Assembly: GCF_019931755.1 (NCBI RefSeq)
Contig: NZ_CP082918.1
Coordinates: forward strand, 786,001-850,000
DNA length: 64,000 nucleotides
From: Sutcliffiella horikoshii
GTDB lineage: Bacteria > Bacillota > Bacilli > Bacillales > Bacillaceae_I
Direction of reading: 5' to 3'
Shown here piece by piece: positions 1 through 64,000 of the stretch; position 1 is the stretch's first letter, and each line of letters starts with the position of its first letter. A model generated the notes under the pieces. It was not told where the DNA came from and made no database searches. It was given only the letters and a program-made list of their open reading frames with translations. Both the position numbers and the translations under genes were made by a program.

Positions 1-51
1 CATACCATTGCCATCACAAAGAATGGGCCGGTTATTTTGACAGAACAATAG
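1..51 (+). CDS. map: Methionine aminopeptidase, C-terminal end (partial)
   Basis: Sixteen codons and a TAG stop are visible, cut by the window start. They read HTIAITKNGPVILTEQ, which matches the usual end of type I methionine aminopeptidases (EHT-x-x-x-T-x-x-G-x-x-ILT), the metalloenzymes that remove the N-terminal Met from nascent proteins. The His in the first codon belongs to the conserved EHT strand close to the C-terminus. B. subtilis has such a gene (yflG) near the yfk genes that also appear in this window. The next gene starts 16 bases after the stop. The call rests on a short tail, so a different protein is possible. Confidence 0.7.
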   Translation, partial: HTIAITKNGPVILTEQ

Positions 52-67
52 AAAGAGGCGGGAAAAG

Positions 68-790
68 TTGATAAAGAAAATGAATGATCTAAACGCCTAT
101 GAATGGATAGAAAAAGATACAGTAAGTGTTGATTTGGAAAATTGGAATGGCGGCAAGGTGGGCAATCTAATCCCAAATCGTTATACCCACTATTGCAAAA
201 TCATGAATTCTACTTTTTATCGAGACCGAAGTATCCGAGATGAGACACTTCTTTGGAACCAGATTCATCCAAATGATGAGGTGAAAAACGATTTAGGAGA
301 AGGGATTACCTTGAAGGAGCTCGCTGAAAAATATGACATCCCTTATGACAAAAAGATCAGCAGTATATCAATTGAAAGAAAGCTCGGCGGCTGTCCAAGA
401 TATTTGATCTATCCTGATGAAGGTCGTATCAATCTGGATGTACTCAAGGAAATGACCAAGGTACTGGCACCCTTCACAAAAGAAAAAACATGCTACTTCT
501 TCTATAATATCCTTAAACTAATAGGCAGGATTCCCAATCACGAAATAGAAAACGGGCATTTATATACAGGCGAACTCATCGATATATTCAATATATACAA
601 CAAGGGGGACATGGACGGATTGGCATCGCCCACATATTGGTGGCCTGAAGACCGAAGCTGGTGCATGTTCACCGACTATGACCTTGATTTCACGATTTTC
701 GGGGGAAGTAATCAGATGCTCGATGCACTAATTTCAAACAAGAAACTAGAATGTATCGAAGTAGATTTGGACACACGAGTTGATGATTAA
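68..790 (+). CDS. Hypothetical protein, 240 aa
   Basis: I do not recognise this protein. It has no signal peptide or membrane segment and is rich in Asp, Glu, Trp and Tyr. The C-terminal part contains WWPEDRSWCMFTDYDLDFT, an aromatic/acidic block of the kind seen in small Bacillus proteins of the immunity or SMI1-like type, but I cannot assign a family. A TTG start at 68 is favoured because AGAGGCGGG lies 5-7 bases upstream; an in-frame ATG at 80 is the alternative. It follows the methionine aminopeptidase tail closely, so it may be co-transcribed, and it ends just before a clear terminator. Confidence 0.6.
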   Translation: MIKKMNDLNAYEWIEKDTVSVDLENWNGGKVGNLIPNRYTHYCKIMNSTFYRDRSIRDETLLWNQIHPNDEVKNDLGEGITLKELAEKYDIPYDKKISSISIERKLGGCPRYLIYPDEGRINLDVLKEMTKVLAPFTKEKTCYFFYNILKLIGRIPNHEIENGHLYTGELIDIFNIYNKGDMDGLASPTYWWPEDRSWCMFTDYDLDFTIFGGSNQMLDALISNKKLECIEVDLDTRVDD

Positions 791-800
791 TAATCAATAG

Positions 801-826
801 AAACCACTCTCCCCGAGTGGTTTTTT
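801..826 (+). terminator. Rho-independent terminator
   Basis: AACCACTC and GAGTGGTT form an 8-bp stem with a TCCCC loop, followed by TTTTTT. It closes the short transcript containing the hypothetical gene and isolates it from the amino-sugar operon promoter. Confidence 0.85.
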
Positions 827-834
827 AGAACCAT

Positions 835-855
835 TTTTGAAATTAAGTTTCAAAA
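835..855. promoter_or_regulatory. Candidate operator palindrome upstream of the MurNAc operon
   Basis: TTTTGAAA and TTTCAAAA are perfect 8-bp inverted arms around a 5-base AT-rich centre. The site ends 13 bases before the -35 hexamer of the only good promoter of the operon that contains murR. MurR is an RpiR-family regulator and such regulators bind palindromes near their own operons, so this is the natural candidate MurR site. That is inference; AT-rich palindromes also occur by chance. Confidence 0.45.
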
Positions 856-868
856 TTAAAAATAATCG

Positions 869-897
869 TTGACACTAAATGTCAGAAAATTTATACT
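869..897 (+). promoter_or_regulatory. Sigma-A promoter of the amino-sugar salvage operon
   Basis: TTGACA (869-874), a 17-base spacer and TATACT (892-897) match the vegetative consensus almost perfectly. Transcription should start near 904, giving a leader of about 24 bases before the kinase ATG at 928, whose Shine-Dalgarno is AGGGGAAAG. Confidence 0.85.
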
Positions 898-927
898 TAT
901 CTTATTAAAAGTGTTAGGGGAAAGACA

Positions 928-1923
928 ATGATCATAGGCATTGATGGGGGAGGCACCAAGACTACCGGAGTGGCTGTAGACAAGGATGGAAACATCCTTG
1001 CATTTAAAACGGTAGGTCCTTCTAACCCGAATAGTTCGTCCGAAGAAACAGTTCGTCATGAAATCAATGAGTTGTTTTCTATTTTAACAAAAGGGAAAGC
1101 GCTTACAGAAAAAGATGTTGTTTTTGCAGGAATATCAGGTGTCGAAAGTGGCGGAAAAAAAGAGTGGTTCATCAAGTTGTTGAGAGAGTTCACAGGTCCG
1201 CTTGCCACTATTTTCGTAGATAACGATGCTGTGACAGCACTTTATTCGGAAACTAAAGGCCAACCAGGAATTGTATGTATCAGCGGAACGGGTTCTATCG
1301 TTTATGGTATCAATGACAGCCAAAAACGTGACCGTGTCGGTGGCTGGGGTTTCCTGATTGGCGATGAGTATAGTGGATTTGCAGTAGGGAAAAAAGCGTT
1401 GGAACATATTTTTTCTGAATTGGATCATGGTGAGTTACCTGGCGAAATGGCAAATCGAATTCTACGCCAATTTTACGTGGAAACTGTCCCTGAATTAATC
1501 CCCGTTATGTATGAGATGGGGAAAAGCCGGGACCGAGTGGCGTCCATTGCTAAAATTGTGATTGAGCTTTCTGATAAAGGTGATGAAAGAGCCATCAAAT
1601 TCCTACATGAAGCAGCAGACTCCATGTTAAAAGACATTACTTTACTATTTAAAAAGTTATATGAGCGCGAAGGCGACCACAAACAAATACCTATTGTGTT
1701 AACAGGCGGAATCAATCAGCATGCCAAAGAGATCATAACTTATTTGCAAGAAAAAGGGTTGAAAGAGCGTTCGCCGTTTTCTTTCAAGCTGGCAGCCCAA
1801 CATCCTGTGGCAGGTGCTATCTATGCTGCGCATAAGGAAATAGGGAAAAACATCACTCCTTCGTTTGTGAAAAGGTTGGAAGAAGAGTTAACAACATGGG
1901 TGAAAACGGATGTAAAAGGATGA
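928..1923 (+). CDS. BadF/BadG-type N-acetylhexosamine kinase (MurK/NagK-like)
   Basis: A 331-aa sugar kinase of the ASKHA fold. The phosphate-1 motif GIDGGGTKT is at residues 4-12, the phosphate-2 motif CISGTGSIVYG near 117-127, and the adenosine motif VLTGGINQHA near 258. The family phosphorylates GlcNAc and related sugars; MurK of Clostridium acetobutylicum acts on both MurNAc and GlcNAc at O-6. As first gene of an operon with murQ and an ABC importer rather than a PTS permease, it would supply the 6-phosphate that MurQ needs. The start is ATG with AGGGGAAAG upstream, right behind the promoter. murR follows after 6 bases. The family is certain; the MurNAc specificity is inferred from context. 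Confidence 0.85.
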   Translation: MIIGIDGGGTKTTGVAVDKDGNILAFKTVGPSNPNSSSEETVRHEINELFSILTKGKALTEKDVVFAGISGVESGGKKEWFIKLLREFTGPLATIFVDNDAVTALYSETKGQPGIVCISGTGSIVYGINDSQKRDRVGGWGFLIGDEYSGFAVGKKALEHIFSELDHGELPGEMANRILRQFYVETVPELIPVMYEMGKSRDRVASIAKIVIELSDKGDERAIKFLHEAADSMLKDITLLFKKLYEREGDHKQIPIVLTGGINQHAKEIITYLQEKGLKERSPFSFKLAAQHPVAGAIYAAHKEIGKNITPSFVKRLEEELTTWVKTDVKG

Positions 1924-1929
1924 TAGAAA

Positions 1930-2781
1930 ATGAATGGTGGACTATTACGATTACGTGAAGCATTATCAACGATCAATCCGGCGGAGAGGAATGCCGCTAC
2001 TTTTATACTTGAGCACCCAGAGGAAGTTTGCACATTATCAGTAAAAGAATTAGCTGATAAAAGCAATTCCAGTCAAGCTGCTATCATCAGGCTTTGCAAG
2101 AAAATTGGCTTAGATGGATACAAGGAGCTGAAGCTGCGAATCGCAGGAGATGTTACAAGCATCTCGTCCAACACCCAAGAAGCATATCATGAGTTTAAAT
2201 ATAATGCCGATATTCCGACATTTATGAAGACCATTACTGAAAACAATATCAAGTCATTACGCGACACATTGGAATTACTTGATAAAGAGGAAGTAAGTCA
2301 AGCAGTTGAGTTGCTGCATAAAGCAAATAGGATAGACTTCTACGGGGTGGCAGCATCACAACTCATCGCGCAGGATGCTCAGCAGAAATTCATGCGGATT
2401 AACAAACTTTGCACCGCATATAGCGATTCCCATCTTCAACTGACTTCTGCTACAACAATGACCAAGGGTGATGTAGCGGTTGGGATATCTTATTCAGGAG
2501 AAACAACACAGACAATTGAAGCGATAAGGGAAGCAAAAAAGGCAGGAGCTATAACAATCGCGATTACGAAATACGGAAATAATACGTTGAAGGAGCTTTC
2601 CGATATTTCTTTATCCATCTCTTCTATGGAATCTTCTATCAGAAGTGCGGCAACTTCTTCTAGAATCTCGCAATTAAATGTAATAGACATATTATTCACA
2701 GCAGTTGCAGCAATTGACTTTGAACAATCAGTCGAATATTTGAAAAAATCCAGAGAGACAATCAATAAGACATACAGATAA
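1930..2781 (+). CDS. murR: RpiR-family transcriptional regulator, MurR-like
   Basis: A 283-aa RpiR-type regulator. Residues 1-77 form the N-terminal HTH_6 domain, with a recognition region around LADKSNSSQAAIIRLCKKIG. A SIS sugar-phosphate binding domain covers about 115-260, including the phosphate-binding stretch GISYSGETTQTIEAI. In E. coli and B. subtilis MurR senses MurNAc-6-phosphate, the MurQ substrate. Here it lies between the kinase that would make that ligand and murQ. The start is 6 bases after the kinase stop, with AAAAGGATGAT as ribosome site inside the kinase end. It probably controls the whole operon; a candidate operator lies at 835-855. Confidence 0.87.
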   Translation: MNGGLLRLREALSTINPAERNAATFILEHPEEVCTLSVKELADKSNSSQAAIIRLCKKIGLDGYKELKLRIAGDVTSISSNTQEAYHEFKYNADIPTFMKTITENNIKSLRDTLELLDKEEVSQAVELLHKANRIDFYGVAASQLIAQDAQQKFMRINKLCTAYSDSHLQLTSATTMTKGDVAVGISYSGETTQTIEAIREAKKAGAITIAITKYGNNTLKELSDISLSISSMESSIRSAATSSRISQLNVIDILFTAVAAIDFEQSVEYLKKSRETINKTYR

Positions 2782-2812
2782 TTAAGAGTTACAAAAAAAG
2801 GTGATGGTGATG

Positions 2813-3724
2813 ATGGGATTAGAAAATTTACAAGATTTAGTGACGGAGCAGCAGAATTCAAAAACATTAAAGATTGACCGTAAATCTACCGAAGAAATCC
2901 TCGAAATCATCAATGAGGAAGATCAAACGGTACCCATACATATAAAAAGAGAGATACCAAGCATTACTAAAGTGGTTGATCAAGTGGTGAAGTCTTTTGA
3001 GATGGGTGGACGCCTCTTCTATGTTGGCGCAGGAACGTCCGGCAGAATTGGAATCCTGGATGCCTCCGAGTGCCCTCCTACTTTTGGAACTCCGTCAGAA
3101 ATGGTGAAGGCGGTTATCGCTGGTGGGGAAACGGCCATTTTTAAAGCGGTGGAGGGTGCGGAAGATAGTGAAGAACTTGGAGCATCCGACATGCACAGCA
3201 ATGGGGTGAGGCTTCATGATGTTGTTATTGGGATCACGGCGAGTGGGAGAGCTCCTTATGTGATTGGTGCTCTTAAGGAAGCGAAGAAGCTTGGAGCAAG
3301 CACTGTTTCCTTCACCTGCACAAAGGATTCCGCCCTTAATAAAGTAGCAGATTATAAGATTAATATAGAGGTAGGTCCAGAAGTTATTACTGGATCCACA
3401 AGAATGAAAGCTGGTACCACACAAAAGCTGGTTCTGAATATGATTACAACCACTTCAATGGTGAAACTAGGAAAAGTTTATAACAACTTGATGGTGGATG
3501 TTCAACCATTAAATAAAAAACTGGTAGACCGTGCAAAAAGGATTATCCAAAATGTAACGGGCTGCTCGTTTGAAGAAGCCAGTGAGCTCTTTGACCAATC
3601 AGAGGGTAATCCGAAAATTGCCATTATCATTTTCACCTGCCAAGTCAATAAAGACAAGGCGGCAGAGTTATTAAGTGACGCAAATGGATTCGTTTATAAG
3701 GCTATAAAGGCTTATAATAAATAA
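2813..3724 (+). CDS. murQ: N-acetylmuramic acid 6-phosphate etherase
   Basis: MurQ cleaves the lactyl ether of MurNAc-6-P to give GlcNAc-6-P and D-lactate in the cytoplasm. The SIS fold signature is complete: GAGTSGRIGILDASECPP includes the catalytic Glu (about residue 86, equivalent to E. coli Glu83), and ITGSTRMKAGTTQK is the family tag. A C-terminal helical segment (FEEASELFDQSEGNPKIAI) is also present. The length of 303 aa is normal. The reading frame opens at GTG 2801 with several starts in a row; ATG 2813 is chosen because AAAGGTGAT at 2797-2805 then sits at proper distance and the protein begins MGLENLQDLVTEQ like its relatives. Confidence 0.95.
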   Translation: MGLENLQDLVTEQQNSKTLKIDRKSTEEILEIINEEDQTVPIHIKREIPSITKVVDQVVKSFEMGGRLFYVGAGTSGRIGILDASECPPTFGTPSEMVKAVIAGGETAIFKAVEGAEDSEELGASDMHSNGVRLHDVVIGITASGRAPYVIGALKEAKKLGASTVSFTCTKDSALNKVADYKINIEVGPEVITGSTRMKAGTTQKLVLNMITTTSMVKLGKVYNNLMVDVQPLNKKLVDRAKRIIQNVTGCSFEEASELFDQSEGNPKIAIIIFTCQVNKDKAAELLSDANGFVYKAIKAYNK

Positions 3725-3747
3725 TAATTTTCAAGGGGGAATTGGTG

Positions 3748-5070
3748 TTGAAAAGGGGTTTAAGTTTAATGATGGTCATGTTGCTTGTAGCTGCCGTGGT
3801 TCTTGGTTGCTCCAACAATTCATCGACATCATCCGATGGAAAAGACGTTGTAACAGTTTGGACATATCCTGTTCATGGTGAATATGAAGCAGAACTAGAA
3901 GAGTTGATTGCTTCATTCGAAAAAGAAAATGAAGACATTAAAGTAGAATATGAAGTACTAAGTTGGGCGGAGGGTCCACAGAAGTTTGATATTGCCTTGA
4001 ACTCTGGAAATCCACCAGATGTTTATTTTGGAAAACCACAAGGTAAATATGTGGATTCCGGTTTGATTGTAAACCTTAATGACAAGTTAAATGTTTCTCA
4101 AGATGATTATAATGAAGTTGCCTTAGACTATATGAAAATTGAAGATAATCTATATGGATTACCAATTTACATGTTCTTACATGTATGGGGTGGAAACAAA
4201 CAAATGCTAGAAGCTGCTGGCGTTGACTACGAAAAGATCCAACAAGAAGGCTGGACTTGGGATGAGTTTGAAGAACTAGCATCTAAAGGTGTTGGCAAGA
4301 AAGACTCTGGTGAAGATACTTACGGATTTGTATTCCAAGGAAACAACGAAGAACTTCTTGTTCATTTAGCGATGAACAATGGTCTTCCAAGCCGCTATAC
4401 TGCGGATGGAACGACTTGGAATGACGATAAAATTTTAGACACAATGAAATATATCTCGAACTTGGTTGATTCTGGTATCATGCCAAAAGAAACGGCTGCA
4501 GTTGATCCAGCAAAACGTATGGAATTGTTCTATAACCACCAAGCAATGTTCTTTGGGCGCGCTATTCCTTATTTTGACCCAGTAGTAGAAGCTCACAATG
4601 AAGAAATCAAAGCAGGTAAAATTGAAGGAGAGGAAGTAGATTTCGTTCTATTGCCAATCCCTCATAACGAAGGGGAAGAGCAAGTATCATTCGGTGGATC
4701 TGAAGGATACATGTTATTCACTCAAAAGAATGCAAAAGAAGAACACTTAAATAACAGCGTTAAAGTATTAGAGCACCTGACAAGTGCAGAGGCTGGTAAA
4801 GCTGCAGCAGCATTAGCATTGCCACAAGTCCATAAAGATGCTGAAGGCAAGTTTGAAATGCCATTAGCGCCTTATAATGAAACGGCTGCGGAAGTTCTGG
4901 CTTCTAAAGTTTTACCACCAGCTAACGCAAGTGCTGAAATGGCGGCAAAAGATGATCGCTTCCGTACAGAAGTTGTCATCCCAACATTCCAAGGTCTTCT
5001 GAGCGGGGAATTGACACCTGAAGAGGCGTTAGAAACGTTTAAGACCAAGGGCGAGGAAATCTTTAAGTAA
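3748..5070 (+). CDS. Sugar ABC transporter substrate-binding lipoprotein
   Basis: A cluster B (MalE/UgpB-like) extracellular solute-binding protein of about 440 aa. A lipoprotein signal peptide is followed by the lipobox VVLG-C (Cys about residue 21), so it is anchored outside the membrane. It should capture the operon's substrate, probably MurNAc/GlcNAc oligosaccharides released during wall turnover, and pass it to the two permeases downstream. TTG 3748 is favoured over TTG 3742 and GTG 3745 because AAGGGGGA (3733-3740) is 7 bases away. A hairpin follows the gene, which commonly lets the binding protein be made in excess over the permeases. Confidence 0.88.
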   Translation: MKRGLSLMMVMLLVAAVVLGCSNNSSTSSDGKDVVTVWTYPVHGEYEAELEELIASFEKENEDIKVEYEVLSWAEGPQKFDIALNSGNPPDVYFGKPQGKYVDSGLIVNLNDKLNVSQDDYNEVALDYMKIEDNLYGLPIYMFLHVWGGNKQMLEAAGVDYEKIQQEGWTWDEFEELASKGVGKKDSGEDTYGFVFQGNNEELLVHLAMNNGLPSRYTADGTTWNDDKILDTMKYISNLVDSGIMPKETAAVDPAKRMELFYNHQAMFFGRAIPYFDPVVEAHNEEIKAGKIEGEEVDFVLLPIPHNEGEEQVSFGGSEGYMLFTQKNAKEEHLNNSVKVLEHLTSAEAGKAAAALALPQVHKDAEGKFEMPLAPYNETAAEVLASKVLPPANASAEMAAKDDRFRTEVVIPTFQGLLSGELTPEEALETFKTKGEEIFK

Positions 5071-5079
5071 GGTAGAAGG

Positions 5080-5116
5080 AAAAGAGGAGGGGGTAACGCT
5101 CTTCCTCTTTTATTTT
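5080..5116 (+). terminator. Partial terminator/attenuator inside the operon
   Basis: AAAAGAGGA (5080-5088) pairs with TCCTCTTTT (5103-5111) and the stem extends inward with GC and GU pairs around a GTAACG loop; ATTTT follows. It lies between the binding protein and the first permease, where partial termination or 3' protection would set their ratio. Confidence 0.65.
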
Positions 5117-5131
5117 CAAGGAGGTGTAGAC

Positions 5132-6052
5132 ATGTCAGCGAAACCGGCAGCAGCCGCAACTACCAACAAATTTAATTTCTCCCAGTTTATAAAAGATTAT
5201 GGATGGTGTTATGCCTTCATAGCTGTTCCTATCATCCTCTTTCTAATGTTTACACTATTTCCAGTAGGTTACGCCTTTATTATGAGTTTTCAAAACTATC
5301 ATGTGTTAGGTTCCACATGGGTAGGGTTGGAAAACTATCAAACAATGGTGAACGATGATATCTTTTGGAAAGCTATGTGGAATACATTCATTTTCACAGT
5401 GGGTACAGTACCTGTAAATGTTGCCATCACTCTATTTTTGGCGGTATTGATTTTTCCGCGTGCCAAAAAGGCTCAAACTTTCTTCAAAGCATCGTTATAT
5501 CTTCCGACGGTAGCTTCTGGGGTAACGATCGCATTAGTATGGTTCTGGATTTATGATCCAACCTCTGCGGGACTTTTTAATATGTTCCTAGGACTTTTTG
5601 GTATCGATAACATCATGTGGCTCGGGCAGAGTAGTACAGCATTATTTTCTATCATGCTAATGTCTTATCTGACAGGACATGGCGCCGGTATTATTCTTTA
5701 CCTCGCAGCACTTGGAGGGATTCCGAAATCTCTTTATGAGGCAGCAGATATCGATCATGCGTCTGAGTGGTCGAAATTCAGAAATATCACTTGGCCATTA
5801 TTGAAGCCTACCACTTTGTATCTTTTAGTAACAGGTATCATTATGAGTTTCCAAGTGTTCATGAGTATCTATCTTATGACTCAAGGTGGTCCAAACTTTG
5901 CGACTACCACCATTGCCTATTTAATTTATACACACGCATTTGAATATTATAAATTCGGTTTGGCGGCGGCAGAATCATTTGTGCTTGGAGCAGTAATTAT
6001 TTTGGCTTCTGTCATACAATTCAAAGTGATGTCATCTGATGTGGAATTTTAG
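5132..6052 (+). CDS. Sugar ABC transporter permease (MalF/UgpA type)
   Basis: A 306-aa inner-membrane permease with six predicted helices starting near residue 25. The cytoplasmic EAA loop reads EAADIDHASEWSKFRNITWP, the contact point for the ATPase. It is the first of the two permeases of a carbohydrate uptake (CUT1) importer. The start ATG follows a perfect AAGGAGGTG. It ends 18 bases before the second permease and is transcribed with it. Confidence 0.9.
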   Translation: MSAKPAAAATTNKFNFSQFIKDYGWCYAFIAVPIILFLMFTLFPVGYAFIMSFQNYHVLGSTWVGLENYQTMVNDDIFWKAMWNTFIFTVGTVPVNVAITLFLAVLIFPRAKKAQTFFKASLYLPTVASGVTIALVWFWIYDPTSAGLFNMFLGLFGIDNIMWLGQSSTALFSIMLMSYLTGHGAGIILYLAALGGIPKSLYEAADIDHASEWSKFRNITWPLLKPTTLYLLVTGIIMSFQVFMSIYLMTQGGPNFATTTIAYLIYTHAFEYYKFGLAAAESFVLGAVIILASVIQFKVMSSDVEF

Positions 6053-6070
6053 GAAAGGAGGAAACATCTT

Positions 6071-6964
6071 TTGGAAACGACAACGGTAAGCAATCAAAAT
6101 TATGCAGAAATAGCCTTGAAAAAAGAAAAAGCAAGAAATCGCAAAAAGAAGATTTATAGTGTGATCAGTTACAGCATTCTGATTTTATGGGTAATTATCA
6201 CCATCATCCCTCTATATTGGATGTTAATTTCCTCTTTCCGGGATACCACTGTCAGTGTCTCATTCAAACCTGAATGGTTCCCTTCCGAAGTGACACTTGC
6301 GACATATATTCGATTTTTGACAGAAACCGATGCACTACGTTGGTTATTTAATAGTATTTTCGTATCATCCGTCTTAACGTTATCAAATGTAATTTTCTCT
6401 TCTCTAGCAGGGTACGCATTTGCGAAACTACGATTCCCTGGAAGAAACACTATTTTCTGGTTACTGCTTGGTACGATGATGATACCAGCGCAGGTAACAT
6501 TAATTCCGGTCTACATCATGATCGTAAACGTATTCGGGTTAGTAGATACATATTTAGCCATTATGCTCCCGATGTTTACAGTAGTGGGCAACATCTTCTT
6601 GATGAAACAGTATATGTCTACACTTCCCACCACTCTCATTCAAGCTGCCCGTATTGACGGGTGCAGTGAGATTGGCATATTCAGAAAGATTATATTACCG
6701 ATATCTAAGCCCGGTGTGGCGGTGTTAGCAATTTTCACGTTTGTGTCTACCTGGAATGAATTCTTTTGGCCGTTCCTTGTTACGCAATCCAGTTCCATGA
6801 GAACGATACAAGTTGGATTGGCTAGCTTTAAATTCCAAGATGCAACAGACTATGGAGCAATGATGGCAGGATCCATGCTTGCTGCATTGCCAATGTTCAT
6901 ATTGTTCTTTGCATTACAGCGTTACTTCTTACAAGGAATTACAATAGGTGCAGTGAAAGGATAG
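6071..6964 (+). CDS. Sugar ABC transporter permease (MalG/UgpE type)
   Basis: A 297-aa CUT1 permease with six predicted helices after a basic N-terminus (KKEKARNRKKKI). The EAA loop is QAARIDGCSEIGIFRKIILP, followed by the family C-terminus QRYFLQGITIGAVKG. It pairs with the preceding permease to form the channel. The start is TTG 6071 behind AAAGGAGG, and the stop overlaps the ribosome site of the ATPase gene. Confidence 0.9.
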   Translation: METTTVSNQNYAEIALKKEKARNRKKKIYSVISYSILILWVIITIIPLYWMLISSFRDTTVSVSFKPEWFPSEVTLATYIRFLTETDALRWLFNSIFVSSVLTLSNVIFSSLAGYAFAKLRFPGRNTIFWLLLGTMMIPAQVTLIPVYIMIVNVFGLVDTYLAIMLPMFTVVGNIFLMKQYMSTLPTTLIQAARIDGCSEIGIFRKIILPISKPGVAVLAIFTFVSTWNEFFWPFLVTQSSSMRTIQVGLASFKFQDATDYGAMMAGSMLAALPMFILFFALQRYFLQGITIGAVKG

Positions 6965-6973
6965 GTGGAAGAA

Positions 6974-8083
6974 ATGGCAAGTATCATTATGGAAAACATC
7001 ACAAAAACCTTCGTGGACGAAAAGCGTGGCGGAACCTTCACTGCTGTAAATGATGCCAGCTTTGAGATAAAAGATAAAGAATTTCTTGTATTTGTAGGAC
7101 CATCCGGATGTGGAAAGACGACTTCCCTCCGCATGATCGCAGGACTTGAAAGACAAACTTCAGGAAACATTTACATTGGAGATAAAGTAGTAAACAATAT
7201 GCACCCAAAAGATAGAGATATCGCGATGGTGTTCCAGGATTATGCGCTATACCCGCATATGACGATTGAACAGAACCTTGAATTTGGATTAAAGAATATG
7301 AAGGTGTCCAAAGAAGAAATTAAAAAGAAAGTTCAATATGCTTCCAGAATCCTTGGGCTTGATGAGATGCTTGATAGAAAACCAAAAGAATTGAGTGGGG
7401 GACAACGCCAGCGTGTTGCCGTTGGAAGGGCGATTGTCCGTGATCCGAAAGTGTTCCTTTTTGACGAACCTTTATCCAATTTGGATGCCAAGTTACGCGT
7501 GCAAATGCGTATCGAGTTAGCAGAATTGCATCAGAGATTAGGGGCAACAATTGTATATGTTACACATGATCAGGTGGAAGCAATGACACTTGGAGAACGA
7601 ATTGTGGTCATGAATAAAGGTGAAGTACAACAGATAGCTTCACCGAGAGAATTATACCGAAACCCTGCAAACATGTTTGTTGCGGGATTCATCGGTTCAC
7701 CGCCAATGAACTTTTTCGATGCAGTTCTTGAAACGGCCTCTACATTAAGAATCGGTGATATTTCCTTCACTATTCCAGAAGGACTTGTTAAACAATATTC
7801 AGATTATGTTGGCAAAAAAGTTATCTTGGGTTTACGACCGGAAGATATTTATGACGAAGAGTTTGCGTTCACCGTTCCAACCAATAATAAAACGGCCATC
7901 AAGGTAAAGGCGATGGAACATTTAGGTGGAGAGAACCTTGTGTATTTCTCGATTGGCGATCGAATGATTACGGCGAAAGTACATGGTGAGAGTTTTGTCC
8001 GTCCTGGGGAAGCGAAAAACTATGTATTCAACCTGGATAAAATGCATCTGTTTAATCCTGCAACAGAGAAAAGAATATTTTAA
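6974..8083 (+). CDS. Sugar ABC transporter ATPase (MsmX/UgpC type)
   Basis: A 369-aa CUT1 ATPase. Walker A is GPSGCGKTTS, the signature LSGGQRQRVAVGRA, Walker B VFLFDEPLSNLDAK, and the switch His is in VTHDQVEAM. The C-terminal regulatory OB/TOBE domain covers about 240-365. B. subtilis importers of this class borrow the shared ATPase MsmX; this operon has its own copy. ATG 6974 is preferred over GTG 6965 because AGGTGG directly precedes it and the protein then starts MASIIMENITKTF. Confidence 0.92.
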   Translation: MASIIMENITKTFVDEKRGGTFTAVNDASFEIKDKEFLVFVGPSGCGKTTSLRMIAGLERQTSGNIYIGDKVVNNMHPKDRDIAMVFQDYALYPHMTIEQNLEFGLKNMKVSKEEIKKKVQYASRILGLDEMLDRKPKELSGGQRQRVAVGRAIVRDPKVFLFDEPLSNLDAKLRVQMRIELAELHQRLGATIVYVTHDQVEAMTLGERIVVMNKGEVQQIASPRELYRNPANMFVAGFIGSPPMNFFDAVLETASTLRIGDISFTIPEGLVKQYSDYVGKKVILGLRPEDIYDEEFAFTVPTNNKTAIKVKAMEHLGGENLVYFSIGDRMITAKVHGESFVRPGEAKNYVFNLDKMHLFNPATEKRIF

Positions 8084-8132
8084 TAGACATTAGCGAATAC
8101 AACCAAGAAAAGATTTTAAAGGAGAGAGTGTA

Positions 8133-8807
8133 ATGGATGGATTAACACAAATTATAAGAGTCACAGGGAGAGAGTATTACAAACATATAGTTTCTATGGT
8201 CATGATCAGCCTTATAATGGTGACGGTACTTAGTCCATCCTTCTTTCTTATTAAACTGCCATTTTCTATTGTATACGTCATGATTGTAATGGGGCCTTTA
8301 CTTGTTGGGGCCGCGTGGGCGGTTCAGCAGTTATTGCTTGATAGAAGCACATCTGTGATTAAAAGTTTCTTTCAGGGGGTAAAACGATATTTTCTTCCAA
8401 GTATCGGATACAGCTTATTTTTATCCTTTTTTGTCATCATCATTGCTGCTTCTTGGTGGCATTATAATCAAGTGGGTGGAACGTTTGCCTTTGCATTAGC
8501 ATGCTTTCAGACGTATTTCTGCGGAATGGTTTTCTTAAGTCAGATTTATACCGTTCCTTTATTGGTGAAATTTGAGTATTCATTAAAGGATAGTATCTTC
8601 ACCAGTGTAAAACTTTTGGTGAAAAATCCGTTGTATACCATTCTATCGTTCTTCCAAATCTTATCGGTCTTTGCTTTATTGTTATTAACTGTCGTGGGCC
8701 TTTTCATTATTTTCCCTGCCCTTGCGACACTTTTCAATAATATTGTGACTAGTACCGTCATTGCTACAGAAGAAAACATCGATAGTTGGGAAACGGCAAA
8801 TATTTAG
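8133..8807 (+). CDS. DUF624 (YesV-like) membrane protein
   Basis: A 224-aa integral membrane protein with about five hydrophobic helices. Length and layout match the DUF624/YesL-YesV family, whose members are nearly always embedded in sugar ABC transporter operons of Bacillus and relatives. The biochemical role is unknown; a helper of transporter assembly or function has been suggested by context only. It starts at ATG behind AAAGGAGAGAG, 49 bases after the ATPase, and ends 9 bases before namZ. Confidence 0.8.
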   Translation: MDGLTQIIRVTGREYYKHIVSMVMISLIMVTVLSPSFFLIKLPFSIVYVMIVMGPLLVGAAWAVQQLLLDRSTSVIKSFFQGVKRYFLPSIGYSLFLSFFVIIIAASWWHYNQVGGTFAFALACFQTYFCGMVFLSQIYTVPLLVKFEYSLKDSIFTSVKLLVKNPLYTILSFFQILSVFALLLLTVVGLFIIFPALATLFNNIVTSTVIATEENIDSWETANI

Positions 8808-8816
8808 GAGGGAAAC

Positions 8817-9977
8817 ATGGCCAAAGTATTATATGGAATCGATCGTTTTGTGGATGAAAAACCAAGTATATGGAGTGGGAAACGAATTGCCCTTGTTACG
8901 AATCAAACAGGTATCACTTCTGATTTCCGCTCTACTATCGACGTGTTGAATGAAATGGAAGGAATAACCCTTCATAAACTATTTGCCTGTGAACATGGAG
9001 TAAGAGGAGATGTTCAGGCAGGTGTGCATGTAGAAGATTTTATCGATGAAAAGACAGGATTGCCTGTTTTTAGCTTATACGGACCATCCAAAAAGGTATC
9101 TACAGAGTTGTTAGAAGATGTAGATGCCATTTTTTTTGATATTCAAGATGTTGGAGTAAGATTTTATACATATTTAGCTACAGTTAAGTACATCATGGAG
9201 GCTTGTCAGCAGACTAGAACGGCATTTGTGGTAATGGACCGTCCCAATCCCATTGCACCACTTACGTCAGGGAATATCCTGGAGTCTGAGTTTGTCTCTT
9301 TTGTCGGTCCTTATTCCCTGCCTGTTTGTCTTGGTTTGACGATAGGGGAATATGCAAGGCTGATTCAAAAGGAGTTATATCCGGAAGTGGAGTTGCTTGT
9401 GTACGAGGTGAAGAATTGGGACCGGAGCATGTGGGGCGATCAATGGCAGCAGCAATGGATTCCGCCATCCCCAAACATTCCGCACTTTTCCACCACTTTG
9501 TATTATCCCGTTACATGCTTTATCGAAGGAACGAACCTTTCAGAAGGAAGAGGCACGACCAAACCGTTTGAGTGGATTGGTGCGCCATGGTTTAAGCCGG
9601 AAGAGATGATCAAGCATTTTGCTGATAAAAATATTGATGGTGTGGAGCTTATTCCCGCTTATTTTACACCAAACATGAGTAAGCACGCTGATGAACTTTG
9701 TAAGGGAGTTCAACTGTTGATTACAGATCGGCACTCTTTACAAGTATCCAAAGCCGCCTATGAATTCTTGCATTCTATCTTTTCCGTTCATGAAGAGGCG
9801 GAGTGGCTAGAACCTTTTAAAGAAGGGATGCACCCTTTTGCCGACCTATTATGGGGAACGGAAAAAGTTCGGATGGCAATTGACTCTCGTGTGCCGTATG
9901 AAGTTGCAGCAGACAGTTGGGACAAAGGATTAGATGACTGGCAGAAACGAATAGATTCGATATTACTATATGACTGA
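8817..9977 (+). CDS. namZ: Exo-beta-N-acetylmuramidase NamZ (DUF1343), cytoplasmic form
   Basis: A 386-aa DUF1343 protein. Family blocks visible are ALVTNQTGI (24-32), FFDIQDVGVRFYTYLAT, VMDRPNPI and EGTNLSEGRGTTKPFEWIG. B. subtilis NamZ (YbbC) removes MurNAc from non-reducing ends of wall glycans. That enzyme is secreted, but this protein begins MAKVLYGIDRFVDEKPS and has no signal peptide or anchor, so it should act in the cytoplasm on imported oligosaccharides. GGAGGGAAAC precedes the ATG. It sits directly before nagZ, whose product removes the alternating GlcNAc; together they can degrade a glycan stepwise. Confidence 0.9.
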   Translation: MAKVLYGIDRFVDEKPSIWSGKRIALVTNQTGITSDFRSTIDVLNEMEGITLHKLFACEHGVRGDVQAGVHVEDFIDEKTGLPVFSLYGPSKKVSTELLEDVDAIFFDIQDVGVRFYTYLATVKYIMEACQQTRTAFVVMDRPNPIAPLTSGNILESEFVSFVGPYSLPVCLGLTIGEYARLIQKELYPEVELLVYEVKNWDRSMWGDQWQQQWIPPSPNIPHFSTTLYYPVTCFIEGTNLSEGRGTTKPFEWIGAPWFKPEEMIKHFADKNIDGVELIPAYFTPNMSKHADELCKGVQLLITDRHSLQVSKAAYEFLHSIFSVHEEAEWLEPFKEGMHPFADLLWGTEKVRMAIDSRVPYEVAADSWDKGLDDWQKRIDSILLYD

Positions 9978-9993
9978 TAGAGGAGGACTTGGG

Positions 9994-11598
9994 ATGAAGA
10001 CAATTCACGAGATGACATTGCACGAAAAAGTAGGTCAATTGTTTGTTGCGGGATTTCACGGTACTGCCCCTTCTGGGGAGATAGTGAAACTAATAAAAGA
10101 TTATCACATTAGTGGAGTCATTTATTTTGCACGAAATGTGGAGGACCCTAAACAGCTTCATGCGCTTACAAAAGAATTGCAAAAAGCTGCCAAGGATGCG
10201 GGAACAGCTCCACTTTTCATCTCCATTGATCAAGAGGGAGGAATGGTTGCCCGGATAACAGAGGGTGTGACGTTAAGCCCGGGGAACATGGCACTCGGCG
10301 CAGGAGGTAATGAAGAGACAGTTTACCAGCTAGGAAAAGTAGTGGGGACAGAACTCCGCTTGCTTGGAATAAACATGAATTACGCGCCATGCATCGATGT
10401 GAACAACAATCCTTTGAACCCTGTCATCGGTGTTCGTTCTTATGGCGAGAGTGCAGAGTTTGTTGCAAGGATGGGTGTTCAGAGTGTGAATGGATTGCAG
10501 GATGCCAATGTATCTGCAGTTGTAAAACATTTTCCCGGGCATGGAGATACTAGTGTGGACTCACATTTAGACCTTCCGGTGGTTCATCATGATTTAGAGA
10601 GATTAAAAGAGTTGGAACTGGTTCCATTTTATGAAGCGTTTAAGCATGGAGTGGACGCTGTCATGGTCGCACATGTGGCATTTCCTTCTATAGATCCAGA
10701 GAAAGTTCCTTCGACTTTGTCCCGTAAGGTTGTATCGGAATTACTACGTGGAGAAATGGGCTATGAGGGTGTGGTTGTGACCGATTGCATGGAGATGAAT
10801 GCCATTATTGATTACTATGGCATAGAAGAAGCTGCTATCCTGGCAGTCGAAGCGGGAATCGATCAAGTCCTTATCAGTCATACATTTGAGCGCCAGACAA
10901 GGGCGATAGAAGCGGTGATAAAAGCAGTTGAATCGGGCCGCATCTCATTGCAGCAAATTGACGCAGCGGTGGAGAGGGTTCTTAATTTGAAGGAAGTACG
11001 TAATCTTCAAGAAAACAGCGCTGAATGGACGGATTGTAAAAGTGAAATCGGCTCTGTTAAACATACAGAACTTGCGCAAAAAGCAAGTGAGGCGAGCATC
11101 ACGTTTGTAAAGGAAAGGGAAGGACTACTTCCACTTCAGTCAGAAGAGCAGATTCTACTGATATCTGTAGATCCATATGTCACTTCAGGAGCAGATGATA
11201 CATTATATTCAGAGGTCACCATTGGTAGTTTCTTAGAGGAAAAGTTGCCAAATCTAACTGAAGTCATCGTTTCTGTTACTCCAGAGGATGAAGTGGTGGA
11301 AAAGTTGATTTTAGCAGCTTCTGGTGTGGATAAAATAATGGTTGCGACATATCAAGCCGTTCAGCACGATTCCCAGGCGGATCTTGTTCGGAAACTTGTT
11401 AAGGAATATGGGGATAAAGTAGGCGTCATTGCGTTGAGAAGTCCTTATGATGTGGTTAAGTTCCCAGAGGTATCCACTTATATTCTTACGTATGAAAGCA
11501 GGAAGCTAGCCCTTCAATCGGTTAGCAAATTCCTCTTAGGTGAAATAGAAGCAAAGGGGAAGCTGCCTATCACACTTGGAACAGCAAAGGTAAATTAA
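9994..11598 (+). CDS. nagZ: Beta-N-acetylglucosaminidase NagZ (GH3), cytoplasmic
   Basis: A 534-aa GH3 enzyme that removes GlcNAc from non-reducing ends of muropeptides or glycans. The NagZ signature KHFPGHGDTSVDSH (178-191) includes the Asp-Ser-His acid/base dyad typical of this branch, and VVTDCMEM carries the likely nucleophile Asp264. A smaller C-terminal domain covers about 345-530. There is no signal peptide, unlike secreted B. subtilis NagZ, so it works on imported substrates. The open frame extends upstream to 9970 across the namZ stop, but ATG 9994 lies 6-7 bases after AGAGGAGGA and is the likely start. anmK follows after 2 bases. Confidence 0.92.
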   Translation: MKTIHEMTLHEKVGQLFVAGFHGTAPSGEIVKLIKDYHISGVIYFARNVEDPKQLHALTKELQKAAKDAGTAPLFISIDQEGGMVARITEGVTLSPGNMALGAGGNEETVYQLGKVVGTELRLLGINMNYAPCIDVNNNPLNPVIGVRSYGESAEFVARMGVQSVNGLQDANVSAVVKHFPGHGDTSVDSHLDLPVVHHDLERLKELELVPFYEAFKHGVDAVMVAHVAFPSIDPEKVPSTLSRKVVSELLRGEMGYEGVVVTDCMEMNAIIDYYGIEEAAILAVEAGIDQVLISHTFERQTRAIEAVIKAVESGRISLQQIDAAVERVLNLKEVRNLQENSAEWTDCKSEIGSVKHTELAQKASEASITFVKEREGLLPLQSEEQILLISVDPYVTSGADDTLYSEVTIGSFLEEKLPNLTEVIVSVTPEDEVVEKLILAASGVDKIMVATYQAVQHDSQADLVRKLVKEYGDKVGVIALRSPYDVVKFPEVSTYILTYESRKLALQSVSKFLLGEIEAKGKLPITLGTAKVN

Positions 11599-11600
11599 CG

Positions 11601-12782
11601 ATGTTTCAAACACTAATAAACGTAACAAGTAAACCAGAGCGAATCGGAATCGGCATCATGTCTGGAACATCTGTAGATGGTGTGGATGTTGCTATCATTT
11701 CTGTGAAAAGCAGCGGTGAAGAGCTGAGTTATCAACAACTTGCCTTTGATACGGTGGATATACCTCAAGACTTGAGAAAGAAGATTTTTAAACAGTTTAA
11801 CCCTGCTGAGAGCTCTGTGGATAAACTGTGCAGTCTTAATTTTGAACTCGGCCAACTGTTTGCTTCAGCCGCTCGCTCTGTTGTGGAAAATGCAAGCTTG
11901 CGCGTGGAAGATATTGACTTCATTGGGTCCCATGGTCAAACAATCTATCATATCCCTGTAAATCAGCAGGATATGTGCTTAGTAAAATCGACCATGCAGA
12001 TTGGTGAAGCTTCCGTTCTTGCAGAGAAGTTTCAATGCCCTGTTGTTTCTGATTTCAGGGTGCGCGATATGGCTGCAGGTGGGGAAGGTGCACCATTAGT
12101 TCCTTATGTGGATCATTTGCTTTTCCGGTCGGATACGGAGAATATCGCCTTGCAGAACATTGGAGGAATTGGGAATGTGACCTATCTTCCTAAAGGTGGT
12201 TCTGCTTCTGATGTGATTGCTTTTGATACGGGACCGGGTAATATGATTATGGATGAGGCGATGAATATTCTGACGGAAGGTAAATTCCAGTTTGATAAAA
12301 ACGGAGAGATGGCAGCTAAGGGTACGATCAACGAAGATATTTTAAAAGAGTTGATGGACCATCCTTACTTTACGTTACCTGTACCTAAAAGTACGGGGAG
12401 GGAGTTGTTTGGGGCTGCTTATACTAGGAAGCTAGTCGATAAAATGCTTGTGAAGGGACTTTCTTCCGAAGACATTTTGGCAACGGTCACGATGTTTACA
12501 GCTTTGACTATTGTAGATCAATTAGGTCGATTCCTGCCAGGTGGAGTAGACACTCTTGTGGTGAGTGGCGGAGGGGCTTATAATGCTACCCTTCTCCGTT
12601 TCTTGAAAGAGTTAGGTGGCTTTGTGGTGAAGACCCAAGAGGATTTGGGATTTTCCAGCGAGTCTAAAGAGGCGGTGGCGTTTGCTTTATTGGCAAATGA
12701 GACGTTGTTCGGTGTGCCGAATAATGTACCTACTGCTACTGGTGCGGCCAAGCAGGTGGTGCTTGGGAAAGTGACGATTTGA
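11601..12782 (+). CDS. anmK: Anhydro-N-acetylmuramic acid kinase
   Basis: AnmK opens the 1,6-anhydro ring of anhydroMurNAc and phosphorylates O-6, giving MurNAc-6-P for MurQ. The 393-aa ASKHA kinase has GIMSGTSVDGVDVAI (17-31), the SHGQTIYH loop, QNIGGIGNVTYLP and FDTGPGNMIMDEA, all diagnostic. The C-terminus has VVSGGGAYN. It is the last gene of the operon, 2 bases after nagZ. Its presence implies that lytic-transglycosylase products (anhydro ends) are recycled as well as hydrolase products. No clear terminator follows; a repeat array starts 38 bases downstream. Confidence 0.95.
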   Translation: MFQTLINVTSKPERIGIGIMSGTSVDGVDVAIISVKSSGEELSYQQLAFDTVDIPQDLRKKIFKQFNPAESSVDKLCSLNFELGQLFASAARSVVENASLRVEDIDFIGSHGQTIYHIPVNQQDMCLVKSTMQIGEASVLAEKFQCPVVSDFRVRDMAAGGEGAPLVPYVDHLLFRSDTENIALQNIGGIGNVTYLPKGGSASDVIAFDTGPGNMIMDEAMNILTEGKFQFDKNGEMAAKGTINEDILKELMDHPYFTLPVPKSTGRELFGAAYTRKLVDKMLVKGLSSEDILATVTMFTALTIVDQLGRFLPGGVDTLVVSGGGAYNATLLRFLKELGGFVVKTQEDLGFSSESKEAVAFALLANETLFGVPNNVPTATGAAKQVVLGKVTI

Positions 12783-12819
12783 AAAATTGTGTAAAAGCAG
12801 TTGAGAGTTCACATATGAG

Positions 12820-13019
12820 ATGAAGACCTCTCTGGCGTGAAAATCGAAGGGGAGAGGTCTTCATCTGAGTTATGAAGACCTCTCTTGCGTGAAAATCAAA
12901 GGGAAGAGGTCTTCATCGGGTTCATGAAGACCTCTCTTGCGTGAAAATCAAAAGAGAGAGGTCTTCATCCGAGCTATGAAGATTTCTCAAGTGTGAAAAT
13001 CAAAAGGAGCGAGGTCTTC
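12820..13019. repeat. Tandem 52-bp palindromic repeat array A (4 units)
   Basis: Units begin with ATGAAGA at 12820, 12872, 12924 and 12976, exactly 52 bp apart. Each unit has inverted arms ATGAAGACCTCTC and GAGAGGTCTTCAT around a 15-17-base centre containing GTGAAAATC. The last unit is degraded. The units contain no gene and the centres are not variable spacers, so this is not CRISPR. The array lies between the convergent anmK and glcF genes. The same sequence family recurs at 22890. Confidence 0.9.
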
Positions 13020-13223
13020 CCGCTCTCCGGTGACAGAAATCCCTCAATCGCTGAAGTTTTGTCATCGTTGCCGCTCTCCGGTGACAGAAATCCCTCAATC
13101 GTTGAAGTTTTGTCATCGTTGCCGCTCTCCGGTGACAGAAATCCCTCAATCGTTGAAGTTTTGTCATCGTTCAAGCTCTCCAATGACAAAACTCCCCCGT
13201 TCACTGCAGTTCTGTCATCTTAG
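13020..13223. repeat. Tandem 51-bp repeat array A2 (3 perfect units and 1 degraded)
   Basis: Units start at 13020, 13071, 13122 and 13173. The first three are almost identical; the fourth is diverged. Each holds imperfect inverted arms TGACAGAA and TTTTGTCA. The array directly abuts array A but has a different sequence. Because 51 is divisible by three, repetitive open frames appear on both strands; no ribosome site supports them. Confidence 0.88.
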
Positions 13224-13276
13224 CCATGAAATCTACTATTACGTGAAATCCAAAATGGGATTCAACGTTCCCAAAA

Positions 13277-14617
13277 CTATTTACTACCTTCTAATTTCCC
13301 CTCCAACCCCTCTAATAAAAAGTCAGCAATATGAACGGCCCTCAGCACTCCGGTCAACCCTTCTCTCTCAATCCCAAGCTTCATCTGCAAAAGACACCCG
13401 GGATTTGCAGTCACGATGGTTGTCGCCATACTTTCGGCTACTTTCTCCATTTTATGGTCCAGGATCTGCATGGACATTTCGGACTCGACGATGTTGTAGA
13501 TTCCCGCAGAGCCGCAACAACGATCGGCATCTTTCATCTCATAAAAGTCTGCACCACCTACGGCCTGCAATAACAACCTTGGCTGGAGAAATGTGCCCTG
13601 TACATTGCGAAGATGGCAGGAATCTTGATAGGTCACTCGTTGAGGTCGCACCGACAAAACTTTCTCATGAAACTTCAGTTCTACCAAAATAGCTGACATA
13701 TCTTTGATTTTCTTTTTAAAGGAAAGGGCCCGTTCTGCCCACTCGGGATCATCTTTCAGGAGATGGTCGTAGTCAACAAGAAAGGCTCCGCACCCACCTG
13801 CATTGGTGATGATATAGTCCACTTCCAAGTCTTCAAACGCAGCGATATTCCGCTTTGCAAGCTCCTTGCCTTGATCCTTTTCCCCGCTATGTCCGTGAAG
13901 CGCCCCACAGCAATTCTGCTCCTTTGGTATGACAATTTCACAGCCTGCATGCTGCAAAAGCTTCATTGTGGCATCGTTTGTTTTAAGGAACATGGTATCC
14001 ATCAAGCAACCGGAAAAAAATGCTACTCTTTTTTTCTTTGTTTCAAGTGCTGGCAAATTAGTAGGACGATCCTTCATTTCCCTCATGCTAGGAACTTTTG
14101 GGAGCACCCGTTCCATGCTTGCCATGCTGTCAGGTAACAATCTCAGCAAACCGGTGTGATGAACAGCGCTTTGAAGTCCCGACCGTTGATAGATTCCGAG
14201 AAAGTTTGTCATTATCCTCATACGATTTTGGTGAGGAAACAGCCCTTCAAAGACAGTTTTTCGCAAGACACGGACCGGAAGCGAGTGTTTTTTATTTTGA
14301 TTGATGATGTCACGTGCCTCCTCGAGCAGGTGGCCATATTTTACGCCTGAAGGACAAACAGGCTCACAAGCTCTGCAGCCTAAGCACAGATCAAGAGTGC
14401 GCTCTACATCTTCATCAGGTTCTATCACCCCGTCGACCACTGCTTTCATTAAAGCGATTCGGCCCCGTGGGGATTGGGATTCTTTAAAACCTGACTCCAC
14501 ATAGGTGGGACATGATGGGAGACAGAAGCCGCAGCGCATACAGTTCAGCAGTTCATCTTCATCCATGCGACTTTTGAATTCGTCTTGAATGACTTGTTTT
14601 TCTTTTATTGAGGTCAT
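13277..14617 (-). CDS. glcF: Glycolate/D-lactate oxidase iron-sulfur subunit
   Basis: A 446-aa protein with two 4Fe-4S motifs, CMRCGFCLPSCP (26-37) and CLGCRACEPVCP (78-89), and two CCG domains (FSGCLMDTMF with NCCGALH, and SCHLRN with CCGSAGIYN). It passes electrons from the FAD subunit GlcD to the membrane quinone pool. Its ATG overlaps the glcD stop by 4 bases (ATGA), so the two are translationally coupled. No third subunit glcE is present, as in other Bacillus glcDF pairs. Glycolate and D-lactate are both plausible substrates. Confidence 0.9.
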   Translation of the reverse strand: MTSIKEKQVIQDEFKSRMDEDELLNCMRCGFCLPSCPTYVESGFKESQSPRGRIALMKAVVDGVIEPDEDVERTLDLCLGCRACEPVCPSGVKYGHLLEEARDIINQNKKHSLPVRVLRKTVFEGLFPHQNRMRIMTNFLGIYQRSGLQSAVHHTGLLRLLPDSMASMERVLPKVPSMREMKDRPTNLPALETKKKRVAFFSGCLMDTMFLKTNDATMKLLQHAGCEIVIPKEQNCCGALHGHSGEKDQGKELAKRNIAAFEDLEVDYIITNAGGCGAFLVDYDHLLKDDPEWAERALSFKKKIKDMSAILVELKFHEKVLSVRPQRVTYQDSCHLRNVQGTFLQPRLLLQAVGGADFYEMKDADRCCGSAGIYNIVESEMSMQILDHKMEKVAESMATTIVTANPGCLLQMKLGIEREGLTGVLRAVHIADFLLEGLEGKLEGSK

Positions 14618-16026
14618 TTTGACACCACCACCCGTTTTCTGGATTCCTTCGCAAAAATTTTGCCAGGATTCATGATGTTGTTCGGGTCGAATGCCAGTTT
14701 AATGGCCTTCATGGCTGCAATACCTTCTGCCCCTAGCTTCCACTCCAGGTAAGGTGCCTTCATCATTCCGACTCCGTGCTCGCCAGTGATGGTTCCGCCA
14801 AGCTCGATGGCCTTTGCAAAAATGTCTTCAAATGCCGCTTCGACACGTTCCATTTCTTCGTGGTCGCGAGCATCTGTCGCTACTGTTGGGTGAAGGTTGC
14901 CGTCCCCTGCATGCCCGAATGTACAGATTTTCACCTGATGCTTTACCGCAATCTCACTGATAGATTTTACCATCGTGGCAATTTCAGAGCGAGGGACCGT
15001 TGCATCCTCAAGAATCGTCGTTGGCTTCAGTCTTGCCAGTGCAGATAAAGCGGAGCGGCGGGCGGTACGCAATGCTTCTGCTTCCAGTTCCGATTGTGCC
15101 ACTTGCACGGAAACAGCCTTTTCTGCCAGACAAATCTCCTGTATTTTTTGCATATCTCTTGCCACCACTTCAAGAGGACCGTCCTGTTCAATGAGAAGAA
15201 CTGCCTGCACGTCTGTAGGGAGGCCTATTTTAGCGAAATCCTCGACAACCTCTAGGGTCGGTTGATCTAAAAATTCAAGTGTAGCAGGGATGATTTTATT
15301 GGAAATGATGGTGGAAACCGTTTTGGCTGCGGCCTCGATATCTTGATAGAGGGCAAGCATCGTCTGTTTCGTTTCCGGCATAGGTACAAGCTTCAACGTT
15401 GCTTCTGTAATGATGCAAAGCGTCCCCTCTGAACCGACAAATAGTCTCGTAAGGTCATAACCAGCAACATCCTTTGCAAGCTTGCCGCCCGTCCGGATGA
15501 TATCCCCATTAGGCATAACCGCTTCTAGAGCCAAAACATAATCACGAGTAACTCCATATTTCAAGCCGCGCAATCCACCAGAATTTTCATTGATATTGCC
15601 GCCGATCGTGGAAATCTTCATAGAACTTGGATCTGGCGGATAAAATAAACCCTTCGCTTCAACAGCTTGAATCATATCAAGGGTTACAAGACCGGGCTGA
15701 ACCGTGACTGTTAAGTTCTCTTCATCCAACTCAAGGAGTTTGTTCATATGGGTAAAAAGGAGTACGATACCGCCTTCTGTGGGACAGGTCCCTGCGCAGA
15801 GGTTGGTGCCAGATCCTCTAGGGACGAGCGGAATGCGGTGTTCGTTGCATAGCTTTACGATTTGAGAGACTTCTTCTGTGTTGTGGGGAACGATGATAGC
15901 ATCCGGCATAGATTGATAATTCGGCGTAGCATCATAAGAATAGACAAGCTTTTCGGCCTTGCTGTCCCGATAATTTTCGGATCCGACAATATGGATAAAT
16001 TGTTTTTTTAAACGTTCACTAATCAT
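14614..16026 (-). CDS. glcD: FAD-linked glycolate/D-lactate oxidase subunit
   Basis: A 470-aa flavoprotein of the GlcD/DLD family. The N-terminal FAD_binding_4 domain (about 40-180) has PRGSGTNLCAGTCP and DPSSMKISTIGGNINENSGG, the PCMH-type FAD site. The C-terminal FAD-oxidase domain ends with the family blocks FGHAGDGNLHP and GGTITGEHGVG. It oxidises a 2-hydroxy acid to the 2-keto acid. The ATG lies behind GGAGGTTTTTTTT. It is co-transcribed with glcF and faces the CdaR-type regulator upstream. D-lactate released by MurQ in the neighbouring operon could be a substrate; this is inference. Confidence 0.9.
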   Translation of the reverse strand: MISERLKKQFIHIVGSENYRDSKAEKLVYSYDATPNYQSMPDAIIVPHNTEEVSQIVKLCNEHRIPLVPRGSGTNLCAGTCPTEGGIVLLFTHMNKLLELDEENLTVTVQPGLVTLDMIQAVEAKGLFYPPDPSSMKISTIGGNINENSGGLRGLKYGVTRDYVLALEAVMPNGDIIRTGGKLAKDVAGYDLTRLFVGSEGTLCIITEATLKLVPMPETKQTMLALYQDIEAAAKTVSTIISNKIIPATLEFLDQPTLEVVEDFAKIGLPTDVQAVLLIEQDGPLEVVARDMQKIQEICLAEKAVSVQVAQSELEAEALRTARRSALSALARLKPTTILEDATVPRSEIATMVKSISEIAVKHQVKICTFGHAGDGNLHPTVATDARDHEEMERVEAAFEDIFAKAIELGGTITGEHGVGMMKAPYLEWKLGAEGIAAMKAIKLAFDPNNIMNPGKIFAKESRKRVVVSK

Positions 16027-16123
16027 AAAAAAAACCTCCCAGTCTATAAAACATCTTATCTTTATTTTATAAGAAGGAAGAGGGGAACTCTATGTATATT
16101 TATCTAAAGTAAAAGGCGGTTAA

Positions 16124-17242
16124 CTAGTGATTATTTGTAGAATCATCCAAAAGGATGCATGCAAGGTAAAGAGTGGTCAAATCATGTGGTTTTTTCAATT
16201 CTAAATCAGTTAACATCTCCACTTTACGCAAACGGTAATGCAAGGTATTTATATGAATGTGCATGGCTTTGGCCGTCTCTTTCAAGGATAAGTGGTGGGT
16301 AAAGTAGACTTGAATCGTCTCAAATAAGTCCTTCTCGGATATGACTGGAGAAAGGAGACGTTGAGCAAACTCCTTTTTCACCTCAACAGGGATTGCTTGC
16401 AATATCATTTCAAGGCGAAGTTCTTCTTCAAATGTAATTGGCACATCCATAGAACAGGCATTCAGCGCTCTTTCAGCCTCCAGATAGGAATCTTTTAACG
16501 AAGAAAAATTTCCTGCTTTTCCAATTCCCATAAAAACAGGTGCACCTATATAGCTTTGGAGTTGATCTTGGAATTTCGTCAGAAGCGTATGGAGAGCCTC
16601 CTTGCTTGAAATTCTACTGCTTGCGAGAAGTAAAATCATACGGTTCTGTCCCCATTGCACAAGAATATCTTCCTTCTTCAGCTCTACATCCAATTCGGAA
16701 AAATGCCATCTTTTTGTTTTCATGAGCGCTTCATCACTCTGAAACTCTATTAAAATAACTTGCCTGTTCACTTCTAGGTTTATACCTAGCACTTCAGCAC
16801 GTTTTTTAATGGAAGTGGATGGTCCGTCCTTCAATAACCAATCAAACACAAATGTCTCAAGCGATCTTGCTTCCCACTCAAATTGATCCTGGTAATGATT
16901 TTCTTGGATCAATAGCTCTGTCATTTTCTTGATCAATTCCCCGTAAGGAAGCACTTTTTCTGGCGTTCCTGTAATGCCGATCACCCCAACAACTTTTTGC
17001 TGATGGAAGAGGGGAAGGGTGATGCCTGCTTTTACACCCGATAGAGTCGTTTCATCCACCTTAGAGATAATTCGCATTTGTTTATCCGAAGCCGCAAGAT
17101 AAGCCCCTTCATGGAATTTACCAAGTCTATCAGGGTCTGTACTTGCAACGATGATTCCGGATGTATCGACGATAATTAAATCTTCTTCTATAAAATTTTT
17201 CACTTCTCGTATGATCTTTTTGGCAAGGGATGTTCGCAGCAA
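16124..17242 (-). CDS. CdaR-family sugar diacid/glycolate regulator
   Basis: A 372-aa regulator. The N-terminal sugar-diacid recognition domain (about 1-130) has TSGIIVASTDPDRLGKFHEGA and VVGVIGITGTPEKV. A GGDEF-like middle domain follows, and the C-terminal PucR-type HTH (about 310-365) reads LKETAKAMHIHINTLHYRLR. Relatives sense small hydroxy or dicarboxylic acids. It lies 97 bases upstream of glcD on the same strand, so it most likely controls glcDF. The start is TTG 17242 with AGGAGGTC 6 bases upstream. No strong terminator follows it, so readthrough into glcDF is possible. Confidence 0.82.
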   Translation of the reverse strand: MLRTSLAKKIIREVKNFIEEDLIIVDTSGIIVASTDPDRLGKFHEGAYLAASDKQMRIISKVDETTLSGVKAGITLPLFHQQKVVGVIGITGTPEKVLPYGELIKKMTELLIQENHYQDQFEWEARSLETFVFDWLLKDGPSTSIKKRAEVLGINLEVNRQVILIEFQSDEALMKTKRWHFSELDVELKKEDILVQWGQNRMILLLASSRISSKEALHTLLTKFQDQLQSYIGAPVFMGIGKAGNFSSLKDSYLEAERALNACSMDVPITFEEELRLEMILQAIPVEVKKEFAQRLLSPVISEKDLFETIQVYFTHHLSLKETAKAMHIHINTLHYRLRKVEMLTDLELKKPHDLTTLYLACILLDDSTNNH

Positions 17243-17256
17243 GGTGAGACCTCCTA

Positions 17257-17289
17257 TAAAAAAAGCGGCCTAAAGGGAAGGGCCGCTTT
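17257..17289 (-). terminator. Terminator of the YdaG-like gene
   Basis: On the minus strand AAAGCGGCC pairs with GGCCGCTTT over a 10-base loop, followed by a run of seven T residues. It ends the transcript of the gene at 17331-17753 just before the CdaR-type regulator begins. Confidence 0.9.
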
Positions 17290-17330
17290 CTAGTCGTTAT
17301 ATTTAACTTACCATAAGTATAAGAAGGCTT

Positions 17331-17753
17331 CTACTGCTGCTCCAACACTTCCGCCTCACTGCCTGCTTTTTCATAATACCGAATAACAGAAGGAGTCAGT
17401 TTTAGAAGCAAATATTCCGGATCGTCCGGACTTTTGATCCACTCCGACAGTTTTTCATCCCAGAATTTCTTTTTCAAATCTAGACTGTCCTCAAAGCTTG
17501 CTTCTGCCTCTATTTCTGCGTAAGGCTGCTTCCAACTTGTACCCTCCATGCCTAGAAGGATATGTACATGTGGGTTCGCTTTTATATCTTCAATTTTATG
17601 AGTGTGCTCGTTTGTTGCACAGTACAATACCAGATCTTCATTGAAGAATAGCATGAAACGGGAGTAAGGGCGGTCCCCTCTTATTGTAGCGAGCGTTCCG
17701 ATTTTATGGTTGCTGAACATCGAAGTGATCTTGCTTTTTAAGTCGGTAGTCAT
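17331..17753 (-). CDS. Pyridoxamine 5-phosphate oxidase-fold protein, general stress protein 26-like
   Basis: A 140-aa split-barrel flavin-binding protein of the PNPOx-like family. It opens with ITSMFSNHKIGTLATIRGDRP, has LYCATNEHTHKIEDIKANPH in the centre and WDEKLSEWIKSPDDPEYLLL near the C-terminus. These are the features of the YdaG/general stress protein 26 group, which in B. subtilis is under sigma-B control. I see no convincing sigma-B promoter here. Ligand and reaction are unknown. It is a single-gene transcript with its own terminator. Confidence 0.8.
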   Translation of the reverse strand: MTTDLKSKITSMFSNHKIGTLATIRGDRPYSRFMLFFNEDLVLYCATNEHTHKIEDIKANPHVHILLGMEGTSWKQPYAEIEAEASFEDSLDLKKKFWDEKLSEWIKSPDDPEYLLLKLTPSVIRYYEKAGSEAEVLEQQ

Positions 17754-17901
17754 CGTTATCCTCTACACCTTTCATTTAAAAGTACTCCCCGTTAATGTGG
17801 CATGTTTGACGAATTTTTAAACACTGTTGTCGTCAGGTTTCTACGATTAAAAGAATAGGTCAGGGATATGATAAGGGTAAAAGAAGAAAGCGGGTGTACA
17901 C

Positions 17902-18960
17902 GTGTATAAATTTTTCCTTATTATGATTGCTATTGGTTTTCCTTTATCTGTCCTCGGGTCGCTGCTTCATTGGCCGGTTGTAATGATGTTCATTATATAT
18001 AGTTTAACCATAGTTGCGCTTGCAAGCTATATGGGGCGGGCGACAGAGAGTATCGCAGTACATACGGGTCCAAGGGTGGGCGGCTTGATCAATGCGACCT
18101 TTGGAAATGCCGTGGAGTTGATTATTGCATTCTTTGCGCTTAAAGCGGGACTTATTACAGTAGTGCTTGCCTCACTTACAGGTTCAGTGCTCGGAAACCT
18201 ATTACTCGTTATGGGCCTTTCGTTTTTTGTTGGAGGTTTAAAGTATAAGCGACAAAAGTTTAATGTGTTTGATGCTCGTCATAATTCGGGTTTGTTAGTT
18301 TTTGCGGTCCTTGTTGCGTTTGTTATTCCGGAAATTTTTGCACAGGAGATGGGGCCAAGTGATACATTTGCTCTCAGTGTGGGGATTTCGTTAATCCTGA
18401 TTTTGCTCTATTTGGCGGCATTATTCTTCAAACTAGTGACTCATCGCGGGGTATATCAATCGTCCGAAACGGAGGGAGCGGCAGAAGAGCACGAAACAGC
18501 GGAGTGGGGGAAGAAAAAAGCTATCTTTATCCTTTTGTTGGCAACACTTGCAGTAGCGTATGTTTCGGAAAGCCTCGTTCATACATTTGAAGAGGTGGGT
18601 GAGGCATTTGGTTGGTCTGAATTGTTTATCGGGGTTATCATCGTTGCAATTGTCGGAAATGCGGCAGAGCATGCATCCGCCATTATTATGGCCTACAAAA
18701 ATAAAATGGATATCGCAGTAGAGATTGCGGTTGGCTCTACCTTGCAAATTGCGATGTTTGTCGCACCAATACTCGTGCTGATTTCCATCTTTTTTGAACA
18801 GCAGATGGCATTGGTGTTCACGGTACCAGAGCTTATTTCAATGGTAACGGCCGTCCTGCTTGCGATTGTCATTTCGAACGACGGAGAGACCAACTGGTTT
18901 GAAGGGGCGACAATCCTTGCAGCATATTTGATCATGGGGATTGGATTCTTTCTTTTATAA
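17902..18960 (+). CDS. cax: Calcium/proton antiporter (Cax/ChaA family)
   Basis: A 352-aa membrane protein with about eleven helices. The two inverted alpha repeats of the CaCA superfamily are clear: NATFGNAVELIIAFFALK (about 66-83) and GNAAEHASAIIMAYKNKMD (about 253-271), each with the ion-binding Glu. A hydrophilic acidic loop (SSETEGAAEEHETAEWGKKK) lies between the halves. It exports Ca2+ in exchange for protons; the B. subtilis homologue is YfkE. The start is GTG 17902 with a weak AGAAAG site upstream. Confidence 0.9.
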   Translation: MYKFFLIMIAIGFPLSVLGSLLHWPVVMMFIIYSLTIVALASYMGRATESIAVHTGPRVGGLINATFGNAVELIIAFFALKAGLITVVLASLTGSVLGNLLLVMGLSFFVGGLKYKRQKFNVFDARHNSGLLVFAVLVAFVIPEIFAQEMGPSDTFALSVGISLILILLYLAALFFKLVTHRGVYQSSETEGAAEEHETAEWGKKKAIFILLLATLAVAYVSESLVHTFEEVGEAFGWSELFIGVIIVAIVGNAAEHASAIIMAYKNKMDIAVEIAVGSTLQIAMFVAPILVLISIFFEQQMALVFTVPELISMVTAVLLAIVISNDGETNWFEGATILAAYLIMGIGFFLL

Positions 18961-18964
18961 GGCA

Positions 18965-18998
18965 CAAAAAAAACTCTGTGCGGTAGGCTGCACAGAGT
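18965..18998 (-). terminator. Strong minus-strand terminator with no obvious gene
   Basis: GCACAGAGT (18990-18998) and ACTCTGTGC (18973-18981) form a 9-bp perfect stem and the T run is on the minus strand only. On the plus strand the stem is followed by CCCAAAG, so it is a poor terminator for cax. Confidence 0.8.
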
Positions 18999-19150
18999 CC
19001 CAAAGCATGTAGGGCCAACCAATAACTTCTAAGTACCAAGGGGTTAAAGCTTTGAACTAAGGAATAAAAAGCTTTATATGTGCACTGTGTAGGTGTAAAT
19101 CACTCCTTCACTCTAAGCTGATTTGGAGCTTTTAATCCCTCCTTCGTTTT
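18966..19150 (-). ncRNA. Candidate minus-strand small RNA with its own terminator
   Basis: Between cax and the next + strand gene, the minus strand carries a -10 box TATAAT (19157-19162) with only a weak -35 (TTTTTA, 17-base spacing). About 185 bases further on there is a strong terminator: ACTCTGTGC/GCACAGAGT stem, 8-base loop, then eight T residues. No minus-strand gene lies upstream of that terminator. The interval contains several local inverted repeats (for example around AAAGCTTT). I match it to no known RNA family. A small RNA is the simplest explanation; it is inference from signals only. Confidence 0.4.
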
Positions 19151-19290
19151 TAGGTAATTATAGTATATAAACGTAATGTTAAAAATATTCTGATTTATTT
19201 AATCTTTTTTTTCTTTTTCATATTTTGATGATTCACGCTTACAATGATAAAGTAGGACAAGTGACAGTAAATTGTAGAGGAGTTATCAGA

Positions 19291-19899
19291 TTGGTTATAC
19301 GGACATTATTTTATTTAATTGGTCTTTTTGTCTTATCCTTCGGGATTAGTTTGACGATAAAATCAGATTTGGGGGCTGGCGCGTGGGATGCTCTTAACGT
19401 AGGTCTTTCCACCACATTTGGGCTGACGGTAGGGAGCTGGGTGTTTATTGTCGGGATTATCCTGATTGCGATTAATGCTTGGCTACATAAAAGCAAACCT
19501 GATTATCTGGCAGTTATTACGATTTTCCTTGTTGGGATTTTTATCGACTTTTGGTTGATACAGGTGTTCGGCACATGGATTCCAGTGGGGATGTTTTTCC
19601 GTTTTGTTGTCCTTTTAGCTGGAATGGTCATCATGGCAGTGGGGATATCGGCATATTTGCAAGCTAAGTTTCCTGTTATTCCAATTGACAACCTGATGCT
19701 TGGGATTCAAAATCGTTTTAAGGTCAAGATGATGACGGCAAAAACGATTGGGGAAGTGTTTGCCCTTATCTTCGCTCTTATTTTCAAAGGGCCGATTGGG
19801 ATTGGTACATTTATCATCACATTTGGGATCGGACCATTAATTCAAATTTTCTACCCGCGTTTGGAAAACCTATATAAAAAATTACGACACGAGAGCTGA
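19291..19899 (+). CDS. YczE/YyaS/YitT-type membrane protein
   Basis: A 202-aa protein with about five hydrophobic helices. The segment KSDLGAGAWDALNVGLS after the first helix and the later PVIPIDNLMLGI are characteristic of the YczE/YyaS/YitT group of Bacillus membrane proteins. The function is not established; YczE affects antibiotic production in one Bacillus. TTG 19291 is chosen because AGAGGAG lies 8 bases upstream; the open frame extends back to ATG 19225 but without a ribosome site. Confidence 0.75.
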   Translation: MVIRTLFYLIGLFVLSFGISLTIKSDLGAGAWDALNVGLSTTFGLTVGSWVFIVGIILIAINAWLHKSKPDYLAVITIFLVGIFIDFWLIQVFGTWIPVGMFFRFVVLLAGMVIMAVGISAYLQAKFPVIPIDNLMLGIQNRFKVKMMTAKTIGEVFALIFALIFKGPIGIGTFIITFGIGPLIQIFYPRLENLYKKLRHES

Positions 19900-20019
19900 G
19901 ATTAGCTTTCGTGTTTTTTATTTGGTAAAAAGTTTCACCTTTCATGGATAATCTGAAATCGCTTCGAAAAAGATAACAGTACATAGATTTCAAGACGATT
20001 GAAAGGAGTAATACACATC

Positions 20020-20829
20020 ATGCGCATACTTCAAATTATGTTGGCAGCTTTTATCGCATTTGGTTTCGCCATGAGTAGTGTCCACGCTGAAGAGACAAAA
20101 GTAAAGGCTGATAATAAAAAACTGGAGGTACCTAATTCTGTTTTAGACATCTCTAAGGACAACACGTATCCAAATCCTTCACAGGATGTGCCATACCTGC
20201 AGCCAAGTGAGCTATCTCAAGAACTGATTGATTCTTCCAATGTGAAAATTGAAAACCCGAAGCTGATCAAGATTTTAAATGAGTCGAACATTTCGCCTTC
20301 CCCAGTGGCAATCGGCTATCGGGCAACCATTTACCTTGGACAATGGCCGCTTTCTTACGAATCCACGGAAACGAGCGTTAACTGGGAATACCAAAAAATC
20401 AACACCAATTACACAGATAACCGCGGTGGAAAAGTGCCGCAACAGCTTCATTATCGACAAGAAGCACAAAAAAGTGTCAAAGGCGGTTTGACTTCCAAAG
20501 TGGAGGCAGCTGATGATGTAAAAGAAATGATGATGTTAAAAGCGATGGATAAAACGAAGCTTCCATTATCCTTCCAAACCATTGTAGGCGCTGGAACGAA
20601 AAAGGATCAGGTATATAACATACCTGTAAAAAAACTTGGCTACCTGTATGCGTACTCCCCGGCTGTTAGTGAGAAAGGGAAAATTACGTACGGTGAAGTT
20701 TACCTGGTGTTAAAAGGAAAAGAAATGAAAATTGTTGTGAAAAACGTGACATCGCAAGGAATCGGGGCGTGGATTCCGGTACAGGACCATGTTAGTTTCA
20801 TTTTTGCAGCTTCCGATCGCCCAAGATAG
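20020..20829 (+). CDS. yfkD: YfkD-like secreted protein
   Basis: A 269-aa exported protein. An N-terminal signal peptide with probable cleavage at VHA-EE is followed by a hydrophilic domain containing VAIGYRATIYLGQWPLSYES and QQLHYRQEAQKSVKGGLTS. Length, layout and position between a cax gene and yfkAB agree with B. subtilis YfkD. Function unknown. ATG 20020 follows GAAAGGAG; the open frame starts earlier at TTG 19999 inside the ribosome site and that start is rejected. A terminator follows. Confidence 0.78.
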   Translation: MRILQIMLAAFIAFGFAMSSVHAEETKVKADNKKLEVPNSVLDISKDNTYPNPSQDVPYLQPSELSQELIDSSNVKIENPKLIKILNESNISPSPVAIGYRATIYLGQWPLSYESTETSVNWEYQKINTNYTDNRGGKVPQQLHYRQEAQKSVKGGLTSKVEAADDVKEMMMLKAMDKTKLPLSFQTIVGAGTKKDQVYNIPVKKLGYLYAYSPAVSEKGKITYGEVYLVLKGKEMKIVVKNVTSQGIGAWIPVQDHVSFIFAASDRPR

Positions 20830-20841
20830 TACTTGTGCCTT

Positions 20842-20873
20842 ACACCAGCCTAATTCGAAGGGCTGGTGTTTTC
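20842..20873 (+). terminator. Terminator of yfkD
   Basis: ACACCAGCC (20842-20850) pairs with GGCTGGTGT (20861-20869) and TTTTC follows. Confidence 0.85.
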
Positions 20874-21040
20874 ATGTTGAAAGTTGTGATTATTTTACCA
20901 GTTTCAATTCTTTTCAAAACAGGGTAATAAAAGGTTACAGAACTCCACTACCTTGTCGAACGAAAAGCAGCCGCAGACCGAAACTTTTTCCGCCTTCAAG
21001 CGTCTTTAAAAGTGAGAATAAAAAGGAGGTCATCAGCACG

Positions 21041-21364
21041 ATGATGCACCTGGTATTATTGGTCTTAGGTTTATTTGTTTTGTTAGGTATTGTTCGGACA
21101 ATGGTCATAGTTGAATTGAGGCAAAAGCCATCTTATATAGAAAACGAAGATAAACATCATGCCATATTACTGCTTTGGGGTATAGGTATTATTTTTCTGC
21201 TATTATTCGTACCATATCAAGCATGGCAGTTGGCAGGAAGCTCGCGTGAATGGGACGGAGCGTTAATCTTAGGTTCAAGCTTGATGGGAATTGTTTTAAT
21301 AAGTTTAGGATTTTATTGCGCCGTAAAAGGTAAAAGACTTAAAGCGAGAGTGCCAACCACTTGA
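21041..21364 (+). CDS. Small membrane protein, 107 aa
   Basis: Three hydrophobic helices (about 3-22, 45-64 and 76-95) with a short charged loop RQKPSYIENEDKHHA and a basic C-terminus (KGKRLKARVPTT). I do not recognise a family. The ATG at 21041 has a very strong AAGGAGGTCAT ribosome site. The same frame is open upstream to 20789, but that part crosses the yfkD stop and terminator and is not protein-like. The gene is followed by a bidirectional terminator shared with convergent yfkAB. Confidence 0.7.
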   Translation: MMHLVLLVLGLFVLLGIVRTMVIVELRQKPSYIENEDKHHAILLLWGIGIIFLLLFVPYQAWQLAGSSREWDGALILGSSLMGIVLISLGFYCAVKGKRLKARVPTT

Positions 21365-21374
21365 ATTTCACACT

Positions 21375-21407
21375 AAAAAAGCCTGGGAGTAGATGTCCCA
21401 GGCTTTT
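21375..21407. terminator. Bidirectional terminator between convergent genes
   Basis: GCCTGGGA (21381-21388) pairs with TCCCAGGC (21396-21403), flanked by AAAAAA on the left and TTTTGTTT on the right, so it serves both the small membrane protein gene and yfkAB. Confidence 0.9.
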
Positions 21408-21409
21408 GT

Positions 21410-22534
21410 TTATTTGGTCAATTTTGTTTGGCGCATGGTGAAATCCGTGGTTGGATAGTACGCATTTTTAACTAATATGTTAGGTCCAAGACAGGCAACC
21501 GCAGGACAGTGACAGTCTAGTTCTTTCGCAATGGAGGTCTCTTTCCACTTCTCATACGCCGCCGGCAAGTCTGTTGTTTGAATGTTTCCAAGAGGAGGCG
21601 TGTCGCCAAAATCTGTGACAATGATATCTCCGTTAAAGATATTCACATTCAAACGGGAGCGTCCGTCCGGATCATTTCGAACCGTCACATTTTTTGCCTC
21701 ATAGACGCGTTTCAGTAATTCTCGATCTTCCGGATTATCGCTGCAAGGATAGAACGGCAATGTACCAAACAGCATCCATGTATTTTCATCACGCATATCA
21801 AGCAGACGATGTATCGCATCGCGCATCTCATCGAGGGTAAGAACCTCCATGCCGCTAGCGAAATCGCTTGGGTACATAGGGTGCACCTCATGCCTTTGGC
21901 AGTTCATCTCCTTAACAATTTGCTTATGAATATGCTCGATATGTGGAAGCGTACGTTTATTCAGCATCGTTTCAGCTGACACAATGACGCCGGCTGCAGT
22001 TAACGCCTTGGAATTTTCAATCATACGTTCAAAATATTTCGCACGCTGCTCATAAGTTGGTTTACGATCCATCATCGCAAATCCGCCTTCCACAAAGTCA
22101 TCCATCGTACCCCAGTTATGAGAAATATGTAACACATCCAAGTAAGGAATGATTTTCTCATATCTGGCTAAATCTAACGTTAAGTTCGAATTAATCTGCG
22201 TACGCACACCGCGTTCATGCGCATACTTTAACAGTGGCACGACATACTCGTTCACTGATTTCATGCTCATCATAGGTTCACCGCCCGTGATGCTGATTGA
22301 ACGAAGTCGTGGAATTTCTTCCAGGCGTTGAAGTAATAACTCTATCGGCAAGGCTTTAGGGTCCTTTGGTTGTAACGTGTAGCCGACTGCACAATGCTCA
22401 CAACGCATGTTACAAAGCGTCGTCGTGGTAAACTCTACGTTTGTCAGTTCCATCTGGCCGTATTCTTTTACATCTAAATAAGATTCCCATGGATCATAGG
22501 AAGGGGTGATTGGTGGTAGTATGGTTGTCTTCAT
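21410..22534 (-). CDS. yfkAB: Radical SAM protein YfkAB
   Basis: A 374-aa radical SAM protein. The cluster motif is CNMRCEHC (C-x3-C-x2-C, near residues 42-49), followed by SITGGEPMM, the SAM-binding GGE motif. The C-terminus has CHCPAVACLGPNIL, an extra Cys group likely to bind an auxiliary cluster or metal. This is the joined YfkA/YfkB form. The substrate is unknown. The ATG lies behind AAAGGAGT. It is a single-gene minus-strand transcript sharing a terminator with the convergent small membrane protein gene. Confidence 0.88.
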   Translation of the reverse strand: MKTTILPPITPSYDPWESYLDVKEYGQMELTNVEFTTTTLCNMRCEHCAVGYTLQPKDPKALPIELLLQRLEEIPRLRSISITGGEPMMSMKSVNEYVVPLLKYAHERGVRTQINSNLTLDLARYEKIIPYLDVLHISHNWGTMDDFVEGGFAMMDRKPTYEQRAKYFERMIENSKALTAAGVIVSAETMLNKRTLPHIEHIHKQIVKEMNCQRHEVHPMYPSDFASGMEVLTLDEMRDAIHRLLDMRDENTWMLFGTLPFYPCSDNPEDRELLKRVYEAKNVTVRNDPDGRSRLNVNIFNGDIIVTDFGDTPPLGNIQTTDLPAAYEKWKETSIAKELDCHCPAVACLGPNILVKNAYYPTTDFTMRQTKLTK

Positions 22535-22684
22535 CGTAAACTCCTTTATTAAAAAACCTTACCCTTCATTGTATCATGATTCACGTGGATACAGACCGAA
22601 AATTTCATACGAAGGTTGCCGGAAGTGCTTTAGTACGGTAGTATAAAGAAAAACTTACAGGAATAGCAGAAAGGTGCGATTATT

Positions 22685-22867
22685 ATGGGCAAAGCAACAG
22701 AAAACAAAGATTCCCAAGTCGATTACTTGAAAAATAGATTGAATATGTTTTTAGAGGTTGTGGATTCCTTGGATCCAGAATCAACGGACTTAGAGGACAT
22801 CGACCGCCTGATTCAGATGCTGGATGATTTAGAGGGGAAATATAATCAGTTTAAGAAGGATTGGTAA
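22685..22867 (+). CDS. SE1561-family small protein
   Basis: A 60-aa acidic, helical protein beginning MGKATENKDSQVDYLKNRL and containing SLDPESTDLEDIDRLIQML. This matches the small SE1561-type family of Bacilli, whose function is unknown. The ATG follows GAAAGGTGCG. It is a monocistronic gene facing a convergent gene, with the 52-bp repeat array B in between. Confidence 0.72.
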   Translation: MGKATENKDSQVDYLKNRLNMFLEVVDSLDPESTDLEDIDRLIQMLDDLEGKYNQFKKDW

Positions 22868-22889
22868 GAGGGGGGCCATCCATAAAGAG

Positions 22890-23092
22890 ATGAGGACCTC
22901 TTCAAGGTGTAATAGCTGTGACAGAGGTCTTTATAGGGGTTATGAAGACTTCTTTAAGGTGTAAAAACAGCAACAGAGGTCTTCATAGGGGATATGAAGA
23001 CCTTTTCACGGTGTAAAAGCTGTGACAGAGGTCTTGATAGAGGTTATGAAGCCCTCATGGAGCTGAAAAAACTTGAAGAGAGGTCTTGATAC
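22890..23092. repeat. Tandem 52-bp palindromic repeat array B (4 units)
   Basis: Units start at 22890, 22942, 22994 and 23046, exactly 52 bp apart. The arms ATGAAGACCTCT and AGAGGTCTTCAT are the same as in array A (12820); the centres differ but share GTG followed by an A-rich stretch. The last unit is worn. The array fills the gap between the convergent SE1561 and acetyltransferase genes. Confidence 0.9.
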
Positions 23093-23134
23093 TTCGCTTC
23101 ACCCCTTCACTCCCTAATTTGCAACCAATCAATC

Positions 23135-24031
23135 CTACTGTTTCACCATTCTATAAACCTTCAACAATTCCTCCACAGACACCCCATCAATTTTCATTCC
23201 AGAAATGTCGCAGTCATTAAGTTCCACGTCAGCCATCTTACAATGGTTAAACCTAGTCCCCATCAACTCACAGCGCTCGAAGCTTACCGGCGCACCTTCA
23301 ATAGTTGTATCGCTAAACTCCACACCACTCATTTCCACATGCTTCACTCTACTACCAGAAAGATTCAAGTCCGCAATCAACGTATCTCGAAAATTGATGT
23401 TCTGAAACTTAGAGCCGCTTAAATTGATATTGCTGAAATGAGCCCCTGCTAAAGTGCTATTACTGAAAGCGCTGTTTGCTAAATTCGTCTGATAAAAGGT
23501 CGCATCTTCCAAATTGCATGCTTCAAATTCATTTTCCCCAGCCATACCAGTTCGGCCAATGTGCTTGATGTAACACACTTCATCCTCTGTTTCAAACGTA
23601 CGATCATAGCCCAACTTTTCATAAAAATGAAGGTTGCCTTTTTGTCTCTGAGAGGTTTCCAAATCCCAAGTCGTTACAGTGGGATGTGCTTCTTCCACTA
23701 ATCTAATCACTTCAGAACCTAGGCCTTGTCCTTGAAAATCAGGGTCAATAAAAATCCGATCAACCCGACCAAATCGGCTTCCAGTCAACGTCAAAATAAT
23801 TCCTCCAACAAGTTGCCTATCCGCAATTATTTTATAGTATGTAAGTTCTTCTATCATATAACGAGTAGTTTGTACGGAATCGTAGCCTGGCGGTTGGATG
23901 TTATAGTCCACGATATGTGAGTCTACTGCACCGAGCCATGTACGAGCTTCTTCATCAAAAGTCTTTTTCATCATTGCAGTCAATTGCTCTGCATCTTCTA
24001 GTCTTGTTTGTAAAAGTGTAATCTGTGCCAT
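23135..24031 (-). CDS. GNAT acetyltransferase fused to a pentapeptide-repeat domain
   Basis: A 298-aa two-domain protein. Residues 1-155 are a GNAT domain with the acetyl-CoA loop DPDFQGQGLGSEVI and the family end LHFYEKLGYDRTFE. Residues 165-285 are pentapeptide repeats with A(N/D)LXX-type units such as LANSAFSNSTLAGAHFSNIN, which should fold as a right-handed quadrilateral beta-helix. The acceptor substrate is unknown; the repeat part could bind a target protein. The inner ATG 24031 is preferred because GGGAGAA lies 8 bases upstream; ATG 24046 is an alternative adding five residues. It converges on the SE1561 gene across array B. Confidence 0.82.
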   Translation of the reverse strand: MAQITLLQTRLEDAEQLTAMMKKTFDEEARTWLGAVDSHIVDYNIQPPGYDSVQTTRYMIEELTYYKIIADRQLVGGIILTLTGSRFGRVDRIFIDPDFQGQGLGSEVIRLVEEAHPTVTTWDLETSQRQKGNLHFYEKLGYDRTFETEDEVCYIKHIGRTGMAGENEFEACNLEDATFYQTNLANSAFSNSTLAGAHFSNINLSGSKFQNINFRDTLIADLNLSGSRVKHVEMSGVEFSDTTIEGAPVSFERCELMGTRFNHCKMADVELNDCDISGMKIDGVSVEELLKVYRMVKQ

Positions 24032-24214
24032 GTTTGTTTCTCCCATCTCTCATGTATCTATTTTCCACTTTACCACAAAAATCCAACTGACATTAGGGTT
24101 TTGGTGGAATCGGTTACAAAGTGCTTTATCCTTCTAATTAGAACAAGTATAATGAAGGATGTATAAAAGAAACGTAGATAACTTTTCAACTGGGGATAGG
24201 AGAGGGAGTTAAAG

Positions 24215-25756
24215 ATGAATAAATTATATGAGAGCATGTATGACTTGATCGTAGAAACCTCTACAAAGCTGCCTAAAGATGTGCGTCGTGCGATTGCAAA
24301 AGCAAAGCTTGGCGAAAGTGCCGGAACACGTGCAGCGATGTCACTTGCTACAATTACTAATAATATTACAATGGCAGACGAAAATGTGTCGCCAATTTGC
24401 CAAGACACAGGACTGCCTACTTTTAAAATAAAAACACCTGTTGGCGTAAACCAGCTGGAAATAAAAAAGGTAATTAAAGAAGCAATTGTACAGGCCACAA
24501 AGGACGGAAAACTGCGCCCGAATTCAGTGGATTCCTTAACTGGTGCAAACAGCGGGGACAACCTGGGCGATGGAGTACCTGTCATTAAGTTTGAACAGTG
24601 GGAAAAAGATTATATTGATGCCCGCCTTATTTTAAAAGGTGGAGGCTGTGAGAATAAAAATATCCAGTACAGCTTGCCATGTGAGCTTGAGGGACTTGGC
24701 CGTGCGGGCCGTGACCTTGATGGTATCCGCAAATGTGTCATGCATTCTGTGTACCAGGCACAAGGACAAGGCTGCAGTGCCGGAGTAATCGGTGTTGGAA
24801 TCGGTGGTGACCGTACTTCCGGTTATGAGCTTGCGAAAGAACAACTTTTCCGCAGCCTTGATGATGAAAACACAGTACCTGAGTTGAAAGAACTTGAAGA
24901 GTATGTAATAGAAAATGCAAATAAGCTTGGTATCGGAACAATGGGCTTTGGTGGCGAAACAACATTGCTTGGCTGTAAGGTCGGGGTTGCACACCGTATC
25001 CCAGCAAGCTTCTTCGTATCAGTTGCTTACAATTGCTGGGCGTATCGCCGTTTAGGAGTGAAAATCAGTCCGGAAACTGGTGAGATTAACGAGTGGTTGT
25101 ATCAAGAAGGGGAAATGATTGACTTCTCCAAAGAGTTGGCAGAACAGGAAGAAGTGGCAGCAACTTCTGAAGCGACTGAAATCGTTCTGGAAGCGCCTAT
25201 TACAGAAGAGAAAATACGTTCATTGAAGGTAGGCGACGTGGTTCGCATCAACGGCAGAATGTACACGGGCCGTGACGCGATTCATAAACACTTGAGCGAC
25301 AATGATGCGCCAGTTGATTTGGATGGCCAAATCATTTACCACTGTGGTCCAGTTATGCTGAAAGATGACGCAGGAAACTGGCATGTAAAAGCAGCCGGCC
25401 CAACGACAAGTATTCGCGAGGAGCCTTATCAAGGAGATATCATGAAAAAGTTCGGTATCCGAGCAGTCATGGGTAAAGGCGGAATGGGTGCGAAAACGTT
25501 AAAGGCATTAGAAGAGCACGGTGGCGTTTATTTAAATGCAATCGGTGGAGCGGCACAATATTATGCTGATTGTATCAAGGGTGTCGACGGTGTAGATTTG
25601 ATGGAATTCGGTATTCCAGAAGCAATGTGGCACTTGAATGTGGAAGGCTTTACAGCGGTTGTAACGATGGATTCACATGGCAACAGCTTGCATGCGGATG
25701 TGGAGAAATCTTCCTTAGAGAAGCTTGCGCAGTTTAAGGACAGAGTGTTTAACTGA
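24215..25756 (+). CDS. Class I (iron-sulfur) fumarate hydratase
   Basis: A 513-aa enzyme of the FumA/FumB family that hydrates fumarate to malate with a 4Fe-4S cluster. The N-terminal catalytic half has SPICQDTGLPTF, GGCENKNIQYSLPC and GQGCSAGVIGVGIGGDR. The C-terminal half has GRMYTGRDAIHK and GPTTSIREEPYQ. Cluster cysteines are visible in ICQDTG, QGCSAG and LLGCKVG. B. subtilis relies on a class II fumarase; related Bacilli carry the class I type as well. It has its own terminator and a TATAAT at 24148, so it is probably monocistronic. Confidence 0.92.
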   Translation: MNKLYESMYDLIVETSTKLPKDVRRAIAKAKLGESAGTRAAMSLATITNNITMADENVSPICQDTGLPTFKIKTPVGVNQLEIKKVIKEAIVQATKDGKLRPNSVDSLTGANSGDNLGDGVPVIKFEQWEKDYIDARLILKGGGCENKNIQYSLPCELEGLGRAGRDLDGIRKCVMHSVYQAQGQGCSAGVIGVGIGGDRTSGYELAKEQLFRSLDDENTVPELKELEEYVIENANKLGIGTMGFGGETTLLGCKVGVAHRIPASFFVSVAYNCWAYRRLGVKISPETGEINEWLYQEGEMIDFSKELAEQEEVAATSEATEIVLEAPITEEKIRSLKVGDVVRINGRMYTGRDAIHKHLSDNDAPVDLDGQIIYHCGPVMLKDDAGNWHVKAAGPTTSIREEPYQGDIMKKFGIRAVMGKGGMGAKTLKALEEHGGVYLNAIGGAAQYYADCIKGVDGVDLMEFGIPEAMWHLNVEGFTAVVTMDSHGNSLHADVEKSSLEKLAQFKDRVFN

Positions 25757-25770
25757 TTTTTGTAGGATTG

Positions 25771-25808
25771 GCGGTTCGGTGACCATATGGTTGCCGAACC
25801 GCTTTTTT
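25771..25808 (+). terminator. Terminator of the fumarase gene
   Basis: GCGGTTCGG (25771-25779) and CCGAACCGC (25794-25802) pair perfectly and TTTTTT follows. Confidence 0.92.
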
Positions 25809-25859
25809 AAATTCAATTGGAAAACAATACACGGTATCAATCCCTGATTCCAAACGAAA

Positions 25860-25866
25860 CATAATA
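25860..25866 (+). promoter_or_regulatory. Possible sigma-G type -10 element of pdaA
   Basis: CATAATA, 39 bases before the pdaA ATG, matches the sigma-G -10 consensus, and pdaA of B. subtilis is expressed in the forespore under sigma-G. A convincing -35 is not visible, so this is only suggestive. Confidence 0.3.
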
Positions 25867-25904
25867 GTAGCTAGAAATCATGGAAGGGAGGAAAAGCCAT
25901 CATC

Positions 25905-26720
25905 ATGCGAAAATTACTTAATATCCTAACCATAACTGTTGTTGCACTTTTCGTCATTCCGCATTTAAGCCAAGCGGATACCTATTCCACTACTACCTTG
26001 CATTGGGGGTTCAAAAAGAGTCAAAACCACGAGCCGCCTGATGCAGGTCAAAAATACAATGAACTTTTAAAGAAACATGATGCTTTTTATCTTGGAGATA
26101 CAAGTAAAAAGGAGATATATCTTACTTTTGATAATGGCTATGAGAATGGCTACACCGAGAAAGTATTAGACGTACTGAAAAAGAAAAAAGTACCCGCCGC
26201 TTTTTTCGTAACAGGGTATTACCTAAAAGATCAGCCGGACTTGGTCAAACGTATGGTCAATGAGGGACATATTGTCGGCAATCACAGCTGGCATCATCCC
26301 GATATGACACAAGTAAATGATGTACGCTTTAAAAAAGAGCTCGACATGATCAAGGAAGAGTACAAAAACATTACTGGGCTCGATAACATGACATACCTGA
26401 GACCGCCTAGAGGAACCTTCAGCGACAGAACCTTGGCGCTTGCCAATCAAATGGGCTATCAGCATGTGTTCTGGTCCTTGGCATATGTTGATTGGTACAC
26501 GGATCAGCAAAAAGGCTGGAGATATTCCTATGACAACATCATGGCGCAAATTCATCCTGGAGCGATTTTGTTGCTTCACACCGTTTCCAAAGACAATGCC
26601 GAAGCAATGGAAAAAGTGATTGATGACCTGCAGAAACAGGGGTATGAATTTAAAAGTCTGGATCATATCGCTGCACAACATACTATCCCCAATCCGATAT
26701 TGCTTATTCAAGAAAATTGA
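25905..26720 (+). CDS. pdaA: Delta-lactam-biosynthetic de-N-acetylase PdaA
   Basis: A 271-aa exported polysaccharide deacetylase. A signal peptide (about 1-24, LSQA-DT) is followed by the NodB domain. Motif 1 is TFDNGYENG, the PdaA variant of TFDDGP; motif 2 is GNHSWHHPDM with the Zn-binding His pair; motif 3 is LRPPRGTFS; near the end is PGAILLLHTVS. PdaA deacetylates MurNAc in cortex peptidoglycan as the first step to muramic delta-lactam, needed for germination. The gene starts at ATG behind GAAGGGAGG. It indicates a spore former. Confidence 0.93.
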   Translation: MRKLLNILTITVVALFVIPHLSQADTYSTTTLHWGFKKSQNHEPPDAGQKYNELLKKHDAFYLGDTSKKEIYLTFDNGYENGYTEKVLDVLKKKKVPAAFFVTGYYLKDQPDLVKRMVNEGHIVGNHSWHHPDMTQVNDVRFKKELDMIKEEYKNITGLDNMTYLRPPRGTFSDRTLALANQMGYQHVFWSLAYVDWYTDQQKGWRYSYDNIMAQIHPGAILLLHTVSKDNAEAMEKVIDDLQKQGYEFKSLDHIAAQHTIPNPILLIQEN

Positions 26721-26750
26721 CTCCTTTGCACTTTAGCAAAGGAGTTTTTT
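26721..26750 (+). terminator. Terminator of pdaA
   Basis: CTCCTTTGC pairs with GCAAAGGAG over a 6-base loop, followed by TTTTTT. It begins right after the stop codon. Confidence 0.92.
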
Positions 26751-26853
26751 CGTGTCCTCATCCGTCATATCGAACTTTCCACACTTCCGGTGTTTGGCAA
26801 CACACCAGAAAGCCGTTATAATTGGGAAAGTAAATTAAAGGACGGTGGGGAAA

Positions 26854-27735
26854 TTGGTTAAGATAAAGATAAATGGACCATACGATTTTGACAGAGTGTT
26901 GCAACGGCTATCCATTGATCCTCTAATGGCCATCCATTCAACGGAGCGATCTGTAAAAGTCCCAATGTACCAAGAAGAAACACCGATTGTTGTAAAGGTG
27001 CAAGCGACAGGGGCCAAGCAGGACCCGAGCTTTGAATTATCGAGTTCTGCTACGCTGACAGATAAAGAAATCCAGCAAATAAAAACTATTTTCCAGTGGG
27101 ACAAGCCGCTTCAAGACATCAGCAATCATTTTGCCAAAACAGATCTCGCCACTATATTCCAAGAGCACGAAGGAACGCCGCTCGTACTCGATTTTGACCT
27201 GTACCACTGTTTAATGAAATGCATTATCCATCAGCAAGTCAATATGAAATTTGCGCATACGTTGACAGAACGGTTTGTTCATACATTCGGTTTTGAGAAA
27301 GAAGGAGTATGGTTCTATCCAAAGCCCGAAGATGTTGCTAAGCTTGATTACGAGCAAATTACAGAGCTGAAAATGAGCCGCAGAAAAGCGGAATATATTA
27401 TAGATACCTCCAAACTGATTGCAAATGGCGACTTGCCACTATACAGCTTGGACAACATGTCAGATGAAGAAATTCTGAAAAAACTTATAAAAATAAGAGG
27501 AATTGGCCCCTGGACTGTCCAAAACCTGCTTCTATTTGGACTCGGCAGGCCGAATCTATTCCCCATCGCAGATATTGGCATCCAGAATGCCTTGAAAAAA
27601 TTAAAAGGACTCGACCAAAAGCCTACTGTTTTGCAGATGCAGGAGTGGGCGAAGGAATGGGAACCATATTTAAGCTATGCTTCCCTTTACCTTTGGAGAA
27701 GCAGCGAACCGCAAGCTGAGGAGTTAGTGAAATGA
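26854..27735 (+). CDS. DNA-3-methyladenine glycosylase (AlkA-type, HhH-GPD)
   Basis: A 293-aa base-excision repair enzyme. The N-terminal AlkA-like domain starts [18 protein letters not shown]. The core HhH-GPD domain has the helix-hairpin-helix RGIGPWTVQ and the catalytic Asp in [12 protein letters not shown]. The B. subtilis neighbour-matched homologue is YfjP. It excises alkylated purines from DNA. TTG 26854 is favoured over GTG 26845 because AAAGGACGG is then at a usable distance and the protein starts like its relatives. The stop overlaps the ATG of the next gene (ATGA). Confidence 0.88.
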
Positions 27736-29138
27736 CAACGAAGAAACCTTATAACAAGCAACAATCCAATGTCGATATGAAAGTGGGCCAAACTTTTCCG
27801 CTAACGATTAAGCGTCTTGGAATCAATGGAGAAGGTGTGGGTTATTTTAAAAAGCAAGTTGTGTTTGTCCCTGGAGCACTACCGGAAGAAGTAGTTGTGG
27901 CGGAAGTGACAGACGTGAAAAACAAGTTTGCTGAAGCAAAAATCAAAAAGATCCGAAGCAAATCCCCACATCGAACCACACCGCCATGCCCGATTTATGA
28001 GCAATGTGGAGGCTGTCAGCTGCAACATTTGAAATACGATCAACAGTTGATACTGAAACGGGATATTGTCATTCAGTCTTTGGAACGTCATACAAAGCTG
28101 AATGTAAGTAAACTCGACATCAAGCCGACCATTGGTATGGAAGATCCGTGGTATTACCGTAATAAGAGTCAATTCCAGGTTGGCAAGTATAAGGAAAAAG
28201 TGATCGCTGGCCTTTATGGTGCCAACTCACACAAGTTGATCGATATCGATAATTGTATCGTCCAGCACAGTGCCACAACGGAAGTAACCAATACGGTCAA
28301 AAAAATTCTTGAGGACTTCAATATTCCTGTTCAGAATGAGAAAAAGGGGCAACCTTCTGTTCGAACCATCATGACAAGAGTCGGTTTTTCCACAGGAGAA
28401 ATTCAAGTGGTATTGATTACGACCGATGAAAAATTGCCTCGTAAACAGTTAGTAGTAGAGGAAATTCAAAAACGTTTGCCAAAAGTGAAGAGCATCATGC
28501 AAAACATAAATGGCAGAAAAACCTCCCTTATTTTCGGAGAAGAAACGATTCATTTAAGTGGAGAAAAAGTAATACAGGAAACGCTTGGGGATGTATCGTT
28601 TGAGCTTAGCGCACGCGCATTCTTCCAGCTCAACCCTGTACAGACAGTTAAGTTGTATGATTTGGTGAAAGAAGCGGCACAATTGACCGGTAAAGAGAAA
28701 GTAGTTGACGCTTATTGTGGAGTCGGAACCATCGGACTTTGGCTGGCAGAAGGTTCCGGAGAGGTGCGCGGTATGGACACCATTGCAGAATCGATCGAGG
28801 ACGCAAAGGAAAACGCCAAACGCCATGGCTATACCAATATGAAATATGTTGCAGGCAAAGCAGAGAAATGGTTACCAAGATGGGTGAAAGAAGGTTGGAG
28901 ACCGGATACGATTGTCGTGGATCCACCACGTACAGGTCTGGACGAAACATTCATGAAGACCGTTCTTGACGTAGAGCCGAAGAATTTTGTCTACGTATCC
29001 TGTAATCCATCCACACTTGCCAAAGATATTCAGTTCCTTAGCAAAAAGTATAAAGTGGACTGGATCCAACCTGTGGATATGTTTCCTCAAACCGCTCACG
29101 TAGAGAGTGTCGTGAGGTTTGTGTTGAAAAAGCATTAA
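27732..29138 (+). CDS. 23S rRNA (uracil-5-)-methyltransferase, RlmCD type
   Basis: A 468-aa TrmA-family methylase. A TRAM RNA-binding domain (about 15-75) is followed by 4Fe-4S ligands C86, C92 and C95 ([10 protein letters not shown]). The AdoMet site is [13 protein letters not shown]; the catalytic Cys is in [13 protein letters not shown], with [10 protein letters not shown] before it. In B. subtilis RlmCD (YefA) makes m5U747 and m5U1939; the paralogue YfjO sits next to yfjP, matching the arrangement here. Target sites of this copy are inferred. It is translationally coupled to the glycosylase gene. Confidence 0.9.
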
Positions 29139-29140
29139 GG

Positions 29141-29207
29141 TTATCCACATGTTGATAGTTAGTTACTAACAAGTAATCAACATTTTATACACAGGTTGTT
29201 AACAACC
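29141..29207. promoter_or_regulatory. Two consensus DnaA boxes with nested palindromes
   Basis: TTATCCACA (29141-29149) and TTATACACA (29185-29193) both match the DnaA box TTATNCACA, on the same strand, 44 bp apart. Between them TGTTGAT and ATCAACA bracket GTTAGTTACTAAC. Right after the second box comes the perfect palindrome GGTTGTTAACAACC (29194-29207). All of this lies in the short gap before a DUF1456 gene, and could be a DnaA-controlled promoter or a DnaA-titration site. Confidence 0.55.
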
Positions 29208-29235
29208 GGAAGTGGAATTAAAAAGGAGTTTATAC

Positions 29236-29757
29236 ATGACTAACAACGATATTCTAATCAGACTTAGATACGCACTAGATATTAAAGATAACGACATGGT
29301 TGAAATCTTTAAGCTTGGTGACATCGACGTGACAAAAGAAGAAGTGCAAATGATTCTCACCAAAGAGGTGGATAGCTATGATTATGACACCGAGGAAGAG
29401 TATGAGCAGGCGCTTGAGGAAGAAGAAATTCTGCCTATCAACAACAACAAGCTTGAATCTTTCCTAAACGGTTTAATTATTTTCAAAAGAGGCAGACAGG
29501 AACCAAGACCTGGTCAACCTGCAAAGCCGCCATTTTCCAATGAACCGGCAAACAATATTCTTCTGAAAAAAGTAAAGATTGCTCTTGCGTTAACAACCGA
29601 AGATATTATCGACATTATTGGAGAAGCGGGTGTGACAATAACGAAGGGTGAATTGGGAGCTTTTCTAAGGAAAAAAGGACACAAAAATTATAAAACCTGC
29701 ATGGACAAATATGCGAGAAACTTCTTAAAAGGTTTGGCTCTTAAATATCGAGATTAA
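29236..29757 (+). CDS. DUF1456 (YehS-like) protein
   Basis: A 173-aa soluble protein made of two related halves. NNDILIRLRYALDIKDNDM opens the first and NNILLKKVKIALALTTEDI the second, each followed by a G-(D/A)-x-x-(V)-T-K-x-E segment. This duplicated layout is that of the YehS/DUF1456 family, whose function is unknown. ATG 29236 follows AAAAGGAG; the frame is open from 29212 but that start is inside the leader. The leader carries two consensus DnaA boxes. Confidence 0.82.
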   Translation: MTNNDILIRLRYALDIKDNDMVEIFKLGDIDVTKEEVQMILTKEVDSYDYDTEEEYEQALEEEEILPINNNKLESFLNGLIIFKRGRQEPRPGQPAKPPFSNEPANNILLKKVKIALALTTEDIIDIIGEAGVTITKGELGAFLRKKGHKNYKTCMDKYARNFLKGLALKYRD

Positions 29758-29768
29758 TACGCAATGTA

Positions 29769-29810
29769 AAACAGCACTTTCCGACATAAAAGAGGAGAGT
29801 GCTGTTTTTT
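29769..29810 (+). terminator. Terminator of the DUF1456 gene
   Basis: AAACAGCACT (29769-29778) pairs with AGTGCTGTTT (29798-29807), with further T residues after. Confidence 0.85.
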
Positions 29811-29855
29811 GTCGAAATGAAGAGAAAGACCAACTACATAAAAGGGGAATTTAAT

Positions 29856-30932
29856 ATGAAAAAAATAAGAGTAGGTATTATTGGTACAGGTTTTGGCGCA
29901 AAAGTTCATGCACCTGTGATGAAAAGTCATCCAGGGTTTGAGGTAGTGTCGATTTCGAGTGTATCCCGTGGCAGACTGGATGAAATTAAAGAGGAAACAG
30001 GCATCGAAAAAGTTTATGGGAACTGGGAGGAAATGCTGGGGACAGAAGATTTAGATTTGGTTTCCGTTGCTTCCGCACCATTGTTACACCATGACATGGT
30101 GGTAAAAGCAATTGCGAGCGGCAAGCATGTTTTATGTGAGAAACCTATGGCTTTTGATGCTGAAGAGGCGGAGAAGATGATACATGCAAGAGATGCAGCT
30201 GGTAAAATGGGCTGGATTAATTTTGAGTATCGCTTTTTGCCAGCAAGACAAAAGGTAAAGGAGATCATTTCAAGGGGGAAAATCGGCAAGGTATTGCATG
30301 TGAATTTCTCCTTGAACATTGCAGGGTACGAGAGATACGCTACAAGTAAACGCGGTTGGCTAAGTCAAAAAGATCAAGCAGGCGGGATGCTTGGAGCGGT
30401 AGGTTCTCATCTCATCGATTCTCTCCTTTGGTGGACAGACGGGAAAGTGGAATCTGTTTCCGGACAACTGACTACTCATGTACCGGAATTCGTAGATGAA
30501 AATGGGGAGAAGGAAGTCCGAACAGCAGATGATGCTTTCCAAGCGATGGGTACCTTCGTAGGCGGTGGCACCTTTAACATTGGCTCCAACATTGCCGTTC
30601 GCCATGCAGAAGGATGGGAGTTAGAGGTTTACGGAACGGAAGGCACGATTAAAATGTTGCAAGACAACAAGGTGCTTGTTGGCATCGGAAATGATCCTTT
30701 GGAAGAAGTGGAGCTAGAGGTCGCTTTGGAGATACCGGAGGGAATGAATCCAGTCGCAGCTGGTTATTTCAATGCCTTTTATCGCTCGTTGGATGAGGTG
30801 TATAAAGCTCTGTCAGGAGACGGGGTTAACCCTGATTTGCCTGTTTTAGAGGATGGGTATGTTGTGCAGTTAGTGATGGATGCAATTCGCCGGTCTGATG
30901 AGGAGAAAAGAACGGTTAAAGTTGAGTATTAA
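29856..30932 (+). CDS. Gfo/Idh/MocA-family oxidoreductase
   Basis: A 358-aa NAD(P)-dependent oxidoreductase. The Rossmann motif is VGIIGTGFGAKVH (5-17), and the family EKP motif is in LCEKPMAFDAEEAE (about 91-104). The C-terminal alpha/beta domain has GGMLGAVGSHLIDSLLWWTDG. The substrate is probably a sugar or cyclitol but cannot be read from sequence. ATG 29856 is chosen because AAAAGGGG lies 8 bases upstream. No sugar genes are directly adjacent; array C follows. Confidence 0.85.
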   Translation: MKKIRVGIIGTGFGAKVHAPVMKSHPGFEVVSISSVSRGRLDEIKEETGIEKVYGNWEEMLGTEDLDLVSVASAPLLHHDMVVKAIASGKHVLCEKPMAFDAEEAEKMIHARDAAGKMGWINFEYRFLPARQKVKEIISRGKIGKVLHVNFSLNIAGYERYATSKRGWLSQKDQAGGMLGAVGSHLIDSLLWWTDGKVESVSGQLTTHVPEFVDENGEKEVRTADDAFQAMGTFVGGGTFNIGSNIAVRHAEGWELEVYGTEGTIKMLQDNKVLVGIGNDPLEEVELEVALEIPEGMNPVAAGYFNAFYRSLDEVYKALSGDGVNPDLPVLEDGYVVQLVMDAIRRSDEEKRTVKVEY

Positions 30933-30986
30933 TATTGTTGTGTTGGTGCAGTTGCGATGAAGCGGCTGCACTTTTACATTTTATGG

Positions 30987-31310
30987 GTTCTATAAGCCAT
31001 TTGGAGCTGATTTAGGGTTGCTTCGGTCGAATAGAAGGGTTCTATGAGACATTAGGAGCTGAATTTGGATTGCTTCGGTAGTATAGAAGCGTTCTATAAG
31101 ACATTAGGAGCTGATTTGGAGTTGCTTCGGTCGTATAGAAGCGTTCTATAAGACATTAGGAGCTGATTTGGAGTTGCTTCGGTAGTATAGAAGCGTTCTA
31201 TAAGACATTAGGAGCTGATTTGGAGTTGCTTCGGTAGTATAGAAGCGTTCTATAAGACATTAGGGGCGGTTTTGGAGTTGCTTCGGTCAAATAGAATAAT
31301 TCTAAAAGGC
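30987..31310. repeat. Tandem 52-bp repeat array C (6 units)
   Basis: Units begin GTTCTAT at 30987, 31039, 31091, 31143, 31195 and 31247, all exactly 52 bp apart, with a worn start of a seventh at 31299. The inner units are nearly identical. At unit junctions TATAGAA and TTCTATA form a 7-bp palindrome around GCG. The reverse complement aligns clearly with array D (49449). The array lies between two + strand genes and fills most of a 448-bp gap. Confidence 0.92.
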
Positions 31311-31380
31311 CATTAGCTAGGAAGCTCTTTCGGGATTTAAAAATGTGATTTTTGTTATAATGCGAAAAGGAGGGATAACA

Positions 31381-33033
31381 ATGAATATAAACAACTTCCA
31401 AAACCATATAAATAAAAAAATACTCCAAAGAGGTTATGATTATTTCTTAGACGGATATATCCTAGAAACCTATCTTATTGAAGAGAACAAATATGTCTTC
31501 CAAGTGGATGGGACAGAAATATATGAAGTAAAAGTCCAACTAAATAAAGAAAATGAAATCACTTATTCCGAATGTGACTGTCCGTTTGATTATGAGGCCA
31601 TTTGTAAACACGAGGTTGCAGCTTATTATAAAATAGTTGAAATGAAAAGAAACGATGAAGACCCCTCCGACCAGAACGTTCAAACCGACCTACATTCAGT
31701 ATTAAATGATCTATCGAAGAAAGAATTAATTAAAATTATTAAGGAACTGACAGAAAAAGATTTAGCGTTAATAGATACTTTGATGGTGAAATATGCGACC
31801 GGAGATGAAAAACATGACTTGGAAAGATGTAGGAAACTCATTGCTTCAATTGTGAGAAAATATACAGAAAAAGGATTTATTAATTTTAGACGTGTTTCTT
31901 CTTTTACAAGTGAATTGTACGAAGTTTTACAACAAATATACCGTACTAAGGATATTCTATTGGCAATGGATATAGCTTTTTTATTACTACAAGAAGCAAT
32001 GAAAGCTTTCCAATATGCAGATGATTCTGATGGGGACATAGGTAATTTAGTTACGGAAACAATTGAAGCTATTGAGGATACACTTCACAGAGAGTCATTG
32101 ACTACTGAACAGCGAACAAAAGCATTCCAAAAGCTTATAGATCTTAGTGAGAGTAATATTTTCGAGGGATGGGAAGATTTCCAAACGGACATATTATCCA
32201 TTGCTGCAGAAGTAGCTACAACAAATGAACTTAGAAAAAAACTCACCGGATATATTTATAAATTAATAGAGCTGAATGAAGAAGACAACTATAAAAAATA
32301 TTATACTGAAAGACTTCTCAATACCCTATTTTCACTAGTAGAAGAATATGGCGATGAAGTTGAAGTAGAAAGCTTTATCCAAGAGAATTTGAAATACTCC
32401 TCTTTTAGAGAGAAACTCATTGAGAAACACTTTGAAAACAAGGAGTATGAAAAAATCATAAACCTAACATTGGATGCAGAAGCAAAAGATAAAAATTCTG
32501 CAGGACTAGTGACACAATGGAAGAAAATTAGGTATGAAGCTTATAAAAAATTATCAAAAATAAATGAACAGAAATTTTTAGCAAAAGAACTTCTTTTACA
32601 TGGTGAGTTTGAATACTATGAGGAATTGAAAAGCCTAACTGATAAGAATTATGCTCTATTTTATCAAGAAATAAAGTCAGAATTGAAGGTGGCCCAGAGT
32701 TGGGCGGCAAAGAGTGTTTTTCTTAAGCTAATTGAAACGGAAAATGATAATTCGGAGATATTAGAGTATGTAAAAGGGAATCCGCAATTGATAGAAAATT
32801 ATACGAAAAGACTAGTGGATGAATTTCCTGATGAAGTAAATGAACTGTATGCACAACATATCCTTGGACAAGCAAAAAGCTCTTCCAACCGTAAGCAATA
32901 TCAACAAGTCTGTAAAGTTCTCCGTCATTACAAAAAAATTAGCGGAAGAGAGAAACAGGAAAGCATCATACAAGAACTCCAGCAACTGTATTCTAATAGA
33001 CCGGCGTTTATGGATGAATTAAGCAAGCTTTAA
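31381..33033 (+). CDS. SWIM zinc-finger protein
   Basis: A 550-aa protein with one SWIM finger near the N-terminus: C65-x-C67 and C75-x-H77 in ECDCPFDYEAICKHE. The rest is predicted helical and charged, resembling the helical-repeat tail of other SWIM proteins. SWIM fingers bind DNA or protein; some lie next to SWI2/SNF2 helicases, but none is present here. Base composition is more AT-rich than the neighbours, by inspection. ATG 31381 follows AAAAGGAGGG. Function unknown. Confidence 0.82.
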   Translation: MNINNFQNHINKKILQRGYDYFLDGYILETYLIEENKYVFQVDGTEIYEVKVQLNKENEITYSECDCPFDYEAICKHEVAAYYKIVEMKRNDEDPSDQNVQTDLHSVLNDLSKKELIKIIKELTEKDLALIDTLMVKYATGDEKHDLERCRKLIASIVRKYTEKGFINFRRVSSFTSELYEVLQQIYRTKDILLAMDIAFLLLQEAMKAFQYADDSDGDIGNLVTETIEAIEDTLHRESLTTEQRTKAFQKLIDLSESNIFEGWEDFQTDILSIAAEVATTNELRKKLTGYIYKLIELNEEDNYKKYYTERLLNTLFSLVEEYGDEVEVESFIQENLKYSSFREKLIEKHFENKEYEKIINLTLDAEAKDKNSAGLVTQWKKIRYEAYKKLSKINEQKFLAKELLLHGEFEYYEELKSLTDKNYALFYQEIKSELKVAQSWAAKSVFLKLIETENDNSEILEYVKGNPQLIENYTKRLVDEFPDEVNELYAQHILGQAKSSSNRKQYQQVCKVLRHYKKISGREKQESIIQELQQLYSNRPAFMDELSKL

Positions 33034-33035
33034 AT

Positions 33036-33077
33036 ATAAAAACCATGAAATCCCACCCAGGGATCTCATGGTTTTTC
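33036..33077. terminator. Bidirectional terminator
   Basis: AAAACCATGA/TCATGGTTTT together with ATCCC/GGGAT form a long stem around ACCCA, with A and T runs on the two sides. It ends the SWIM gene and the convergent nucleoside hydrolase gene. Confidence 0.9.
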
Positions 33078-34031
33078 TTAATCATTCCTAATCAAAGTCC
33101 TCAGCATATCAACAAAGAAAATACCTTCATCGATTTCCGTTGCAATTCTCACGCAACCTACACCCGTGCATTCTGGTACACCCGGCCTGAAGTCTGCAAT
33201 CGAAAGTCCCTCTGCATAACCTTCCTTATATTCGACTTTCACCTGTTTACTTGTGTAAGTGAATAATCCAGAAATCTCTAGGCTTGCCATCACAGCTGCC
33301 ATATCGTGCTGAGGTGTTCCAGCAATCCCGGGTTCCAGCTCTTGATAGGCCTCATAGTAGAAATCAAGAATCGGTTTGATGATCTGCTGGAGGGGAGTAG
33401 TGGCAACACTGTCGATAAAGTCCACGACTCTCGGTGTAATGAGTGCTTTGCGGGTTACATTTAAAGGGATGATTGTCAGGTTAGGGGCATTTTGTGCAAT
33501 GAAATTGGCTGCAATAGGATCTCCGAAAAAGTTGGCTTCTGCTACCTCTGTAACGTTGCCCGGCTCTAAAAATGAGCCTCCCATAATATACGTTTCTTTT
33601 ACCAATTCCATCACAGAAGGACTCAAGAACCAAGCCATAGCAAGCGATGTACAGCGGCCGACATTCACAATTGTTAGTTCATTTGGGTTTTCCTTAATGA
33701 TACGAAACAACTGACTGAAATTTGTTCGATTCATAAAACGTTCTGTAGGGATGGGAGGAGTGATTGGCCCCAGTCCTTCTTCACCATGAATTTCCGGGAA
33801 GAACTCCGGAAGCTCCCCACTTAATGGTCTTGTACTTCCAGTAATGACGGGAATGCTTTCCTGACCTGCCAATTCCAATAGATACTCTGCATTTCTAGCG
33901 CTGCGGTCACGGTCCGTATTTCCATAACCTGCAACAATTGCTTTCAACTCTACTTCGGGATTTTTCAATGCATAGATTACGGCAATCGCATCATCAATTC
34001 CCGTATCAGCAAACAAAATAATCTTCTTCAA
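33078..34031 (-). CDS. Inosine-uridine preferring nucleoside hydrolase family protein
   Basis: A 317-aa IUNH-fold N-ribohydrolase that splits nucleosides into base and ribose. The Ca2+-binding N-terminal motif is FADTGIDDAIAV. The central block ETYIMGGSFLEPGNVTEVAEANFFGDP matches the family MGG-x(n)-EFN region, with AEANFFGDP replacing the common AEFNIYxDP. It is divergent from the sugar ABC operon at 34261, so both may respond to the same sugar. The start is ATG behind GGAGGTGATAT. Confidence 0.87.
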   Translation of the reverse strand: MKKIILFADTGIDDAIAVIYALKNPEVELKAIVAGYGNTDRDRSARNAEYLLELAGQESIPVITGSTRPLSGELPEFFPEIHGEEGLGPITPPIPTERFMNRTNFSQLFRIIKENPNELTIVNVGRCTSLAMAWFLSPSVMELVKETYIMGGSFLEPGNVTEVAEANFFGDPIAANFIAQNAPNLTIIPLNVTRKALITPRVVDFIDSVATTPLQQIIKPILDFYYEAYQELEPGIAGTPQHDMAAVMASLEISGLFTYTSKQVKVEYKEGYAEGLSIADFRPGVPECTGVGCVRIATEIDEGIFFVDMLRTLIRND

Positions 34032-34171
34032 TTTATATCACCTCCTACTATTATTAATGAAAGATTAATAGAAGGTGCTTGTATGAAAGTACTAGAGTTG
34101 ATAGAGAAATTCTCCCCCTTAAAATATTCCCAATTATTAAAAAAGTACAGGCAATACCAAAAGAGTGCTAG

Positions 34172-34185
34172 TGATAGCGCTTACA
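34172..34185. promoter_or_regulatory. cre site (CcpA operator)
   Basis: TGATAGCGCTTACA agrees with the cre consensus TGWAARCGYTWNCW at 13 of 14 positions. It overlaps the likely -35 of the sugar ABC operon, where CcpA binding represses transcription when glucose is present. Confidence 0.75.
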
Positions 34186-34210
34186 ACCAACTAAACCCCC
34201 ACCATATAAT
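34181..34210 (+). promoter_or_regulatory. Promoter of the XylFGH-like operon
   Basis: TATAAT (34205-34210) with TTACAA (34181-34186) as a partial -35 at 18-base spacing. The imperfect -35 fits a promoter that needs activation, possibly by the YesN-type regulator encoded downstream. Confidence 0.6.
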
Positions 34211-34260
34211 TAAGATGTAATCAAATCAATGAAACAAGCCAAACAAAGGGGGAGCAACAA

Positions 34261-35370
34261 ATGAAGAAGACTTGGAAAGCTACGTCATTATTACTGGTTT
34301 TAATGCTTTTTACAGCTATGCTTGCAGCGTGTAACAGCAGTACAGGGGGAAGCGGCAGTGTAAGTGTGGGAATTGTTTTGCCAACAAAGGATGAGCCTAG
34401 ATGGGTTCAGGACGAGCAACGATTTAAGGATGCATTGAAAGATTCTGAGTATACAACAGAGATCCTCTTTAGCCAAGGTTCTTCCGCCAAGGAAAAAGAG
34501 AATGTTGAAACATTGATCAACAAAGGAATTGAAGTGCTGATCATCACTCCTCAAGATGGAGATGCAGCAGCTGCAGCAGTGGAAGCGGCGAAAAAAGAAG
34601 GAATCACGGTTATCTCTTATGACCGGTTAATTACAAACACAGATGCAGTCGATTACTATGTAACATTTGATAGTGTGGCAGTTGGTGCGGCACAAGGTCA
34701 ATACCTAATTGATAATGTAGAAGGATCAGGCGTACCACTTTACTTATATGCAGGTGCAGCTTCTGACAACAACGCATTCTTGTTCTTTGAGGGAGCTTGG
34801 AAAACGTTACAACCGAAGATTGCAGATGGGACGTTCAAAATTGCAAACTCCAGCGAAGCAGAAGCTTTAAAAGATACAGCCGAACTTACTCGTGATCAAA
34901 TGAGTAAAATCTTAGGACAGGTAACAACAAACTGGGATCCAAACGAAGCGAAAAACAAAGCACAAACACATCTGACTGCAGTTGGTGCAGATATGAAAGG
35001 TGACGTGGCGGTTCTTGCTCCAAATGACGGTACAGCCCGTTCTATCGCAGATGTATTCTCAACTGACGGTGAAGTTTCAAGCTTCTTGGTAACAGGACAG
35101 GATGCAGAAAAAGCGTCCATCCAATACATCATTGATGGCAAGCAATCCATGACGGTTTTCAAAGATGTACGTACATTGGTAACGGATGCAATGGGAATTG
35201 CAGTTGAAATCCTAGACGGCAAAACTCCGGAAACAACTGGTTCTTATGATAACGGAGAAGTAGAAGTCAAGGCGAAACAAACAGATGTCATCGTAGTGGA
35301 CGAAGAGAATGTAAAACAAGAACTAATTGACTCAGAATACTACGAAGCAAGCGAATTTACAGGATTATAA
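34261..35370 (+). CDS. XylF/ChvE-type sugar-binding lipoprotein
   Basis: A 369-aa periplasmic-binding-protein-type lipoprotein. The signal peptide ends in the lipobox LAA-C (Cys 24). The type I sugar-binding fold follows, with VGIVLPTKDEPRW, VLIITPQDGDAAAAAVEAAK and TVISYDRLITNTDAVDYYVTFD, typical of xylose and multi-sugar binders. It delivers sugar to the ATPase and permease encoded next. It is the first gene of the operon, under a cre-controlled promoter and behind AAAGGGGGAG. The exact sugar is not determinable; no xylose isomerase or kinase is in the window. Confidence 0.87.
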   Translation: MKKTWKATSLLLVLMLFTAMLAACNSSTGGSGSVSVGIVLPTKDEPRWVQDEQRFKDALKDSEYTTEILFSQGSSAKEKENVETLINKGIEVLIITPQDGDAAAAAVEAAKKEGITVISYDRLITNTDAVDYYVTFDSVAVGAAQGQYLIDNVEGSGVPLYLYAGAASDNNAFLFFEGAWKTLQPKIADGTFKIANSSEAEALKDTAELTRDQMSKILGQVTTNWDPNEAKNKAQTHLTAVGADMKGDVAVLAPNDGTARSIADVFSTDGEVSSFLVTGQDAEKASIQYIIDGKQSMTVFKDVRTLVTDAMGIAVEILDGKTPETTGSYDNGEVEVKAKQTDVIVVDEENVKQELIDSEYYEASEFTGL

Positions 35371-35393
35371 TTTTTAAAAAAAGAAAATACTTC

Positions 35394-35428
35394 GCGAAAT
35401 AGTGATAGCAACAATATCACTATTTCGC
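35394..35428 (+). other. Long perfect hairpin between binding protein and ATPase genes
   Basis: GCGAAATAGTGATA and TATCACTATTTCGC form a 14-bp perfect stem with a 7-base loop. No T run follows, so it is more likely an mRNA stabiliser or processing site that raises binding-protein yield than a full terminator. Confidence 0.75.
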
Positions 35429-35461
35429 CATTGTCATTGCTTTTGTTAAGGGGGGAAAAGG

Positions 35462-36982
35462 ATGGGCAACTATATACTCGAGATGAATGATATCTCTAAA
35501 GAATTTACAGGAGTCAAAGCGCTGAGTAATGTGAATTTCAAAGTAGAAAAAGGCGAAATTCACTGCTTGATCGGTGAGAATGGAGCAGGAAAATCCACGC
35601 TGATGAAGGTGCTGAGCGGCGTGTATCCTTTTGGAACATACGATGGGGACATTGTGTTGGAAGGAGATGTTCAGCAATTTAACAAAATCAGTGACAGTGT
35701 AAATACCGGCATTGCCATCATCTATCAGGAACTCGCATTGTTTCCGGATTTGACGGTGTATGAAAATATTTTTGCTGGAAATGAAATGAAGCTTGGTGGA
35801 GTGATCGATTGGAACAGGACGATTGTGGAAGCGAAAAGGTTACTGCGGAAAGTAAAGCTCGACGTTAACCCTGACACACTTGTAAAAGATTTAAGTGTGG
35901 GGAAACGCCAACTAGTGGAAATAGCCAAAGCGCTAAGTAAAGAGGTTAAGCTCCTTATTTTGGATGAACCGACCGCGGCACTTAATGAAGACGATAGTGA
36001 GAACTTGCTTGAACTACTTAAAGAACTAAAAACGCAAGGAATTACGTGCATTATGATTTCCCATAAGCTGAAAGAAGTAATTAGCATTGCAGACAAAGCA
36101 ACGGTCATCCGGGATGGCAAGACGATCTGTACGCTTGATGCAAAAAAAGGCGAGGTTACTGAAAGTGTCATCATCAAGAACATGGTAGGTAGGGAAATTG
36201 AAGACATCTATCCGAAAAGGGAAAAGAAAGTTGCCGGAGAGAATGTACTGGAACTCAACAACTGGTCAGCCTATGATCCGCAACTCGGAAGACAGGTAGT
36301 AAAAAACGTCAACCTCCACGTAAAAAAAGGAGAAATCGTCGGTATTGCCGGTCTTATGGGATCAGGCAGAACAGAGCTTGCACTTAGCATATTCGGAAAC
36401 GCCAAATCCTACAAAATTCAAGGTGATTTGATGTGGAATAATACGCTAACTACACTCAAGCATACTAGTGATGCAATAAAGGCTGGAATCGCCTATGTCA
36501 CAGAGGACCGCAAAGATGATGGACTTTTTCTTTTGCAAGATATCAAAAGCAACATCTCTGCCGCAAATTTAAATGGGATAGCCTCACAAGGGGTCATAAA
36601 TGACAATGAAGAAATCAAGGTCGCAGAACAATACAAACAATCTCTTCATATCAAAGCTTCCTCTTTGGAACAACTTGTAGGGAATCTAAGTGGTGGGAAT
36701 CAGCAGAAAGTATCAATTGGAAAGTGGTTGTTTGTCGGTCCCAAGCTACTTATCCTAGACGAACCGACACGCGGAATCGACGTTGGGGCTAAATTTGAAA
36801 TCTATACCGTAATGAACAAGCTTATCGATGAGGGTCTAAGTATCGTTATGATTTCATCTGAGCTTGGTGAGGTACTTGGCATGAGCGATAGAGTCTATGT
36901 CATGGCCCAAGGAGAAATAAAAGGGGAATTGGAAATTGAAGAAGCGGACCAAGAAAAAATTATGGAGCTTGCTACGCAATAG
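35462..36982 (+). CDS. Sugar ABC transporter ATPase, tandem-domain (XylG/MglA type)
   Basis: A 506-aa CUT2 ATPase with two ABC domains. The N-terminal domain has Walker A GENGAGKSTLM and LSVGKRQLVEIAKAL with Walker B LLILDEPTAAL. The C-terminal domain has the degenerate Walker A region GLMGSGRTELA, signature LSGGNQQKVSIGKWL and Walker B LLILDEPTRGID. This asymmetry is normal for the family. It powers uptake with the permease encoded 11 bases downstream. The ATG follows AAGGGGGGAAAAGG. Confidence 0.92.
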   Translation: MGNYILEMNDISKEFTGVKALSNVNFKVEKGEIHCLIGENGAGKSTLMKVLSGVYPFGTYDGDIVLEGDVQQFNKISDSVNTGIAIIYQELALFPDLTVYENIFAGNEMKLGGVIDWNRTIVEAKRLLRKVKLDVNPDTLVKDLSVGKRQLVEIAKALSKEVKLLILDEPTAALNEDDSENLLELLKELKTQGITCIMISHKLKEVISIADKATVIRDGKTICTLDAKKGEVTESVIIKNMVGREIEDIYPKREKKVAGENVLELNNWSAYDPQLGRQVVKNVNLHVKKGEIVGIAGLMGSGRTELALSIFGNAKSYKIQGDLMWNNTLTTLKHTSDAIKAGIAYVTEDRKDDGLFLLQDIKSNISAANLNGIASQGVINDNEEIKVAEQYKQSLHIKASSLEQLVGNLSGGNQQKVSIGKWLFVGPKLLILDEPTRGIDVGAKFEIYTVMNKLIDEGLSIVMISSELGEVLGMSDRVYVMAQGEIKGELEIEEADQEKIMELATQ

Positions 36983-36993
36983 GGGGTATTACA

Positions 36994-38166
36994 ATGAATG
37001 TTATTCAGGAAGCCAGAACACTGATTCATGAGAACATCCGTGACTACGGGATGTATATCGCATTATTTGTCATTATTTTAACTTTTACGTTCATGACAGA
37101 CGGTTTATTTATGTCGTCCCGTAATATTAGTAATCTACTGGACTCGGCAGGTTATATAGCCGTACTGGCAGTTGGGATGACGCTCGTTATCGTTATCCGC
37201 CATATCGATCTTTCCGTTGGATATGCTGCTGGATTCCTTGGGGCGATTGCCGCTATCTTGCTTACACAAGCAGGAGTATCTGTATGGGTAACCATTCCAG
37301 TTATTTTGCTATTAGGAGTTGCAGTTGGATTATTTAACGGAGTACTTATTGCCACGATTGGGATTCCATCCTTTGTAGCCACTCTTGCTGGAATGCTTAT
37401 TTTCCGTGGGGCTTTGCTGCAGGTCACAGAAAAAACGGGTACCATCATCATTCAGGATGATACCTTCAATGCCATCGGTAACGGATATATCCCTTCTCTT
37501 GTGGAAGTGAATGGTTTACATCTGCTATCCCTGTTAGTCGGGTTAGTCGGTATTCTGCTTTATATCTACAGTGAGATCTCGACCCGTCGAAATAAAATCA
37601 AGTATGATTTTGAAGTCGTCTCCAAGCCGATCTTTGCCCTGAAACTATTCTTTGTCTCTGCAATAATAGGTTATATAACTTGGATTCTCGCAGGCTATAA
37701 CGGATTCTCCTGGACAGTCATCATCATTTTATTAGTAGTGGTAGTTTATCATTTTCTAACAACTAAAACGGTGCTTGGCCGCCATATCTATGCTGTTGGG
37801 AGTAACCCGGAAGCGGCACATTTGAGTGGGATCAATGTGAAGAAGATTACCTATATTGTCTTTGGATCCATGGGAATGCTAGCAGCTCTTTCTGGAATTT
37901 TATTTACTGCCCGTTTACAATCTGCTACAACCACTGCAGGTACCCTTTTTGAGCTTGATGCCATCGCTGCTGCTTATGTAGGCGGAGTATCTTCTGCTGG
38001 TGGTGTGGGAAAAGTGACAGGTGCCATAATCGGTGCGGTTGTAATGGCATCCCTATCCAACGGGATGAATTTGCTTGGCGTAGGTATTTCCTATCAATAT
38101 ATGATTCGTGGGGGAGTTCTTGCCGGAGCAGTAATCTTTGATGTTATGACGCGTAAAAAAAGATAA
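36994..38166 (+). CDS. Sugar ABC transporter permease (XylH type)
   Basis: A 390-aa permease with about ten predicted helices of the BPD_transp_2 family. Characteristic segments are MTLVIVIRHIDLSVGYAAGF and the C-terminal GGVSSAGGVGKVTGAIIGA. A loop with charged residues (SEISTRRNKIKYDF, about 195-208) splits the helices as in XylH proteins. It forms the channel for the sugar captured by the lipoprotein at 34261. The ATG is behind AGGGGG. A palindromic hairpin follows. Confidence 0.9.
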   Translation: MNVIQEARTLIHENIRDYGMYIALFVIILTFTFMTDGLFMSSRNISNLLDSAGYIAVLAVGMTLVIVIRHIDLSVGYAAGFLGAIAAILLTQAGVSVWVTIPVILLLGVAVGLFNGVLIATIGIPSFVATLAGMLIFRGALLQVTEKTGTIIIQDDTFNAIGNGYIPSLVEVNGLHLLSLLVGLVGILLYIYSEISTRRNKIKYDFEVVSKPIFALKLFFVSAIIGYITWILAGYNGFSWTVIIILLVVVVYHFLTTKTVLGRHIYAVGSNPEAAHLSGINVKKITYIVFGSMGMLAALSGILFTARLQSATTTAGTLFELDAIAAAYVGGVSSAGGVGKVTGAIIGAVVMASLSNGMNLLGVGISYQYMIRGGVLAGAVIFDVMTRKKR

Positions 38167-38188
38167 GGAAAGTATAAAAAAACTTGCT

Positions 38189-38219
38189 ATCCCTGTTGAA
38201 TCCCTTAATCAACAGGGAT
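38189..38219 (+). terminator. Hairpin after the xylH-like gene
   Basis: ATCCCTGTTGA and TCAACAGGGAT are perfectly complementary over 11 bp with a 9-base loop. The following bases (TGTACTATTTCC) are only mildly T-rich, so termination may be partial. Confidence 0.65.
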
Positions 38220-38286
38220 TGTACTATTTCCATTAGGTGCTATGATGAAAATAGTACACCTCAAATTGGGGAGGGGGATATTACTC

Positions 38287-39264
38287 TTGCGGAGAACAGG
38301 AATTCTAGCAATTTGCGTTATTATTATTCTACTATGTCATCTTACTTTTTTATCCGCACAAAAAGTCTTCCAATCCGATTGGCAATTGCCTCAAGCGCTA
38401 AGTTCGAGCAGAGAGGAACATCGTCTAGTTCTTATTACGCAGGATATGGAAACACCGTTCTGGGACAAGGTGAGTGAAGGTGCCAGAAAACAAGCAGAAC
38501 TAAGTGACGTTAGTCTTGAAGTATGGGGAAGTTACGGTAAGAATCGAGAGGACTTCCTGAAAAATATAGAAATTGCCATTCAGTCCAAAGTGGATGGGAT
38601 TATCATACAGGGGCTGGATACAGAGGAATTCAAGGAATTGACGAAGGTGAAAGCCGCCTTTCATGGCATTCCCATAATAACGGTGGCAAATGATGTGCCG
38701 ATGGAGGAAAGCATTCGGCGTACGTATGTCGGTTCTGATCAGTATGAAGCGGGTAAGATGATCGCAAGACAAATTTTGATGGATATGGGTAGAGTGGGGA
38801 ATGTTGTACTCATGTATGATAAGAACCAGGAATATTATCAAAAGCGCCGGATGGAAGGAATTCAGGATATCTTAAAATTTTACGATAATATCCATATGAT
38901 CCATGCCACTACAGATGACACAAGAGAGCAGGTCATTACAACCACTCAAACTGTGATGAACCAAGAGCCAAACATTGATGCGTTCATTGCCATCAATGCC
39001 AATGTGGCCGGTGCGATGGTTGGGGAGATAAGTAAGCGCTCCCAAGTGGAACCGTACCATATCTATTCTTTTGACGACGGACCTGAGACATTGACCTTGT
39101 TAGCACAAGGGAAGTTGGATGGAGTCATTGAACAGTCTCCCGAAGAAATGGGAAGAAAAAGTGTCCAGCTCATGAAGGAATGGCTGAACGGGGAAAGCGT
39201 CCCACTTGATAAGGACGGCTATCTGACAGATATCAGAATCAGGAAAGCAGCGGATGTCCAATGA
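38287..39264 (+). CDS. Membrane-anchored sugar-binding sensor (XylFII-like)
   Basis: A 325-aa type I periplasmic-binding fold with one N-terminal membrane helix and no lipobox, so it is tethered to the outer face of the membrane. Binding-fold blocks are LVLITQDMETPFWDKVSEGA, VDGIIIQGLDTEEF and RRTYVGSDQYEAGKMIA. Its stop overlaps the start of a LytS-type kinase (ATGA), so it is probably a sensor subunit rather than a transport protein. Clostridium XylFII works this way with LytS and YesN. TTG 38287 is preferred because GGGAGGGGGA lies 8 bases upstream; ATG 38242 or 38245 are alternatives. Confidence 0.82.
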   Translation: MRRTGILAICVIIILLCHLTFLSAQKVFQSDWQLPQALSSSREEHRLVLITQDMETPFWDKVSEGARKQAELSDVSLEVWGSYGKNREDFLKNIEIAIQSKVDGIIIQGLDTEEFKELTKVKAAFHGIPIITVANDVPMEESIRRTYVGSDQYEAGKMIARQILMDMGRVGNVVLMYDKNQEYYQKRRMEGIQDILKFYDNIHMIHATTDDTREQVITTTQTVMNQEPNIDAFIAINANVAGAMVGEISKRSQVEPYHIYSFDDGPETLTLLAQGKLDGVIEQSPEEMGRKSVQLMKEWLNGESVPLDKDGYLTDIRIRKAADVQ

Positions 39265-40688
39265 CAAGTATCCAAAAAAAGATTCTTACCCTTACAACGG
39301 TTGTATTGGTGATTATGTCGGCAATTTGGATAGCGCTTACATACTACAATCATAAAACTCATAAACAATATAACGATATCCTGCAACGGTATTTGAGCAT
39401 GAATGAAGTGACAAAGGCAAGCCACCAATTGGTTACAGATCTGAATAACTATACTATTGATCCGACTCCAGACAACCTTGACCAACTGACGGCAAGCAAG
39501 GAAAAAGTCCAGCAGGCAAAATACGGTGTGCATCATTTAAGAAACACGGAAAACGATTTTACTTTAACCAACTATATGAACTTGATTGATAGTTTGGTGG
39601 AAGCAACCGACAGATCCATTATGTTTCAATCAGAAAATGATACAGAAGCCTCCGCACAGGAATTTGCCGAGGCCACACGGATTACCACCTATATTTCCGA
39701 AACGACCTTAACCCTAATAGATACAGAGTTAAATACATTTGACCGATTTTACAGAGGAATCATTGAACAATCCAGTGAAGTTATTAAGCTCGGAATATGG
39801 AGCCTGTTGCTTATTACTTGTTTGTTGCTCCTAGTCACCTATTGGTTCTCCCTTACGATTACACGGCCTGTATTTAAGCTGACAAAAGCGGCTAATGAAC
39901 TGTCCAAAGGGAATTTTGATCAGCAGGTAAAAATAGAAACCAACGATGAAATCGCCTTTCTGGCAAGGACGTTTGATCGAATGCGAATCAATATAAACAA
40001 CTTGATATCTGAGATTAAGCAGAAGGCAGCACTTGAGAGGGAGCTTCAGGAAAGTAAGCTTCTTTTGCAAGAAAGTCAGTTTAGAAGCCTGCAGAGTCAG
40101 ATCAACCCGCATTTTCTTTTTAACACCCTTAATACCCTTTCCAAAAAAGCCTATCTAGAAGGGTCTGAAGAGACCAGCGATCTCCTAGTGAGTGTTGCGG
40201 GAATTCTGCGTTACAACTTAAAGCGGCAAGACCGCTCTGTAACGTTGCACGATGAAATTCAAGTATTAAAGCAATATATGGACATCCAAAAGGCACGCTT
40301 TACCGACCGGCTACAATTGCACTGGGATATTGAAGAATCTTGCCTAGACTTGAAAATTCCAGCCTTGACTCTCCAGCCAATCATTGAGAATGCCGTCATT
40401 CATGCGGTGGAACCGAAGGAGGATGGAGGAAACATCTGGTTCCGGGTAAAAGTCGAAGGCAACCAAGTAGTGATAGAAATCGAGGATGATGGCATGGGTA
40501 TGCCTGAACAGAAAATCCAACAGATTCTAAACGAAGAATCCCCTCCACCTACAGAAGGTCATTCAACAGGTATCGGCTTCAGCAATGTCGTCAAACGACT
40601 CCGCCTCTTCTACGGACATGACGATGTCATTGATATAAAAGGAATACAAGGCCATGGAACAAAAGTTACATTGAAGATAAAGTGCTGA
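39261..40688 (+). CDS. LytS/YesM-type sensor histidine kinase
   Basis: A 475-aa membrane kinase. TM1 spans about 8-27, an extracellular helical sensor region about 30-175, and TM2 about 177-199. A HAMP domain (about 200-252) precedes the His_kinase domain with the phospho-acceptor H284 in QINPHFLFNTL. The ATPase domain has the N box IIENAVIHAVEP, DDGMGMP and GIGFSNV. It should be activated through the XylFII-like protein and phosphorylate the YesN-type regulator downstream, which is separated from it by an unusual repeat element. Confidence 0.9.
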   Translation: MTSIQKKILTLTTVVLVIMSAIWIALTYYNHKTHKQYNDILQRYLSMNEVTKASHQLVTDLNNYTIDPTPDNLDQLTASKEKVQQAKYGVHHLRNTENDFTLTNYMNLIDSLVEATDRSIMFQSENDTEASAQEFAEATRITTYISETTLTLIDTELNTFDRFYRGIIEQSSEVIKLGIWSLLLITCLLLLVTYWFSLTITRPVFKLTKAANELSKGNFDQQVKIETNDEIAFLARTFDRMRININNLISEIKQKAALERELQESKLLLQESQFRSLQSQINPHFLFNTLNTLSKKAYLEGSEETSDLLVSVAGILRYNLKRQDRSVTLHDEIQVLKQYMDIQKARFTDRLQLHWDIEESCLDLKIPALTLQPIIENAVIHAVEPKEDGGNIWFRVKVEGNQVVIEIEDDGMGMPEQKIQQILNEESPPPTEGHSTGIGFSNVVKRLRLFYGHDDVIDIKGIQGHGTKVTLKIKC

Positions 40689-40704
40689 ATACAGAATTCA
40701 CCTG

Positions 40705-40827
40705 TAGATTGTAGTGCAAGGTGTGAGACTCCAGCGGGGGAGTAACGGTAGCTTGAGACCCCACAGGCGAAGCCGAGGAGGCTCAAGCATCGTCCCGCGG
40801 AAAGCGAACACCTGGAACGGAAATCTA
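40705..40827. repeat. Bacillaceae-type structured intergenic repeat element
   Basis: About 120 bp with layered inverted repeats: AGGTGT (40719-40724) with ACACCT (40808-40813), a GCGGG region with CCCGC, and GCTTGAG (40751-40757) with CTCAAGC (40782-40788). The wording GAGACTCC, GAGACCCC, GCCGAGGAGGCTC, CGCGGAAAGCGA and ACCTGGAACGGAAATC is one I recognise as a dispersed, GC-rich repeat of many Bacillus genomes. Its function is unknown. It separates the kinase gene from its regulator gene, and a new ribosome site (AAAGGAG) lies downstream. Confidence 0.7.
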
Positions 40828-40872
40828 AAGGAGTTATATATGTAACTATAATAATGAAAGGAGACGAACTGG

Positions 40873-42417
40873 ATGATCAAACTCCTCATTGTAGATGATG
40901 AACAAATTGAACGCGAAGGCATGCAAACCATTCTAGAAAGAAACTTTCCAGACCTACTAATCAAACAAGCGAAAAACGGAAAAATGGCAGTAGAAATGGC
41001 AGATGACTTCACCCCTGACCTAATTCTGATGGACATCAAAATGCCTGGATTAAATGGGCTAGAAGCTGTCGAACAAATCAGTGGAAGGCATCCAAACACA
41101 AAATTCATCATGGTCACCGCCTACGATACATTCGGATATGTCAAAGCGGCCATCAAACTTGGTGTCAAAGATTATATTCTAAAGCCAAGTAAAATCAGCG
41201 AAATTAAAACAACAGTTGGAAAAGTACTGGAGCAAATTGAACAGGAGAAGGCTCAGCAAATAAAAACAAAGCTCCAGGAAGCAGCACTTGAAAAAACACT
41301 GACTCTTGTTGAGACAGATGTTGTCACACAACTCCTCTTCGACCACGTGCATGAAGTGCATATAGACATGCTGATGGAAATGCTTGATATCCCTTCCACG
41401 AATGAAATGTTTGCCATGATCGTACTTTTACCCCGAGGATCCGAGTCCAATTATTCCATGATCAAGGATAAGGTAAGGCAGACCAAGAGCGGATGGGTTG
41501 GAGCACTATATGGAGAGCAACTGCCAATTATCGTGTTCCGTCAGCCGGATAAGACCTTTAGATCCCAAGCTAGTACACTTGCACGAGATATTCTAGCAGT
41601 CTCTAAAAAAGGACAAGCTACCGATTGGTTTATCGGTATAGGAGAGGTTTGCAACTCTCTTGACCAAGTTCGCCAATCCTATCAGGACGCCCTCATGGCA
41701 ACAATGGATACCAAAACGTTAACCAACTATCGTTTTTACACAGACATCCATACAAGCGTGGATACCCGCAATAGTAGCTTGGATAAAAATCAGCAAAAAG
41801 AATTTGCCGATTTAATCCGACTTGGCCAGTGGGATGATCTTTATATCTATGTCATGAACATTCTTCAATGCTATGAAAAAGAAGGAGCAAATTTACTGCA
41901 TACACAACAACGGATGCTGGAGATTCTTTGGATTACTTCTCGTGTATTGAGTGAAATAGGAGTGGAGGCTACAACGCCGCTCTATTCTGTACAAACTACA
42001 AATTATCGTCAGCTTAGTTCCGAAACAAAGCAGCTCCTTGAGGGGATGAAACAATCTTATGACACGCACTGCAACCACTTGGAGGCAGACACCATTCAGC
42101 AAATAAAACAATACATTATGGACCATTCACATCAAGATATATCGCTCGATACACTTGCCAGAAAAGTGGGCTTGAGCCCAATTTATATCAGTAAATTGTT
42201 CAAGGAAAAGCAGGGTATCAATTATATCGATTTCCTTACAGAATGCAGGATGGATAAAGCGAAAAGACTCATGAATGATTCGGAGAAGAGTATAAAGGAG
42301 ATTACCTTTGAAGTGGGTTACCATGACCCTAATTATTTCAGCAAGGTATTTAAAAAAATGACCAACGTTTCACCAAAAGAATATCGTAAAACACTGCTTC
42401 GAAATAAAGCTAACTAG
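40873..42417 (+). CDS. YesN-type response regulator with AraC DNA-binding domain
   Basis: A 514-aa regulator. The receiver domain (1-120) has the acidic pair D8/D9, the phospho-acceptor D54 in LILMDIKMPG and the conserved Lys in DYILKPSK. A long middle region (about 150-400) is followed by an AraC-type double HTH (about 410-510) with IYISKLFKEKQGINYIDFL and FEVGYHDPNYFSKVFKK. It is the partner of the LytS-type kinase and the probable activator of the sugar ABC operon at 34261 and perhaps of the lipoprotein gene following it. The ATG lies behind GAAAGGAGACG. Confidence 0.9.
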   Translation: MIKLLIVDDEQIEREGMQTILERNFPDLLIKQAKNGKMAVEMADDFTPDLILMDIKMPGLNGLEAVEQISGRHPNTKFIMVTAYDTFGYVKAAIKLGVKDYILKPSKISEIKTTVGKVLEQIEQEKAQQIKTKLQEAALEKTLTLVETDVVTQLLFDHVHEVHIDMLMEMLDIPSTNEMFAMIVLLPRGSESNYSMIKDKVRQTKSGWVGALYGEQLPIIVFRQPDKTFRSQASTLARDILAVSKKGQATDWFIGIGEVCNSLDQVRQSYQDALMATMDTKTLTNYRFYTDIHTSVDTRNSSLDKNQQKEFADLIRLGQWDDLYIYVMNILQCYEKEGANLLHTQQRMLEILWITSRVLSEIGVEATTPLYSVQTTNYRQLSSETKQLLEGMKQSYDTHCNHLEADTIQQIKQYIMDHSHQDISLDTLARKVGLSPIYISKLFKEKQGINYIDFLTECRMDKAKRLMNDSEKSIKEITFEVGYHDPNYFSKVFKKMTNVSPKEYRKTLLRNKAN

Positions 42418-42435
42418 GCAGAGAGGGAGGAGGAA

Positions 42436-43530
42436 ATGGAGCTTAGAATACATAGATTACTAAAAATGTTTGTTATGCTGGCTCTGTTTTTTGTAGCCTT
42501 AGGCTGTGAAAAGATAGATCGTTCCCCTAAGCTGGAAGGGGAATCTGTTCAGAATGTTTCCCTCCTGCAGGATGAAAAAGCAACTTCTGAGAAGGAAAAA
42601 ATAAAAATTGGTTTTTCTATGGATACCTTAGAAGAGGAAAGGTGGCTGAGAGACCGAGCTTTATTTAAGGCAGCGGTAGAAAACCTTGGAGCGGAAGTGG
42701 AAATATTGGCAGCAAACGGGGATGACGCGATGCAGGTTCTTCAGGCGGAAACGCTAATTAGCCAAGGTGTAGACCTCCTCGTAGTAGTCCCGCATAACGC
42801 AGAAGCAGCAGCCACGATCGTGAAGAAAGCACATCTTGCCGGAATCAAGGTACTCTCTTATGACAGGCTTATTAAAAATGCAGAGATCGACCTTTATGTT
42901 TCTTTTGACAACGAACGTGTCGGAGAGCTGCAGGCAGAGGCAATCACAAAAATTGTCCCAAAAGGAAAATATGTTTATATCGGCGGAGCGGATACGGACA
43001 ATAATGCCCACCTGTTCAAAAAGGGGGTCTTCCATGTCCTTAAGCCACTAATAGATAAAGGAGATATCACGGTAGTTTATGATCAGTGGACGAAAAACTG
43101 GCTCCCAAGCAATGCTTATGCCAACATGCAGGAGGCGCTAATTGCGAATGAAGGGAAAATAGACGCAGTTATAGCAGCAAACGATGCGACAGCAGGGATG
43201 GCAATTGAAGCTCTCATGGAAACGGGACTGGCCGGAGAAATTCCTGTAGCAGGACAAGATGCAGAGCTTGCAGCCGCTAAGCGGATTGTAGAAGGTACTC
43301 AGACGATGACGGTGTACAAACCGATACCCACTCTTGCTGAAGAAGCAGCAAAACTAGCAGTAGCAATGGCCAAGGGAGAATTTATAGACACAGACCGCAA
43401 AGTGAATAATGGGAAAGTGGAAGTGCCTTCTGTCCTGCTGCCGCCGATTGCTGTGAACAGGACCAATATGGATGAAACGGTTATTGCTGATGGATTTCAT
43501 TCAAAGGAGGATATATATAAAGGGGAGTAA
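42436..43530 (+). CDS. Second XylF-type sugar-binding lipoprotein
   Basis: A 364-aa lipoprotein with lipobox ALG-C (Cys 24) and the type I sugar-binding fold. Motifs mirror those of the protein at 34261: KIGFSMDTLEEERWL, LLVVVPHNAEAAATIVKKA and KVLSYDRLIKNAEIDLYVSFDN. It is clearly a homologue but diverged. It follows the regulator gene after 18 bases and has its own AGGGAGGAGG ribosome site. It could feed the same permease with a second sugar, or serve in signalling. A strong terminator ends the cluster. Confidence 0.87.
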   Translation: MELRIHRLLKMFVMLALFFVALGCEKIDRSPKLEGESVQNVSLLQDEKATSEKEKIKIGFSMDTLEEERWLRDRALFKAAVENLGAEVEILAANGDDAMQVLQAETLISQGVDLLVVVPHNAEAAATIVKKAHLAGIKVLSYDRLIKNAEIDLYVSFDNERVGELQAEAITKIVPKGKYVYIGGADTDNNAHLFKKGVFHVLKPLIDKGDITVVYDQWTKNWLPSNAYANMQEALIANEGKIDAVIAANDATAGMAIEALMETGLAGEIPVAGQDAELAAAKRIVEGTQTMTVYKPIPTLAEEAAKLAVAMAKGEFIDTDRKVNNGKVEVPSVLLPPIAVNRTNMDETVIADGFHSKEDIYKGE

Positions 43531-43552
43531 AGATAGCGGATGTGTGATGAAG

Positions 43553-43593
43553 TCTCAGAGATACTCTGTTTAAAGCATCTCTGAGATTTTTTT
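43553..43593 (+). terminator. Terminator of the sugar cluster
   Basis: TCTCAGAGAT (43553-43562) pairs with ATCTCTGAGA (43577-43586) and TTTTTTT follows. Confidence 0.92.
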
Positions 43594-43594
43594 G

Positions 43595-44302
43595 TCAATC
43601 GACAAAATAGACTCTCTCTTCTAAAGCCTCGTAACAATACAATCGTCCTCCGTAAGCACAACCGCCATCAATCCCGATGATATTGTTCTCACCGAAGTAA
43701 ACCTCAGGCTTTTTATGGAGGTGCTTTGTTGGGGTATGTCCAAAGACTACGGTCTTTTCTCCTTGGTATCCTTTATGAAATTCTTCTCTGATCCACACTA
43801 AGGTGTGAGGTTCAGTAAGTTCCAATGTTGTTTCAGGGTGTACTCCTGCATGGACGAAAATATGAGTATCTGTTTCATAATAAAAAGGTAGTGTTTTTAG
43901 AAAGTCTAAATGAGAGCGGATTTCCTCATTTATGACAAGTGCTTCCGGCATCTCCTCTGTCGTATACCAGTATTTCGCGTCGTCTTTTTCAATTTCGTAC
44001 CCATAATTCTGCAGGGTTTTAATTCCTCCGTTATAGTACCACCTTTTCAAATGAAGGGGATCTTCAGGTTGATCAAATGCGTCGATCATCATTTTATCGT
44101 GATTTCCCATCAGAGCAATGGCCCCTTTAGCGGTCAATTCGATTACCTTGTCCAAAACCTGACGTGACTGTGGGCCGCGATCCACATAATCCCCAAGTAG
44201 CAAGAGTTGGTCCTGCTTGCTGTCAAAATTAATTATTTCAAGAAGCCTTTCAAATTTCTCTAAATCACCATGAATATCACTTATTGCAAGGATACGCCTC
44301 AT
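43595..44302 (-). CDS. PPP-family metallophosphoesterase (Ser/Thr phosphatase-like)
   Basis: A 235-aa calcineurin-like phosphatase. Metal-binding motifs are SDIHGDLEK (D-x-H), LGDYVDRGPQ and MGNHD, followed by FVHAGVHPE and FGHTP. This is the bacterial PPP group that includes PrpA/PrpE and diadenosine tetraphosphatases; protein or nucleotide substrates cannot be told apart from sequence. The inner ATG 44302 is preferred over ATG 44308 because AAAGGA is then better spaced. It is convergent with the sugar cluster. Confidence 0.85.
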   Translation of the reverse strand: MRRILAISDIHGDLEKFERLLEIINFDSKQDQLLLLGDYVDRGPQSRQVLDKVIELTAKGAIALMGNHDKMMIDAFDQPEDPLHLKRWYYNGGIKTLQNYGYEIEKDDAKYWYTTEEMPEALVINEEIRSHLDFLKTLPFYYETDTHIFVHAGVHPETTLELTEPHTLVWIREEFHKGYQGEKTVVFGHTPTKHLHKKPEVYFGENNIIGIDGGCAYGGRLYCYEALEERVYFVD

Positions 44303-44424
44303 TGTCATCCATTCCTTTACTTATCATTATTTAAATTTTATCACAATTTTCGAAAAGCGAAATATTCTGTGCGATTTTCCATTATAATGATGAAAACGAT
44401 AAATCGGTGGGAAGGATGTTTTCC

Positions 44425-45375
44425 GTGAAAGCAATTCTAATCGGCGTAATAGCTTCTATGTTTTTTGCTGTCACCTTTATATTAAACCGCTCGATGGAAC
44501 TCTCAGGTGGTAGCTGGCTTTGGAGTTCGTCCTTGCGTTTCTTTTTTATGGTGCCATTTTTGCTTTTGATTGTTTGGATGAGGGGAAATCTTGGTGTGCT
44601 ATTCCGTGAAATGCGAACGGCTCCTTTCTCATGGTTTCTATGGAGTTTTACTGGATTTGTCCTTTTCTATGGCCCCATAACTTTTGCTGCCGCATATGGG
44701 CCGGGCTGGCTTGTTGCCGGAACGTGGCAGCTGACCATCATCGCGGGTGTTCTTATGGGACCTTTCTTCTATAAAATAGTGCAAGGAGTAAAGGTACGCG
44801 AACGTATCCCATTGCGAGGACTATTCATTTCCATCGTCATTTTTGCAGGTGTCCTATTAATTCAGACACAACAAGGAAGCGGTCTAACTGGATCTATGAT
44901 TATTTATGGAATTCTTCCCGTTGCAGTCGCATCCTTTGCTTATCCGCTTGGAAACCGGAAGATGATGGAGGTGTGTGGTGGCAGGTTGGATACGTTCCAA
45001 CGGGTGCTTGGTATGACTTTGTCCACTATCCCAATCTGGCTGCTTGTTGCTGCAAGGGGATATGTGACAGTGGGTGCTCCAACGCAGGAACAGGTTCTAC
45101 AGACATTTATAGTGGCAATCAGTTCAGGCGTCATTGCAACCACCTTGTTCTTTATTGCAACAGATATGGTGCGCCACAGTCAGGAAAAGCTGGCCGCAGT
45201 GGAAGCGACTCAATCGACGCAAGTATTATTTGTGTTATTTGGAGAAGTACTTCTTCTATCAACGCCATTGCCGAATGGCATCGGGATGCTTGGGTTATTC
45301 ATCATTATCATCGGTATGCTTTTGCATAGCTTTCTTACCCAAAAAAGAATAAAGCCAAAGCAACTGGCTGCATGA
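44425..45375 (+). CDS. DMT-superfamily transporter (multidrug efflux-type EmrE family)
   Basis: A 316-aa membrane protein with about ten helices, beginning MKAILIGVIASMFFAVTFILNRSMELSGG as two sections. The repeat of two five-helix halves and the segment AAYGPGWLVAGTWQLTIIAG match the large EmrE-like group of DMT transporters. The substrate is unknown. GTG 44425 is chosen because GAAGGA lies 8 bases upstream; the frame is open from GTG 44407. It is a single gene followed by a terminator. Confidence 0.78.
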   Translation: MKAILIGVIASMFFAVTFILNRSMELSGGSWLWSSSLRFFFMVPFLLLIVWMRGNLGVLFREMRTAPFSWFLWSFTGFVLFYGPITFAAAYGPGWLVAGTWQLTIIAGVLMGPFFYKIVQGVKVRERIPLRGLFISIVIFAGVLLIQTQQGSGLTGSMIIYGILPVAVASFAYPLGNRKMMEVCGGRLDTFQRVLGMTLSTIPIWLLVAARGYVTVGAPTQEQVLQTFIVAISSGVIATTLFFIATDMVRHSQEKLAAVEATQSTQVLFVLFGEVLLLSTPLPNGIGMLGLFIIIIGMLLHSFLTQKRIKPKQLAA

Positions 45376-45408
45376 AGAGTGAAATTCCATCTGGAATCAC
45401 TCTTTTTT
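45375..45408 (+). terminator. Terminator of the DMT transporter gene
   Basis: AAGAGTGA with ATTCC pairs with GGAAT and CACTCTT around a short loop, followed by TTTTTT. Confidence 0.85.
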
Positions 45409-45503
45409 ATTTTGTAGAATATTTTTTTTTCGATTTTCCAAAATAAAAACATCACGTCCCCCAACGGTTTTCAAGAGGTCTGACAATCCTTTACAAAAAC
45501 TAT

Positions 45504-45532
45504 ATGACATTTGTCATACTCTACATATGACA
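45504..45532. promoter_or_regulatory. Candidate DesR-type operator upstream of the desaturase
   Basis: ATGACATTTGTCAT (45504-45517) is an inverted repeat, and a second ATGACA half-site starts at 45527, 23 bp further. A TATAAT -10 (45563-45568) with no proper -35 lies downstream, placing the sites at about -70 and -48. In B. subtilis the regulator DesR activates des from tandem sites in this range. No desKR genes are in the window. Confidence 0.45.
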
Positions 45533-45605
45533 CCTGCTACTAACTAATTTTTTTAAATTGGATATAATAAAATTTATCAAGTCAACAACGAAGGGATTTA
45601 ATAAA

Positions 45606-46643
45606 ATGTCAATTCAAAATGAAATGAAAAACCTTAAAAAACAAGTTGCTCCTTTCGAAAAATCGCAAACTAAAAAGAGTATCTGGCAGTTGATCAATAC
45701 GCTAACGCCATTTTTCCTGTTATGGTATCTCACTTATATAAGCCTATCTGTTTCTTACTGGTTGGCGTTGGTACCTGCCATATTCGCAGCTGGATTTATG
45801 ACACGTATCTTCATCATTTTCCATGATTGCACACATCACTCCTTTTTCAAAAATCGAAAATGGAACCGTGCAGTAGGGACCGTGACGGGAGTGCTAACAT
45901 TATTCCCATTCGACCAGTGGGGACATGATCATTCCGTCCACCATGCTACAAGCGGAAATTTAGACAAGCGCGGTGTTGGTGATATCTGGACACTGACTGT
46001 TGAAGAGTACAAAGCAGCATCATTAAAGACTCGTATATTCTATCGTCTATATCGAAATCCATTAGTAATGTTCGGATTAGGACCAATTTACACGTTCCTG
46101 ATCAGAAATCGTTTCAACCGTAAAGAGGCAAGACAAAAAGAGCGCAACAACTTATACCTGACAAACGTACTGATTGTTGCAGTAGCCGTATTAATGAGCT
46201 TAGCAATCGGCTGGCAGGCATTTCTGATTGTACACGGCACCATTTTCATGATTGCTGGAAGTGTGGGAATTTGGTTGTTTTATGTACAACATACGTTTGA
46301 AGATTCCTACTTTGAAATGGATAAAGATTGGGAATATGTATTAGCTGCAGTAGAAGGAAGTTCTTATTACAAGTTACCAAAAGTACTTCAATTCTTAACT
46401 GGAAACATCGGTTACCATCATATTCACCATTTAAGCCCAAGGGTGCCGAACTATGAACTGGAAAAGTGCCATCATAGCACTCCACCGCTTCAACACGTAC
46501 CAACCATTACACTGGCTACAAGTTTGAAATCCCTTAAGTTCCGTTTATGGGATGAAAAGAGCAAAAATTTTGTAACGTTCAGAGAAGCGAAGAAAATGAT
46601 ACGTAACACAGTTTCTTCTGTGGATATGAAGCCAGAAGTATAA
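45606..46643 (+). CDS. des: Membrane fatty-acid (acyl-lipid) desaturase
   Basis: A 345-aa integral membrane di-iron desaturase. The three His boxes are HDCTHH (about 73-78), HDHSVHH (about 107-113) and HHIHH in GYHHIHHLSP. Four hydrophobic helices flank them. It introduces a double bond into membrane lipid acyl chains, as B. subtilis Des does on cold shock to restore fluidity. ATG 45606 is preferred because AAGGGA lies 10 bases upstream; the frame is open from 45558. The upstream region has possible DesR sites and a weak -35, fitting activator-dependent expression. Confidence 0.87.
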   Translation: MSIQNEMKNLKKQVAPFEKSQTKKSIWQLINTLTPFFLLWYLTYISLSVSYWLALVPAIFAAGFMTRIFIIFHDCTHHSFFKNRKWNRAVGTVTGVLTLFPFDQWGHDHSVHHATSGNLDKRGVGDIWTLTVEEYKAASLKTRIFYRLYRNPLVMFGLGPIYTFLIRNRFNRKEARQKERNNLYLTNVLIVAVAVLMSLAIGWQAFLIVHGTIFMIAGSVGIWLFYVQHTFEDSYFEMDKDWEYVLAAVEGSSYYKLPKVLQFLTGNIGYHHIHHLSPRVPNYELEKCHHSTPPLQHVPTITLATSLKSLKFRLWDEKSKNFVTFREAKKMIRNTVSSVDMKPEV

Positions 46644-46654
46644 AAGTAATTTTA

Positions 46655-46687
46655 AGCCAGTCCCTATTTCTAAGGGGCTGGTTTTTT
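46655..46687 (+). terminator. Terminator of des
   Basis: AGCCAG-TCCCT pairs with AGGGG-CTGGT around ATTTCTA and TTTTTT follows. Confidence 0.85.
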
Positions 46688-46933
46688 GGTCTTTTTTCAA
46701 AGGTGGGAGTAGCAGTAGCACTTTAAAAAAAGTTCTACCTGCCGATATAAAGGATAGAGTAGGTAAGAAAAAACAAAATATTACAAATAAATATAGATTT
46801 AACCATCTGTTACTTGTATAATTATGGTGATATATAGGGAAAAAGCACGAAATTACATAATGTAACTGCAGGAGAGAAATTCGCACAATGACACCGAGAT
46901 AAGTAAAAAAATATTATTTAGGGGGATTAATCA

Positions 46934-47488
46934 ATGAGAAAATTTGGTATGCTTACTTTCTTCACAATTTTATTTTTAGGAGTTTCATTAGGGTTATCTT
47001 CGAATGCACAAGCTGCAAGTGACGCAGATATCGAAAAAGCGCTAGAAATCATTGATGCAGCAAACTTAGAAATGGATCTAATTATTGAAACAGGTGTACA
47101 AGATGCAGACGCGTTATGGGCTGTGTACCTAGAAGAATTAGATGTAATGAAAAATGAAATGGAAACTTTGGATCAAGAGATTGCTAGAGTAGAAACAGAC
47201 TTAACAAACTCAACAGAAGCTTCTCAACAAGAGGGATTAAATGCTGCACTATCTGCACTTCTACTAGAAAAAGGCCTGTTACAAGAACGTATGGACCAAA
47301 GAACTGCTCAATTTGATCAAGAAGTTGATGCGATTATCACGTACGTTTTTGATATTACATTACAAATGACACAAGATACAATCGATGAAGTAGCAGAGTA
47401 TGGCGTCGTAGCTGAGTGCTTCTGGAAATATGTAAGATTTGCTGATCGTTGGGCTTGGATTGATCCAGTGCGAGTGGTAGCAACTTGA
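46934..47488 (+). CDS. Secreted coiled-coil protein of unknown function
   Basis: A 184-aa exported protein. A signal peptide (1-27, NAQA-AS) is followed by a highly acidic, helical region; residues about 70-135 have coiled-coil heptads, for example EMETLDQEIARVETDL and LLLEKGLLQERMDQR. The C-terminal tail is aromatic (ECFWKYVRFADRWAWIDPV) with one Cys. No family is recognised. The ATG follows AGGGGG. Upstream lies a 290-bp gap with the des terminator and a TATAAT at 46817, so it probably has its own promoter. Codon use looks like that of a well-expressed gene. Confidence 0.7.
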   Translation: MRKFGMLTFFTILFLGVSLGLSSNAQAASDADIEKALEIIDAANLEMDLIIETGVQDADALWAVYLEELDVMKNEMETLDQEIARVETDLTNSTEASQQEGLNAALSALLLEKGLLQERMDQRTAQFDQEVDAIITYVFDITLQMTQDTIDEVAEYGVVAECFWKYVRFADRWAWIDPVRVVAT

Positions 47489-47545
47489 TAGATTTTTAAT
47501 TACAGAGCGACTCAATAGAAAAGGCGCTCAAAATGGTAGAGGTGA

Positions 47546-48481
47546 GTGATTAGGGTGGCTTTTACGATTGGAAAGAAAGGAACTAGCTTAGAACAAGTTA
47601 CTTTAAATAATTTTGATATGAGTCTAATTGCTAAAGGGAACGGAACTGAAGTTATACTCCAAAACATTACAAAAGGTAATATATTTTATGTTTATCCTAG
47701 TGAGAATGAGGGAGTAATGGAGTTTTTTTATATTCTCAGTGGTGAAGTACTTTGTGAAGTAAATGGAGAAAAGATTTATTTAGGGCCACAGGATTATTTT
47801 ACAGCTACCGATATAGAAGTTCCTGTTCACTTTTCAGCTATCACAAATGTAACATATATTTGGGTGATTACAGAGCCAACATTCCATCAGCTTAGTGATA
47901 GTATAAGATCACTTAGGGAAGTTGTTCAGAGAGTAGAAAAAAGAGATGTATATACATTTAATCATAGTGAGAGAGTGGCGGAGTATTCCATTAAGATTGC
48001 TAAAAAGTTTTCACTTTCTACGGACAGGCTGGAAAATCTCTTTTTAGCTTCAATTCTACATGACATTGGAAAAATAAACATACCATCTGAAGTACTTAAC
48101 AAACCATCTAGACTGACTGATGAAGAATTTGCCCTAATCAAAAAGCATCCCGAAGATGGTGCAAATATGGTCAAGGACTTATATTATGGAAATACTATAG
48201 CCGAAATCATAGAACAACATCATGAACGATTAAATGGTCGAGGGTATCCAAGTGGAATTAAAGGCGATGAAATCCTCCTTGAAGCCCGCATTATCGCAGT
48301 TAGCGACACTTTTGACGCTATGACAGAAGATCGTGCTTATCGAAATGCATTTACTCCTGAGTATGCAATTGATGAACTGCAAAGACTATCTCCTTCTCAA
48401 TATGATCCTGATGTTGTCAATGCACTTATTGAAGTTCTTCATGAAGAAGGTAAATTAAAAGTAAAAAGCTCTGAAGCGTAA
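47546..48481 (+). CDS. Cupin/HD-GYP domain protein
   Basis: A 311-aa protein. Residues about 45-110 form a cupin-like beta-barrel (FYILSGEVLCEVNGEKIYLG), and about 130-300 an HD-GYP domain with H140, HD at 172-173, the downstream His of KKHPEDG and HHERLNGRGYPSG. HD-GYP domains hydrolyse cyclic di-GMP or related dinucleotides; the cupin would act as a small-molecule sensor. There is no membrane segment. The start could be GTG 47546 or GTG 47555; AGAGGTGA lies just upstream. It follows the secreted coiled-coil gene after 57 bases and may share its transcript. Confidence 0.83.
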   Translation: MIRVAFTIGKKGTSLEQVTLNNFDMSLIAKGNGTEVILQNITKGNIFYVYPSENEGVMEFFYILSGEVLCEVNGEKIYLGPQDYFTATDIEVPVHFSAITNVTYIWVITEPTFHQLSDSIRSLREVVQRVEKRDVYTFNHSERVAEYSIKIAKKFSLSTDRLENLFLASILHDIGKINIPSEVLNKPSRLTDEEFALIKKHPEDGANMVKDLYYGNTIAEIIEQHHERLNGRGYPSGIKGDEILLEARIIAVSDTFDAMTEDRAYRNAFTPEYAIDELQRLSPSQYDPDVVNALIEVLHEEGKLKVKSSEA

Positions 48482-48500
48482 TTGCTTTAGGGCTTTTTTA
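48464..48500 (+). terminator. Terminator overlapping the end of the cupin/HD-GYP gene
   Basis: AAAAGCTCTGAAGC pairs imperfectly with GCTTTAGGGCTTTT around GTAATT, and further T residues follow. The stop codon is in the loop. Confidence 0.7.
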
Positions 48501-48604
48501 TTTGTCCTTTTTTCACTTCCCGAGATTTTCATTAAATAACACAACATATTCAAGGCTTTTAAAAATGAACATATTGGGTAATGTATTTAAAGGAGGAGTG
48601 AAAA

Positions 48605-48658
48605 TTGATAAATATATTTATACATAATGCAAAATCAACTAATTTGTATTATAGATAA
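48605..48658 (+). CDS. Possible 17-aa leader peptide
   Basis: A very strong ribosome site, AAAGGAGGAGTG, is followed by TTG and a 17-codon frame (MINIFIHNAKSTNLYYR) before a TAA, 57 bases upstream of the DJ-1 gene start. It may be a regulatory leader peptide or the remains of a former gene start. No protein family can be assigned to so short a frame. Confidence 0.25.
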   Translation: MINIFIHNAKSTNLYYR

Positions 48659-48715
48659 TTCGGTACTACAATGAATACTGAAAAAATACAAACACATTTT
48701 AGGAGGAAATCAATT

Positions 48716-49381
48716 ATGACTAAACATATATTAATGGTAGTAACTACTGCAGATAAAATGAAAGACGGACACGAAACAGGACTATGGCTATCCGAATTTG
48801 GTGAAGCGTATGTGGAATTTGATAAAAAGGGTTATGACATTACGGTTGCAAGTCCACTAGGCGGAAAATCACCTGTTGATGCTAGAAGCTTAGAGGGGGG
48901 AGAAACTCCTCAAGAAATTTTGGACACAGCTAAATACCTTGAAAACACAATTAAATTAGATGAGATTACTGACGTATCTAAATTTGACGCTATCTTCTTA
49001 CCAGGTGGTCATGGTACCATGTTTGACTTGCCGGATAACATGAAATTACATCAAGTGATTCGCGAACTGTATGAAGCGGACAAGCTAGTTGCAGCAGTGT
49101 GCCATGGTCCAGCAGGGCTTGTAGGTGTGAAGCTTTCAGATGGTACTCCACTTGTAGCTGGTAAAACAGTAACAGCTTTTACAGATGATGAGGAAAGAGA
49201 AACAACATTAGATAAATATATGCCATTCCTTTTAGAAACGCGCTTACGAGAACTGGGAGCGGAAGTTATTGTAACAGATAACTGGACAGACCATATGCAA
49301 GCGGACGGAAACTTAATCACTGGCCAAAACCCGCAATCCACCACCAGTGTGGCAAAAGAAGTAGTAAAACAACTAGGGTAA
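48716..49381 (+). CDS. DJ-1/PfpI type 1 glutamine amidotransferase-like protein (Hsp31 group)
   Basis: A 221-aa protein of the DJ-1 superfamily. The nucleophile elbow is AAVCHGPAGL, with the catalytic Cys, preceded by FLPGGHGTMFDLPDN with the second active-site region. An N-terminal acidic residue is in GLWLSEFGEAY. Members act as glyoxalase III, chaperones or deglycases; which one applies is not clear here. ATG 48716 with AGGAGG 8 bases upstream is taken as start; the frame is open from 48671. A terminator follows directly. Confidence 0.87.
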   Translation: MTKHILMVVTTADKMKDGHETGLWLSEFGEAYVEFDKKGYDITVASPLGGKSPVDARSLEGGETPQEILDTAKYLENTIKLDEITDVSKFDAIFLPGGHGTMFDLPDNMKLHQVIRELYEADKLVAAVCHGPAGLVGVKLSDGTPLVAGKTVTAFTDDEERETTLDKYMPFLLETRLRELGAEVIVTDNWTDHMQADGNLITGQNPQSTTSVAKEVVKQLG

Positions 49382-49391
49382 ACACTCTCAT

Positions 49392-49430
49392 CCTGTAAGC
49401 AAGAAAAATCTTGCTTGCAGGTATTTTTTT
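49392..49430 (+). terminator. Terminator of the DJ-1-like gene
   Basis: CCTGTAAGCAAGA pairs with TCTTGCTTGCAGG with one mismatch over an AAAA loop, followed by TATTTTTTT. Confidence 0.9.
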
Positions 49431-49448
49431 GAAAATCATCGGAGAAGG

Positions 49449-49735
49449 AGATTATCTCAACCCTCTCAACGCCCGAATTCAACTGGAAAAGAGAAAAACG
49501 GTAGGAGAGAAGGCGTCTCTACGCCCGAAGCTCAGTGAAAATGCAGTCAACTGTCTAATAGAAGCGGTCTAAACGCCCGAAGAGTCAACGCCAAGAGGTA
49601 AACTGTCTAATAGAAGCCGTTTAAACGCCCGAAGCACCAACGTCAAGCAGTCAATTGTCTAATAGAAGCCGTCTAAACGACCAAAGCCCCAGCACCAAGC
49701 CCCCAGAAGTCTAATAGAATCCATCTTTTACCAAA
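49449..49735. repeat. Tandem 52-bp repeat array D (about 6 units, worn)
   Basis: Related units begin near 49449, 49501, 49553, 49605, 49657 and 49709, each 52 bp apart. The best conserved parts are GTCTAATAGAAGC and AAACGCCCGAAG. They align with the reverse complement of array C (30987), so C and D belong to one diverged family. The array lies between the convergent DJ-1-like and transglutaminase genes, flanked by the terminators of both. Confidence 0.87.
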
Positions 49736-49779
49736 ACGTGAACCTAATCTACACCTGAGCAGCACCATAACCCCCATAC

Positions 49780-49815
49780 AAAAAAGCGGTCACATAGATA
49801 CCGCCTATGTGACCA
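49780..49815 (-). terminator. Terminator of the transglutaminase lipoprotein gene
   Basis: On the minus strand GGTCACATAG pairs with CTATGTGACC over a 7-base loop, and GCTTTTTTG follows. Confidence 0.9.
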
Positions 49816-49840
49816 CCAACTTAACTACATCCCAAACACA

Positions 49841-51541
49841 TCAATACCTAACACCAGTACGCGTATGCGTCTTCTTAAACTCATCTGGATTTGGATCAAA
49901 ATAGTCCTCATTATAAGAAGAGACAAATTTATCATCTCGATCAATATAACCTGAACCCCAAGTTGGATCCATCTCGACCCACTCTCCGTCCAAGTTCGCT
50001 TCGACCCATGCATGATTCCCCGGCCATGGAGAGCCAGCACGACCCTCCACATATCTAGCCTCGACTCCGCTCGCACGCATCAGAGCTATTGCAAGGTATG
50101 CATAATCTTGGCAGACACCTGTCATGGAGTCCAAAGTCTTCAGTGCACTATCATCCCATTCGAATTCATTGTTTTTATACTTCTGCACATCATAAGTAAC
50201 ATTCTTCGCAACATATTCATATATTGCTTTTGCCTTCTCAAGGTCAGAATCCTTACCGGCAGTCAGCTCTTCAGCAAGTTTAATAATCTCAGGCGCATCA
50301 GACTGAACGCCGCGGGAAGGTAATAAATCTCGTTTATCTTCAGCAGAAGCGGTCACTTCAAATTTGGCAAAACCATAATAGCGGAAGAAATCACTGTTTT
50401 CCTCTTTGATTTCTGGAACACTTAATGTTACCTCATATTCACCAGGTCCGAAACGCAGATAAAAGGATCCATCAAACTCATAGTTTTCCACAGGAACCAC
50501 ATCAAGTGCTTCATCTTCTCCTTTTTTCGTCGTTACATAAATGTGGGTGGTCTCTGGGCCAAATTCTGCGTCAGGATCAATCTTACCTTTTACCGAATAG
50601 GTGCCTTCCGCCTCGTCCCCTCCGTATTGAGGGGATTCAAGTGTCACACCGCGCTCTTTATAAGCAGTATAATATTCTAAAGGCTGCATTACTCGTTCAG
50701 AGGCATTGTCTATATAAAAAGTGGATGCAAGTTGATAGTAGTCTTCACGTTCTCCATCCGGGACCATGACTTCCAGTTGGTGCAATCCTTTTCCATAGAA
50801 CAGTGGAATGTCTGTGGTAAACTGTCCATTTTCAACAGTGACCATATGCTTCCAAATGTCGGAATCCTTTTTTAACTGAAGCATTATAGTTTCGCCGTCT
50901 GAGAGATTACTTGCTTTTCCACCCAAAGAGAAAAGCTCGTTTTCCTTTAAAAAAGCTGATTCTACATCAAACTGAAGGCCTGCATCATGTCCAAAAGGAG
51001 TTAAAGAAATATCATAGGTCGATTCTGGGTTCACATTATGGACGGTGAAACTCGCAGTATCGTAATAATAGTTTTCACGATCTGTGTCTGGAAGTTGAAC
51101 GGTGACGTGATATTCTCCTTCGCCTTTAAAAAAAGAAATGTTCTCTTTAAACTCGCCGTCTTTTATTGGTACGTAATATTCCGCTTGATTACCGGTGGGG
51201 CCTTCTTCTGTAGAACGCACCTTAATCCAAACGTATTCCCCTTTTAAATCAGCATGCTTCTCAACGGTTCCTGCAATTTCTACTTGACCGTTTGCGCTGA
51301 ATTCCTTGTACTGTGGTGCACTGAAAGTCGCATTGACTTCTTCTGCATAAGAAGTTAGCTCAAGTGCTTCAAGCTCCAATTCTGCATTCTTTTTGTCAAC
51401 AAGTTGTTCAAACTTGTCTTTCTCTACTTCTTGCTGAGCAGGTTGATTTTCCTTCACGCTCGTATCTTTATCGGAACAGGCAGAGAGAATTAAACTGCTG
51501 CTCAAAAGCAATGCAGTTATATATCGATATTTTACTACCAT
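49841..51541 (-). CDS. Transglutaminase-like lipoprotein with Ig-like repeats
   Basis: A 566-aa surface protein. The signal peptide ends in the lipobox LSA-C (Cys 22). Three or four beta-sandwich repeats (about 65-420) share segments such as FFKGEGEYHVTVQLPDTDRENYYYD, FYGKGLHQLEVMVPDGEREDYY and FGPGEYEVTLSVPEIKEEN in shortened form. The C-terminal transglutaminase-core domain (about 440-550) keeps the Cys-His-Asp triad in GVCQDYAYLA, GNHAWVEA and MDPTWGSG. It may act as a protein crosslinker or cysteine protease in the wall; the substrate is unknown. Confidence 0.87.
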   Translation of the reverse strand: MVVKYRYITALLLSSSLILSACSDKDTSVKENQPAQQEVEKDKFEQLVDKKNAELELEALELTSYAEEVNATFSAPQYKEFSANGQVEIAGTVEKHADLKGEYVWIKVRSTEEGPTGNQAEYYVPIKDGEFKENISFFKGEGEYHVTVQLPDTDRENYYYDTASFTVHNVNPESTYDISLTPFGHDAGLQFDVESAFLKENELFSLGGKASNLSDGETIMLQLKKDSDIWKHMVTVENGQFTTDIPLFYGKGLHQLEVMVPDGEREDYYQLASTFYIDNASERVMQPLEYYTAYKERGVTLESPQYGGDEAEGTYSVKGKIDPDAEFGPETTHIYVTTKKGEDEALDVVPVENYEFDGSFYLRFGPGEYEVTLSVPEIKEENSDFFRYYGFAKFEVTASAEDKRDLLPSRGVQSDAPEIIKLAEELTAGKDSDLEKAKAIYEYVAKNVTYDVQKYKNNEFEWDDSALKTLDSMTGVCQDYAYLAIALMRASGVEARYVEGRAGSPWPGNHAWVEANLDGEWVEMDPTWGSGYIDRDDKFVSSYNEDYFDPNPDEFKKTHTRTGVRY

Positions 51542-51746
51542 TATATCCTCCTCGGGACGGGTTCTTTTCGTCCATCTAAATTGTATCTTTTATATACGTA
51601 TGTACCAACTATAAAGTTTCTGATGCTATTTTACTATTAAATTGGAAAACTTTGAATAAAAACGACAATACAATGAAGTGGTAGAATTAGCCATTTGAAG
51701 GTGGTATAGTTGGGGTATAGGTAAAATATTCCTTGGAGGTCAAACC

Positions 51747-52748
51747 ATGATAGAAAATATAAAGGAAATGATTGATCAACTATCTGAAAAGGATGCTAAA
51801 ACATTGCTGCGCTTAACCTTGATTCGATTAGATCAGTTAACGAAAATAGACGTGCCAAAAGAAGAAATAATAGAAGAGATACAGCATATAGTACAAATAA
51901 TCGACCACCAGCCACCACCTCGAACAGATTATGACATGATACATATTACCGGGAGCGAATCTACTGCCGGATCACTAAGAGTTGGGCTGGAGCGGAACCA
52001 TAAGGTAATAGGGTTTTCTGAAATGTTCGATATCGGGCCATTATGGGATTCATCTGCTAGGCAAGAGTGGCTCCATGATCATATTAATATTTTTGAAGAT
52101 TTCTTGGAAGAAGAGTTTAATAGCAATTTTAAAAAAGCGATCGAAGAATTAAACCATATCCCTCCACATATCCCAGTAATTCTGTGGACAGCTGATAACG
52201 TCCATGAACAAATTTTCCATAGATACATTCTTCACCACTTGCATAACAGTGAAAATGAAGTGGTTCTTATTAATGCAACCACAGCATACCAAAAACTTTC
52301 TCTGTCCAACAAATTCGAGCCCATACATTCGGGTGAAATCATGCCGGAAACCTTGAAAGTAATTTTCGAAAATGAATCGGAAAATATTCTGCCCATAAAT
52401 GCTAGAAACCAACTATCAGAAGAGTGGCTTCAACTAAAAGAAACGAAAGACCTGCTTCGTATTTGGAAGAACGAGGAGATACAAGGGGTCCCTGAAGAGT
52501 ATATAGACCAAGAATTACTTCATTGTGCTCAAAATGTCAAAAGGGATTTTTCCGAAAATGAATTTGTAAAGGCAGCGCGTATTATCGGTGAAACGCATGG
52601 TCAGTTAGAAGGGAAATTCAATACTGCTTTTTTAGAATATCGCCTTCGAACTCTTGCTTTTGAAGGTTATTTCAAGATAAAGGGGATACCAAAATCCATG
52701 CATCATTATAGCGTTAGACTTAAAAATAGGGAGGGGGAAAATATATGA
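51747..52748 (+). CDS. DUF1835/DUF3658 protein
   Basis: A 333-aa soluble protein. The DUF1835 domain covers about 60-180 (HITGSESTAGSLRVGL and FDIGPLWDSSARQEWL), and a DUF3658-type helical domain covers about 205-325. The paired domains are common in Bacilli, with no established function. The ATG is behind TTGGAGGTC. Its stop overlaps the next ATG (ATGA), so it is translationally coupled to the DUF4097 protein. Confidence 0.8.
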   Translation: MIENIKEMIDQLSEKDAKTLLRLTLIRLDQLTKIDVPKEEIIEEIQHIVQIIDHQPPPRTDYDMIHITGSESTAGSLRVGLERNHKVIGFSEMFDIGPLWDSSARQEWLHDHINIFEDFLEEEFNSNFKKAIEELNHIPPHIPVILWTADNVHEQIFHRYILHHLHNSENEVVLINATTAYQKLSLSNKFEPIHSGEIMPETLKVIFENESENILPINARNQLSEEWLQLKETKDLLRIWKNEEIQGVPEEYIDQELLHCAQNVKRDFSENEFVKAARIIGETHGQLEGKFNTAFLEYRLRTLAFEGYFKIKGIPKSMHHYSVRLKNREGENI

Positions 52749-53698
52749 AAAAATTATTATCGTTTTTGTTTGTGCTCATTTTATTAGCGATTGGGGCTAC
52801 AGTTTTATTTGGTCAATTCAAAGAAACGTTTAGTTTTAATTTCAATACTAGCCCAATTGAACAAGAAGAATCAGTAAGCGGCAGAGAAGTTGAAAATATT
52901 GAAATCCGTGCTACATCCGCTGATATCAAGGTGGTGTCTGTAGATAGGGAAGATATCTATGCAAAATTATCCGGAGATGTTAGTGAAAAAAACAAGGATA
53001 AATATAAACTAAAAGTAAAGGAAGTCGATGGAAACGTACATATTGAAGTCGAACAACCGAAAATGGAATTTCAATTTGGTACTAATATTACAAACTTGAA
53101 ACTCGAAGTTGAAGTGCCGATAAGAACTTATGCAGAGTTATCCACCTATTCCACCTCAAGTGATATTCATATGTCAGGGTTGCAAGTGGGTTCCTTGAGA
53201 ACAGAGGTGACTTCAGGGGATATTTTAGTTGAAGGAGTAAAGATTACAGATAATTATTCTATTGAGCTCACAAGTGGTGATGTGCGCATTGAGAACACGG
53301 AAGCCAAAGCCATTGCAATTGAAGGAACAAGCGGTGATATCACCTTCAAAGAAGTTCTCGGAGACGTTCAAGTAGATACGACATCAGGTGATATCAATGT
53401 TTGGGGCGTTCAAGGGAATATTGACCTTGAGACTACATCAGGGGATATCGAGATAGATAATGAACGGGTGACAGGAAATCTGGAGGTGGAGGTAACGAGT
53501 GGTGATGTGAGAGTCCAATTCGACGAAAGCCCTACCTCTCTAACAGTAGACTTTAAAGGGGGATCAGGAAAAGGAACCGTAAACTTAGATGGAATGCAAT
53601 ATGTAGAGAAAAGTGAGAAGAGTATTGAAGGACAAATCGGAGACGGAGAATACTTGCTTAAGGTAAGAACGACTTCAGGGGATTTTAGACTAAATTAA
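52745..53698 (+). CDS. DUF4097 beta-strand repeat protein (LiaG-like)
   Basis: A 317-aa protein with one N-terminal membrane helix (about 4-24) and a long parallel beta-helix outside. The repeat unit is TSGDI or a close variant, seen about nine times between residues 50 and 317 (for example TTSGDINVW and TTSGDIEID). The family includes LiaG and other envelope-stress-linked proteins of Bacilli. The role is not known. It is encoded with the DUF1835 protein in a two-gene operon. Confidence 0.83.
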   Translation: MKKLLSFLFVLILLAIGATVLFGQFKETFSFNFNTSPIEQEESVSGREVENIEIRATSADIKVVSVDREDIYAKLSGDVSEKNKDKYKLKVKEVDGNVHIEVEQPKMEFQFGTNITNLKLEVEVPIRTYAELSTYSTSSDIHMSGLQVGSLRTEVTSGDILVEGVKITDNYSIELTSGDVRIENTEAKAIAIEGTSGDITFKEVLGDVQVDTTSGDINVWGVQGNIDLETTSGDIEIDNERVTGNLEVEVTSGDVRVQFDESPTSLTVDFKGGSGKGTVNLDGMQYVEKSEKSIEGQIGDGEYLLKVRTTSGDFRLN

Positions 53699-53705
53699 TA
53701 AAATG

Positions 53706-53738
53706 AAAGGTGCACTTTTGCTAAAAGGTGTACCTTTT
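53706..53738 (+). terminator. Probable terminator after the DUF4097 gene
   Basis: AAAGGTGCAC pairs with GTGTACCTTTT with one mismatch over about 12 bases. The T run is short and is part of the stem. Confidence 0.6.
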
Positions 53739-53849
53739 AAAATTAAGGTGTGTTTCAACTGTCCAATAAAAATAAACAATGTATATTCCTTCCACCATCC
53801 CTATGCTATATTTATAAAGTAATTCTACACAGAGAAACATGGGGGCATT

Positions 53850-55466
53850 ATGAAAAAATCGTTTAGTTTACATACACTTTTATCTGCAAGTTTTGCAGCA
53901 TTGATTATTGTTTTGACAATTGTGTTAAGCGTTGCCATAGGGCACCGTTCCAATGAAGAGGTGCGAAGTGAGATAGGAAATTCGCTTAAGGAGACATCCT
54001 ATATAATGGCTGGGAAATTAGATCATTATATGTGGTCGCGTTATGGAGAGGTCTCTATGCTGAGTACTCTGTCGGAAATGAGGCAGACGGAGGAGTTGGA
54101 GGGGCAAAGGCAGGTTCTTAACCGTCTGAAGGAAAAATTCCCATCTTTCTCTTGGATTGGAATGACGAATGATGAGGGGACTGTCCTGTCTTCTACCGAC
54201 GGGATTCTGGAAGGGGCCGACATATCGGAACGGCCGGTGTTCAAAGAAGCGCAAGATAAGACTTTTATCGGCGATGTTCATGAGGCGGTGCTACTTGCCA
54301 ATTTGCTTCCTAATCCTACCGGTGAAGTGATGAAGTTCGTGGATATCAGTACGCCCGTTTTTAATGAAGAGAATCAATTTATCGGTGTACTGGCGGCGCA
54401 TCTAAGCTGGGAATGGGCAAAGGAAATTGAGGATTCCATGATGAAACCACTTCAGAAAAGAAAAAGCTTAGAGATGTTTGTCGTAAGTGGTATAGATAAT
54501 ACTGTGTTGCTAGGACCACAAGAAGAGCTTGGAAGTGTGTTACAACTGACAAGCGTGGATAAAGCCCGAAAAGGCGAAAATGGTTGGGTTCTTGAAAAGT
54601 GGCCAGATGGAAAAGAATATCTGACCGGATATGTCCTAGCAAGTGGCTACAAAGATTATCCAGGACTCGACTGGGTGGTTCTTGTACGGCAACCGATAGA
54701 CGATGCATATGCACCAATAAAAGAAACCCTGCAATACATCTACACGTTTGGACTTATCCTGGCTGGTTTACTTGGCATCCTTGGCTGGATTGTGGCCGGT
54801 AAAATAACCTCACCGTTAAAAAATATCACAACCGCAGCGGATCAGTTGAGGCGTGGGGAGCGGGTAACTATACCTGCCCACAAAGGCATTAAGGAAATAG
54901 AAGTTCTCTCGTATTCTCTAAAAAAACTAATCTCTAAGCTTACGAAAACAGAGACTGCGCTAGAGAAAATGGAAGATGTAGCACGCCGCGACCATCTGAC
55001 CGGACTTCCAAACCGAATCGCTCTGTATGCTTTTATAGAGGAAGTCATTGAAGACAATCTTGCATTTGCTGTCCTCTATATGGATCTGGATGGTTTCAAA
55101 AAAATAAATGATCAACTAGGACATGAGGCAGGAGACATCCTTTTAAAAGCTGTAAGTGACAGACTTAATGAAGCGGTACCTGCAGGAGGGATGGTTGCCA
55201 GAATGGGTGGAGATGAATTTGTCATGGTCCTTCCTGTTGTGGCCAACCCTGAAAAAGAGGGGATGAAAATAGGAGAACGCATTATTGCCTCTATTAACAA
55301 TCCATTCCTAGTCACTGGTAAAGGAGTTTCTGTTGGTTGCAGTATCGGCGGAGCTGTCTGTGAGCCCGATATTAACGCTTCCATTAAGGTTAATGAGATC
55401 ATTAGGAGTGCAGATGAGGCACTCTATAGGGTGAAACGGACAGGGAAAAATAGCATTGCCTTTTAA
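53850..55466 (+). CDS. Membrane diguanylate cyclase with dCache sensor
   Basis: A 538-aa signalling enzyme. TM1 is about 9-29, a dCache-type extracellular sensor about 35-285, TM2 about 288-310, then HAMP (about 312-365) and a GGDEF domain (about 375-535). The active site reads RMGGDEFVMVLP, preceded by MDLDGFKKINDQLGHEAGD. It should make cyclic di-GMP from two GTP. The RxxD inhibitory site normally five residues upstream of GGDEF is absent (PAGGMVAR there). A small extracellular ligand is expected but unknown. The ATG is weakly preceded by ATGGGGGC. Confidence 0.9.
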   Translation: MKKSFSLHTLLSASFAALIIVLTIVLSVAIGHRSNEEVRSEIGNSLKETSYIMAGKLDHYMWSRYGEVSMLSTLSEMRQTEELEGQRQVLNRLKEKFPSFSWIGMTNDEGTVLSSTDGILEGADISERPVFKEAQDKTFIGDVHEAVLLANLLPNPTGEVMKFVDISTPVFNEENQFIGVLAAHLSWEWAKEIEDSMMKPLQKRKSLEMFVVSGIDNTVLLGPQEELGSVLQLTSVDKARKGENGWVLEKWPDGKEYLTGYVLASGYKDYPGLDWVVLVRQPIDDAYAPIKETLQYIYTFGLILAGLLGILGWIVAGKITSPLKNITTAADQLRRGERVTIPAHKGIKEIEVLSYSLKKLISKLTKTETALEKMEDVARRDHLTGLPNRIALYAFIEEVIEDNLAFAVLYMDLDGFKKINDQLGHEAGDILLKAVSDRLNEAVPAGGMVARMGGDEFVMVLPVVANPEKEGMKIGERIIASINNPFLVTGKGVSVGCSIGGAVCEPDINASIKVNEIIRSADEALYRVKRTGKNSIAF

Positions 55467-55471
55467 AAAAT

Positions 55472-55516
55472 AGGAGGAGTTTCAAGAAATAAAAAGTCTT
55501 GGGGCTCCTTTTTTGT
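55472..55516 (+). terminator. Terminator of the diguanylate cyclase gene
   Basis: AGGAG and CAAGA segments pair with TCTTG and CTCCT in an interrupted stem, followed by TTTTTTG. Confidence 0.75.
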
Positions 55517-55591
55517 TGAATTAGAAAAAAAATATTCGTTATCATGTATACTAAACTGATAGATGCCATAACCGAAAGGGGCTAACACCTG

Positions 55592-55783
55592 ATGAAATAT
55601 TTTAAATCGCAGATGAAGCAGCTTATTAAAGAAAATGATGAATTGCAGCAACGTTTAAGAGAATTGATGGACGAGCACGGCTTAGAAAAGAACTTCGCTT
55701 TAAAAGCTCTCTATCACTCTGAAGTGGCAGAAGGCGGAAAGTATCAAACAGATTATCAAGCGCTCGATGATCCGAAAAACTAA
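55592..55783 (+). CDS. Small charged helical protein, 63 aa
   Basis: MKYFKSQMKQLIKENDELQ begins a basic/acidic helix with coiled-coil character, ending in an unstructured tail (KYQTDYQALDDPKN). The ATG follows GAAAGGGGC. No family is recognised. A hairpin (AGAGCAGACCC with GGGTTTGCTCT, 55791-55818) lies after it, then the aminotransferase gene. Confidence 0.6.
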   Translation: MKYFKSQMKQLIKENDELQQRLRELMDEHGLEKNFALKALYHSEVAEGGKYQTDYQALDDPKN

Positions 55784-55790
55784 CAGCAAC

Positions 55791-55825
55791 AGAGCAGACC
55801 CTAAATTGGGTTTGCTCTATTGTTT
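55791..55825 (+). terminator. Probable terminator between the small gene and the aminotransferase
   Basis: AGAGCAGACCC and GGGTTTGCTCT pair with one mismatch around TAAATT, followed by the weak T tract ATTGTTT. Confidence 0.6.
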
Positions 55826-55886
55826 ATCAAGTGAAGGTAAGTTTAAAATAGAAGGAACTTATAATTTGGAAAGGTGTCTGGTACCA

Positions 55887-57074
55887 ATGAACACGGAATC
55901 TTTTTTTCCTAAAAACATCAAAGCAGCCCTAGAAAAAAAACCTCCCGGCGAATGGATCCCGTCCGTTCCAGCTCACGCAATTCGATTGCATTCCGGCTAT
56001 CCGGCACCTCATTTAGTACCTTCCAAGGAATTAAAAGAAGCAGTAGCTCAATTGCTAGAAGAAGAAAATGACCTTCCACTACATTACATAGGTAGTCCTA
56101 GAATTGATAAGCTGAAAGAGTGGGTACGATTGAGGCAGGGGGTACGTGGTATGCCTGCACAAGATGACGAGCTTTTAATCACAGCCGGCGCTTGCCAGGC
56201 TATAGACCTTATTGCTCGAATTTTTCTTGATAAAGATGCAGTCGTGGTGGTAGAGTCACCAACCTACATGGAGGCACTCGAAATTTTTCAAAACTACACA
56301 GATAGGATATTAACCGTTCCGATTGATAAAGATGGTCTTCAAACGGAACAGTTAGCGGAGTTGCTTGCGGAGAGAAAGGATAAAGGTTTAACCAATCCTA
56401 CATTCTTATACACGATTCCAACCTTTCACAACCCAACTGGAACAACGATGACAGAAGAGCGTAGAAAGCATGTTTTAGAACTAGCGGAGGAATACGATTT
56501 CTTGGTGCTGGAAGACGATGCATACGGTGAGCTTGGTTTTACTAGCAATCCGAAGACGCTTAAGTCTATGGATACGAAGGACAGAGTTCTTTACGTCGGG
56601 TCTTTGTCAAAAGTGGTGGCCCCAGGTATGAGAATTGGATGGGTACATGCGAGAGCAAGATTCATCCAAGCCTTGTTCTGGTTCAAAAAAGATTTGGAGC
56701 ATCCTTTCGCACAAGCGACCATGTCCACACTTTTGGAAAATACAGATTTTACAGCACGGTTGCTAACTTTAAGTAAGACATATCAGAAAAAATGCCAAGT
56801 TATGCTGACAGCCCTTGAAAAGTACATTCCTGAAAATGCGTCCTGGTTTGTACCAGAAGGTGGTTATTTTGTTTGGGTGAAGATCCCGGGTATAGACACA
56901 GAGAAACTACTCTCAAAGGCAACAGAGGGAGGAGTATCATTCCTTCCGGGCAAATATTTTTTCCTTGATCAGTCAGAAGGGGCGGAATACCTCCGTCTGT
57001 CATTCAGCTATGAGAGTGAAGAGAATATTGAGAAAGGTATTGAGAAGTTAGGGAATGTGGTATCATCCAACTAA
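55887..57074 (+). CDS. PLP-dependent aminotransferase (class I/II)
   Basis: A 395-aa fold-type I aminotransferase. The N-terminal substrate segment is IRLHSGYPAPHLVP; YTIPTFHNPTGTTM holds the conserved Asn, LEDDAYGEL the PLP-ring Asp, and VGSLSKVVAPGMRIGW the Schiff-base Lys. The closest relatives by motif are 2-aminoadipate/MocR-type aminotransferases, here without a DNA-binding domain. The amino acid substrate is unknown. ATG 55887 is preferred because GGAAAGGTG lies about 10 bases upstream; the frame is open from 55767 but overlaps the previous gene. Confidence 0.87.
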   Translation: MNTESFFPKNIKAALEKKPPGEWIPSVPAHAIRLHSGYPAPHLVPSKELKEAVAQLLEEENDLPLHYIGSPRIDKLKEWVRLRQGVRGMPAQDDELLITAGACQAIDLIARIFLDKDAVVVVESPTYMEALEIFQNYTDRILTVPIDKDGLQTEQLAELLAERKDKGLTNPTFLYTIPTFHNPTGTTMTEERRKHVLELAEEYDFLVLEDDAYGELGFTSNPKTLKSMDTKDRVLYVGSLSKVVAPGMRIGWVHARARFIQALFWFKKDLEHPFAQATMSTLLENTDFTARLLTLSKTYQKKCQVMLTALEKYIPENASWFVPEGGYFVWVKIPGIDTEKLLSKATEGGVSFLPGKYFFLDQSEGAEYLRLSFSYESEENIEKGIEKLGNVVSSN

Positions 57075-57082
57075 AAATGATT

Positions 57083-57138
57083 AAAAGGGACGGCTCGATT
57101 GCTTACGAAGCAAAACTGAGCTGTCCCTTATAAATTGT
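57083..57138. terminator. Terminator between convergent aminotransferase and peptidase genes
   Basis: AAGGGAC-GGCTC pairs with GAGC-TGTCCCTT over a long loop that can form its own hairpin (TTGCTTACGAAGCAA). T-rich bases follow on the plus strand. Confidence 0.75.
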
Positions 57139-58545
57139 TTACTGCACGTCTTCTTCAAAATACATTTGTTTAGGTAGGCTATCTACATTTCCTTTCTTCT
57201 TCGGCTTTGGTCCGTGGTTATCGAAGCGGGCATAATCATAAATGGCCGTTCCAACGATTTCCGCTACATCCTGAAGCTTTTCTTTGCTGATTTTATCTAT
57301 TGTATCTTCAGGTGTGTGATACCATGGCTCAAGCGGGCTGTGTATAAACAGTGCTGCCGGAATTCCCTTCTCTCCAAATGGTACGTGATCACTGCTTCCA
57401 CCTCGAGCAAATGGAGTAGGTTCTCCATTTAATCTGGAGCTAGTTGACTGAGCAAGCTCTGTCACAAGATTCGCTTGTCCATCTACAGTCCTCATTACAA
57501 GATCTCCAGCATCACGGCTGCCGACCATGTCTAAGTTAAAATTAGCTACAATTCTATTAAGCTCATTGTCTGGTAATGTATTGACATAATGTCTGGACCC
57601 AATTAGACCAATTTCTTCAGCTCCAAATGTGACAAATCGAATTTCAGTATCTGTTGGAGCATCTTTCAAAACCCTAGCAAGTTCAAGGACCATTGCGGTG
57701 CCAGAAGCATTGTCATTTGCTCCTGGTGCACCAGGAACGGAGTCATGGTGAGATGTTAAAACAATAACATTGCCATTATCTTTGTTTTTATTGGTAGCTT
57801 TCTTAGATGCGATTACATTGTGTGAAGTGCGGATTCCTGAGGAAGCACCAAGTACTGTTAGTGATGCCTCAACTGTTTCACCACTATTAAGCTTGGAAAC
57901 TAGCTGATTCCCTTCTGCTTGTGAGATAGAAACGGCGGGAACATATTCATCATTGGCCTCGCTCAATGTACCATTCAATGCCCCAGGAGCATTGTTAAAG
58001 ATGATAACTCCTTCAGCACCGCTTCTGGACGCATTTAGAACTTTTTCAGCAAAGCTAATTTCTCCACGTTGAATAAGAGCAATCTTTCCGGTAAGATCCT
58101 TGCCAGCTAAATCAGCAGTAGTTCCTAAGCCGACGTATTCCAAGGCAGTAGTTACTTCGCCGTTAGGAGTATAAGTGAAAGCACCAGGGCTTAGGCTTGT
58201 ACCATCCACACTTAAATCCACAGTATGGGGTGCAGTGAATCCAAAGAATTCAAAGGGCTGAACTTCAGCATCATAGCCATAGGATTCAAATTGTTGTTTT
58301 ATGTATTGAACAGCAGCGTACTCTTCAGGTGATGCAGCAACCCGAGGAGTTTGTTCCAAATGAGCAATCATGTTGTAAATGTTGTCAGCGTTGATTTTGT
58401 TAATTATTTTATTATCCAGTGCGTTAACCACACTGTATTGTTGTTCTGCAATAACAGTTGGCTGTGCGTAGGTTTGTACACTGAATGCTCCAAAGGTCAA
58501 TGTCGTAGCAAGTGCGGCAGTAAGAATTCTGTTTTTCTTCTTCAA
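57139..58545 (-). CDS. Secreted M28 aminopeptidase with PA domain
   Basis: A 468-aa exported zinc peptidase. A signal peptide (about 1-27, TYA-QP) is followed by a PA domain (about 130-230) and the M28 catalytic domain (about 250-450). Zn ligands and catalytic residues appear in LTSHHDSVPGAPGANDNASG, GAEEIGLIG, NLDMVGSRD and SSDHVPFGEKG. It resembles B. subtilis YwaD. It removes N-terminal residues from extracellular peptides. The ATG lies behind AGGAGGTATATC on the minus strand. Confidence 0.9.
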   Translation of the reverse strand: MKKKNRILTAALATTLTFGAFSVQTYAQPTVIAEQQYSVVNALDNKIINKINADNIYNMIAHLEQTPRVAASPEEYAAVQYIKQQFESYGYDAEVQPFEFFGFTAPHTVDLSVDGTSLSPGAFTYTPNGEVTTALEYVGLGTTADLAGKDLTGKIALIQRGEISFAEKVLNASRSGAEGVIIFNNAPGALNGTLSEANDEYVPAVSISQAEGNQLVSKLNSGETVEASLTVLGASSGIRTSHNVIASKKATNKNKDNGNVIVLTSHHDSVPGAPGANDNASGTAMVLELARVLKDAPTDTEIRFVTFGAEEIGLIGSRHYVNTLPDNELNRIVANFNLDMVGSRDAGDLVMRTVDGQANLVTELAQSTSSRLNGEPTPFARGGSSDHVPFGEKGIPAALFIHSPLEPWYHTPEDTIDKISKEKLQDVAEIVGTAIYDYARFDNHGPKPKKKGNVDSLPKQMYFEEDVQ

Positions 58546-58678
58546 TGATATACCTCCTATTAAATAATTTGAATTATATTAATATTAATAATAGTCAAAG
58601 TACAAGGATGTTGTAAGGGATAATTTTCCTATTAATATGCAGTAGTAAAGGGCTATTCTGTGTTTGCATAAAAAAAGG

Positions 58679-58743
58679 AACCTTATCTAACTCGAAAACG
58701 TAGAAAAGTTAAGTTATAGAAAATCAGCATTCTAGGTAAGGTT
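58679..58743 (+). other. Leader region with long-range inverted repeat
   Basis: AACCTTATCTA (58679-58689) and TAGGTAAGGTT (58733-58743) can pair with one mismatch, bracketing 43 AT-rich bases just before the membrane-protein gene at 58758. In RNA the pairing would place the ribosome site GTTAGGGGG next to the stem, so it may affect translation. Confidence 0.35.
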
Positions 58744-58757
58744 AGGGGGATGAACTC

Positions 58758-59012
58758 ATGGAAAAGGTAAAGTGGTTTATGTACACAGTTGCAGGATTGT
58801 TGATTGTGATACCAACAATGTATGTTTTTATATTCGATACTGGTTTTAGTTCTCTGACTAGTAACATTCTAATATCTATAGCAATTCTGTTGGTGATACT
58901 TGGCAAGCTTATTAGTGTGATTGAAAAGAAGAAAGAGAATAGGAGTTACGCGGTTGATATTGGGGCAATTATTGGTCTTTCGATTGTTTTAATTTTAGGT
59001 GTATTTTTATGA
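58758..59012 (+). CDS. Small membrane protein, 84 aa
   Basis: Three hydrophobic helices (about 8-25, 33-52 and 66-83) with a short basic loop KLISVIEKKKENR. No family is recognised. The ATG is behind TAGGGGG. It is followed after 14 bases by a second small membrane-protein gene, so the two probably form an operon. Confidence 0.7.
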   Translation: MEKVKWFMYTVAGLLIVIPTMYVFIFDTGFSSLTSNILISIAILLVILGKLISVIEKKKENRSYAVDIGAIIGLSIVLILGVFL

Positions 59013-59026
59013 GAGGAGAGTAGTAG

Positions 59027-59233
59027 ATGATTCAGATTTTCTTAATAATCGGTATTATTTCTATCATCATTTCAGGTATGTTTCTAGGAGTCTGGACAAG
59101 CGGACAACAACAAAGAGCGAATTATCATTCAGAGACGAAAGATCACCGGGATTTTAGATCAAGGGTTGGGATTTATGCTGGATTAATAGGCCTGGCTTCA
59201 TTAGGTTTAGCAGGATTATTATTTTATATTTAA
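59027..59233 (+). CDS. DUF5316-like small membrane protein
   Basis: A 68-aa protein with two hydrophobic helices and a central polar loop SGQQQRANYHSETKDHRDF. The loop resembles the SGxxQRANxHSE region of the DUF5316 family of Bacillus. Function unknown. The ATG follows GAGAGGAGAG. Confidence 0.65.
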   Translation: MIQIFLIIGIISIIISGMFLGVWTSGQQQRANYHSETKDHRDFRSRVGIYAGLIGLASLGLAGLLFYI

Positions 59234-59260
59234 CGATTCAATTTTCGAGGGGGGAGGGTA

Positions 59261-59782
59261 TTAATCTCCCCGAATTTCCCTCAACAACTGAAATATCTGC
59301 CCCCTGTGATGTGCCTCATGTTCTATTAAATGATAAATCACCCACTCGGGTGTTACATCATATTCATCAAGCACCCTGGCCCTGCGCCAATCTTCCAAAT
59401 TCATAGAACGAAAGTGGATAAGCAAGGTCTCTCTTACTTTATTTAACCGGTGAAGATGAGTTTCAATAGTGTCTCCAACTACATGTACCAAGTTCCCGTC
59501 AGGCCATCCGTCTAACGGGAAAAGCTCTTCTATTTCTGTATCCCACGCTTCTTGTTCCATCACTTCCCCATACAGCCAACCAGCTTCGACATATGCTATG
59601 TGGTACAACAGAGATCCGATGGATTGTCTGGACCCTATTTTTATATCAAGCTCATTTTGGCTGATACCTTTTAGTCTCTTTGTTAGGTTGCTGCGGACAT
59701 CTTCTAAACACCAAAGAGCACGACCAATATCCGGTTCATAGCCGGGCAGGCTTCTTACCTTGAGGGTGGGTTTGGTTGTCAA
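59261..59782 (-). CDS. DinB-family protein
   Basis: A 173-aa four-helix-bundle protein of the DinB/YfiT type. The metal-binding His triad appears as LLYHIAYVE and HLIEHEAHHRGQI. Such proteins bind a divalent metal and some are thiol transferases; this one's substrate is unknown. The start is ATG behind GAGGAAATTC. It lies on the minus strand, divergent from the XRE regulator promoter. Confidence 0.85.
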   Translation of the reverse strand: MTTKPTLKVRSLPGYEPDIGRALWCLEDVRSNLTKRLKGISQNELDIKIGSRQSIGSLLYHIAYVEAGWLYGEVMEQEAWDTEIEELFPLDGWPDGNLVHVVGDTIETHLHRLNKVRETLLIHFRSMNLEDWRRARVLDEYDVTPEWVIYHLIEHEAHHRGQIFQLLREIRGD

Positions 59783-59892
59783 TAGAATTTCCTCCTCTAA
59801 TAAAAGTGTTAATTACAATAATAAAAGTATTAATAACAATATACTGCATTCCACCTAAATTCCCTTCATGAATAGTCTGGTGTAAAAAATGT

Positions 59893-59921
59893 TTGACATC
59901 TACCTTTTCCAGTTTTATACT
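59893..59921 (+). promoter_or_regulatory. Sigma-A promoter of the XRE regulator gene
   Basis: TTGACA (59893-59898), a 17-base spacer and TATACT (59916-59921) are close to perfect. The start point (about 59928) lies inside the palindrome below. Confidence 0.85.
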
Positions 59922-59925
59922 AAAA

Positions 59926-59947
59926 AGTGTAAAATATATTTTACACT
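59926..59947. promoter_or_regulatory. Perfect 22-bp palindrome, probable autorepressor operator
   Basis: AGTGTAAAATATATTTTACACT is fully symmetric and covers the transcription start, where a bound XRE dimer would block RNA polymerase. It lies 23 bases before the XRE start codon. Confidence 0.8.
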
Positions 59948-59970
59948 ATAGCATTTTAGAAGGTGATTAC

Positions 59971-60165
59971 TTGCAAAATCGAATCAAGGAATTACGTGAA
60001 CAGCATGGAGTTTCTCAAGGGAAACTTGCAGACCTCTGCAAAGTAAGTAGGCAAACCATCAATGCTATTGAAAATGCTAAATACGCACCAAGCTTGCAAC
60101 TTGCATTTGATCTTGCTAAATACTTGGGTGTTACAGTGGATGAACTTTTTAATATGAATGACTAG
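59971..60165 (+). CDS. Small XRE-family transcriptional regulator
   Basis: A 64-aa single-domain HTH protein, beginning MQNRIKELREQHGVSQGKLA; the recognition helix region is KVSRQTINAIEN, and it ends in GVTVDELFNMND. Such short Cro/CI-type proteins often form pairs with a membrane protein or toxin gene. TTG 59971 is chosen because AGAAGGTGATT lies 5 bases upstream and the protein starts like its relatives; the frame is open to 59893, overlapping the promoter, which rules out that start. Autoregulation via the palindrome at 59926 is likely. Confidence 0.87.
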   Translation: MQNRIKELREQHGVSQGKLADLCKVSRQTINAIENAKYAPSLQLAFDLAKYLGVTVDELFNMND

Positions 60166-60254
60166 ATGCAATTTAGAAGTGAAAACGACCGAACTCCATT
60201 GGCCGGCTGAGCAGCATTTGGAGATTGAACCAAGTTAAAAGGTGGGAGAAAAAA

Positions 60255-60647
60255 ATGGGGAATTTAAAAAAGTTAAGTATTATTCTGTCTGGGGCAATGT
60301 TAGTATTGGTGGGAGGATTTGGGCTATTTAAGTGGTTTCAAAACGGTATTGTTGATCTAAATGCAATCTTTGCGGGAGCACTTGCCTTAGGATTTCTTTT
60401 TAATTCGCTCACATGGGGTGACATGCAAGGTGAGAAAGCAACAGATGAACTAGATATGCATATAAAGACCCAAAGTGCTAAAATTGGTTATTTTGTTTTA
60501 ATGATTTTAGCTTTATTGATTCTATTTATTTCAGAGGGAGTAGTAAACTTCAATGAAATTAAAAATATACCGTTAGCTGTTGTTGTATGCCTTTCATTGG
60601 CCGTGCTTCCAGTAACAGAGTTCTTTTACTCAAAGCGATTTAGATAA
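60255..60647 (+). CDS. Four-helix membrane protein paired with the XRE regulator
   Basis: A 130-aa protein with four hydrophobic segments (about 7-26, 32-51, 75-95 and 105-121) and a polar loop DMQGEKATDELDMHIKTQSAK between the second and third. It lacks known catalytic motifs. It follows the XRE gene after 89 bases, with no promoter or terminator seen between, so the two likely form an operon. ATG 60255 follows AAAGGTGGGAG. Function unknown. Confidence 0.72.
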   Translation: MGNLKKLSIILSGAMLVLVGGFGLFKWFQNGIVDLNAIFAGALALGFLFNSLTWGDMQGEKATDELDMHIKTQSAKIGYFVLMILALLILFISEGVVNFNEIKNIPLAVVVCLSLAVLPVTEFFYSKRFR

Positions 60648-60653
60648 TAAAAG

Positions 60654-60690
60654 AAAAATCCAGCAGTCCAAGGGGGCTACTGGATTTTTC
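60654..60690. terminator. Bidirectional terminator
   Basis: AAAAATCCAG-AG-CC pairs with GG-CT-CTGGATTTTT around AAGGG. It serves the membrane-protein gene and the convergent EEP-family gene. Confidence 0.88.
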
Positions 60691-60719
60691 TAATTAAAGA
60701 TGCCTGTACTTCTAGTTTT

Positions 60720-61505
60720 CTATAAGATTTTTACCGTTGCCAAAACAGGATAATGATCTGACGGATACCCTCCATCAAAACTATCTCTAAGAATGTGGGC
60801 AGTAAGAAACTCTACCCTGTTCGATCCGAATATGTAATCGATGGGACTGCCTTTTATTCCGCCCTCATAGGCATGAAAAGTAAGGCTGTCTTCCTTTTCT
60901 TCTTCAGTAAAACAAGAATAACAGCTTTCCATGGACGAAACTTCCGCCAATGCTTCACTTTCAGGCACATCATTAAAATCGCCGGTTAAAATAACTGGCA
61001 AGCTTTTCGCGTTATCTTTACTACGGATCACGTCACGAATTAGTTTCAATCCTTCCTTCCTCGCAAGCTTCCCCATATGATCAAGATGCGTGTTAAAAAA
61101 GCGCAAAACTGGTTCGGTTTGTCCCTTTGGAATAAGCTCCACCCAGGAACAAATTCTTTCGCAGTGTGCATCCCAGCCCTTACTTCCGATAATATCTGGG
61201 GTTTCTGATAGCATAAAGGACCCTTTTGAACCTGTGGTAAAACTGGACTTTTTAACAAATACAGCACTGAATTCTCCAACCTCCGTGGAAACGGTTCGAT
61301 TGACTGCGTATACTTCATAGGACTCTTTGAATCTCTCTTTTAGCCATTCAAGCATGGGAATGGTTGCTTCCTGTGTGCCGATAACGTCAGGCGAGTAAGT
61401 ATGAATGGTTTCTGCAATCCAGTGTTTACGGTCTTCCCAGATAAATGGGTCAGTGGGGACGATAACACGTAGATTAAAGGACATGACGGTATATGTATGT
61501 TTCAA
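60720..61505 (-). CDS. Endonuclease/exonuclease/phosphatase-family protein
   Basis: A 261-aa metal-dependent EEP-fold hydrolase. Conserved blocks are MSFNLRV with the Asn, GTQEATIPML with the Glu metal ligand, FFNTHLDHMG, LTGDFNDVPES and PSDHYPV with the C-terminal catalytic Asp-His. The substrate could be a phosphate ester or nucleic acid. It has no signal peptide. The start is TTG 61505, with AAGGAGGAA upstream; the open frame begins earlier at 61538, but that region includes the ribosome site. Confidence 0.87.
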   Translation of the reverse strand: MKHTYTVMSFNLRVIVPTDPFIWEDRKHWIAETIHTYSPDVIGTQEATIPMLEWLKERFKESYEVYAVNRTVSTEVGEFSAVFVKKSSFTTGSKGSFMLSETPDIIGSKGWDAHCERICSWVELIPKGQTEPVLRFFNTHLDHMGKLARKEGLKLIRDVIRSKDNAKSLPVILTGDFNDVPESEALAEVSSMESCYSCFTEEEKEDSLTFHAYEGGIKGSPIDYIFGSNRVEFLTAHILRDSFDGGYPSDHYPVLATVKIL

Positions 61506-61585
61506 AGACCATTCCTCCTTAAAAGTTTTCGGTAACAACTATTTCGATAAAACAATTAGGAGTTCCTGCAAAATAGAAGACAAAA

Positions 61586-61618
61586 CAAAAAAGCGCCGAA
61601 TACAATTGGCACTTTTTA
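61586..61618 (-). terminator. Terminator of the zinc-ribbon gene
   Basis: On the minus strand AAAAAG-GCC pairs with GGC-CTTTTTT around a 10-base loop; one mismatch is in the stem. It lies 10 bases after the gene at 61628. Confidence 0.7.
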
Positions 61619-61627
61619 TAGTATCTA

Positions 61628-61837
61628 TTAACGGGAAGCCTTTGGTGGCTGGCACACGTCACATTTGCGTTGGTTATTATTTTTAAATTTTGTAAAAGTC
61701 TTTTCAAAGTTGCTGCCACACTCACATTTAAACAGTAACTTCTGAGAGAATCCGTGGTATTCAGTCGATAACAGTTTACTCTCTGAATTCTTCTCCACAA
61801 ATTCATTTATTTTACCAATAGTCCATCGTTTATTCAT
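61628..61837 (-). CDS. Small zinc-ribbon protein, 69 aa
   Basis: A 69-aa protein with a four-Cys zinc site, CECG and CDVC, separated by about 20 residues (KTFTKFKNNNQRK). The N-terminus MNKRWTIGKINEFVEKNS resembles the small N-terminal module found before homing-type nuclease domains in Bacillus and phages. No nuclease domain follows, so it may be a solo domain or a remnant. The ATG follows GAGGTGTTAGGAA. It has its own terminator. Confidence 0.6.
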   Translation of the reverse strand: MNKRWTIGKINEFVEKNSESKLLSTEYHGFSQKLLFKCECGSNFEKTFTKFKNNNQRKCDVCQPPKASR

Positions 61838-61885
61838 TTCCTAACACCTCACATCCGTACATATTATAACATGGTCGTGGGTAGA

Positions 61886-61930
61886 AGGGACAGGCACTTC
61901 GACCCAATAAGGGTCAAAGTGCCTGTCCCT
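61886..61930. repeat. Long palindromic REP-like element
   Basis: AGGGACAGGCACTTCGACCC (61886-61905) and GGGTCAAAGTGCCTGTCCCT (61911-61930) pair over 20 bp with one mismatch around AATAA. It resembles the dispersed GGGACAGGCAC palindromes of Bacillaceae genomes. It lies in the gap before the sulfatase gene and is too GC-rich for this AT-rich gap. Confidence 0.8.
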
Positions 61931-61998
61931 GAAATATGCTCTAAACTCTTCGCATAGAGTAAAGTAGGAACATATTGAACCGTAAAGGTGGGACAACG

Positions 61999-63783
61999 AT
62001 GGCTAAAGAATTACGGACAATCAAGAAACCCAACTTTCTCATCCTGATGGTAGATCAGCAACGTTACCCAAGTGTCTATGAAAATGAAGAACTTAGAAAA
62101 TGGCAACGTGAAAACCTGCTTACCCAAGAGCTCCTGAAAAAGAATGGATTCGAATTTACGAAGCACTATGTTGGAAGCACAGCTTGCTCTCCAAGCAGAA
62201 CCACCCTATATACTGGGCAATATCCTTCCCTTCATGGGGTGACGCAAACGAGTGGTGCAGCGAAAACCTCTTTTGATTCGGACATGTTTTGGCTTGATCC
62301 TAATACCGTGCCAACTATGGGCGAATATTTCCGTGCAGCAGGTTACAAAACTTTTTGGAAAGGCAAATGGCATGCGTCTGAAGAGGACATTCTTATACCG
62401 GGAACGAAAAACTCTCTGCCAAGCTATACCTCTACAGGCAGACCGGACAAGAGAAATGTAGAGGAATATCTCGCCTCCAATCGCCTAAGTGATTACGGAT
62501 TTGACGGTTGGGTCGGACCAGAGCCACATGGTTCTTCTCCTCGGAACTCTGCAAGCTCAGCTGCTATTGGGGTAAGCGGAAGGGATGTCATCTATGCTCA
62601 AGAAACAGTAGAGCTCCTGCAGTCATTGGAAAATGAATGTCATCGAGATTCTTCCCCATGGTTTGTCATGTGCTCACTTGTTAACCCTCATGACATTGCG
62701 ATTTATGGGATCTACACAGAGTTAAGTCCTTTGTTCAACTTTGAAATTGACCCATCCGTGCCTTTCATCCCGCCACCGCCGACTGCCAATGAATCACTAA
62801 GTACCAAGCCTTCCGCCCAAGAGAGCTATCGTGAGATTTACCCAAAGGCACTCCAACCAATTAGAGATAACGTTTCTTACAGACAGCTCTATTATTCTTT
62901 GCAAAAGAAAGCAGACCAAGAAATGGGGAAGGTTTTCCGAACCTTGCAGGAGTCTACATTTTACGAAAATACGATTGTCGTCTTTCTGTCTGACCATGGA
63001 GAACTGCTTGGTGCGCATGGAGGACTTTATCAGAAATGGTACAATACGTACGAGGAATCCATCCATGTGCCATTGATTATCCACAGTCCGAAACTATTTT
63101 CCGGAAAAGAAACCACTGATATGCTTACAAGCCATGTCGATGTACTACCGACCATGTTAGGACTCGCAGACATTGACGTAGATGAGATCCAACAGCATCT
63201 TCAACGGGATCATACAGAAGTCCACCCACTAGTAGGGCGGGACCTGACACCTCTCCTAATGGGAAAAAACAAATTTTACCGTGCCAACGAACCACTTTAT
63301 TTTATGAGTGACGACGACGTCACCCAAGGGCTAAACCAAGTCTCGGCAACAGGGGAACCTTATCATGCGGTCATTCAACCAAACCACACCGAAGCAATTA
63401 TCACCAAACTATCCACAGGTGAGAACGGAACAAAAGAAATCTGGAAACTCACACGCTACTATGACAATCCACAATTTTGGAGCAATCCTGGAGTCGAAAA
63501 TGTCACCACCACTCAAGTATCTCAAACATCTTCAGAAGAGAAGGTAGACTGTGCATTATGCATCACGACCACCAAAACGAGACCAGTCCCGGAACAATAT
63601 GAACTATACAATTTGACAAAAGATCCGTTAGAAGAAACCAATCTTGCTTATCCAGACAATCGAACTCCAGAAACAATAGCTATCCAAAAGCTCCTTATGG
63701 TGGGTTTAGAGGAACAGTGCAAGCAAAAGAGGTTGGAACCTTCAAGTGGGGAAGTACCAGGGATGCCTTCGTGTAAAAACTAA
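61999..63783 (+). CDS. Sulfatase (cytoplasmic, formylglycine type)
   Basis: A 594-aa sulfatase. The active-site motif is CSPSRTTLYTG, with C63 to be converted to formylglycine. Metal ligands are in LMVDQQR (N-terminal Asp pair region), VNPHDIAIYG and LSDHGELLGAHGG. It has no signal peptide, so its substrate must be intracellular. No formylglycine-generating enzyme is encoded in the window. ATG 61999 follows AAAGGTGGG; the open frame begins at 61975. A strong terminator follows. Phosphonate hydrolase activity cannot be excluded. Confidence 0.88.
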   Translation: MAKELRTIKKPNFLILMVDQQRYPSVYENEELRKWQRENLLTQELLKKNGFEFTKHYVGSTACSPSRTTLYTGQYPSLHGVTQTSGAAKTSFDSDMFWLDPNTVPTMGEYFRAAGYKTFWKGKWHASEEDILIPGTKNSLPSYTSTGRPDKRNVEEYLASNRLSDYGFDGWVGPEPHGSSPRNSASSAAIGVSGRDVIYAQETVELLQSLENECHRDSSPWFVMCSLVNPHDIAIYGIYTELSPLFNFEIDPSVPFIPPPPTANESLSTKPSAQESYREIYPKALQPIRDNVSYRQLYYSLQKKADQEMGKVFRTLQESTFYENTIVVFLSDHGELLGAHGGLYQKWYNTYEESIHVPLIIHSPKLFSGKETTDMLTSHVDVLPTMLGLADIDVDEIQQHLQRDHTEVHPLVGRDLTPLLMGKNKFYRANEPLYFMSDDDVTQGLNQVSATGEPYHAVIQPNHTEAIITKLSTGENGTKEIWKLTRYYDNPQFWSNPGVENVTTTQVSQTSSEEKVDCALCITTTKTRPVPEQYELYNLTKDPLEETNLAYPDNRTPETIAIQKLLMVGLEEQCKQKRLEPSSGEVPGMPSCKN

Positions 63784-63784
63784 A

Positions 63785-63835
63785 AGAAGCCAAACGACCT
63801 GGTTAAAATAGGTTGTTTGGCTTCTTATTTATGTT
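63785..63835. terminator. Terminator of the sulfatase gene
   Basis: AAGAAGCCAAACGACCT pairs with AGGTTGTTTGGCTTCTT with one mismatch, followed by ATTTATG. The A-rich left side could also serve the convergent LysE gene. Confidence 0.88.
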
Positions 63836-63846
63836 TGTTTAATTTT

Positions 63847-64000
63847 TTACTCTGAACCCTTCTCCAACGCCAACTTTACTCCAAAACCAATCAATACAAT
63901 ACCAGTAATGGACTCAATGACAGTGGTGGTACGCGGTCTTTTCATAAATGCACTAATTTGATCCACTAGATAGATGTAAAGGACAAACCAAATGGCTGTC
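63847..64000 (-). CDS. LysE/RhtB-family transporter, C-terminal end (partial)
   Basis: Read on the minus strand the last 50 codons give WFVLYIYLVDQISAFM, then VIESITGIVLIGFGVKLALE and a TAA stop. The last helix with TGI-x-LIGFG-x-KLA is typical of LysE/RhtB amino-acid exporters. The rest of the gene lies beyond the window edge. Confidence 0.78.
   Translation of the reverse strand, partial: TAIWFVLYIYLVDQISAFMKRPRTTTVIESITGIVLIGFGVKLALEKGSE

Follow-up and report, generated by a model that had tools for sequence, protein, structure and literature searches.

A putative ABC-fed operon for cytoplasmic salvage of peptidoglycan sugars in Sutcliffiella horikoshii

In the window, the 64,000-nt stretch of Sutcliffiella horikoshii DNA that we analyzed, an operon regulated by a MurR/RpiR-type protein probably salvages peptidoglycan sugars by a cytoplasmic route that is fed by an ABC importer and is independent of the phosphotransferase system (PTS). 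The operon appears to import wall-sugar pieces whole through this transporter, whereas B. subtilis cuts them outside the cell and uses a phosphotransferase permease. We placed the predicted route in the cytoplasm because NamZ and NagZ lack signal-peptide-like N-termini while the solute-binding protein (SBP) carries one, and because the hydrolases encoded at PTS-type loci differ in this respect. Along with the failure to find MurP in the genome, these observations support the complete cytoplasmic wall-sugar route that a sequence-only reading of this DNA had proposed.

Operon layout and upstream region

Eleven open reading frames, all on one strand, fill the interval 928–12782 (+) in an ORF scan, and the gaps between consecutive genes, from 5′ to 3′, are 6, 19, 17, 61, 18, 0, 49, 9, −8, and 2 bp. 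The murQ/namZ/anmK cluster had been read as a single operon, and this was borne out by the gaps (−8 to 61 bp) and by a promoter and a palindrome conserved in relatives that lie in front of the eleven genes. The features are as follows.

801..823, strand. (scan reports - strand), hairpin AAACCACTC-TCCCC-GAGTGGTTT, then a run of T, probably terminating the upstream gene and marking the operon boundary
836..854, strand., palindrome TTTGAAATTAAGTTTCAAA, candidate MurR/RpiR operator, from the upstream-region alignment
869..897, +, promoter TTGACA-17-TATACT, 11 of 12 consensus matches
928..1923, +, BadF-type amino-sugar kinase, predicted MurNAc/GlcNAc 6-kinase (MurK-like); BadF/BcrA PF01869, 128 bits
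1930..2781, +, MurR/RpiR-type regulator, HTH_6 and SIS, scoring under the NCBIfam thresholds of the named MurR/RpiR regulator models
2801..3724, +, MurQ, MurNAc-6-phosphate etherase; TIGR00274, 385.8 bits, cut-off 302
3742..5070, +, CUT1 SBP, probably a lipoprotein; SBP_bac_1
5132..6052, +, CUT1 permease, MalF/UgpA type (profile searches)
6071..6964, +, CUT1 permease, MalG/UgpE type (profile search)
6965..8083, +, importer ATPase, MalK/UgpC type; 474 bits, cut-off 432
8133..8807, +, accessory membrane protein of 224 aa, weakly DUF624/MusI-like, with relatives in loci L119, L136, and L201
8817..9977, +, NamZ, exo-N-acetylmuramidase, without a signal-peptide-like N-terminus; NamZ_N 250 and NamZ_C 150 bits
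9970..11598, +, two-domain GH3 NagZ, N-acetylglucosaminidase, without a signal-peptide-like N-terminus; GH3, 329 bits
11601..12782, +, AnmK, anhydro-MurNAc kinase; PF03702, 364 bits, cut-off 24

Profile searches upheld the family labels that had been assigned from the sequence for the BadF-type kinase, which is indeed the first gene of the operon, the RpiR/MurR-type regulator, MurQ, the CUT1 components, NamZ, NagZ, and AnmK, but not the DUF624 label. The product of 8133..8807 scored 14.9 bits against DUF624 (PF04854), under the Pfam gathering cut-off of 24.2, and 28 bits against MusI_fam (cut-off 160), and its relatives in L068, L119, and L136 matched no Pfam family at E 0.1; we therefore rejected DUF624 as its name.

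Given that the gene order was repeated in 8 of the 16 loci fetched from the window’s family, in one of which (L068) no murR was seen, the arrangement is more than chance. Upstream of the genes, the promoter came from a scan that was at chance level overall (25 sites vs 28.7 in shuffles), and its TTGACA and TATACT hexamers were both conserved in 9/9 upstream regions. The palindrome has its sole exact genomic site at 836..854; its TGAAAT half was kept in all nine regions, with the palindrome itself degenerate in L068, and on this sequence pattern we regard it as a candidate operator. The hairpin ranked among the four best palindromes in 6/9 regions (the window, L066, L069, L070, L071, and L073), and was visible in the alignment for L067.

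The importer and the search for MurP

The operon holds a full CUT1 set, consisting of the SBP, two MalF/MalG-type permeases, and a MalK-type ATPase with an OB domain (OB_MalK 52.9 bits, above 27). The signal-peptide-like hydrophobic N-terminus of the SBP ends in VLGC, and its Cys23 is nearly invariant across 62 sequences; a scripted lipobox pattern did not flag the protein. Its AlphaFold model (pLDDT 91.8) has the fold of di- and oligosaccharide-binding proteins, and its neighbors in the fold search include binders of cello-, malto-, and chito-oligosaccharides, the last represented by 7eho, 7ehu, and 7ehq. The fold-search matches listed were generic sugar binders only, with no muramic-sugar binder among them. 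Such similarity of modeled fold does not identify a ligand, and the muramic-sugar ligand of this SBP is a prediction. Relatives of the SBP occur in Sutcliffiella, Shouchella, Brevibacillus, Paenibacillus, Clostridium, and Thermoanaerobacterium and, where named, are called only ABC or sugar ABC transporter binding proteins. We also considered Arg259 as a carboxylate clamp, since it was invariant in a first alignment (n = 8), and dropped it when Arg was found in 48 of 62 sequences.

As had been stated from the sequence, the operon contains no PTS gene detectable in profile searches of all eleven products. The genome-wide search for murP that had been proposed alongside this statement found PTS_EIIB (PF00367) at six places (Tre, TIGR02003, Glc twice, Suc, and Nag) and no MurP, the nearest EIIBC proteins being trehalose and sucrose permeases. 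These two proteins scored 190 and 227 for MurP, but 681 (Tre) and 630 (Suc), above the respective cut-offs. Six murQ-linked EIIBC proteins, analyzed as a control, scored 280–346 for MurP, also below its cut-off of 516, and none passed the Tre or Suc cut-offs.

Kinase, hydrolases and comparison of loci

The kinase, which is present as the single BadF-type copy in the genome, carries the BadF/BcrAD motifs DGGGT, the catalytic Asp, GTGS, GGWG, and GD. It had been likened to Clostridium MurK, and 8zo3, which we took to be the C. acetobutylicum enzyme from its molecule name, does match it at 110 bits, but the nearest solved relative is 2e2n, named hexokinase, at 132 bits. Published rules for MurNAc kinases call for small residues at the lactyl pocket and no Asn before the catalytic Asp, as such an Asn should hinder MurNAc (PMC10465942). 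The window kinase has GGW at the S133-P134-L135 positions, as do human NAGK and 8zo3, and Asn99 precedes its catalytic Asp100, where 8zo3 has Asn too. Used as a test of MurNAc specificity, these rules left the case undecided, because 8zo3, named for MurNAc and GlcNAc, itself breaks one of them. Of the 674 kinase relatives, those that bear a name among the 120 listed are mostly called N-acetylglucosamine kinase or BadF-type ATPase, and the UniRef name of one (P0090) starts “N-acetylmuramic acid/N-acetylgl”; four close relatives from the named-contig scan belong to four genomes of the family and were counted once. With its pocket residues mixed, the enzyme is predicted to use MurNAc and GlcNAc, the two substrates on which C. 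acetobutylicum MurK is said to act (PMC5790795).

MurQ of the operon is the sole match above the TIGR00274 cut-off in the genome, and NamZ is likewise single-copy. NagZ lies barely above the cut-off of the NCBIfam beta-N-acetylhexosaminidase model (208.9 vs 207 bits), and its closest solved relative, 6k5j, is called a GH3 beta-N-acetylglucosaminidase. No hydrophobic N-terminus was found in NamZ or NagZ of the window by a crude hydropathy measure (not SignalP). Profile searches of the eleven products revealed no MupG (DUF871). They revealed no amidase domain either, so peptides must be removed elsewhere. Two copies of nagA are present in the genome, one adjoining a GlcNAc PTS gene, and an enzyme for the step after MurQ is thus available.

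Across 79 murQ loci (80 tabulated, minus L111, which had no murQ call; the window itself stands outside the count, and 11 of 75 other listed murQ places were left out of the sample), 28 had EII without a BadF-type kinase, 29 had the kinase without EII, one had both, and 21 had neither, the last class being scored for EII and BadF-type kinases with other kinase families (ROK) left out (Fisher p = 5e-7, relatedness not corrected). For NamZ we used 44 of the listed places, about one per genus, hand-picked before their neighbors were viewed. A signal-peptide-like N-terminus was found in 7/7 NamZ proteins at loci with EIIBC and murQ vs 3/26 at loci where murQ is accompanied by the kinase, CUT1 permeases, or both (p = 3e-5, relatedness not corrected, and with 8 of the 23 NamZ proteins without a signal peptide coming from the window’s own family), which suggests that the hydrolase compartment goes with the transporter type. 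The three exceptions are L133, L202, and L237. NagZ followed suit, with signal peptides at 6/7 PTS-type and 2/22 kinase/CUT1 loci. In one genome (G066), an EIIBC-type murQ locus (L083) coexists with another of ABC type (L119), and the two routes are therefore not mutually exclusive within a cell.

A tie between MurNAc loci and glcDF, which lies downstream of the operon (13277–16026), by way of D-lactate was not supported in general: relatives of glcD/glcF were found at 5/52 kinase/CUT1 murQ loci, 3/28 EII loci, and 0/11 others, a count that understates the window’s own family, as most of its fetched stretches end at anmK. Where further stretches were available, glcDF was adjacent downstream in five of seven other operon loci of the family (L153, with one gene between, L155, L156, L158, and L159); in L157 glcF lies about 6 kb from the operon, and L154 has no glcDF in the stretch, nor does L160, from another family.

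Proposed route, alternatives and known systems

In the route that we propose, autolysins would release peptide-free di- or oligosaccharides of MurNAc and GlcNAc outside the cell, where the surface SBP would bind them for unphosphorylated import by the CUT1 transporter with its own ATPase. Cytoplasmic NamZ and NagZ would then take MurNAc and GlcNAc, respectively, off the non-reducing ends, the BadF-type kinase would yield MurNAc-6-P and GlcNAc-6-P, and AnmK would convert anhydro ends to MurNAc-6-P. MurQ would turn MurNAc-6-P into GlcNAc-6-P and D-lactate, and NagA would continue towards glycolysis. Both the absence of peptides from the substrate and the import of anhydro sugars are inferred.

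An importer of chito-oligosaccharides would fit the names of the kinase relatives listed, that of 6k5j, and the chitin-oligosaccharide binders among the SBP fold neighbors; the operon would then serve mainly for GlcNAc/chitin use, through its GH3 glucosaminidase and a BadF kinase acting on GlcNAc, with MurQ, NamZ, and AnmK as side entries. MurQ, NamZ, and AnmK act on muramic sugars. Their genes make up three of the eleven, most of the set clusters in other families too (e.g., L119, L201, and L241), and the genome has a separate GlcNAc PTS (L006), all of which makes this reading unlikely.

We find it highly doubtful that free MurNAc and GlcNAc are what the importer takes up, with NamZ and NagZ exported non-classically and acting outside, where AmiE and NagZ of B. 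subtilis act (PMC5061867): the window enzymes lack the signal-peptide-like N-termini that their homologues at PTS-type loci possess, and many SBP fold neighbors bind di- to oligosaccharides. Hardly any credence attaches to the import of intact muropeptides with stem peptides, as by AmpG or YejBEF, followed by trimming by cytosolic amidases encoded elsewhere; AnmK and a cytoplasmic NagZ do resemble the Gram-negative recycling set (PMC5061867), but the importer is of the carbohydrate CUT1 type and no amidase or carboxypeptidase was found among the eleven products.

YejBEF is not a transporter of the CUT1 type. Agrobacterium YejBEF-YepA, which imports muropeptides, nevertheless resembles the predicted importer in being an ABC transporter that serves peptidoglycan recycling (PMC9790009). 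The operon had been contrasted with MurP entry in E. coli and B. subtilis, a contrast that omitted two precedents. In Tannerella forsythia murT-murK-murQ, MurNAc enters through MurT, a member of the sodium symporter superfamily (PMC5790795), and PTS-free uptake, kinase, and MurQ likewise share one operon; the window differs in having CUT1 ABC components instead of a MurT symporter, and in its added glycosidases. In S. aureus (mupG-murQ-murP-murR), MurP phosphorylates on import and MupG cuts the 6-phospho-disaccharide (PMC6262408), so that intact MurNAc-GlcNAc enters the cell and is split in the cytoplasm ahead of MurQ, as we predict for the window, where unphosphorylated import, NamZ/NagZ, and a kinase would take the place of these steps. 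PTS-free MurNAc salvage and cytoplasmic MurNAc-GlcNAc cleavage are therefore each already known.

B. subtilis, which relies on the PTS permease MurP and has AmiE and NagZ outside the cell (PMC5061867), shares with the window the clustering of MurQ, a MurR-type regulator, NagZ, and NamZ (murQ-murR-murP-amiE-nagZ-namZ(ybbC)), whereas the window has an ABC importer, a kinase, and AnmK, lacks amiE, and encodes hydrolases without signal peptides. Streptomyces coelicolor SCO4305-4308, likened here by its description, combines MurQ and a MurR-like regulator with two genes of unknown function and no MurP orthologue (PMC5061867), with no importer named, in contrast to the CUT1 importer of the window. 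Paenibacillus NagB1 and NagB2 are SBPs for amino-sugar di- and trisaccharides, with cytosolic hydrolysis as one option; unlike the ligand predicted here, theirs is chitin oligosaccharide, and the text of that source makes no mention of MurNAc (PMC8233162). Among the titles and abstract openings listed by literature searches, none described an ABC importer for MurNAc-GlcNAc with a cytoplasmic NamZ, and we do not claim that the arrangement is unpublished.

Judged by gene content, the ABC-fed operon type occurs in several Bacillota families. We are evenly divided over a broader proposal, namely that wall-sugar salvage in Bacillota comes in two designs, each with its own transporter and hydrolase compartment. 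One would pair MurP with NagZ and NamZ that are secreted; the other would combine an ABC importer and a kinase with cytoplasmic NamZ/NagZ/AnmK, import MurNAc-GlcNAc unphosphorylated along with fragments that have anhydro ends, and thereby be able to scavenge the walls of other bacteria as well. The Gram-positive recycling routes in the literature covered run through MurP; if our reading is true, salvage of MurNAc would also be within reach of Bacillota in which no MurP is detected, such as this one, and a ligand could be predicted for a transporter family known, where named, only as (sugar) ABC binding proteins. With hydrolase location tied to transporter type, there would be a simple way of telling from a genome which route to expect.

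The operon and its surroundings

A salvage operon, claimed in the sequence-only reading, was found at 928–12782 on the + strand. It encodes, in order, a BadF-type amino-sugar kinase (predicted to act on MurNAc and GlcNAc), an RpiR/MurR-type regulator, MurQ, the solute-binding protein (SBP) of a CUT1 carbohydrate ABC importer, two permeases, an ATPase, a small membrane protein, NamZ (exo-N-acetylmuramidase), NagZ (GH3 N-acetylglucosaminidase) and AnmK (anhydro-MurNAc kinase), with intergenic gaps of -8 to 61 bp. The genome sits nearest Sutcliffiella/Bacillus, relatives of its kinase on four named contigs being 84–87% identical. Scans upstream of the operon marked three elements:

801–823: hairpin, likely terminator of the preceding gene
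836–854: palindrome TTTGAAATTAAGTTTCAAA
869–897 (+): promoter TTGACA-17-TATACT (promoter scan)

Because the promoter scan overall performed at chance (25 sites vs. 28.7 in shuffles), the promoter call rests on conservation: both hexamers are kept in all nine upstream regions (the window's and those of eight relatives). The TGAAAT half of the palindrome is kept in the same nine regions, the palindrome being degenerate in one (L068). Its pattern has a sole exact genome match, the operon upstream site, and, leaving aside that site on the opposite strand, 29 matches at 2 mismatches, compared with 10 for a reversed control pattern; a natural guess is that it is a candidate MurR operator. Within the operon, the 61-bp gap between the SBP and first permease genes holds a terminator-like hairpin (5086–5104; 16 such sites in the scan vs. 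10.4 in shuffles), which possibly serves higher SBP expression.

Upstream, 68–790 (+) encodes a 240-aa protein with no Pfam match, a relative of which lies upstream of the operon in 6/8 family operon loci. Downstream, between anmK and glcF (12820–13219), are two adjacent tandem arrays, one of a 52-bp unit (3.8 copies) rich in complementary 12–14-mers (gagaggtcttcat/atgaagacctctc) and one of a 51-bp unit (3.9 copies), a 22-bp piece of which had no other genome match at ≤3 mismatches. Convergent with the operon, at 13277–17242 (-), lie glcD and glcF, which resemble glycolate/D-lactate oxidase genes, and a gene for a CdaR-type regulator; D-lactate is a by-product of MurQ. The glcDF genes adjoin the operon in 5/7 other family operon loci but show no enrichment at ABC-type murQ loci.

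PTS and ABC transporters at murQ loci

The same reading had proposed a genome search for murP, the MurNAc PTS permease gene of the B. subtilis-type route, and we found none among the six places in the genome with EIIB of type PF00367, to which MurP belongs. The six proteins classify as trehalose, TIGR02003, glucose (two), sucrose and GlcNAc permeases, and the two EIIBC proteins nearest MurP exceed the trehalose and sucrose cut-offs while reaching only 190 and 227 bits against MurP. For these bacteria the MurP cut-off of 516 is set too high (six murQ-adjacent EIIBC proteins of other genomes score 280–346 bits), so the absence rests on this score comparison and on EIIB type PF00367 rather than on the cut-off. 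MurQ has a single genome match over cut-off, and NamZ and the kinase occur once each; NagA has two copies, one adjoining a GlcNAc PTS gene, and one Glucosaminidase-domain frame was seen (41 bits).

The comparison of murQ loci covered 16 from the window's family together with 64 of 75 other places listed from a 299-genome phylum sample, in which 69 genomes encode MurQ. Among the 79 loci with a recognised murQ, 28 had PTS permease (EII) genes without a kinase, 29 a kinase without EII, one both and 21 neither, kinases of the BadF type being those scored (Fisher 5e-7, kinship ignored). At the sole locus with both (L102), the EII is of glucose/GlcNAc type. PTS-fed and ABC-fed designs can coexist in one cell: one genome (G066) carries both an EIIBC-type (L083) and an ABC-type (L119) murQ locus. 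The window's family itself includes one genome with an EIIBC-type locus (L065). Seven loci from the window's genus (L064, L074–L079) hold a shorter murQ cluster of regulator, CUT1 permeases and murQ with no BadF kinase nearby; L074 further encodes an SBP together with a protein of beta-lactamase fold (PF00144).

Importer and hydrolase compartment

The SBP begins with a hydrophobic signal ending in VLGC, whose Cys23 is nearly invariant in 62 relatives; the script's lipobox pattern gave no flag. Its relatives (74 proteins at 1e-30 among 7993 scored candidates) extend, where named, to Shouchella, Brevibacillus, Paenibacillus, Clostridium and Thermoanaerobacterium. The predicted model is confident (pLDDT 91.8) and shows a sugar-binding-protein fold, many neighbours of which bind di- or oligosaccharides (cello-, malto-, chito-); the modelled fold would fit a MurNAc-GlcNAc ligand without singling out that sugar.

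Neither NamZ nor NagZ of the window has a hydrophobic, signal-like N-terminus. A 398-genome sample of the class (144/398 genomes NamZ-positive) contributed 44 further loci to the NamZ set, giving 67 NamZ genes in total.

Hydrophobic N-termini by neighbouring genes (crude hydropathy window, threshold 1.9 for NamZ and 2.0 for NagZ; start codons assigned mechanically)
Neighbours; NamZ; NagZ
EIIBC and murQ; 7/7 (4 families); 6/7
murQ with kinase and/or CUT1 permeases; 3/26; 2/22
murQ only; 0/2; 0/5
no murQ nearby (for NamZ: ~10 kb, class sample, Bacilli, signal-peptide-like); 29/32; 12/14

At the kinase/CUT1 loci, the 23 NamZ without such an N-terminus span 11 families, with 8/23 from the window's own, as are 8/20 of the corresponding NagZ; the exceptions are L133, L202 and L237 for NamZ, and L202 and L237 for NagZ. 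The NagZ exception among EII loci (L105) has an uncertain start codon. NamZ signal was associated with transporter type (Fisher 3e-5, kinship ignored). Despite the crude measure and kinship-blind statistics, this apparent pairing of hydrolase compartment with transporter is still what the proposed mechanism would predict, since PTS uptake does not call for a kinase and is suited by cutting outside, whereas whole sugars brought in by an ABC importer have to be phosphorylated by a kinase and cut inside.

Kinase pocket and proposed route

PMC10465942 names two pocket features for MurNAc, expecting a GGW-type pocket to accept it and an Asn before the catalytic Asp to hinder it. The window kinase has GGW, as in human NAGK, at the positions of SPL in T. 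forsythia MurK, and Asn99 precedes its catalytic Asp100. Because the 8zo3 kinase, taken by its name to be C. acetobutylicum MurK, likewise has Asn there, these rules leave MurNAc use by the window kinase undecided.

What each enzyme catalyses is established at the level of its family. The operon probably works as a whole as follows: the SBP would bind a peptide-free oligosaccharide, its predicted ligand, which would be imported unphosphorylated; NamZ and NagZ would cut it from the non-reducing ends; the kinase would phosphorylate MurNAc and GlcNAc, and AnmK the anhydro ends; and MurQ would yield GlcNAc-6-P and D-lactate. Part of the enzyme chemistry is described in PMC5061867, PMC5790795 and PMC6262408.

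ABC uptake of wall fragments and a cytoplasmic NagZ are each already known as ideas and are not new; among the papers listed by a literature search of limited reach, with key papers outside it, none described such an ABC-fed route. The window operon differs from that of B. subtilis in lacking MurP, AmiE and signal peptides on its hydrolases, from Tannerella murTKQ in lacking MurT, and from the S. aureus mupG operon in lacking MurP and MupG. By analogy, its route would work like a blend of the latter two, PTS-free as in Tannerella and with the sugar imported whole as in S. aureus.
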